Shown: positions 1 through 33,509 of the stretch, in pieces | How positions within the stretch are numbered: position 1 is the stretch's first letter | Layout: each line of letters begins with the position of its first letter | Assembly: GCA_025351145.1 (NCBI GenBank) | Contig: JANXWM010000605.1 | Coordinates: 1 to 33,509, forward strand | DNA from: Chitinophagaceae bacterium | GTDB taxonomy: Bacteria > Bacteroidota > Bacteroidia > Chitinophagales > Chitinophagaceae | Direction: 5' to 3' | DNA length: 33,509 bases | Notes under the pieces: generated by a model | Told to the model about the DNA's origin: nothing | The model's database searches: none | The model's input: the letters and a program-made list of their open reading frames with translations, nothing else | Program-made: the position numbers and the translations under genes

Positions 1-1557
1 GGTTTGTATGCTTTGCAGTATGTTGTCTAATACCGTTGCAATGGAGTTCTTTAACTGCTGGTATTCTTCATAACTTACTATTTCGTAGCGGTAGCCCTGC
101 TGCTTTTTATTCTCCTGTAGTTTGATGTAACCGCTTTGTAATAATTCCGTGTGATGCCTTCTTACGGTGGTGCCTGGCATTCTTAACTGCTTACGGATTT
201 CTTTATTGGTAAAGGTGGTTTGCTTCTCTTGTTGCAACAGTTCTTTGAGTTGCTCAAAATAATTTCTTGTTGCTCCGCTTAGTTCATCTGCCTTTCTCAA
301 TAAAACATCTTTCATCAACTCGTTGGCTTCTGCTATATCTTCTAATGTGGTTTCGATATAAATTTCTCCTGTTGCTGTATCAGTTTTCTTTTCCCGTTGA
401 TGCTGTTTGTAAAAAGTGATAGCTTCTATAAAATGCAGGTAATGGGCATTGCTTCTTCTTGGCTTCAATACTTCATCGGGTATTTTTAAAAACTCTGCGT
501 ATGGATTGATTACTTTCACCGGCTGCATAATGCGTTGCACATTCTGCAAAAATACTTTGATACGGTTTTCTTCTGCTCTGTTTATTTTACCTGCACTGAT
601 ACTTCTTTGATACTCCATTATTTTTTCATCCTGCTCTTTGCTTTCATCTATGTAAATTAAAAAGCTACGGTTTGCATTGTCTTCGTAAATTCTTTCCTGT
701 GTGGTGCATCCTGCAACGGTTACAGGTCCTTTCACTTTAAACACCATTGTTTTGGTTACTCCCTTGCTGTCTTTCTGCGGTACTAATTTTATGATGTGCT
801 TTTTACTTATCAACTCTCTTAGTGCATACAGTACAGGCTCTGCCCCGTCCATATCTTCTATCAAAATAATTTTGTGCTGTAAATCGTATTCACCCATGTA
901 ATAAAGTGCATTGCTTGTAAAACTTGTACTGGGTACTTTATCTTCTTCAGGTATCAACTCTGCAACTTTTTCCTGCAGATGTGATTTACCTGCTCCTGAA
1001 CTTCCAAAACTTATAATGTGCAAAGGGTTTTCCATCAGCCTCGTTAAAAAAATAATGAACATCCGCATCCTGTTTTTTTCTTCGCCTATCACCCCGCTTT
1101 TTCCTATCAGGTCATTGGTTCGGTTTAATAAATTTTGTTCGCTGCTAAACGTTGTTGCTTCTTCTCTTTCGGATGATGATAATATTTTCTTTTGCTTCTC
1201 TGTTTTTGTTTGCTGTTCTTCCAACTGCTGCAACCTGTATAATTCCAACTGCCTTGTAATGTCTGCAATGGATTTTGTTATCTGTAATGTGCCTACTTCT
1301 AAACGCTCTGCTGCTTTGCGGATTAATTTTTCTACCTGCACATCGTTGTATAAATCTAAGTTGTGGTTGAGTGGCAAGGCTGCTAACTCTGCATTGTTCT
1401 GGTAGTGTTCAAACTTGCGGTTGATAACTTCTATTCGTATTGTTACCCTCAACCTGTCTAATCCGTCCATCCTTATACCGCCCAATATTGTAAAGCCTAA
1501 TTCTTCTGTGATGTAGGTAATTGTATTGGGATTGCTGATGTCTATTTTTAAATCCAT
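1..1557 (-). CDS. P-loop NTPase with C-terminal winged-helix-like region, partial (3' end beyond the left edge)
   Basis: Manual minus-strand translation from ATG at 1557 (MDLKIDISNPNTITYITEELGF...) is open to base 1. Walker A FGSSGAGKSHL at about 980-1011, followed by IILIEDMDGAE; wHTH-like LLQQEKQTTFTNKEIRKQLRMPGTTVRRHHTELLQSGYIKL near the C-terminal part. Not in the ORF track because no stop lies in the window. Confidence 0.85.
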   Translation of the reverse strand, partial: MDLKIDISNPNTITYITEELGFTILGGIRMDGLDRLRVTIRIEVINRKFEHYQNNAELAALPLNHNLDLYNDVQVEKLIRKAAERLEVGTLQITKSIADITRQLELYRLQQLEEQQTKTEKQKKILSSSEREEATTFSSEQNLLNRTNDLIGKSGVIGEEKNRMRMFIIFLTRLMENPLHIISFGSSGAGKSHLQEKVAELIPEEDKVPSTSFTSNALYYMGEYDLQHKIILIEDMDGAEPVLYALRELISKKHIIKLVPQKDSKGVTKTMVFKVKGPVTVAGCTTQERIYEDNANRSFLIYIDESKEQDEKIMEYQRSISAGKINRAEENRIKVFLQNVQRIMQPVKVINPYAEFLKIPDEVLKPRRSNAHYLHFIEAITFYKQHQREKKTDTATGEIYIETTLEDIAEANELMKDVLLRKADELSGATRNYFEQLKELLQQEKQTTFTNKEIRKQLRMPGTTVRRHHTELLQSGYIKLQENKKQQGYRYEIVSYEEYQQLKNSIATVLDNILQSIQT

Positions 1558-1709
1558 AAAAAAGTTTTTTTGTACTGTATAAGATACAAATATAGCCTAT
1601 CAACCTTATTTACAAAACTTTTTTAGATTTTATTGAAGCTTATTAGGTCTGTATATTTGCCTTATCGCCTTACAATAGGTTGTTTTTATAGTCTATTCAA
1701 TACAGAACC

Positions 1710-2051
1710 ATGAGTACATTCGGCAAACGATTAAGAACATGCAGGGAAGCTAAAAACCTGTCGCAGCAAGATGTTGCTGCAAAACTTAAAACTTCATACA
1801 CCGTTATCGGCAAGTATGAACGTGATGAGATGATACCTTCTGTTGAAGTGGCTAAGAAGCTTTCTAAATTACTTGATACAACTGTCGGTTATTTACTTGG
1901 TGAGACAGAAGAAGTAAACATTTTAAAAGACCCTTCCATGTTGAAGCGGTTGAATGAGATTAACCTGCTTCCTGATGAAGAAAAAAAATCTATCCTCTCT
2001 ACTGTTGATGCTTTTTTAAGAGATGCCAAAGCCCGCAAAGCTTACGCATAA
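1710..2051 (+). CDS. XRE-family HTH transcriptional regulator
   Basis: FGKRLRTCREAKNLSQQDVAAKLKTSYTVIGKYERDEMIPSVEVAKKLSKLLDTTVGYLLG is a classic HTH_3 pattern; divergent from the NTPase. Confidence 0.93.
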   Translation: MSTFGKRLRTCREAKNLSQQDVAAKLKTSYTVIGKYERDEMIPSVEVAKKLSKLLDTTVGYLLGETEEVNILKDPSMLKRLNEINLLPDEEKKSILSTVDAFLRDAKARKAYA

Positions 2052-2084
2052 AAAAACCGCAGCGATTGCTGCGGTTTTAATTTT
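2049..2084 (+). terminator. Rho-independent terminator of the XRE gene
   Basis: AAAAAACCGCAGCGATTGCTGCGGTTTTAATTTT: GC-rich hairpin followed by T-rich tract directly after the stop codon. Confidence 0.8.
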
Positions 2085-2087
2085 CAA

Positions 2088-2402
2088 TCATTTTTTGTTT
2101 TTATCATACCACTCTTTCCATTTATCTAAGTCCTTTTGTGTAAATAAAATTGCTCCAAAATAATTCCCGTCTTTACTGGCTTTTATTGCTGTGGTTTTCT
2201 CCATAAACTCAATAGCATTTTTACAAGTTGCGGATGTATCAAAAAAATTCGTCTTTGCTATAGAATCTAAAATTGTATAGTTATGCTTGAAAACCGAATC
2301 AAATTCATTATTGCTTTTCATGCTGTTTTGCTGTCCATTACAAGCTATAATATTTACAAGCAGGAATACATAGAATAATATCAAACTTACTTTTTGCTTC
2401 AT
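2088..2402 (-). CDS. Small lipoprotein, candidate immunity protein for the upstream RHS toxin
   Basis: Signal peptide with lipobox-like VNIIAC (MKQKVSLILFYVFLLVNIIACNGQQ); starts 5 bp downstream of the RHS gene, same strand. Confidence 0.75.
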   Translation of the reverse strand: MKQKVSLILFYVFLLVNIIACNGQQNSMKSNNEFDSVFKHNYTILDSIAKTNFFDTSATCKNAIEFMEKTTAIKASKDGNYFGAILFTQKDLDKWKEWYDKNKK

Positions 2403-2407
2403 GATTA

Positions 2408-5400
2408 TTATTTCTTTGGGTTTTCAATCTTAGAAGTCACAGAAGTTATATTGTTGTTTTTAATTGTAACGGAGACCGATATGTTTTGACCATTCTGAAC
2501 ATAGGAAGTAATAAACGTTCCTGTTATTCTTCCTGATGCGTCTTGACTTGCACCTGGAGCAACAGTTGTTGCACCTCTTACCGTACCATTAATTGCATTT
2601 TCTGCATTGATACCATCCTGATGTGCATCATCATAGCCTTTGCCATCAAGTTGTTTGGATTGTTGTTCTATAAGCTCATGTCCCAATGCTCCTGCGGCAG
2701 ATACTCCTTTGCCTGTTCCAAACTTACCAACATCATCAACATCAATTTGAGATAAGGCATAACTACCAACAAGTACCTCTCCTTTACTTTCAACTAACCC
2801 TACTGTCACATCACCTTTCTTTAAGTCAGTTACACTTGACAACTGTTTGTAAAAAGCCTTTTGCTCTTTTGTCATTGTTCCTTTCTTATCTGTTTTTTCT
2901 AAAGTAACTAATCCATCCTTACCCACTTTTGTTTTATAAAATCCGCCCAATCCTGTATTCGATGTATTAACAAACTTATCTTTTGCAGTTTGTGCACCAG
3001 TTACAGTAAGACTGTCGCCATTAATGTCAATAAGTAAAATCGGATTATTTGCGGCAAACTGATATGGTGATAAGATGTAGTATTTTTCTGCAAATCTATC
3101 TTGTGTCCAAAACCTTCCTAATTGTGGGTCTTGCATTCGTCTGCCAAAATCGTAGAGTTCTAAGCCTGAACCATCGCTAAATTCTTTTGATTGTAATTCT
3201 TTGTTGTTGTATTTGTACTTATTTTCTGGTGAACCGTTCAAAGCCTTTGAAGATATTCCCGCCATTGTCAACCCGAACGGAGAGTAATCAGTAGTCTCCA
3301 GCAGCGGCCCCCTTGTATGCACCACCTGCAAATTATCAAAGAACACATCAACATTACTCTCGTTACTGCAATATACATACAAGTAACCACTTTTACCAAT
3401 GCTCACCGTTCGCTGATGGCTTTTTACTGCATCTGCTGTGGTGTTTATTAAATCAAAGCCACTGCCACTGCTAACAGGTTTAAACTGGTCGTCAAGCAAT
3501 ATCCAGTTAATATATGCTTTGGGTACACTCGCTAAAGAAGGGTTCGGCACACCATTTACCCAGGTATTCAATCCTCCCGATGTTGCAGTTGAACCATTAA
3601 GCGCCGAAGCAGTAGCTCCTTTTCCCGATCCTGCAACTGCTCCTGTACCGGCAAAGGCATTAATAAAGCTGGTAAGCGCAGATGAAATTAAATAGTTGTT
3701 ACTGGGGTTAGTTCCATTGCTATGCCAAAAAGATTTACCAAATATATCCACCACATCACCCGCCATTACCTTTAGCGTAATACCCAATCCTGTTTTATCA
3801 CCTGTAGCCCCATTCAACTTATAAACAAAATTACTTACCGCAGTGGTATTGGCATTAGGGTTATTATTATAAGGCGGGTTGCCATTATTGTTTACATAAT
3901 TTTTTCCGGTTATGCTTCCCCACGAAGCTATACGGTTTACACTAATGGTATCGGCATTATTTATAGCATAATAATTATTTTCAGTAGCATAGGCACTGCT
4001 GCTATTTTCAAAAGTAGCCGCCGGGTATGTATCCTGCTGTACCTGATCTGTCAGCACTACCCGTACATTACCCAAATGGTCTTTTTCAAAATAATCATAA
4101 TACATGGTATCACTTTGGCCTATTCGTTTTGCAGGCCTTGCCCTGCCTTCCTCCTGTGCTACAAACTGTAAAGTATCGTTTTGATAAATAAACATCCCCA
4201 GATAATCTGTTATAGTTGTTTTCACAGGGCTTATTGTATTGTCAACCGTAGTTTTCTTCAATTTGTTTCCCGCAGCATCGTAAGTATAAGTAATCGTCCC
4301 TTTACCGGTAACAGTAATTACATTGGGCAGGTTCAGAAAATTATAAGTTATACTGCTGATATTTTTATTATTGTCCTGTATTAAATTCCCATTGCCGTCA
4401 TAAAAATAATCCTGCGTGGTATTGTTGTTTATTTCTTTAAAATCACCGAGTAAACTGGTTGCATCATTTTGTCTATCGGTTACATAATTAAGCTTGTTGC
4501 TGTTGGTATTATACCCGTACTGTAAACTATCAATCAGAGAACTCGTATTCAGTTTCAGCCCCATTTGGTTCATCGTAAGGATATTACCGTTTTGGTCGTA
4601 AGTCATGCTGTGCAAGCTGTAGTCTATTCCCGCAGTTACATCCCAGGTACTGCCGCTTACATTTTGTGTAAAGTCTGCTTTTGTTAAGCGGTTCACATTA
4701 TCATAAGTAAACCCATAGCTGCGCATTGCACCATCACCGGCATTGCGCCATCTTACACCTGCTATATTGCCATTCAGTTGGGTAGAGTTGAAACCGTAAT
4801 CATAACAAAGCTCTTCACCAAACCAGTTGGCATTGGCCTCGTTCCTTGCATAGTCTTTATTAATACCCCTTAGCCAGCCTCTCACATTATATGTATAGTT
4901 TAGCCTGTCCAACGGGTTTGAAGTATAAGTGTACGCAGTTGTATTGGTTGCATCTACCGTTTGCCCGATCTTTTTCTGCTTTAACTGCCCTAGCTCATCA
5001 TAAAAATTATAGACTATCATTACTTCGGGGCTGTTGCCAATTTTCTCATTTACCTGTATCACCCTGCCAGCAGCATCATAACTCATTTTATTCAGCACTT
5101 TATAGCTCTGTGCATTAGTTCCACCTTTAGCGTGGCAAAGCAATGTCCTTACTACCTGCCCGCTAAAGCTGTACTGCATAATGGCAGTATCTTTTGCCCC
5201 GCTGTTGTTGGTGCTTTGTGTTTGTATTACCCTTGCCCGGTCGTCATAAAAACTTACCGTATACAAATTCGTACTGCTGCCAACTACATTTATTTTTGTT
5301 CCAGTGGGCATACCCCTTGTAAGGTTGGTAGCAGTTTGGGCTTGCGGATAAGGGAAGGTTGTATTATCTGCTGTATAGAAATAACTGGTGTTGCCATTGT

Positions 5401-6742
5401 AAGTTGTAATGGCCGAACTGCTTAAACCACTACTGCTGCCGCTTACCCATGTATAATCATCGTAGTAAGTTTGCGTAAGTATAGTATAACCGCTTGACGG
5501 GGTTGGGTAGGTAACACTTGTACCTGAAAGGTTCTGGTGATAACTTCGGTTATTAGCCTCTGTCCATAACCCTGAGAGTACTGACCTGTTCAATGAATCA
5601 TAATCTGTATACAGCCATTTACCCTGTATCCTTAAACTGCTGTCCTGTGTCATCACTAACCTGTCCCTTATATCATATACCAGCCATACTTCTCCTGCGC
5701 CGGGTACACGTTTTACTATCATCCTGTTCCTGCTGTCGTATTCATAACTGAAGCAGAGGTCTTTGGCAATCTGGCTGCTTGCCCATATGCTGTTATCAAA
5801 AGCCCAGTTATTGGCTTTCAGCCAGTCTGTTGCTTTGGGTTGTATCACACACCGCAGGTTATTTAAATCATCATATACATAATAAGTGCAGAGCCAGCCC
5901 CATGAACCCGCAGAAGGCGTTGCTGCCAACTGTACCTTTTTTAAAATTACTTGCCCTTCTTTATCTTTATATTCCACTACTTTGTTGCCCTGTTCGTCAG
6001 TAGTTACAGTTTCGTATAAAAGCCCTGCACCATAACTTGCGGTGCTTGTTGGTACAGTGCCACCTGTTAAACTGATGTTCCATATACGTACACTGTCTAA
6101 TGCATCATTTACTAAATACTGCATACCCGTACCCACACCATCACCCACCCAGTTATTACCGGGAGGGTATGCTTTGGTTACCCGGTTCAGTTGTGATGCC
6201 TCAAAATCTGTTTGACCGTAGAAATATTTTTCGCCATTGGTAACATCGTTAGTAGGGTTATAGGTACCCTTCATAAAATTATCCTGCTCGGTAAAAGGGT
6301 CTGTTTTAAAATTACCGTTATTACTTGTACTTACAAATGGCATGTACTTAAATACCTCCCTGCCAAAGGCATCATACAATACCGGGCTTACCATATCAAA
6401 ACCATTGGGGCTTACTCCCTTTGCAACTGTTTGCAGTGGCCTGCCCAGCCCGTCAAAATACTGTGTACTTTGCTTAACTTCCTGTACCGTTCTTGTAGGG
6501 CCGTTAAGAAATGTATCGTTGATATATGGCTTTTCTGCTTCCCATACACGCACATAATTAACAGTAATACTGCTGCCATAAGCAGCCGGTAACGTGTTTA
6601 CTGTTCTTGTTCCTGCGCCCGGTACTGTAACAGTTGTAGGGATAATTGTTTGTGCATGCAACTTTGGTAAAAAGCACAACATTACACAGGCTATGCCAAC
6701 AGTTCTTTGCAGATATTTTAAGTAAGGGTATCGCATAAACAA
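2408..6742 (-). CDS. RHS repeat-associated core domain protein with N-terminal DUF6443-like region and variable C-terminal domain
   Basis: Signal peptide, YD repeats ([23 protein letters not shown]), RHS core [11 protein letters not shown]...YKYNNKELQ...[50 protein letters not shown] followed by a distinct 201-aa tail. Confidence 0.95.
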
Positions 6743-6815
6743 TTTCTTTTTTATTGTATTATCTTAATCCGTTTTATCCCTATAATCCCCCAAAATCCAC
6801 GTTCAGACAAAAGCA

Positions 6816-7355
6816 TTACTGAAACATCCTGTTCAACACTTTATTGCTCCATTTCGATTCGGGTCCAAATACACCATGAAGTTCCCCTTGTTCATTGATA
6901 AAATACATTTCGCCCGGTCCGCCCACTTCTTCATCAAAATGGTTGTTCAGGCTGGTATTGGTGAGCCAGGAAAATAAAGGGTTTTGCAGTGTATCGGATG
7001 CTTTATGCGTGTACATACCTTGCGTAATAATAACGCTGCTGCTAAGCATGGATTGGTACCATTGTGGCAGTGCTGCCACAGTATCATCAGTATAACCATC
7101 TTCGTAAGAAGGTACTGTAATAACTGCAACCTGCCCCGCATTAGCTTCAGCAACAGAATCTATCCTGTACAGGTAAGCACTGTCCTCTGCTGTTTGTGAA
7201 GCAGGCAGCACAGCAATAAATATTTTCTTTCCCTGGTATTCGTTTAAAGAATGGGCGGTACCGGTAATACTTGTAAAACTATAGTCGTATAAACTCCCCG
7301 GTAAAACAAAACCCGAAAGAAAAACAATAGCTATCGTAAGAAATAAGAGTTTCAT
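6816..7355 (-). CDS. Secreted thioredoxin/glutathione-peroxidase-fold-like protein lacking cysteines
   Basis: SLYDYSFTSITGTAHSLNEYQGKKIFIAVLPAS resembles the N-terminal strand/loop pattern of GPx/redoxins; N-terminal signal sequence; no Cys in the 179 aa. Confidence 0.6.
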   Translation of the reverse strand: MKLLFLTIAIVFLSGFVLPGSLYDYSFTSITGTAHSLNEYQGKKIFIAVLPASQTAEDSAYLYRIDSVAEANAGQVAVITVPSYEDGYTDDTVAALPQWYQSMLSSSVIITQGMYTHKASDTLQNPLFSWLTNTSLNNHFDEEVGGPGEMYFINEQGELHGVFGPESKWSNKVLNRMFQ

Positions 7356-7370
7356 AAACCTATTTTTATT

Positions 7371-10300
7371 TTATAAACTGGATTCAACCAAAAGGGTGTT
7401 ACAACTATTAGTATTTACGGTTATATTATGAACCGTCATGCCGCAATTGGTACTCAATGCACAAGTGGTAAATGCGTAACCAACATTGCCTGCTGTTCTG
7501 TTCACAATAAGATCATAAGTCCCGGAGGGCAATGTTACTATAAGGTTCCCTGTGGTGGGTACCGTAAATGCAGTTTGCTGCAGGGTTACAGTATTGGTAT
7601 AAGTTGCAGTAAAGCCTGAGAGGTTTAAAGAATTTGTTATAGTAACAGATACAGGCACCGCAACATCGCAATTGGCAGGCTGGCCTGCATAGTTGTAACA
7701 GAATTTTTTGATCACATTTTTATCCTGGTCTTTAATTAACCGCACCCTGCCGAAGGCATCATATTCAAAATAACTAATACGGTTGTTTACATCGCATTGG
7801 CTGGTCATGCCAATTAGAGGCTGATAAGTGTAGGTGGTCATTTGTGCATCTGAAGGGTACAAACGGACTTCGTCTATACTTCCAACGCCACCGGAATTTC
7901 CATTAATGGTAATTGTTGTAGCTGTAGGAACAACAGCGTATTCATAGTAAGTCCACCCATTAATAGTTTTGCCCATTTTATACGTATTTGTGCATCCGTT
8001 AATAGTATATAGTCCATGTTTGCTCCAGAAAGAAACAATATAGCTTTTGCCAATGGTTAAGCCTGACTTACTTACTTTGTTTGTAGCTGTAATATATAAA
8101 GCCTTTTTCCCTGTTGGTGCGGTTGCATCTGTATCCTGAAAGGCCGAAAAAGTCCAGTTCCCTTTGCCATCAGCTTCAAAAGAGGTATAAGCTACAGAAG
8201 AAGAATCAGCATTTATTATAGCAGCTATGGGATAAGAACTGGAATAATCCCAGATATAAGAATTTAATACATCAGCCATTTTATGCTGCTGTATCATATT
8301 TCCATATCCATCATATTTTAAAAACTCAACACGTTTTTCAGATGGGTTGCTGCTAATTTGTAATTCAATGCTTTCCGGTAGCGTAAGCCCATTTCCAAAT
8401 ACTTTATAGTTAGTTCTTGTTTTACTAATCTGGGCTCCGTTTCGGGAAGTTATCTGATCTATAACAGGGGTAAGCATGAACTTCGAAATCAAACTTTGCC
8501 TTGCTGTTTCTGCTGCTCCCGTTAGTACAATATCCTGTGGGTATTTAATATCAGTTTGCAGTGTTTCATTTTTACTGCTTTGCGTAACAGTACTTGTTAA
8601 TTGATAATGTCCATTTGATGTATCGTAATTGTAAGTATTAATATTCTGGACATAAGAAGATGGGGTATTTTGATCATATACTTTTGTTGTGTCAGACTGG
8701 AGATAATAAAACTCACTGATTGTTTTATATCCTGATACGTAATATGCATTTGCGGCTAAAGTAACCAACGGGCTAGCACATTGAAGAATTTGGATACCTG
8801 TTTCAACTGACAATCCATAACCCGCACTTGATTTTGCCCCAAAAGTATATTTATTGCTGTTAGACTTAACCGCTATAAAATTACCGCTTGAATTTTTATA
8901 TACTGTACTTTTCAAAAGCTGACCTCTTCGCCAATCGTAAGTGCAGGATGGCGGATAAGGACGATATTCTTTCAGGTCATCCGGAAAGTCCGTAGCCGTT
9001 GTATAAGAATACTCAGTTTTGCCGTTTTCTCCATTTTCACCTGCTAATTCTGTTACATTCTGGTATCCGATTGAAGAGCCCTGCGTTTGCAGCAGAGGGG
9101 TTAAAGGATAACTTCTAACTTGCGCATAATTTGTAGCCCCGCAACCTGATAATATTTCAAATACATTAGCATAGTGATAGGGATTATTTACCAATACCCC
9201 ACTTGAGGCTGTATCGTTAAATTTAGTATACAGGTATTTTTTTACAGAAGTACTGATATTGTCATTACTTGTGATCCGCTTTATGCGGAGTCCCCCGATG
9301 GTTTTGTTAACCATAGATTGGGAGCCACCATTTCCCTGAGGCGGGTATTCATTCCAGTTAAGGTCTAAGTAAAAAAGATATGATGCATTTGGGTATCCCT
9401 GAACAAGTTCTCCTTTCCCAACAATTTTGTAAGTGCCATTAGCCAGATCAACTGTAGATGTACCATCTTTGATATACTGGATTGGAAAAGATGTTCCGTT
9501 AATACCTTCTATTGAAGCGGTATAACAAGTAGAATAACCGCTTGGAGATATTTGGCAGCCAGGTGGTTGCGTATGACCCATTGCAATTGAAGAAACAGTA
9601 ACTCTTGTGGTTCCTCCGGGTACACCACCAGATGTTGCATAAGACACGGTAAATGTATCAGCTAAGGTTTGCCCCGTTAAATATTGAAGACTGGCATATT
9701 TTCCTGCGGGTGGAGTAGGTATACTGTTATCAGAATTAGAGGCGTAAACTTTATTTGCCTCATACTCAAACAATGAGTACCCTCCTGTAGGATATATTAT
9801 CTTTTTTAATACTCCGGCCATCATATATGATTCATCCGAATGCCTGTCTGCTCCAAAAATTGTTATTGTCCCGTAAGGCGGTGTAGTTATATAAAATGAT
9901 TGGGGAAGCACACTGTTAGGAACCCCGTTGTAGTACCCCCACAAGTCCTGCGAATTAATAGTGGTTCCATAAGGATCCGCATTGGGAAGTTGTGTTGTAT
10001 TATACTCAAATTTGTATTTATTTCCTGAAGCAGCATTTGTAGCTGAAAATTCTGCAAGGCTGTCTAAAGTTAAGCGTCCCCCGTTTACATAATCATAGTA
10101 AAAAACAAATTTTCTTAGCGGATTAATTAAATCAACATTACTAAAGATATTGACTGCACTCAAACTGGTATCACCTGGCAAATCCGTTCTCCTTGTCGTA
10201 GCATCGAAAGTAATTTTTCCATTAGCAGATGTTATAGATTTTAATTTGGGAACGGTCATAAAGTTAGTCACTACATTCTTATCAAAAGAAGGCAAATGGG

Positions 10301-11204
10301 CGGGTGGCTGAGAACCGCTTTCATCCAAAATGAAGTTTATTGTCTCTGCAGATTTATTATTATAATTATACGAAATGGTATTATAATCCAAGGTTATCAA
10401 ATCATTGTTTGGGCTGTATATCTCCATCAAATACCATCCGGTTGTGGTTATACCTGTTTGTGCCGCATTATCATTTTTTTCAATAGCTGTTTTTTGCCCG
10501 TCTAATGAATTGCCAAACACATATTTTACACCATCAGGAGTAGTCAGGGTCCACCTTGCAATTTGATTCGCATTCACGCCGGATATATATTGATATTCTA
10601 TTTTAAGCGCTTCAAGTGGGGAAACAACAAACTGCCCATTTTCATTCATGAAAAATTTTCCCGAGTATTTTCCAAAATTGAAATAAAAAATATCGGGTTC
10701 AGCATCGGTTACCTGATCTTTTACCTGGTTTAACATCTGCAAATCTGCCTGGTCAGCATTTCCTGCACCAATTAAATAACTTGTCGTGGGGTTCAGGTTA
10801 GCTATATATTTTTTAGCTAAAGGAACAATGGTACTCCTGTTGTTAAAGTAGCCAGTGGGAACATCATCTGGAAAACCCCTCACACTTCTTGTTATTACTC
10901 CGCCTGCATTTAAACTCCACCCTATTCCAACCCATGAAGCAATCTCTTCAACTTTTATACCTCCGGCATGGTAAGACAGGTTAATTGGTAATTCAAGGTC
11001 CCTCCCTTTTAAGGTGTATAAGGGAATACTTATGCTTGGTATGCCTGTATAAAGGCCTACCGGAATATCCCCGTATTTCCCCAGTGCTGCTGCATTTGGT
11101 GAAGGAGGTATAAATTTCTTTAAACCGGGAGTAGTTTGAGCACTGCCATTCAATACAAAAAGCAGATTAATGGCTATCACCAAATTGATAAACTTTTGTT
11201 TCAT
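7371..11204 (-). CDS. Large secreted YD/RHS-repeat-like shell protein without RHS core
   Basis: Signal peptide MKQKFINLVIAINLLFVLNGSAQ; PSPNAAALGKYGDIPVGLYTGIPSISIPLYTLKGRDLELPINLSYHAGGIKVEEIASWVGIGWSLNAGGVITRSVRGFPDD is typical of Bacteroidota RHS-associated proteins; C-terminal YEYDAFGRVRLIKDQD-type repeats. Confidence 0.88.
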   Translation of the reverse strand: MKQKFINLVIAINLLFVLNGSAQTTPGLKKFIPPSPNAAALGKYGDIPVGLYTGIPSISIPLYTLKGRDLELPINLSYHAGGIKVEEIASWVGIGWSLNAGGVITRSVRGFPDDVPTGYFNNRSTIVPLAKKYIANLNPTTSYLIGAGNADQADLQMLNQVKDQVTDAEPDIFYFNFGKYSGKFFMNENGQFVVSPLEALKIEYQYISGVNANQIARWTLTTPDGVKYVFGNSLDGQKTAIEKNDNAAQTGITTTGWYLMEIYSPNNDLITLDYNTISYNYNNKSAETINFILDESGSQPPAHLPSFDKNVVTNFMTVPKLKSITSANGKITFDATTRRTDLPGDTSLSAVNIFSNVDLINPLRKFVFYYDYVNGGRLTLDSLAEFSATNAASGNKYKFEYNTTQLPNADPYGTTINSQDLWGYYNGVPNSVLPQSFYITTPPYGTITIFGADRHSDESYMMAGVLKKIIYPTGGYSLFEYEANKVYASNSDNSIPTPPAGKYASLQYLTGQTLADTFTVSYATSGGVPGGTTRVTVSSIAMGHTQPPGCQISPSGYSTCYTASIEGINGTSFPIQYIKDGTSTVDLANGTYKIVGKGELVQGYPNASYLFYLDLNWNEYPPQGNGGSQSMVNKTIGGLRIKRITSNDNISTSVKKYLYTKFNDTASSGVLVNNPYHYANVFEILSGCGATNYAQVRSYPLTPLLQTQGSSIGYQNVTELAGENGENGKTEYSYTTATDFPDDLKEYRPYPPSCTYDWRRGQLLKSTVYKNSSGNFIAVKSNSNKYTFGAKSSAGYGLSVETGIQILQCASPLVTLAANAYYVSGYKTISEFYYLQSDTTKVYDQNTPSSYVQNINTYNYDTSNGHYQLTSTVTQSSKNETLQTDIKYPQDIVLTGAAETARQSLISKFMLTPVIDQITSRNGAQISKTRTNYKVFGNGLTLPESIELQISSNPSEKRVEFLKYDGYGNMIQQHKMADVLNSYIWDYSSSYPIAAIINADSSSVAYTSFEADGKGNWTFSAFQDTDATAPTGKKALYITATNKVSKSGLTIGKSYIVSFWSKHGLYTINGCTNTYKMGKTINGWTYYEYAVVPTATTITINGNSGGVGSIDEVRLYPSDAQMTTYTYQPLIGMTSQCDVNNRISYFEYDAFGRVRLIKDQDKNVIKKFCYNYAGQPANCDVAVPVSVTITNSLNLSGFTATYTNTVTLQQTAFTVPTTGNLIVTLPSGTYDLIVNRTAGNVGYAFTTCALSTNCGMTVHNITVNTNSCNTLLVESSL

Positions 11205-11219
11205 TAATTACGGTTTATT

Positions 11220-12698
11220 TTAAAATGTATACCCGATTCTAAATTTTAAAGCTTGTCCGGCAGGTATCTGCTTTGTTGCAAGAAAGTCATATAATATCTG
11301 CATATTTCCTTGCTTCTTTCCAACCTTATATTTTTTACTTATTCCCATCAGTACACTGCGTTGCCAAACATCTACATTCTTTAAATAATTAAGATTGCTA
11401 AACCGTTGCAGGTAGTTATATTCAAATCCTCCCGTTATCCAGATACTGCCTTTTGCTTTAATATCTATATAACTTCTTAGGCCAATGCCTTCACTGGTAA
11501 AATGGATATTACTAAATCCGCTACCCCAGCCAAGTTTATAACTTGCACCAATGCCTATAATACTTTTGTCATTCAGTTTATATCCGGCAGTTAAAGCTAT
11601 GTCGCTGGTAACTGGTAACAGGTAGCGGCTCTTTTCGCTTTGAATATTAAAGCCATATTCAAACCTTTGTAAAAATGATTTTGTATGCTGGCTGTTAGGT
11701 TTAAAATCAGGCATCGTCATATCGCTGCTCCCTCCGCCTAATTTGTTCAGCTTATCTTTCAGAACACTCATTTGCTGTTGTGCAGCTCCCAATTGTTGCT
11801 GCATATACTGTTGAGGGTTCATGCCGCCTCCACCAGAAGCAATTGTATTACCTAAACGCTGTTGTACCTGCTGTTGTACTAATGTTCTTGTCTGTAATCC
11901 AACCAAAGCCTGCGGTGTACCATAGTTTTCAGGTGTAGGAAATAAAAAGGCTAAATAACTATGCTTCTGCATAAAGTTTTGAAAAGCTGGCAGGTTTCTT
12001 ACTGTAGCTAAAAGCTTTTCTTCCATCTTCTTTTTATCATGCAGTATTGCTTTGTACTCCGTTAAGCGTTGCTGGTAATAATATACTTCTTTATTATACC
12101 CAAGCAATTCTTTGGCAAAGCCGGTATTGGCAAGGGTTGCTTTCAGTGTTGCTTCTCTTTCTTTGATGAAGCTTTGTATATCATTGGCCTGTTGCAATCT
12201 TGCCTGTAGCTCCTGCAATTGGCTGCTTACCTCTTGTATCTGTTGTAATTTATCACCAGTGATTCCCTGTAGATTAAGATTGGGTTGATTAAGAAACCTC
12301 ATCAATGTTTGCATGCTGTCAATGCCGGGTATATATTCGGTTAAGGGATGTGCAATTGTTTTATTTACCGATAATGTTAGTTTAGCCTGTAGCTCCTGGT
12401 ATTTACTTTGTGTCTGTGAAAATAATTCCTTGGCTTTGGAACTGTCGACCCCCTGTAATTTGCTTTGCAGTGTTGCTTCTTTCTGCTGCATGCGTTTTAG
12501 CAGTTTCTCACTTTGTGATTGCACACTATTAGTGACCTTATTGTATTGGTTGGTGAGGGATGTAATGGATTTAGAAGATATGTTTTGAATTGATTGGGTA
12601 AGTTGTTTTTGTTGGGATTGCAGAGTGGTATCAATACCTTGTGCATGAGACAAAACACTGATTAGAAAGGTACAGGCAAGAGTTATAACGAACCGCAT
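11220..12698 (-). CDS. Secreted coiled-coil protein with C-terminal outer-membrane beta-barrel-like region
   Basis: The track ORF starts at 12764, but the internal Met at 12698 gives a proper signal peptide (MRFVITLACTFLISVLSHAQG). Gln-rich coiled coil, then GYKLNDKSIIGIGASYKLGWG...ALKFRIGYTF ending in an aromatic residue. Confidence 0.75.
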   Translation of the reverse strand: MRFVITLACTFLISVLSHAQGIDTTLQSQQKQLTQSIQNISSKSITSLTNQYNKVTNSVQSQSEKLLKRMQQKEATLQSKLQGVDSSKAKELFSQTQSKYQELQAKLTLSVNKTIAHPLTEYIPGIDSMQTLMRFLNQPNLNLQGITGDKLQQIQEVSSQLQELQARLQQANDIQSFIKEREATLKATLANTGFAKELLGYNKEVYYYQQRLTEYKAILHDKKKMEEKLLATVRNLPAFQNFMQKHSYLAFLFPTPENYGTPQALVGLQTRTLVQQQVQQRLGNTIASGGGGMNPQQYMQQQLGAAQQQMSVLKDKLNKLGGGSSDMTMPDFKPNSQHTKSFLQRFEYGFNIQSEKSRYLLPVTSDIALTAGYKLNDKSIIGIGASYKLGWGSGFSNIHFTSEGIGLRSYIDIKAKGSIWITGGFEYNYLQRFSNLNYLKNVDVWQRSVLMGISKKYKVGKKQGNMQILYDFLATKQIPAGQALKFRIGYTF

Positions 12699-12754
12699 AG
12701 GGTTTAGTTTTGATTGCTTTCGGGCAGCAAGATAAATCATATTTGCTAGCTCAA

Positions 12755-12776
12755 CAATAGCCATTTATGGCTATTG
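12755..12776. repeat. Perfect inverted repeat CAATAGCCAT-TT-ATGGCTATTG
   Basis: 10-bp arms, 2-nt spacer, in the gap between the RHS operon and the mobile-element ATPase. Confidence 0.85.
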
Positions 12777-12844
12777 GGAAAGATACTTTTTTAACCGTTT
12801 TCTGAAATTTTACTGGTTCGAAAAATTAGTTAAAAAATAATAAA

Positions 12845-15800
12845 TTATTTTTTATGTTTCTTTAAACTATTCAATACCACCTGTGCAACTGATGCCCGTT
12901 TCCGGTCCATTTCTTCAGTGGTAACTGCATCATAGGACACATTCACGCGATACCCTTTCATGATTTTTTCTTGTGGCACTTCTTTTTTTACAGACTGATC
13001 TAAAAAAGAAAAAAGTGCGTCAGGAGTGAAGAACTCCACGTGCCGCTTTTCAAAATCGGCTATACCAATACTGCATTTTTTCTTGATTTTTTCCAGTTGT
13101 TTTATATCCCCTGAAATTGAAACTACCATATCATACTTTGCCTGGATACATTTTGAAATATTGTGCATTTCCCACTCGGCATCAGTAGTGATACAGATTT
13201 CAACTGCAATAGTCTTCCCGTCTCTGGTAAGCAAGACATCAACCTGTCCACTGCCATCAGGGAGCCCCATTTCAATGACTGCGGTATAGCCACTGGCTTC
13301 TGCCATCTTCTTAATTAGTGTTTGTAAATAGCGATGGGTAGAGAGGTCTTTTTCTGGTTTTGGTGATTCAGGTTCAGGAAGTGGTTCAACGGGTATCATT
13401 TCTTTAGGAACTATTGGCTCAATAACTACTGGTTTTTCTATCGGTATTTTTGGTGCTTCCTTCACAATCACTTTCGGCTTTTCACTAATACCAGTTTCAA
13501 TATGTAATGATTCAAATAAAAGTTTTTCAACTTCCTGTTTTGGGGTGGCATACTGTACGCGGGTTAAGGCAATAACACTATCTATTTTTTTGGTTCTTTC
13601 ATCTTTTGAAACTGAGGGTAACGGCAAGGTATTGAGTGAACAATCATACTGCGGTTGTTCAATAGAAATGACTGCTTCACCGCGACCTAAGTTTTGTAAG
13701 TCGGTAAAATCGAAATGCGAAAAACCGTCCTGCAAATTCTTTGCATCCGGTTCACCCACCCGAAAGACAATCCGGTTATTTGCGTTGCTCAATACACTAT
13801 TTAATAACTCAGTGTCTTCGCGTTGTATTTGCTGCAAGTCCTGATGGGAAAGGGTGAGGCCCACATTGTATTTCCTAATGCCGCTCAGCATCTCTTTGAT
13901 CGAAGGTGTAATGAAATTGTGGAATTCATCTAAGTAGAGAAAGATCGGGTGCCGTGTTGCATGTTGTTGCCGCCTGAATATGGCCTGGTGGATTTTTGAT
14001 AATAAGAGTGACCCCAGCAAGAAACTATTCTCCATACCGATCAATCCCTGTGAGAGTTTGAACAAAACAATTTTGTTTGAATTAAGTAAGCTTTCAAAAT
14101 CAATCCCCTTGTTCTGAATGACCATGTTACGGATACTCTTGGGACGCAGGAAACTATCAAGTCTCGTGAGAATCGGTCCAATCGAATTTGATTTTAATAA
14201 GGGGAATTCTTTCTGCCAGTAGTAGAGTACGGTAGGGTCAGTGACGTTTTTCAAGAAGCTTTGCCGGAATTCTTTTTCAATCAGGAATCTGCGTAAATCA
14301 TTTAACGTGCCGCCGCCTTTATTTTCAAGTATGGCCTGAATAGCATTGCCAAATACTGCACTCATTTGGTCTCCCCATGATGTTGCATATCTTCTGAAGG
14401 AAGCCACTAAATCAGAGGAGAGTATTTCCCGTTCAATATCCGTGTGGGCTTGTAAGATATTAAGCCCGATTGGAAATTCAGTATCTGCGGGGTCAAGCAA
14501 TACCATATCCTTCATGCGGTCTTCCGGTATCAGTGCTATCACATCATCAATTAAATCGCCGTGTGGGTCAAACAAGACTAAGCCAAGCCCCTTTTGTATA
14601 TCCTGTAGTATCAGGTTGGCAATGAGTGTTGATTTGCCGGTGCCGGTTGCACCAATAATATGCGTATGCTTGCATCTGTCTTCAACACTAACGGTCACAT
14701 TAGTTATAATGCCATTGTGCTGATTTTCACCAAGTATGAACGCTTTGTTTCTGGCAATGCCCGGAACTTCTTTTGTTTTGCGTGAACCTCCAAAGAGTTT
14801 TTTGGAAACGATATTCTCCGATGGAAAATGAAGTATTGTTGATAATTCATCAGTATTTAAAAGCATGCCTAAGCGATGCGATTCCCTCAAATAAATATCA
14901 TCAAGTCTTGTTTGGAAATCATAGGCTTCAGTTTGCAGCGGTATCAATTGATTATGTGTTCCCCTTGTACCATTCATTAATGCATAGCTCAGTTTCTCTA
15001 AAATCTTTGCTGCTTCATGTTGATAGGCTGCTTGTCCAAAGGCACGAACAGTGACCCCAAACAGTGGACTTTGTACTTTTTCACTGGCAATTTTTGGAGC
15101 TATAGGATCATCAGCAAAAAAGGAACTGCCGTCTGTTAGTGTTACGCCACTGATGATACTGTTTCTCCACTGATTCACTGTACCCTGAAAGAGAATTTGG
15201 ATACCTGCCTGCTCTCCGAATTGTAGCTGCTCTAAAACCCCAAATACACCCGTTAAGGGATCAATAGCGAAGTTTTTTGGGGTGTGTAGAGGGCGCACAA
15301 ATTCTTCTTTTAATCCAAAATCAATAAGTGCAATATGACCTTCCTCTTGCAGAATATTTTCAATGTAATTGTCTGAGCAAATGATGCTACAATCAGGAAA
15401 ATAAGAGATGATATATGTTTCAATAGTAGCGATATGAGCTTCATCACACACAAACTGCAGAATGATTTCTGTTCCCGTACCAATGATTTCAAAAGAGATG
15501 GGAGTATTGCAGGATGAAAGCATGATAATGAGGGCCTTCATTTTCTCCGGCGTTATCTTCCGTTCTTTGGGCAGCTTTACTTGCAGTGCTTTGAGTGAGG
15601 GTTCTTCGTCATAGATGAAGGGCTGTAATTCCTGATAGTCTAATACATTCACTTCATAGCTTGGTATGAGCTGTTTTGTTTTAAAGTTTTCCAAAAACCT
15701 GCTCACCCAGGTGTGTCGTTTGCCATCATCAATATACTCTGGCTGGTGGCCATGCCGAAAAAAAGGAATAAATGGTGGTTCCAAATAGACAGGGAGTTCT

Positions 15801-15871
15801 GAGACATACCATCCCCTGCCCCGGTATTCCCAGGTATAATACTGATAGGTGAAATATTCGGCTGCGGTCAT
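12845..15871 (-). CDS. TraG/VirD4/HerA-like ATPase with C-terminal PD-(D/E)XK nuclease-like domain
   Basis: Walker A HIIGATGTGKSTL, LVLFDPHGD, Walker B-like PIFLYLDEFHNF; C-terminal GSGQVDVLLTRDGKTIAVEICITT resembling a D-x(n)-E-x-(K/C) core. Confidence 0.88.
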   Translation of the reverse strand: MTAAEYFTYQYYTWEYRGRGWYVSELPVYLEPPFIPFFRHGHQPEYIDDGKRHTWVSRFLENFKTKQLIPSYEVNVLDYQELQPFIYDEEPSLKALQVKLPKERKITPEKMKALIIMLSSCNTPISFEIIGTGTEIILQFVCDEAHIATIETYIISYFPDCSIICSDNYIENILQEEGHIALIDFGLKEEFVRPLHTPKNFAIDPLTGVFGVLEQLQFGEQAGIQILFQGTVNQWRNSIISGVTLTDGSSFFADDPIAPKIASEKVQSPLFGVTVRAFGQAAYQHEAAKILEKLSYALMNGTRGTHNQLIPLQTEAYDFQTRLDDIYLRESHRLGMLLNTDELSTILHFPSENIVSKKLFGGSRKTKEVPGIARNKAFILGENQHNGIITNVTVSVEDRCKHTHIIGATGTGKSTLIANLILQDIQKGLGLVLFDPHGDLIDDVIALIPEDRMKDMVLLDPADTEFPIGLNILQAHTDIEREILSSDLVASFRRYATSWGDQMSAVFGNAIQAILENKGGGTLNDLRRFLIEKEFRQSFLKNVTDPTVLYYWQKEFPLLKSNSIGPILTRLDSFLRPKSIRNMVIQNKGIDFESLLNSNKIVLFKLSQGLIGMENSFLLGSLLLSKIHQAIFRRQQHATRHPIFLYLDEFHNFITPSIKEMLSGIRKYNVGLTLSHQDLQQIQREDTELLNSVLSNANNRIVFRVGEPDAKNLQDGFSHFDFTDLQNLGRGEAVISIEQPQYDCSLNTLPLPSVSKDERTKKIDSVIALTRVQYATPKQEVEKLLFESLHIETGISEKPKVIVKEAPKIPIEKPVVIEPIVPKEMIPVEPLPEPESPKPEKDLSTHRYLQTLIKKMAEASGYTAVIEMGLPDGSGQVDVLLTRDGKTIAVEICITTDAEWEMHNISKCIQAKYDMVVSISGDIKQLEKIKKKCSIGIADFEKRHVEFFTPDALFSFLDQSVKKEVPQEKIMKGYRVNVSYDAVTTEEMDRKRASVAQVVLNSLKKHKK

Positions 15872-15880
15872 TGGAGCTAA

Positions 15881-16366
15881 TTACACAACACTTTCTTTGA
15901 TCTGCCGTTCCAACTCGCTTAATCTCGCTCCTTTTTCTTCCATGACGGCATCAATAGCTTCTAAGACACATTGATGGACACAGGCACGGAACATGCTTTC
16001 TTCATCTGCTTCAAAGAATGACCGTTTGGCAGCCCGTTCATTTAAGTAATCACCTGCCTTAGTGAATTTTAATAGTGACCGCATAGCACTTTCTGTTTCG
16101 TAGAGCCACCAGGATATGAAAAAATCTTTGCCAAAGGGTGCGGCGCAAATATCAAAGACCAAATCAAAGTATTTGACGCGCAAATATTCCCGTGAAGCTG
16201 AAAACATACCTCCTTCTTTATGCTTGACCCGTTCTATTTTGGTGTCTGGCATTTGATGGGATTTGATGATTTCAGTTACCTGAGAATAGAATTTGTCGGA
16301 AGACATATTGAAGTACGGGAAGAGGTGCCCCCAATGAGAGAGCATTTGGGAAATAGGGATGGCCAT
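15881..16366 (-). CDS. Hypothetical protein, cotranscribed with the ATPase
   Basis: 161-aa ORF ending 9 bp before the ATPase start, same strand. Confidence 0.75.
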   Translation of the reverse strand: MAIPISQMLSHWGHLFPYFNMSSDKFYSQVTEIIKSHQMPDTKIERVKHKEGGMFSASREYLRVKYFDLVFDICAAPFGKDFFISWWLYETESAMRSLLKFTKAGDYLNERAAKRSFFEADEESMFRACVHQCVLEAIDAVMEEKGARLSELERQIKESVV

Positions 16367-16663
16367 CGTTAGAGTTTTAAAGGTTATTATATGGTTTAAA
16401 AGCCAGCATAAATTTAATAAAATATTTTTTTAATATCTCAACTAAAATATTTAATTGCAGGAGTCGTATCAGTAATTTATTTTTTAAAGTCATTAAATTT
16501 CAATGTAACTACTACATTTTTTGTAACTGCAATTTTAAAAAAACGAATATAACAATGAGTCATTATGGTTGGCATAGAAAAAAGCGGTTATAAAAGAGTT
16601 TCAGGATATTTTTTTCGTAGGCGTATAGTTATAGTTTAGTAAATTTAAAAAAATCTACTTGTC

Positions 16664-17233
16664 ATGGCTCAAAATAAACTCTTTGATGATATTGACGATT
16701 GGGATAAAATAGACCTCGACAATGCAAAGTTTATTTTGGAAGAAGCGCGTACTTATGTCAGCTTTGTTATAGATGTGGGGGATAAGATAACTGATAAGGC
16801 ATTTAAAATTTTAGCACTACTCTTTCCGATTGAAAGTGCATTAATTGCTTTTGTGATTAATGAGAAAATGAAAGGCTGTATTCAAGATTATACAATAGCA
16901 AACTTGTTAATTTTTGTGGTGACGAGTATCGTGGTGATTATGTTTTATTTAGGTAAAATTGTATTGCCGAGATCATTTATGCCCAAGGGAAGGGCGCCAG
17001 TTGAAATTTGTAAAAATAAAGAGTTGCTTGGTATTCCTTCGGACGGGAGTACCGATGTTGCCGCTTTAAAATTAGCCCTGGTGTTAAATGAAATTGAAAA
17101 TTCACAAGCCAAAATTTATTTTAATAACAACCAGAATACTGTACGGATTACTGCTTTAAAACTATCCATGATGGCACTCGGTGGCATTGTCGTCATCGCC
17201 GTACTTACCCTGTGGGTTCACTTCTTTTTCTGA
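16664..17233 (+). CDS. Membrane protein of unknown function, about 3 TM segments
   Basis: Hydrophobic segments ILALLFPIESALIAFVI, LLIFVVTSIVVIMFYLG and MMALGGIVVIAVLTLWVHFFF. Confidence 0.8.
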   Translation: MAQNKLFDDIDDWDKIDLDNAKFILEEARTYVSFVIDVGDKITDKAFKILALLFPIESALIAFVINEKMKGCIQDYTIANLLIFVVTSIVVIMFYLGKIVLPRSFMPKGRAPVEICKNKELLGIPSDGSTDVAALKLALVLNEIENSQAKIYFNNNQNTVRITALKLSMMALGGIVVIAVLTLWVHFFF

Positions 17234-17635
17234 TCTTGTGTTTTTTATTACCGAATTTCATTCTGCGAACCACCTGGTATCATTGGATATGTTCCAGGCA
17301 GAGTTTCAGGTGTTGTGGGCCTGGGCTTTGGAGGAGGATCTTGCATAAAGTATACATTTAAATTTCATTCAAAACATAAATGTACATCATTTTTCAAATC
17401 CCTGGAAGCTATACTCCGCACAGTATAAGTTTGTGCATAAAGGAAAGCTGCCCGCACTATGCTGACTAAAGAACAAAGCGTACAAGTGTCACGCTTTGAG
17501 AGCCGGGATGAAACAAGTGACACAACAGGCGATGATAGTAGCAATACAGCTAAGTTCAAAATAAGCATTGCACATTTTTATGCTGCACGCAGTATAGTTT
17601 GATAAGTTTTCACATTTGACATTCCTTGCCCTCCG

Positions 17636-18943
17636 TTAATCAAATAAACCAGGCTCTCTTTGTTCAACATTTTTGGGTTGATAATTTTCAAGTATTGCTT
17701 CCTCAACCAGTGCTTTTTCACTGCCATATTTCTGTCTGGAATGTGCAATCACTAATTCTTTACTTGATTTATTTTGTTTGTGTGGTGGCAGGGTTAGCGC
17801 ACTAAAAGGTTTTGAAGTTGCGCCATCAATCATCAGTTTAATATACATGGCATATTTGGGAAGGTTCACAAAATCATTCTCACTAAATGGTGGATGAAAT
17901 TCTTTAACAAGATACTTTGCATCTTCTGCACCAATCCGAAAAGAGATGAGCGTGCCTACGTTTCCAAATATTGCAGCACGTATTTTTTCATGAATTTGGT
18001 CAATGTATTGGTGGGTTAAAAATAATGATAGCTTATACTTTCTTGCTTCGGCTAAGATGTCTGCTAAAGATAATGAGATGAATGAATGCATTTCGTCAAC
18101 ATACAGATAGAATGGAATTCTGTCAGCTTCTTTTTGAGTTGAACGATGCAATGCTGCTAATTGAATAGCGGTCACCAACATGCTGCCCATAATGGAAGAT
18201 GCGTCTTCACCAATTTCACCTTTAGATAAATTTACAATGAGTATTTTTCTTTCATCTAACACCGCTTGCATATTAAAACTGGTGGCCTTTTGTCCAACAA
18301 TATTGCTCAATGGAATACTGGTTATAAATATGCCGGTCTTATTAAGTATTGGAGTAATGGCTTCTGATTTTAATGCGGGGCTATATTTATCAAATTCATT
18401 CTTCCAGAATGAAATAATGTGTTGATTGGTTACATAGGTCAAAACATTATTTCTAAAATAGAAGTTGGTTAACAAGGGTTGGATGTCGAGCAAGGTGGCA
18501 CCAGGGTATTCGAGGAGGGTTAGCAGTGCATAGCGGAGGATATATTCCAATCGTGGCCCCCAGGAATCAGCCCATATCTTTCTGAAGGTTGATATCAGAC
18601 CTGCTGCCACTAAATGATGATCTGCAGGGTTAATACCACTTAAGGGATTGAATGCAATCGCATGTTCAACATCTTTTGGATTGAAATAGATGACATCAGC
18701 TATTCTATTTTCCGGGATATAGTGTAAAAGCGTTTCAGCAATGTCTCCATGCGGGTCTATGACGCAAAGTCCATTACCTCTTTCAATATCTGAAATAGCC
18801 ATGTTTAATAACAGGGTTGACTTCCCTACTCCCGTCTTTCCAATAACATAGATATGACCAAAGCGGTCAGCATCTTTAATGCCAAAGGGTTGATGTGTCT
18901 CTCTCCAATCAGTTATGCCAATGGGGGTGAGTTCTGACATCAA
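17636..18943 (-). CDS. TraG/VirD4-like P-loop ATPase (type IV coupling-protein-like)
   Basis: Walker A YVIGKTGVGKSTL, LCVIDPHGD, Walker B-like PFYLYVDEMHSF; paralogous to the 12845-15871 product. Confidence 0.9.
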   Translation of the reverse strand: MMSELTPIGITDWRETHQPFGIKDADRFGHIYVIGKTGVGKSTLLLNMAISDIERGNGLCVIDPHGDIAETLLHYIPENRIADVIYFNPKDVEHAIAFNPLSGINPADHHLVAAGLISTFRKIWADSWGPRLEYILRYALLTLLEYPGATLLDIQPLLTNFYFRNNVLTYVTNQHIISFWKNEFDKYSPALKSEAITPILNKTGIFITSIPLSNIVGQKATSFNMQAVLDERKILIVNLSKGEIGEDASSIMGSMLVTAIQLAALHRSTQKEADRIPFYLYVDEMHSFISLSLADILAEARKYKLSLFLTHQYIDQIHEKIRAAIFGNVGTLISFRIGAEDAKYLVKEFHPPFSENDFVNLPKYAMYIKLMIDGATSKPFSALTLPPHKQNKSSKELVIAHSRQKYGSEKALVEEAILENYQPKNVEQREPGLFD

Positions 18944-18970
18944 ATAATTATGCAGATTTTACAGAGTTTT

Positions 18971-19015
18971 TATAAGGCAGGGGAATTTGCGTTATAGACA
19001 AATTTCTCTTTCTTA
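18971..19015. promoter_or_regulatory. Divergent copy of the element-wide operator/leader motif (copy D plus, F minus)
   Basis: TATAAGGCAGGGGAATTTGCGTTATAGACAAATTTCTCTTTCTTA. Plus strand reads ATTTGCGTTATAGACAAATTTCTCTTTCTTA toward 19068; minus strand reads AATTTGTCTATAACGCAAATTCCCCTGCCTTATAA toward the ATPase start at 18943. Confidence 0.7.
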
Positions 19016-19067
19016 TTTTTTTAAATTCTTTTTGTAACACTGTGTATGTATCAGCAATAAGCATTCA

Positions 19068-19283
19068 ATGTTTGAATGCTTAGTCGTATATCAGGTGTAT
19101 TCAAAAGAACTAATTAATAGCATAATAATTTATTTTCAAGAACGGCATAACCAATCTATTTCCGAAGAGACAGCCGAAGGCTATTTAAATTCACTTGCTG
19201 ACTTATTTGGGGCCTTTGTAGCATTGGTCCGTGAACAGCAAAATTTGTATAATACTGATAATTCAGATACGATACAAGCGTAA
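19068..19283 (+). CDS. Small helical protein upstream of the serine recombinase
   Basis: 71-aa ORF (ELINSIIIYFQERHNQSISEETAEGYLNSLADLFGAFVALV), 11 bp upstream of the recombinase; preceded by the shared motif. Confidence 0.7.
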   Translation: MFECLVVYQVYSKELINSIIIYFQERHNQSISEETAEGYLNSLADLFGAFVALVREQQNLYNTDNSDTIQA

Positions 19284-19294
19284 GAAAAGCAACT

Positions 19295-20848
19295 ATGAAA
19301 TACGCTATTTATTGCAGGAAATCAACAGATACGGAAGACAAACAGGTACTGTCCCTTGAATCCCAGGAACAGGAGCTTGTAACACTGGCAAAAAAGGAAG
19401 ATTTAGAAGTCACCTTAATATTAAAAGAAAAGATGTCTGCTAAAGAACCTGGCCGTCCCATCTTTAATAAATTACTTGCCGCACTGAATAAGAAAAAAAT
19501 TGACGGTATTCTTTGCTGGAAAATTGATCGCCTCACGAGAAACCCCATTGACGGAGGGCAAATTCAATGGATGATGCAATCAGGGAAAATACAGTGTATC
19601 AAGACATTTGAAAGAAGCTATTATCCTTCTGATAATGTGCTGCTCATTAATATTGAGCAAGCGATGGCAACGCAATATATTAGAGATTTGAGCACCAATG
19701 TAAAGCGCGGAAATCGGGCAAAACTGGAACGCGGAGAATGGCCTAATCGGGCACCCTTTGGATATGTAAATGATAAAGCAGCTAAAACTATTATCGTTGA
19801 TAAAAGGGCGGCTAAATATGTGGTGCGAATTTTTCAATTATATGCAACTGGCGGATATACACTTAAAGAAATAACCAATACACTTTACCAGGAAGGCTTA
19901 CGAACAAAGGGCGGAAATAAAATGGGTAAAAGTCATATTCACCAAATTCTGTTTAATAAATTTTATTGTGGATTGATGGAAAAAGAAGTCAAAACATATC
20001 AGGGTACACATAAAGCGCTTATTTCAATTTCTCTCTATAACCAAGTCCAGGATATGCTGTTAGGCAGGCAACACCCCCGCCCCAAAAAACACGTATATGC
20101 AGCCAGAGGGTTCCTTAAATGTGCCTCCTGCGGTTGTATGTTAACGGGTGATACCAAGAAAGGGTATATCTATTACTACTGTACCAATGGCAAAGGGAAT
20201 TGTGAGCAGCACAAAAAATATTTGCGCTCTGAGGAAGTGGACAAGTTGATTGGAGATGTCTTACTTGAATTAAAATTTGACCTCACCGATATAGAGTTAG
20301 CAAGTCAGGCTTATGCACAGAAAAATCAGGCGCAAGGCAATACTATGCAATCCATATTGGAGAAGCTCACCATTGAGGTAAATATGCTGTTAGACAAAGA
20401 GTCTATGCTGGTTGATGGGTTTAGCTCTAAGATTATACGGGAAGAGGTCTATACCGCAAAAATGAAAGAAATAGAATATAAGCGATTAGAACTGAACCAA
20501 CAGATACGGCAAATCGAAGGAAAAAATGGAAAATCAGCAATTACTTTCGAACAGATTAAAAGTGTGTTTTTAAACGGTAATAAAGCCGCAGAATTGTATT
20601 CTACAGGTTCTGAGGAAGGAAAAAGAAATGTACTAATTAGTTTACTTTCGAACATCCATATTGAAAACCAAAAAGTCCTTAGTTACCAATTCAAAAGCCC
20701 ATTTGACTTACTGGCTAAAACGCCTAAAAATGCCAATTTATTTGCAAAGCTGACACTGATAGACGCTATCCGAAGTGCACTTCTCATAAGTTCTGATTGT
20801 TCAATCATAGAAATGCAGGATTATAGGTTATTACGAGAAACAGGATAA
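19295..20848 (+). CDS. Large serine recombinase (site-specific integrase)
   Basis: YAIYCRKSTD catalytic Ser region, GILCWKIDRLTRNPIDGG resolvase motif, recombinase domain, zinc ribbon CASCGCML...YYYCTNGKGNC, coiled coil. Confidence 0.96.
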   Translation: MKYAIYCRKSTDTEDKQVLSLESQEQELVTLAKKEDLEVTLILKEKMSAKEPGRPIFNKLLAALNKKKIDGILCWKIDRLTRNPIDGGQIQWMMQSGKIQCIKTFERSYYPSDNVLLINIEQAMATQYIRDLSTNVKRGNRAKLERGEWPNRAPFGYVNDKAAKTIIVDKRAAKYVVRIFQLYATGGYTLKEITNTLYQEGLRTKGGNKMGKSHIHQILFNKFYCGLMEKEVKTYQGTHKALISISLYNQVQDMLLGRQHPRPKKHVYAARGFLKCASCGCMLTGDTKKGYIYYYCTNGKGNCEQHKKYLRSEEVDKLIGDVLLELKFDLTDIELASQAYAQKNQAQGNTMQSILEKLTIEVNMLLDKESMLVDGFSSKIIREEVYTAKMKEIEYKRLELNQQIRQIEGKNGKSAITFEQIKSVFLNGNKAAELYSTGSEEGKRNVLISLLSNIHIENQKVLSYQFKSPFDLLAKTPKNANLFAKLTLIDAIRSALLISSDCSIIEMQDYRLLRETG

Positions 20849-20852
20849 GGGA

Positions 20853-20895
20853 GTTATCCACTGAATTTGTCTAATAGACAAATTTCCCTCCCTTA
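20853..20895 (+). promoter_or_regulatory. Element-wide operator/leader motif, copy A
   Basis: GTTATCCACTGAATTTGTCTAATAGACAAATTTCCCTCCCTTA, containing the perfect dyad AATTTGTCTA-A-TAGACAAATT; 33 bp upstream of an XRE gene. Confidence 0.75.
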
Positions 20896-20928
20896 TAAGT
20901 CATCTTATTATTTTCTATCATTTATTCT

Positions 20929-21186
20929 ATGAGAAATACAAACGTAAAATATCCAAATAACACCTTAAAAGAATATCGGTTACGAAGTGGGTTAACACAA
21001 GAACAGGTATCACAAAAACTTAACATGCAATGTGAAGGTAGATTGTCTCGTTGGGAAAAAGGACTATCGGTGCCGAGTCTTAGTAATCTCGGCAAACTCT
21101 CACAGATGTATCGGGTTAGCCCTGATCTGTTGTATCCTGAGATGTTTTTACATCAAGAGCCTGGTGTGCTTCCAGAAGCTGTGTAA
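20929..21186 (+). CDS. Small XRE-family HTH protein
   Basis: LKEYRLRSGLTQEQVSQKLNMQCEGRLSRWEKGLSVPSLSNLGKLSQMYRVSPDLLYPE. Confidence 0.9.
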   Translation: MRNTNVKYPNNTLKEYRLRSGLTQEQVSQKLNMQCEGRLSRWEKGLSVPSLSNLGKLSQMYRVSPDLLYPEMFLHQEPGVLPEAV

Positions 21187-21357
21187 ATGCTTCTTCGTTT
21201 CTTGAGGAAACTCTTTCATTTTCGGAATTGAGATACTGTAAATATTGCTCTTTGGCAGAAGAGGTCATAAATCTATTTTATAGATCAATCCTGAATTTCT
21301 AAAATTTGATTTTTCAATAAAGTATGTTATAGTGTTTTTAAACTCAAAACACATACT

Positions 21358-21930
21358 ATGGAAACCAATTTGGAAAAACTCAGCAACTTTCTGCATAGCA
21401 AGTATGGAGTACAGGTTATCATCAATGATGCTGTCATTGACGGAATCGAAATCGCAGAATTGGTAAACCGAAATATATTGATAAATAAACAATCCCGAGG
21501 AGAGGCAGAAATTCTATTTGTCATCGCTCACCTCTTTGGTCACATGGTACAGTTTTCACATTATGAAAACTATCAATATCTTGTCGAAAAAGTAGCAGAA
21601 CCGAAACCACTTCGCTTATCTACTGATTTCAGAAAATCATTTTATGAGTATGAAGTTGAAGCGTACAGTATTGGTAAGGGACTAATGGAAATAGCTTTAG
21701 GCCCAGAAATAGTAGCTATACTTGATGAGAAATATCAAATATATTTAGACACTGATTTCTTAAGCTATTGGGACTATCTCACGACCGGCAAGCAAGCTTC
21801 TGTCGCAGAGTTTAATACACTTCTGTTACACAATTACAGTAACTGGAAAGGTAACTATCCAAATCAACTTCCAACCATTCTTCCTCCTGACACGATTGTT
21901 TTTTCTTTAATGAGCACGAAGGTTTACTAA
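21358..21930 (+). CDS. ImmA/IrrE-like metallopeptidase-fold protein with degenerate active site
   Basis: EAEILFVIAHLFGHMVQFS (HxxGH frame with E replaced) followed by EYEVEAYSIGKGLM in the position of the third-ligand helix; close to an XRE gene. Confidence 0.75.
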   Translation: METNLEKLSNFLHSKYGVQVIINDAVIDGIEIAELVNRNILINKQSRGEAEILFVIAHLFGHMVQFSHYENYQYLVEKVAEPKPLRLSTDFRKSFYEYEVEAYSIGKGLMEIALGPEIVAILDEKYQIYLDTDFLSYWDYLTTGKQASVAEFNTLLLHNYSNWKGNYPNQLPTILPPDTIVFSLMSTKVY

Positions 21931-21933
21931 AAG

Positions 21934-21968
21934 ATCTCCTGATATTATTTAGGGGATCTTTTTTATTT
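21934..21968 (+). terminator. Terminator-like hairpin after the ImmA-like gene
   Basis: AAGATCTCCTGATATTATTTAGGGGATCTTTTTTATTTTTT hairpin plus T-tract. Confidence 0.65.
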
Positions 21969-22046
21969 TTTCAGACACTATTTCTACTAAAGTTCGAGTC
22001 CTGTTCTGGTTCCTTCTTTTTTATCACATCTAACAATTATTAGACA

Positions 22047-22080
22047 TTCAAAAAGCCTTATATTTCAAAGGCTTTTTGAA
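22047..22080. terminator. Strong inverted repeat, bidirectional terminator-like
   Basis: TTCAAAAAGCCTT-ATATTTCA-AAGGCTTTTTGAA, 13-bp perfect arms. Confidence 0.65.
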
Positions 22081-22110
22081 GTGAATTTATAAAATTACTA
22101 TTTGTAGCAA

Positions 22111-22209
22111 GTGCTGGCCTTGTGGGACGATATCGGAACATCTTTAACAATAAGCTCTGACTGCTTTGCTATTGGTGTAAGTAATTATACCAAACAAAAT
22201 ATAGCGTAA
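22111..22209 (+). pseudogene. Remnant of the 3' end of a second large serine recombinase
   Basis: Frame VLALWDDIGTSLTISSDCFAIGVSNYTKQNIA* aligns to the recombinase tail (L)IDAIRSALLISSDCSIIEMQDYRLLRETG*, with ISSDC shared; followed 5 nt after the stop by a copy of the motif that also follows the intact recombinase stop. Confidence 0.5.
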
Positions 22210-22214
22210 TCATA

Positions 22215-22257
22215 GTTATCCCCGGAATATGATGGTAAAGCAAATTTCTCTGCCTTA
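22215..22257 (+). promoter_or_regulatory. Orphan, degenerate copy E of the operator/leader motif
   Basis: GTTATCCCCGGAATATGATGGTAAAGCAAATTTCTCTGCCTTA; no plus-strand gene follows. Confidence 0.55.
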
Positions 22258-22358
22258 CATTCTATAAATTCTGTGGTCTGGGAGTATAACAGAAAAGGGT
22301 TTTTTTAAATTAGATGCCTTTGCTAAATGTACTAATGAAAATTGCTTGTTAAAAAAAA

Positions 22359-23258
22359 TTAAGAAATAATGCGATTTTTTTTAAGGTTGCGCCTTATTTC
22401 ATTAAAAGTCGTTTCTATTTTATCGCCTTCAAAATTAATGCACTGTAGCCCTGCTAAATTTGAAATTTCTTCAGATATATTTTCTTTTAAAATAATGACC
22501 TTATCAAATCCTAATTTGCCCTGAAATAATCCAGCTTCATGAATCACATTTTGACGTGCAATAAATTTACCATCAGCTAACTCGTCTTCAGCTGTAAATA
22601 TTAAGATTGCAAATACTGTTTCATTTAAAAATTCATCAAGAATTCTTATTATTGAATCGCCTGTTCTGGATTCTTTCTCAAAATACACAGTTTCCAATTC
22701 TAAATCGTTATCCAAAAAAAGTTGAATAGCTTGCCAAAGTTTACTCCGTCCGTGCCCAATAAATATTTTATTTTTTTTATTGCTCAAAGTTCCATTAGCC
22801 GATATTTTATTATCTTCTGAATGGGTAACAGCACTTTGATCGAATAATATTACGCTAGATAAAATACCACTTACTTTCTGTAATTGCACTGCCCCTGTTT
22901 TTACAGCATCATTAATGCTTCTGTATAAAAAAGTGCGACCATTAGTAATATGAGCAACTCTTTCAGCTTTTCCAGAAGTAACAAAATAAATCTTAAGAGA
23001 TGAGAACTCCCTCTCAAGTACTTCGGCCCATTCCAGTCCCAATAAACGATCATCTACAACTAATTCTTCACTGTCGGAACCATATTGACGAATATGTATC
23101 CAGGTACAGACTAGTTGATCAGGATGAAGTTGTGAGAGAATTTGCTTATAGTGCTCGGTTCCCCAGCATAAAATTGGATACTTTCCTTCTAGCCTAGTCG
23201 TGATAGTATTCTTGAAGTTTTCTTTTTCATCAATTATGATATGAAGAAATCTTTCCAT
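22359..23258 (-). CDS. TIR-like predicted nucleotide-binding protein (CAP12/Pycsar-effector TIR type) with N-terminal receiver-like region
   Basis: C-terminal NKIFIGHGRSKLWQAIQLFLDNDLELETVYFEKESRTGDSIIRILDEFL...AILIFTAEDELADGKFIARQNVIHEAGLFQGKLGFDKVIIL, matching the remembered PF10137-like pattern; N-terminal LLGLEWAEVLEREFSSLKIYFVTSGKAERVAHITNGRTFLYRSIND resembles a CheY-like beta4/beta5 region. Confidence 0.85.
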   Translation of the reverse strand: MERFLHIIIDEKENFKNTITTRLEGKYPILCWGTEHYKQILSQLHPDQLVCTWIHIRQYGSDSEELVVDDRLLGLEWAEVLEREFSSLKIYFVTSGKAERVAHITNGRTFLYRSINDAVKTGAVQLQKVSGILSSVILFDQSAVTHSEDNKISANGTLSNKKNKIFIGHGRSKLWQAIQLFLDNDLELETVYFEKESRTGDSIIRILDEFLNETVFAILIFTAEDELADGKFIARQNVIHEAGLFQGKLGFDKVIILKENISEEISNLAGLQCINFEGDKIETTFNEIRRNLKKNRIIS

Positions 23259-26200
23259 ATTTATTATTTAATATCGGTAAAGAAATTTCAAACCTGGTAA
23301 ATTCAGCATTATTTTCGTCGGTGATTACTTCAAATTTACCTTCGTAAAAAGATAAAATATCACTTATCCGTTTTATTCCATATCCTCCTGGAGTATTCCT
23401 ATCAAAGGCCTGATTTTGTTCAACGCAAAGTCTTATATAATTATTTTCGCATAGAAAATAATATTTTATGATCTTATTTTTTAAAACGTGTTTCTTAATG
23501 TTATCAAAGAAGAGGCTGTATACATTTTTAAGCATACTCTTATGAATTCCTACAATAAAAAAAGGGATCGCAATTTCCTCTCCCATCAATAGGTCACACA
23601 CAAATGATACATTATTAGTATTCCTTTTTTCAATAAACTCATTTAACTGCTCAACCCATATTGCTTTAAAGTTACACATAAAGTCAAAGAAAAATCTGAA
23701 AACATCAGATTCAACAGACATAATATCTACTTTTATAAATTCAAGTTTCCTGATTAGATATATACTGTTTGATTCAAGAAATTTCTGATTGTCGGAAAAA
23801 TATTCATCAAGTTCATTCCTCACTTTTATAAGAGAGTCTTCATCCCTTTCAGTAAAAATTTTTTTAAAAATTCCAGGTTTAAATGTGGCGAGAAAGTCTT
23901 TAAATGCCATCATATACTTAAGAATCTCGGTTATTTTCGGATGGATGTTATCTGACCACTCATGCAAATCAGCGTTCCTTTTATCAGATTTATCAACTTC
24001 ATTAATTAAATTCTCAATATGACTATCTAAACATTCATGGCCATTTTCTGTTTCTTCATTTTTGAAGATCTCGCACACTTTAATACTTGCTAAAGAAAAT
24101 ATTATTTCTTCTGGGTCGGGTGTTATTTCCAAAATGTTAAAAAGTTGACGAAAGCTCTGATATTGGTAGGACCGAATTGGGGAAGCTTTAAAAAGTTCTC
24201 TTACAGAAATATAGATTAATGTTCTAAACGCCCTATCGATTCTATCCTGATGAATACTCTCGCGGTCTATAAAATTTTTATATAAAAAGTAAGTAAGATA
24301 ATTAATTGGTATTTTTTCATCCTGAACATAATTTAAAACCAAATTTAAAAAGTCTACAGTACAGAATTCATAGCGGTCCAAAAAGGAATATATTTTTAAT
24401 AAAGATGTTTTGTCCCACAACGTTTCAGTTATTCCATTAAAAATCTGCTTCAGATAATTTTTTAGATTTTCAATTGCATTGTTTGATATATCGATTCTAT
24501 TTATCACGGTCAATAAATATGGTTCATGAAGAATCACTGCAATCATTGAATTATAATCCTCAAATAATAATTCCGCTTTTTCAATCATGTCATCAACATC
24601 GTCTTTATACAATCTATAGCTTTCATATTTCCCAATAAAATTTCTAAGAATAAATATTTTCTGCTTATTCAGTGATTTCGGAATTTTAGTAGGAATATTA
24701 ATTTCATCATTACTAGTTGTATCTTCTGACTTAATTTCGATCTTTCGATGAAGGATATATTCCTTTATGGTTTGTGAAATTGTTTTTAAATATATATTGT
24801 CAAGCTCCTTCTCTTCTTGTATAAAAGGAAATAAATTTGATCCTGCAGGGTAAACCGGAATATTTATATTTATTCCAAAAAATATTTTTATAGGAATTTC
24901 TCCTCGCTTTGATTTAATCTTTTTGATTCTAGACAAAAATTCTCTTTGATAGTCATCTAGTCTGGCAATTATTGAAAGGACTATTATTTCGGACACGGGC
25001 AAAAAGCAAACACAATCTATCATCTGGACTAATGTCTCCCCTGACCATGATCCATCATCTAGAATGAGCACTCTTGAATTGCTCTTTTGTTTGCTTATGC
25101 TATTAAGAAATTTTGGCGGAAATGTAAATCTCCAGCCTTTGGGTGTATTTATTCTTGGAATAGGAAAGACTTCCACGTTTTTTTCACCGTTAGATTCTTT
25201 GCATATACTCGGAATATCATCAATGATTTCCATGGCACTGGAAAGAAAAGGAATAAATATAAAATCGATTGATAAATCAGGTTTTGAATATTCTATTTCC
25301 TGCTGCTGAATATTAACCTGGATACTTTTTAATAAATCTTCAATAGTTGTATTTGTCGATTTTATAATATCAATGTTTTTTTCAATCTTAATAATTGCTT
25401 TGTTGGGTATACCTTTTTGATATTTTGCATTCGAAATATTTGATTTTAAAATATCAAATTTTTTCATTAATAAATTACTTTCTTTTTTAAGTTCGTCAAT
25501 TTGTTTGCCTAGGTTACTTCTGTCATAATCGCTTTTTTCTTCATTTATACTTTTGAAGATTTTTTTTAAAAATCTATACCCATTGCTTTTATCAACTCTA
25601 TAGAGTTTTGAAGCGAAAATATAATAGGTATGATGCGTTGTATTATGTCGCATATGTCCAATATATAATACAGTTTCTACATCGATCAATGAAAAAAAGT
25701 CTTCCAATTTGAAGAGAATGTTAAGTGTTTTTCCAGTCTTTTTTTTGAGTGTTATCGGAGCATTAATAATGGGACTTATCCATATAACCTTTTTTTTATC
25801 AGGGGGCTCCAAAAACAATTCAGTAGGAGATTCAATTAGTGAGACAATATCATCATTTATTGAAACATATCTATCTTTTTTTATTCTGCAGTCAACAATT
25901 GTAAGAAAGGCACAAACTTCAATTGATTTCGAAACGCTTGTTAAACTATTTTTTATTTTGTTCGATAACCCTCCTGTAGAAATTACATCATTGACTACAA
26001 GAACCGAATCTCCATCATGAATATCTTTAAAAGGTTCTTCTTTTTCAAATTCATAATAATTAGAAAGAGGAATTAAATATAATGGAGTATACTCAAAGTC
26101 ATCACTTAGTTCGGTGTAAATATCTTTTACCTCTTTACCCAAAAGTTCGCTACTTAATGTAACTGTCAATATCTTATTAGGCCTTCTTTTTATGTGATCA

Positions 26201-28359
26201 TATGAAAATAATTTTTCATATTTCAAGATTAAATGGGTTGCCAAAAATCTTCTATATTCTTTCAGATATATTTTTTCAATAAAACTTAAAAACCTTTCTT
26301 GATAAAACCCGTTTGAAGCTAAAAACCAATTTTCATTTTCATCACTATGCAAAACTTTATTATAATTATGTGATTTACCTTCATCATCAGTATAAATAAG
26401 TTGCTTGAATGATATGCCATTATTTGATATCTCATTATTTATTATAGTATTTTGATATTCAATCAACGAATTAATAACATCAAAAAAATGAGTAACCTCA
26501 AATTTTAAATATGGTTTTCTTTCTTTAATTTGAATTGACAAAAAATGATTTTCGAAAATGTCATTTTGAAGATGTGCTATTTCAATCACATCTTCTTTTT
26601 TAGTCCAAATTTTATTTAAGATTTTTTGATTATTCAGGTTTTTCATACCTATCCAAAAAATTTTCAAATCCGGCAGTATGCAAGGAATTGGTTTTGACAA
26701 GTATTCAATCTCTGTCTTATAAATACCTTTAAATACTTTTTCCTTCGATTTTTCTTCAACTTCATAAATTGAATGATTAAGATCAGCAAATCCCTTAAGC
26801 GTTTTATAATCAGTAATATTAAAAACAATTGCTTGAACTTTGTTATTTATAAAGGAAGAGAGAGACAGATAATATAACAGATTTCGGCTAAATTCATGAT
26901 ATTTAATATCAATTCCAGCATAATCAAATATTACTAATGTATTTTCAATTGTTTCATTGAAATCCTTTAGGTGGCCCGAAATTTCTTTAAATATAAATGC
27001 CGTAATGTCGTTTTTTTCAGAAAAATCATTTTGGGCTTTAGTGTAAAGATCCAACAGACAAATAACAGTAATTTTAGCATTGTGCCGACTACTTTCTACT
27101 AGAAGTCTTGTGTCTTTTAATTCTATCGTTTCATTTTCTCTAGATGGAAAAATAATTGAAATCATTGTCCCTGGAAAAAATGTTGTGTTTTCGCCATATG
27201 TCACAATTTCGTCTAAGGAAATATTTGATTCACTAAAATCATAAATTATTTTACCATTTCCACTTTTCACCATTAGAAGGCCTTTATTTCTTCTTATTAT
27301 ATCCTTAATAACATATAAGCCACGTGGCAAAAAATCATGAAATAAAAGGTTTTCTCCAAATTCATTTCTAGATGTTGAAAGTAAAAACGAATATTCTAAT
27401 ATCAATGAATCAATATTTTTGGTATTTACTGATTCTTTAATTTCTTTTAGAATTTCAAAATGATCTGATCGTAATAATCTGGCATATTTTTCTTTCTTTT
27501 GGTTGTAATTTGAATCTGTGTAATAGTTTTTTCTAAGAGACTCTGGGATAGTAATTCCAAAATCTAAAAATGTATAGACTAAAAAGGATTTGTTTCTGTT
27601 TCGTTCGTAAAACTTTCGTTCTTCAAATCCTTTTTCATTCATTCTTCTATTCCAAACCCAATCGTTAATTTTTTCGTCAGCAATCTTCTTTTCATAGCCT
27701 ATTGAAATATAACATTCTTTTATTTTATCACTTTTGTCACCGTATCCGTGATGACAGCTATTGGTATAAAGTTCTTTGGTAATTATATAACTTAGAGAAT
27801 TGTTATCTATTTGATTCAAGCCTTCATTTTTTAAAGAATCCTTAAGTGTCTCAAGGAGAGAAATTTTCTCATTAATATTAGCTTGTATAATTTCAAATTC
27901 TTTGGAAGAGGTTTCAATTTCGTAATTGGATGCTTTTATCCTAAAAAATGGGATAAAATTTTCATTATAAAGTGGAATGAAGTCTTCTTTAATCTTCATC
28001 CCATTATTTTCAAATTCAACTAAGTTATTTCCTTTCTCATCATTAAAAACGTTCAATAAAGAACACTTGTATACCAAATTAGTGTAACATCTTTGTCTCC
28101 TACTGAATGTATTAGAAAGAGTACTAATTGTCGTAGCATCCTGAAGCCTAATCTTTACTTTTTTCTTTTTTTGAATAAGCTGAAATATCCAACCATAGAT
28201 AAAAGTTATTTCTGATATCGAAATCCATTCTAATTTTCTCATATCAAAATTTATCAATTTGCAATTGAAAGTATGCCGCCATTTCGACTCTTCGAGTCGG
28301 TTCATATCAACTGAAGTGAATTTTATTTCCAAGTCAATATCAACTGTATCTTGATTCAT
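23230..28359 (-). CDS. 1709-aa multidomain protein: STAS-like(?)-GHKL ATPase-PRTase-like-PRTase-like-coiled/helical-GHKL ATPase
   Basis: GHKL1: ELYTNSCHHGYGD (N-box), YTFLDFGITIPESL (G1), PRGLYVIKDIIRRNKGLLMVKSGNG and FPGTMISIIFP. PRPP-loop-like motifs SVLVVNDVISTGGL (aa 785-798) and RVLILDDGSWSGETL (aa 1096-1110). GHKL2: LFFDNIKKH and NTPGGYGIKRISDILSFYEGKFEV...FEISLP. Confidence 0.88.
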   Translation of the reverse strand: MNQDTVDIDLEIKFTSVDMNRLEESKWRHTFNCKLINFDMRKLEWISISEITFIYGWIFQLIQKKKKVKIRLQDATTISTLSNTFSRRQRCYTNLVYKCSLLNVFNDEKGNNLVEFENNGMKIKEDFIPLYNENFIPFFRIKASNYEIETSSKEFEIIQANINEKISLLETLKDSLKNEGLNQIDNNSLSYIITKELYTNSCHHGYGDKSDKIKECYISIGYEKKIADEKINDWVWNRRMNEKGFEERKFYERNRNKSFLVYTFLDFGITIPESLRKNYYTDSNYNQKKEKYARLLRSDHFEILKEIKESVNTKNIDSLILEYSFLLSTSRNEFGENLLFHDFLPRGLYVIKDIIRRNKGLLMVKSGNGKIIYDFSESNISLDEIVTYGENTTFFPGTMISIIFPSRENETIELKDTRLLVESSRHNAKITVICLLDLYTKAQNDFSEKNDITAFIFKEISGHLKDFNETIENTLVIFDYAGIDIKYHEFSRNLLYYLSLSSFINNKVQAIVFNITDYKTLKGFADLNHSIYEVEEKSKEKVFKGIYKTEIEYLSKPIPCILPDLKIFWIGMKNLNNQKILNKIWTKKEDVIEIAHLQNDIFENHFLSIQIKERKPYLKFEVTHFFDVINSLIEYQNTIINNEISNNGISFKQLIYTDDEGKSHNYNKVLHSDENENWFLASNGFYQERFLSFIEKIYLKEYRRFLATHLILKYEKLFSYDHIKRRPNKILTVTLSSELLGKEVKDIYTELSDDFEYTPLYLIPLSNYYEFEKEEPFKDIHDGDSVLVVNDVISTGGLSNKIKNSLTSVSKSIEVCAFLTIVDCRIKKDRYVSINDDIVSLIESPTELFLEPPDKKKVIWISPIINAPITLKKKTGKTLNILFKLEDFFSLIDVETVLYIGHMRHNTTHHTYYIFASKLYRVDKSNGYRFLKKIFKSINEEKSDYDRSNLGKQIDELKKESNLLMKKFDILKSNISNAKYQKGIPNKAIIKIEKNIDIIKSTNTTIEDLLKSIQVNIQQQEIEYSKPDLSIDFIFIPFLSSAMEIIDDIPSICKESNGEKNVEVFPIPRINTPKGWRFTFPPKFLNSISKQKSNSRVLILDDGSWSGETLVQMIDCVCFLPVSEIIVLSIIARLDDYQREFLSRIKKIKSKRGEIPIKIFFGININIPVYPAGSNLFPFIQEEKELDNIYLKTISQTIKEYILHRKIEIKSEDTTSNDEINIPTKIPKSLNKQKIFILRNFIGKYESYRLYKDDVDDMIEKAELLFEDYNSMIAVILHEPYLLTVINRIDISNNAIENLKNYLKQIFNGITETLWDKTSLLKIYSFLDRYEFCTVDFLNLVLNYVQDEKIPINYLTYFLYKNFIDRESIHQDRIDRAFRTLIYISVRELFKASPIRSYQYQSFRQLFNILEITPDPEEIIFSLASIKVCEIFKNEETENGHECLDSHIENLINEVDKSDKRNADLHEWSDNIHPKITEILKYMMAFKDFLATFKPGIFKKIFTERDEDSLIKVRNELDEYFSDNQKFLESNSIYLIRKLEFIKVDIMSVESDVFRFFFDFMCNFKAIWVEQLNEFIEKRNTNNVSFVCDLLMGEEIAIPFFIVGIHKSMLKNVYSLFFDNIKKHVLKNKIIKYYFLCENNYIRLCVEQNQAFDRNTPGGYGIKRISDILSFYEGKFEVITDENNAEFTRFEISLPILNNKYGKISSYHN

Positions 28360-28476
28360 AAAATAGTTTATCTAACAAAATAGGGAATTAAATTAAAAAT
28401 CAAAAATGTATAAATGGCTTTGAGTTGCTCCTTGACTTTTTTTAATTCTTGTTTAATGATAGGAAAACGAAAAAAT

Positions 28477-28728
28477 ATGAGTCGAGTATGGTATTTGCTT
28501 TATAATGATTTTGATCCCTCAAAAAATATGCTTTCTACAGCTCAAATAAGCTTAAAAAAAAGGCTTTTAGCAAAAAATGAAATTGAGGCTAGAATTGAGG
28601 GATGCCAAAAGATAGCAACCCTGCTTATGTCAAAAGGTATGTTTAAGGCCTCGGACAATATTGGTTATCCTAATTCTTTTAAGATTGTCTTAGAAATTAA
28701 TATAACTGGTTTAAATCCTTCTGGTTAA
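28477..28728 (+). CDS. Small protein of unknown function, divergent from the giant gene
   Basis: Track ORF begins at 28414; the internal start MSRVWYLLYNDFDPSKNMLSTAQISLKKRLL... looks more protein-like. Followed 14 bp later by a strong terminator. Confidence 0.5.
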   Translation: MSRVWYLLYNDFDPSKNMLSTAQISLKKRLLAKNEIEARIEGCQKIATLLMSKGMFKASDNIGYPNSFKIVLEINITGLNPSG

Positions 28729-28742
28729 TAACATGCTTTATC

Positions 28743-28768
28743 AAGACTGCCAATATATTGGCAGTCTT
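28743..28768. terminator. Perfect 26-bp palindrome, terminator
   Basis: AAGACTGCCAATATATTGGCAGTCTT followed by TT, just after the 28728 stop. Confidence 0.75.
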
Positions 28769-28823
28769 TTAAATCTAATTGGAAGTTGGCTATAACATCA
28801 AGTAAATAAAGGAGATTTTATAA

Positions 28824-28865
28824 GTTATCCACAGATTTGCTTTATAGACAAATTTCCCTCCCTTA
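28824..28865 (+). promoter_or_regulatory. Element-wide operator/leader motif, copy B
   Basis: GTTATCCACAGATTTGCTTTATAGACAAATTTCCCTCCCTTA, 32 bp upstream of an XRE gene; includes TTATCCACA. Confidence 0.75.
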
Positions 28866-28897
28866 TTTCCTCTTTTGTTTTTGCATAGACTTTATGC

Positions 28898-29182
28898 ATG
28901 GAGATAGGTCGGTTTCCTAACAAGTTAAAAAAGTATCGAAGCATCACCGGGTATTCGCAAAAGAAAGTGGCGCAGTTGCTTGGTTTGAAAGATACCAGCC
29001 TCATTTCCCGATGGGAAAAAGGAGATTCGATACCAGGTACAGCGCATATATTTTATCTCAGCCGAATATACCACACCCTGCCACATATTCTTTTACATTC
29101 TTTCTGGAGCAGTATACAACCGGAAGAATACTTGTTGACTCAGGATGAGTCATTTAATACTAACGAAGCAATGAATCTATGA
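28898..29182 (+). CDS. Small XRE-family HTH protein
   Basis: FPNKLKKYRSITGYSQKKVAQLLGLKDTSLISRWEKGDSIPGTAHIFYLSRIYHTLPHILL; related to the 20929-21186 product. Confidence 0.9.
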   Translation: MEIGRFPNKLKKYRSITGYSQKKVAQLLGLKDTSLISRWEKGDSIPGTAHIFYLSRIYHTLPHILLHSFWSSIQPEEYLLTQDESFNTNEAMNL

Positions 29183-29212
29183 AAACAAAATAGCAGCTTC
29201 TGCTGCGTGTGT

Positions 29213-29238
29213 GAAAAGGACATGGTTGTGTCCTTTTC
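29213..29238 (+). terminator. Terminator-like hairpin
   Basis: GAAAAGGACA-TGGTTG-TGTCCTTTTC followed by TTTTG. Confidence 0.7.
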
Positions 29239-29293
29239 TTTTGACCTTTTTTGTATCGGCAAATTATTCTTTAAAAAACTGGATATAAAAACG

Positions 29294-29339
29294 AACGATA
29301 ACGTAAAACGATAACGAATGATTAAAAGAACGATCGTTC
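29294..29339. repeat. Iteron-like tandem AACGATAACG (x2) plus palindrome GAACGATCGTTC
   Basis: AACGATAACG at 29294-29303 and 29307-29316; GAACGATCGTTC at 29328-29339. Confidence 0.7.
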
Positions 29340-29388
29340 CTTAACCGATACAACAAAAGGGATTATTAGTTAGGAAGGAATAGTATCT

Positions 29389-29628
29389 ATGTATAGTGAT
29401 TATGATCCACATGAAATAAAACTCGCCCATGAAATCTCGGAAACGCTCAATGACCAGAACTCCCTGGCACTCCACCTGCAGTATGTGCGCAAGTTCAAAG
29501 AAGGGTATCTGCGAAAGATTCTCAACAAAGTGATGTCGCTTGATGAAAAGAAGATTCGGAAAAACAGAGCAGCACTGTATACCTTTTTAGTTAACCAGGG
29601 TGCAAGCCATGGCAGTGCTGGGGATTAG
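29389..29628 (+). CDS. Small hypothetical protein coupled to the RuvC-like gene
   Basis: 79-aa ORF whose 3' end overlaps the start of the next gene; basic helical composition. Confidence 0.7.
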   Translation: MYSDYDPHEIKLAHEISETLNDQNSLALHLQYVRKFKEGYLRKILNKVMSLDEKKIRKNRAALYTFLVNQGASHGSAGD

Positions 29629-30082
29629 TACGAACACACGGCTCCTGGGGTTGGCAATTATCAATAGGAATGGTTTAGCAGAGTACTCAATTCGTCTGTA
29701 TAAATCTTCCTGGTCGCCGTCGAAAGCAAACCTGATGATCACCAGCCTGGAGCCGTGTGTGCGGAGATACTCTATCAAAAAAGTTGTTTTGTCAATACCG
29801 CCTGTACATCACCAAACAAAAGAATTCAATAATCTGATTTCTTGTTTCAAAGCATACTTCGCAGAGTTGCATATCCCGGTGTACACAGAAACAGGTGTAG
29901 CACTGAATCGACTTTGTTTGGAGCATGGCAAGAAAACGAAAAAAGCCATCATGAAATCGCTGGTTGAACGATTCCCTGAATTGCGCTTATGTTATCAAAA
30001 GGAACTGCGGAATAAAAACAAATATTATGTGAAGTTATTTGAGGCAGTTGGGGTGGCAGTCCTCCATGAAACAGTGAAATAA
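29609..30082 (+). CDS. RuvC/RNase H-fold-like protein with altered catalytic positions
   Basis: MAVLGISTNTRLLGLAIINRNGLAEYSIRLYKSSW ... IKKVVLSIPP ... YYVKLFEAVGVAVLHE matches the RuvC strand pattern. Track start is 29600; MAVLG at 29609 is an alternative start. Confidence 0.65.
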   Translation: MAVLGISTNTRLLGLAIINRNGLAEYSIRLYKSSWSPSKANLMITSLEPCVRRYSIKKVVLSIPPVHHQTKEFNNLISCFKAYFAELHIPVYTETGVALNRLCLEHGKKTKKAIMKSLVERFPELRLCYQKELRNKNKYYVKLFEAVGVAVLHETVK

Positions 30083-30088
30083 TGCAAC

Positions 30089-30114
30089 AAAGACAGGGCT
30101 CCCGCTCTGTCTTT
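30089..30114 (+). terminator. Terminator-like hairpin
   Basis: AAAGACAG...CTGTCTTT followed by TG, directly after the RuvC-like gene. Confidence 0.65.
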
Positions 30115-30115
30115 T

Positions 30116-30158
30116 GTTATCCCCCATGTTTGCGTATTAGACAAATTTCCCTCCCTTA
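30116..30158 (+). promoter_or_regulatory. Element-wide operator/leader motif, copy C
   Basis: GTTATCCCCCATGTTTGCGTATTAGACAAATTTCCCTCCCTTA, 64 bp upstream of the ArdC-like gene. Confidence 0.75.
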
Positions 30159-30222
30159 CAGAACCTCTCTGACTTACATACACTGCTCTATGAAATAAGT
30201 TCATTCACAAAAATTATCTACT

Positions 30223-31140
30223 ATGCAAACAAACAACACGCGTGATGTGTACACGCTGGTGACGAACCAAATCATTGCACAATTAGAAAAGGGTGTAATC
30301 CCCTGGCGCAAGCCCTGGAAAGAAGCGGGCATGCCGCAGAACCTGGTTTCTAAACGGCCATACCGCGGTATCAATCTCTGGCTCCTGGCATGTTTAGGAT
30401 ATACCACGAATCTCTTTCTGACCCATAACCAGCTGACGCAAATTGGTGGCAAGGTGAAGAAGGGTGAAAAGGGCCATTTAGTGGTTTTTTGGAAAGTGGT
30501 TGATAATACAAAGGAAGAAAAAGAAGCAGCAACGGATACAGCAAAGAAAACAACCTTGCTGCGGTATTACTGGGTGTTTAACGTGGAGCAATGTCAAGAC
30601 ATCACCGGCTACCTCATTGAATCTCCTGAGCAGTTTAATCACGTGATTTTGCCCTGCGAAAATGTGGTATCAAGCATGCCCCATCAACCGGCCATCCAGT
30701 TCAAAGAACCTGATGCCTATTACCATCCCGGCAAAGATTTCATCAACATGCCGAAGATGAAAACGTTTATCAATTCAGAAGCCTATTATGCAACACTTTT
30801 CCATGAGCTGGTACACAGTACCGGACACAAAAGCCGGTTGGATCGCAAAGAAGTGCAGTCCATGACACCCTTTGGATCAGACATTTATTCAACCGAAGAA
30901 ATTGTTGCTGAGCTGGGTACCTGTTATCTGACATCTCTCACTGGTATTGCACCAATGACGTTTGAGAACAATGCTGCCTATATCCAAGGCTGGATTGAAC
31001 GGTTACAAAATAACCCCAGTGTCATTGTCTATGCCTCTACGCAAGCGCAAAAAGCTACAGATTATATCTTGAATGTGCAGCCGGAAGAAACGGAAAGTGA
31101 GGTGACAGAATCAGATGCGACGGTTGAAGCGACTGCCTAA
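30223..31140 (+). CDS. ArdC-like antirestriction protein (ArdC N-terminal ssDNA-binding region plus zincin)
   Basis: YTLVTNQIIAQLEKGVIPWRKPW...SKRPYRGINLWLL...YYWVFNVEQC...ALFHELVHSTGHKSRLDR (HExxH). Confidence 0.93.
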   Translation: MQTNNTRDVYTLVTNQIIAQLEKGVIPWRKPWKEAGMPQNLVSKRPYRGINLWLLACLGYTTNLFLTHNQLTQIGGKVKKGEKGHLVVFWKVVDNTKEEKEAATDTAKKTTLLRYYWVFNVEQCQDITGYLIESPEQFNHVILPCENVVSSMPHQPAIQFKEPDAYYHPGKDFINMPKMKTFINSEAYYATLFHELVHSTGHKSRLDRKEVQSMTPFGSDIYSTEEIVAELGTCYLTSLTGIAPMTFENNAAYIQGWIERLQNNPSVIVYASTQAQKATDYILNVQPEETESEVTESDATVEATA

Positions 31141-31157
31141 GTTTGTGTAATAATTAC

Positions 31158-31186
31158 AAAACCTGAAATATTTATTTTCAGGTTTT
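31158..31186 (+). terminator. Rho-independent terminator after the ArdC-like gene
   Basis: AAAACCTGAAA-TATTTAT-TTTCAGGTTTT TTTG. Confidence 0.75.
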
Positions 31187-31282
31187 TTGTTTTGATTCCT
31201 AAAGACTCTTTAAGAGTATAATACTTTTGAATATAGTGTGAGTTTGATGACCTTTTTTCTAATCTTTTCATCCATAAAAAAA

Positions 31283-31306
31283 CTTAGTGAAAGTTGTTTC
31301 ACTAAG
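31283..31306 (-). terminator. Terminator-like hairpin on the minus strand
   Basis: CTTAGTGAAA-CAAC-TTTCACTAAG followed by TTTTTTTATGG on the minus strand, downstream of the 31455-32105 gene. Confidence 0.6.
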
Positions 31307-31454
31307 CTTTAAGAAAACTTATTACTAGAAGATTTAAAAATGGAAATGGTTAAATAGTATAATACAAATTAAAAGTGCATGATAATACACATAAAAAAGC
31401 TCTATTATTTCCACTGTTAAAGGCCCATAAATACTCAGCCTTTTCTTATCATAT

Positions 31455-32105
31455 TTAAAATGATTTCCCTTTTATTGTAGATTCAAATTTCATTTTAGCG
31501 TCCACTTTCAAAATTCTTTGATTTTCTTTTTCATGCATTTTAGTCCATTTGATCGCGATTTGTTGAAAGTTAACATAAGCTCTCCTGTCAACATTACGTT
31601 GTTTGTAATCAACATAGCTTTCTGTCCATTTAAAGAAAGATATAAGATTAAACCCGTCGTCATCATAACAAATTTGTTCATCAAAAACTTCCTTATAAAT
31701 ACCAATTGCCATTCTTTCATAAAAATTAAATATTTTAATGACAATTTTCTTCAATCGAATTTCTTCTTCTGGAGTTAATTTTTCCTCTTCTAAAATCTCA
31801 AGTAATTTTTTTTCTTTTGTGAATTCAAAAAAGTCTTTCTTGAAAAAATCTTTAAGTTCCCACAGCAAAGGATGCAATTCGTGACTGATATTTTGCAGGC
31901 TAAAATCCATTGCCGCCTTTCTTTTACTATAATGTAGATTAATCCTTATCTGAAAATAAACTAACAATACTCCCAAAAAAACAAAGTAGAAACCAATAAC
32001 CGTAAGATATTCAGGCAAAAGAAAATTAATAAATTTAGGTAATAACCACATAATTCCTATCGCAATAGCTGATAATGATATTAAGTATATTAATATTCTC
32101 CGCAT
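31455..32105 (-). CDS. Membrane-anchored protein, DUF4760-like
   Basis: Two N-terminal TM segments (ILIYLISLSAIAIGIMWLL, LTVIGFYFVFLGVLLVYFQI), then a helical cytoplasmic region. Confidence 0.75.
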   Translation of the reverse strand: MRRILIYLISLSAIAIGIMWLLPKFINFLLPEYLTVIGFYFVFLGVLLVYFQIRINLHYSKRKAAMDFSLQNISHELHPLLWELKDFFKKDFFEFTKEKKLLEILEEEKLTPEEEIRLKKIVIKIFNFYERMAIGIYKEVFDEQICYDDDGFNLISFFKWTESYVDYKQRNVDRRAYVNFQQIAIKWTKMHEKENQRILKVDAKMKFESTIKGKSF

Positions 32106-32138
32106 ATTGTCAATTTAGATACAATAAGTTTATTTAGG

Positions 32139-32501
32139 TTATTCTTTCTTTTCTTGGTTCTCAATATATTTCATCAACAATTTGTTGTGCTCCGTTATAG
32201 TATCAAGAGTTGTGCGAACCGTTTCGAGGAATTCTTTTTGGTAGGTATAAAAATTTTCAATGTTTCCTTGCAAGGTGCCATGCACAGTTCCAAAGTTAAC
32301 GATGGCTGGTTCACTGCTTAAAATATCAACTGGCGAAACACCCAGCTCTTTTGCTACTCTTGCAAGTAATTCAGCAGTGAGTTTCGTTTGATTGGTTTCA
32401 ATACGAGAATAGGTGTTTTGCGCTATATCCAATCTGTTGGCCATATGCTCTTGGGAAAATCCGCGAATCTCCCGAATCATCTTAATCTTCTCTCCGTACA
32501 T
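32139..32501 (-). CDS. XRE-family HTH transcriptional regulator with C-terminal coiled coil
   Basis: GEKIKMIREIRGFSQEHMANRLDIAQNTYSRIETNQTKLTAELLARVAKELGVSPVDILS. Confidence 0.93.
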   Translation of the reverse strand: MYGEKIKMIREIRGFSQEHMANRLDIAQNTYSRIETNQTKLTAELLARVAKELGVSPVDILSSEPAIVNFGTVHGTLQGNIENFYTYQKEFLETVRTTLDTITEHNKLLMKYIENQEKKE

Positions 32502-32525
32502 GAAATATTTTTTCTAAAAGTAACA

Positions 32526-32550
32526 CAAACTGGATAAAGTATCCAATTTG
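32526..32550. promoter_or_regulatory. Dyad upstream of the XRE gene, candidate autoregulatory operator
   Basis: CAAACTGGATA-AAG-TATCCAATTTG: 10 of 11 arm positions complementary. Confidence 0.55.
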
Positions 32551-32605
32551 TGGATAGGAAATTTGCATAAGGAATGAAACCTTTGAGAACACATACTAAA
32601 GCTAT

Positions 32606-33265
32606 ATGCGAAAAAATAAACCCTGCCTCTTATTATTTTCAGTACCAACCCCGATTCATCATCTTTTAAATAAATTAACCGTGAAAACTATACTGTTATT
32701 ATTTATGGCTGCTGTAGTTGCCTGTATTATTTCATGTGGAGGCAGTGCTAAAACAGTTACGCCTCCAAATAACGGCAGCGGTGGGAACAATAACCCTCCA
32801 CCACCTGTACCTAAAACGTTATCGTTTGGAGTGGATAGCCTGGTCAAAGATTTTGCTGTTCCAAAAGGGAAAGATACCGTGCAGGGTTCATTTTTAATAT
32901 TTTCTCCTGACACGAGCGCAATAATAACTTTAAACCGGGTGTATGCCTTGTTTGCGGATTCCACTACGACAAACACACTCACCCACTCTGTCATCCATTT
33001 GGTTAATAAAAAAACTGGTAGTGCAGTTGAATACCCTGTAACAAATGACCCCTCGCATACTGACGTGATAAACGCTATCCCCCAGCTTTCTGTTATTGAT
33101 GCTGAATTAGAACGTGGCACTACTTATAGCATGTATTTTACTGGCACTTCTCAACAAGTTGGTACCAATCAATTGTTGATTTTTTGTGATTATTCGCTAA
33201 ACGGTTTTAAAATGGCTCTGGGTGATAATGTAAATGTATACGGCCAAAGAGTTACTACATACTAA
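32606..33265 (+). CDS. Lipoprotein of unknown function
   Basis: Hydrophobic segment and lipobox-like region (LLLFMAAVVACIISCGG) followed by a Pro/Asn/Gly linker; the true start may be the internal GTG before KTILLLF. Confidence 0.75.
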   Translation: MRKNKPCLLLFSVPTPIHHLLNKLTVKTILLLFMAAVVACIISCGGSAKTVTPPNNGSGGNNNPPPPVPKTLSFGVDSLVKDFAVPKGKDTVQGSFLIFSPDTSAIITLNRVYALFADSTTTNTLTHSVIHLVNKKTGSAVEYPVTNDPSHTDVINAIPQLSVIDAELERGTTYSMYFTGTSQQVGTNQLLIFCDYSLNGFKMALGDNVNVYGQRVTTY

Positions 33266-33316
33266 TGAATTACGTTACTTAGTCAAATTGTTATAGTCTC
33301 TAATTAAAAAAGCTTT

Positions 33317-33509
33317 ATGAGAATAAATCAATCGTTACTATTATCCCTTGCAGTATCCCATTTCCAAAGTGCTACCAGCAATACGAAGCAAACGAATAAG
33401 CTCTTTCTGCGTAATTACTTAACGGGAGTAACGAAGCTAAAAAGCATCGGAGCACTCTGTTTTTTATTCTTTATATGTTCAAGTAGTACCGTCGGCGCAC
33501 AAACCTGGC
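33317..33509 (+). CDS. Secreted protein, partial (runs off the right edge)
   Basis: Open frame from ATG 33317: MRINQSLLLSLAVSHFQ...KSIGALCFLFFICSSSTVGAQTW; the late hydrophobic stretch plus AQT resembles a signal-peptide cleavage site. Confidence 0.55.
   Translation, partial: MRINQSLLLSLAVSHFQSATSNTKQTNKLFLRNYLTGVTKLKSIGALCFLFFICSSSTVGAQTW

Follow-up and report, generated by a model that had tools for sequence, protein, structure and literature searches.

The stretch of DNA analyzed here (the window, 33,509 nucleotides in all) carries a large serine recombinase gene and, more than one kilobase past its stop, a short open frame that resembles the end of the same gene and is followed by the same sequence motif. 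The question raised by the locus is how the end of a recombinase gene came to lie between unrelated genes. The segment 22114-22257 is probably the junction of two cassettes, the recombinase attaching at codon 485/486 of its own gene; comparison with related elements suggests an enzyme inserting defence cassettes into the end of the gene that encodes it.

Organization of the window

Features are given in map order, with window coordinates.

17636-18943, minus strand: conjugation-type coupling ATPase, 435 aa, conserved core gene adjoining the recombinase (Pfam TrwB_AAD_bind, 1.4e-8)
18970-19015, unstranded: motif copy S1, a dyad with one half-site per direction, between the divergent ATPase gene (minus) and recombinase operon (plus)
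19295-20848, plus strand: large serine recombinase, 517 aa (Pfam Resolvase 1.5e-20, Recombinase 3.4e-15, Zn_ribbon_recom 1.5e-8)
20740-20755, plus strand: putative attachment (crossover) region, about residues 483-487 (from tRNA starts in relatives and start of homology)
20750-20848, plus strand: present C-terminal tail of the recombinase, residues 486-517, and stop (from homology to the remnant)
20853-20895, plus strand: motif copy S2, promoter-like, before XREa
20929-21186, plus strand: XREa, HTH regulator, first gene of putative cassette 1 (Pfam HTH_3, 1.4e-11)
21358-21930, plus strand: ImmA-like protein, 190 aa, putative cassette 1 cargo (HLFGH motif by eye, no Pfam match)
22113/22114, plus strand: putative junction of cassettes 1 and 2 (start of tail homology)
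22114-22209, plus strand: putative displaced recombinase-tail remnant, open frame of 32 codons with its stop (tail homology)
22215-22257, plus strand: motif copy S3, decayed and orphan, with no plus-strand gene after it
22359-23258, minus strand: TIR effector of CAP12/Pycsar type, putative cassette 2 cargo (Pfam CAP12-PCTIR_TIR, 5.9e-24)
23230-28359, minus strand: 1709-aa protein, putative cassette 2 cargo, paired with the TIR gene
28823-28865, plus strand: motif copy S4, before the core XREb operon
28898-30082, plus strand: core operon of XREb, 79-aa and 160-aa proteins, conserved together in most related elements
30116-30158, plus strand: motif copy S5, before ArdC
30223-31140, plus strand: ArdC anti-restriction protein, core gene (Pfam ArdcN, 2.6e-31)

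Homologues of the coupling ATPase, 55-76% identical, reside in most related elements examined; coupling-type ATPases are the sole conjugation-type genes recognized, the contig being incomplete. The 79-aa and 160-aa proteins (29389-30082) are kept with XREb in most elements and belong to no Pfam family; a RuvC-like label for the 160-aa protein found no Pfam support and was dropped. No Rfam match was obtained in 17000-33509. The 190-aa ImmA-like protein features, by eye only, HLFGH in place of the HExxH of ImmA-type proteases, and is possibly inactive. L015, a 4387-bp MAG contig assigned to a Cytophagales bacterium, is identical to window positions 20285-24671; at 100% identity it says nothing about variation, and was not counted as an independent relative.

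A recombinase tail downstream of the recombinase gene

Translation of the frame 22111-22209 gives VLALWDDIGTSLTISSDCFAIGVSNYTKQNIA*. The best ungapped alignment of this frame to the recombinase tail (LALWDDIGTSLTISSDCFAIGVSNY vs. LTLIDAIRSALLISSDCSIIEMQDY) extends over 25 codons, 12 of which are identical, and has a BLOSUM62 score of 51. The preliminary description had reported a gap-free alignment with about 10 identities in 21 positions; the match is real, and slightly longer than stated. In 3000 Markov shuffles of the local sequence the highest score was 41, never 51, which puts the similarity well above local chance; the runner-up unrelated match to the tail, over six frames of the whole window, scores 36. 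The remnant was also recovered by tblastn when the 75-aa tail was compared to the whole contig, at E = 0.010; for a short stretch adjoining the motif, the probability of a chance match is far smaller than this value. Nucleotide identity between remnant and tail is 41/75, divided by codon position into 14, 17 and 10 of 25, as expected if the similarity had been kept as protein.

The recombinase and remnant frames stop at 20846-20848 and 22207-22209, respectively, and GTTATCC starts at 20853 and 22215, 4 and 5 nt past the two stops, the shared motif following in both places as first reported. At the sequence level, the homology of 22114-22209 to the recombinase tail is thus confirmed, and two tail-plus-motif junctions enclose the XRE/ImmA-like block. 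The evidence for the remnant found in the window appears good locally and moderate globally: taken alone the window makes a weak case, because the similarity is only 48%, the contig-wide E is 0.010, the palindrome flanking other junctions is absent or decayed, and a second XREa is missing.

The probable attachment point of the recombinase

By its domains the window enzyme is a large serine recombinase, the Resolvase catalytic domain, the recombinase domain and the zinc ribbon being all present according to Pfam; R8, S10 and other residues are invariant in the recombinase alignment. Its closest relatives, 61% identical, come from two metagenome bins, one of Patescibacteria, and its near relatives in general reside in metagenome bins, Patescibacteria mostly. 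In 16 of 16 loci, including near relatives and several relatives of the same family as the window, a tRNA gene found by ARAGORN on the opposite strand overlaps the 3' end of the recombinase gene. Aligned to the window protein, the tRNA of L012, L013, L014, L016 and L017 starts at the position of W 485 (L011 was left out of this count because of a repeat inserted in its tail). The homology between tail and remnant in the window starts at recombinase residue 486 (W), one codon from the tRNA crossover of the relatives. The remnant begins, therefore, at the attachment point of the enzyme, a coincidence that lies outside the original observation and ties the remnant to recombinase attachment. As judged by comparison, the tRNA crossovers coinciding with the tail start, the crossover would fall inside the coding sequence and change the C-terminus.

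Residues 495-517 are of low confidence in the predicted recombinase structure; the tail may not belong to the folded body, although few relatives align to it either. The repeat in L011 is a 172-nt direct repeat found three times (240-411, 2693-2864, 7919-8090), one copy being inside the recombinase 3' end, just before a tRNA-Tyr gene; it may be that DNA accretes at the attachment site in this way too. A segment resembling a tRNA, at 21992-22012 of the window, was discarded, as ARAGORN found no tRNA there and a search of the genome allowing 3 mismatches gave no further copy.

A tree built from recombinase bodies places the window enzyme next to L011/L012 as their sister (98/98), among tRNA-integrating enzymes of Patescibacteria type; the genes around it belong, by contrast, to the core of elements from the same family as the window. 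The grouping with enzymes from Patescibacteria bins suggests either transfer across phyla or misbinned contigs. Recombinases with remnants are scattered in the tree, the label requiring six changes, as many as shuffled labels do; either the arrangement arose repeatedly, or recombinases were exchanged between elements. The tree serves as a guide only, since the recombinase bodies were truncated at 470-485 residues and three loci are missing from it.

Tail remnants in related elements

One to three remnants each are present in five or more other elements of the same bacterial family, and in two weaker cases. L103 has three (E 5e-18, 4e-17 and 2e-5), L106 two (7e-12 and 2e-5), L071 and L107 one each (1e-24 and 2e-18); the weaker cases are L066 (2e-6) and L108 (3e-4, at the contig end). 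L106 and L107 are two contigs of the same genome, G303. The tail of L065 has its second copy on L077, another contig of the same genome. Counting the present tail, the arrays hold four copies in L103, three in L106, two in L107 and in L071; the window has two, one of them weak. Scored against a matrix of 12 tails, every remnant fits best the tail of its own element, except that at the contig end of L108, which fits the related L066 tail type.

In L071 (genome G223), recombinase tail, promoter, XREa and cargo are followed by a 599-nt repeat, 82% identical, which begins in the tail coding region at TAATGTGCACC and spans the stop, the promoter and a second XREa. The repeat in L107 measures 630 nt and reaches into XREa, identity in the L071 and L107 repeats being 82-83%. 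In L103 (G302) the boundary of the remnants lies near TTGCGGGGAAGATTATGT. In L071, L103 and L107, XREa-type genes follow either the recombinase or a tail remnant on its 3' side, and they recur along the L103 and L107 arrays. In L103, L106, L071 and L107, homology starts abruptly at one position of the recombinase 3' end and runs toward the stop; in the cases aligned, no relationship is seen on the upstream side of the boundary. Such a fixed start disfavours the random decay of full genes, and is better explained by a former tail displaced at a site-specific junction.

No remnant was found in L102, L105, L114, L070, L067, L068 and L104, which is compatible with single-cassette or empty elements but no proof of them; in L066-L068, core XREb comes soon after the recombinase, with little between. 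Two loci of one genome, L123 and L107, are 93% identical over recombinase, tail, promoter and XREa, and differ in the cargo past XREa. Cargo can thus also change past the attachment point, homologous recombination being a possible route and a likely source of extra exchange. Searches at the genus level for empty or polymorphic arrays (genera of G302, G303 and G223) gave no second copy for the recombinase of L103 or of L071, and one partial second copy, in G303, for the L107 type. Excision, circular forms and plus/minus pairs of arrays identical in all else were not seen. Fragments of a coupling ATPase gene occur within the second cassette region of L107 (about 11941-12289), and L115 carries tandem serine recombinase genes (4385-9322), 68.6% identical over 1401 nt.

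For 6 of the 10 remnants outside the window, the cassette side of the junction bears a palindrome, with arms of six or more, whose end is no farther than 5 nt from the boundary, compared to 1.4% of random positions; the binomial probability, about 1e-9, should be taken as a rough indication, because the test came after the pattern had been noticed and remnants of one array are not independent. Palindromes such as TTGTTATTAATAACAA lie directly before the junction in L103, L106, L071, L066 and L108. Attachment arm, terminator and regulator site are all possible roles.

Proposed serial insertion at the end of the recombinase gene

The attachment point, which in relatives is joined to a tRNA gene, would here be joined to a module made up by tail, stop, promoter-like motif, XRE gene and cargo. 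A circular cassette would recombine at the attachment codon; the enzyme would keep its catalytic and DNA-binding domains and receive the incoming tail, while the former tail would end up as a remnant downstream of the new cargo. The newest cassette would then adjoin the recombinase, older ones lying farther off. Read in this way, cassette 1 would be formed by XREa and the ImmA-like gene (20750-22113), and cassette 2, old and decayed, by the old tail, a decayed promoter and the pair of TIR and 1709-aa genes (22114 to about 28800), having lost its XREa; the conserved core genes would come after it. Homology, fixed boundary, coincidence with tRNA crossovers, repeated order and defence cargo are what the comparison of sequences brings to this reading.

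The scar of a second related element, proposed in the preliminary description, would correspond to a complete element in tandem with a recombinase of its own, of which only the last codons escaped decay or deletion. The remnant is indeed a diverged tail with a protein-like codon pattern, and tandems of related recombinases do exist, as in L115; yet remnants in L103, L106, L107 and L071 all start at one fixed position of the recombinase 3' end, and that of the window where the tRNA crossover of the relatives lies. We regard this origin as unlikely. Homology of the remnant and bracketing of the XRE/ImmA-like block are thus retained from the earlier inference; a decayed second recombinase is not supported.

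Slightly less probable still is a tandem duplication, or homologous recombination between related elements, that copied tail, promoter and XRE gene with no part played by site-specific recombination. Repeats of 600 nt could recombine homologously, and L123 and L107, alike through XREa and divergent in cargo, are what such exchange would leave; against it, the repeated unit starts in the same part of the gene across several unrelated repeat types, the cassette-side palindrome recurs in 6/10 cases, and the window remnant starts at the attachment codon.

The shared motif

The 43-nt motif has five members in the window, all on the plus strand; no comparable copy was found by a core-pattern search of the other contigs of the genome, and no match in viral contigs. 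The gene next to S3 encodes the TIR protein, on the opposite strand. A dyad similar to S1 lies 5' of the recombinase in L070 (G219). The motif is found 5' of XREb, ArdC, the ATPase and the recombinase operon in L065, L069, L070 and L071, and in elements of the same family (G219, G223, G262) is placed mostly about 20 nt before a TATACACT-like box. Since copies occur before XREb, before ArdC, and between two divergent genes, the motif is not specific to recombinase tails. From its positions we take it to be a promoter or operator common to core genes, and not a junction or attachment site.

That the five copies (18970, 20853, 22215, 28823, 30116) are attachment sites of the recombinase, each delimiting a cassette, is accordingly very improbable. 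The motif is partly dyadic, has one repeat orientation, and in L065 stands at either end of the recombinase gene; but relatives carry their copies 5' of the same core genes, and a single motif half serves each direction where genes diverge, and the motif copies were dropped as cassette ends. A fortuitous tail similarity, 22111-22209 being unrelated non-coding DNA, deserves hardly any credence in spite of the contig-wide E of merely 0.010, given the outcome of the local shuffles, the position relative to motif and stop, a start that falls on the attachment codon, and the recurrence of the arrangement across several further elements.

Defence genes between the junctions

Defence genes sit, by comparison, between junctions. 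A Gabija system lies between junctions in L103 (GajA, E 4.6e-165; GajB, 1.8e-125), and another is found in L065 (6.2e-228 and 9.9e-187); L071 has Shedu (1.9e-23), L107 and L111 feature OLD/UvrD pairs, and the window carries the CAP12/Pycsar-type TIR, matched by PADLOC to PDC-S35 (8e-20) and PycTIR (1e-14). Several cargo proteins belong to no family. The 1709-aa protein has no significant Pfam or PADLOC family; motifs resembling phosphoribosyltransferase and GHKL domains were noted by eye, Pfam Pribosyltran scoring below the cut-off (E 0.0015). A homologue was found only in G071 (C34, 34% identical) among 339 genomes, and the gene is not, therefore, to be listed as widespread cargo.

Relationship to known systems

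In integrons a recombinase gene is followed by an array of cassettes, new cassettes being added next to the recombinase; the enzyme is a tyrosine recombinase, and the attC sites are folded. Serial cassettes downstream of a recombinase, with a common junction sequence, are found as well in L103, L106, L107 and L071, and weakly in the window. In contrast to integrons, a serine recombinase, which would itself be altered, stands here in place of the tyrosine integrase IntI. Large serine recombinases integrated at tRNA genes belong to the same family as the window enzyme, and have their attachment at the recombinase 3' end in the 16 relatives; these join a host tRNA, whereas the window enzyme would join the tail of another cassette. 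We incline, by a little, to the view that the arrays are a platform for defence cassettes comparable to integrons, on which a large serine recombinase lands in the end of its own gene and has its C-terminus rewritten with each cassette, possibly with altered specificity or activity.

Staphylococcal and enterococcal cassette chromosomes (SCC, ECC) rely on large serine recombinases; their cargo, which varies, enters the 3' end of a gene and is accompanied by attachment sites in several copies (PMC6222049). A repetition of such sites, with cargo in between, is seen here at the level of sequence. SCC/ECC insert into rlmH, a host gene, and carry ccrAB, whereas here junctions lie in recombinase 3' ends and not in rlmH, and the cassettes would bring in a new tail, promoter and XRE gene. 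In myxophage Mx8, attP lies inside the integrase gene, and integration yields a recombinant gene with a new 3' end (PMC6070905). Mx8 differs in being a single phage integration in chromosomal attB, with no cassette array, and the likeness drawn here is one of attachment layout. A full-text literature search of partial coverage returned no description of a cassette array of this kind; an earlier description is possible.

If the reading of serial insertion is correct, these bacteria would have a dedicated capture system which collects defence genes. The junctions would record the order of capture, with recent cassettes near the recombinase and displaced tails ahead of the older ones. A search for unknown defence cassettes could use recombinase tails that recur upstream of XRE genes as its signature, candidate cargo including the unannotated genes in L103 and L107 and the 1709-aa protein of the window. 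By swapping its C-terminus each time a cassette is inserted, a recombinase would modify itself in a way that lends itself to testing.
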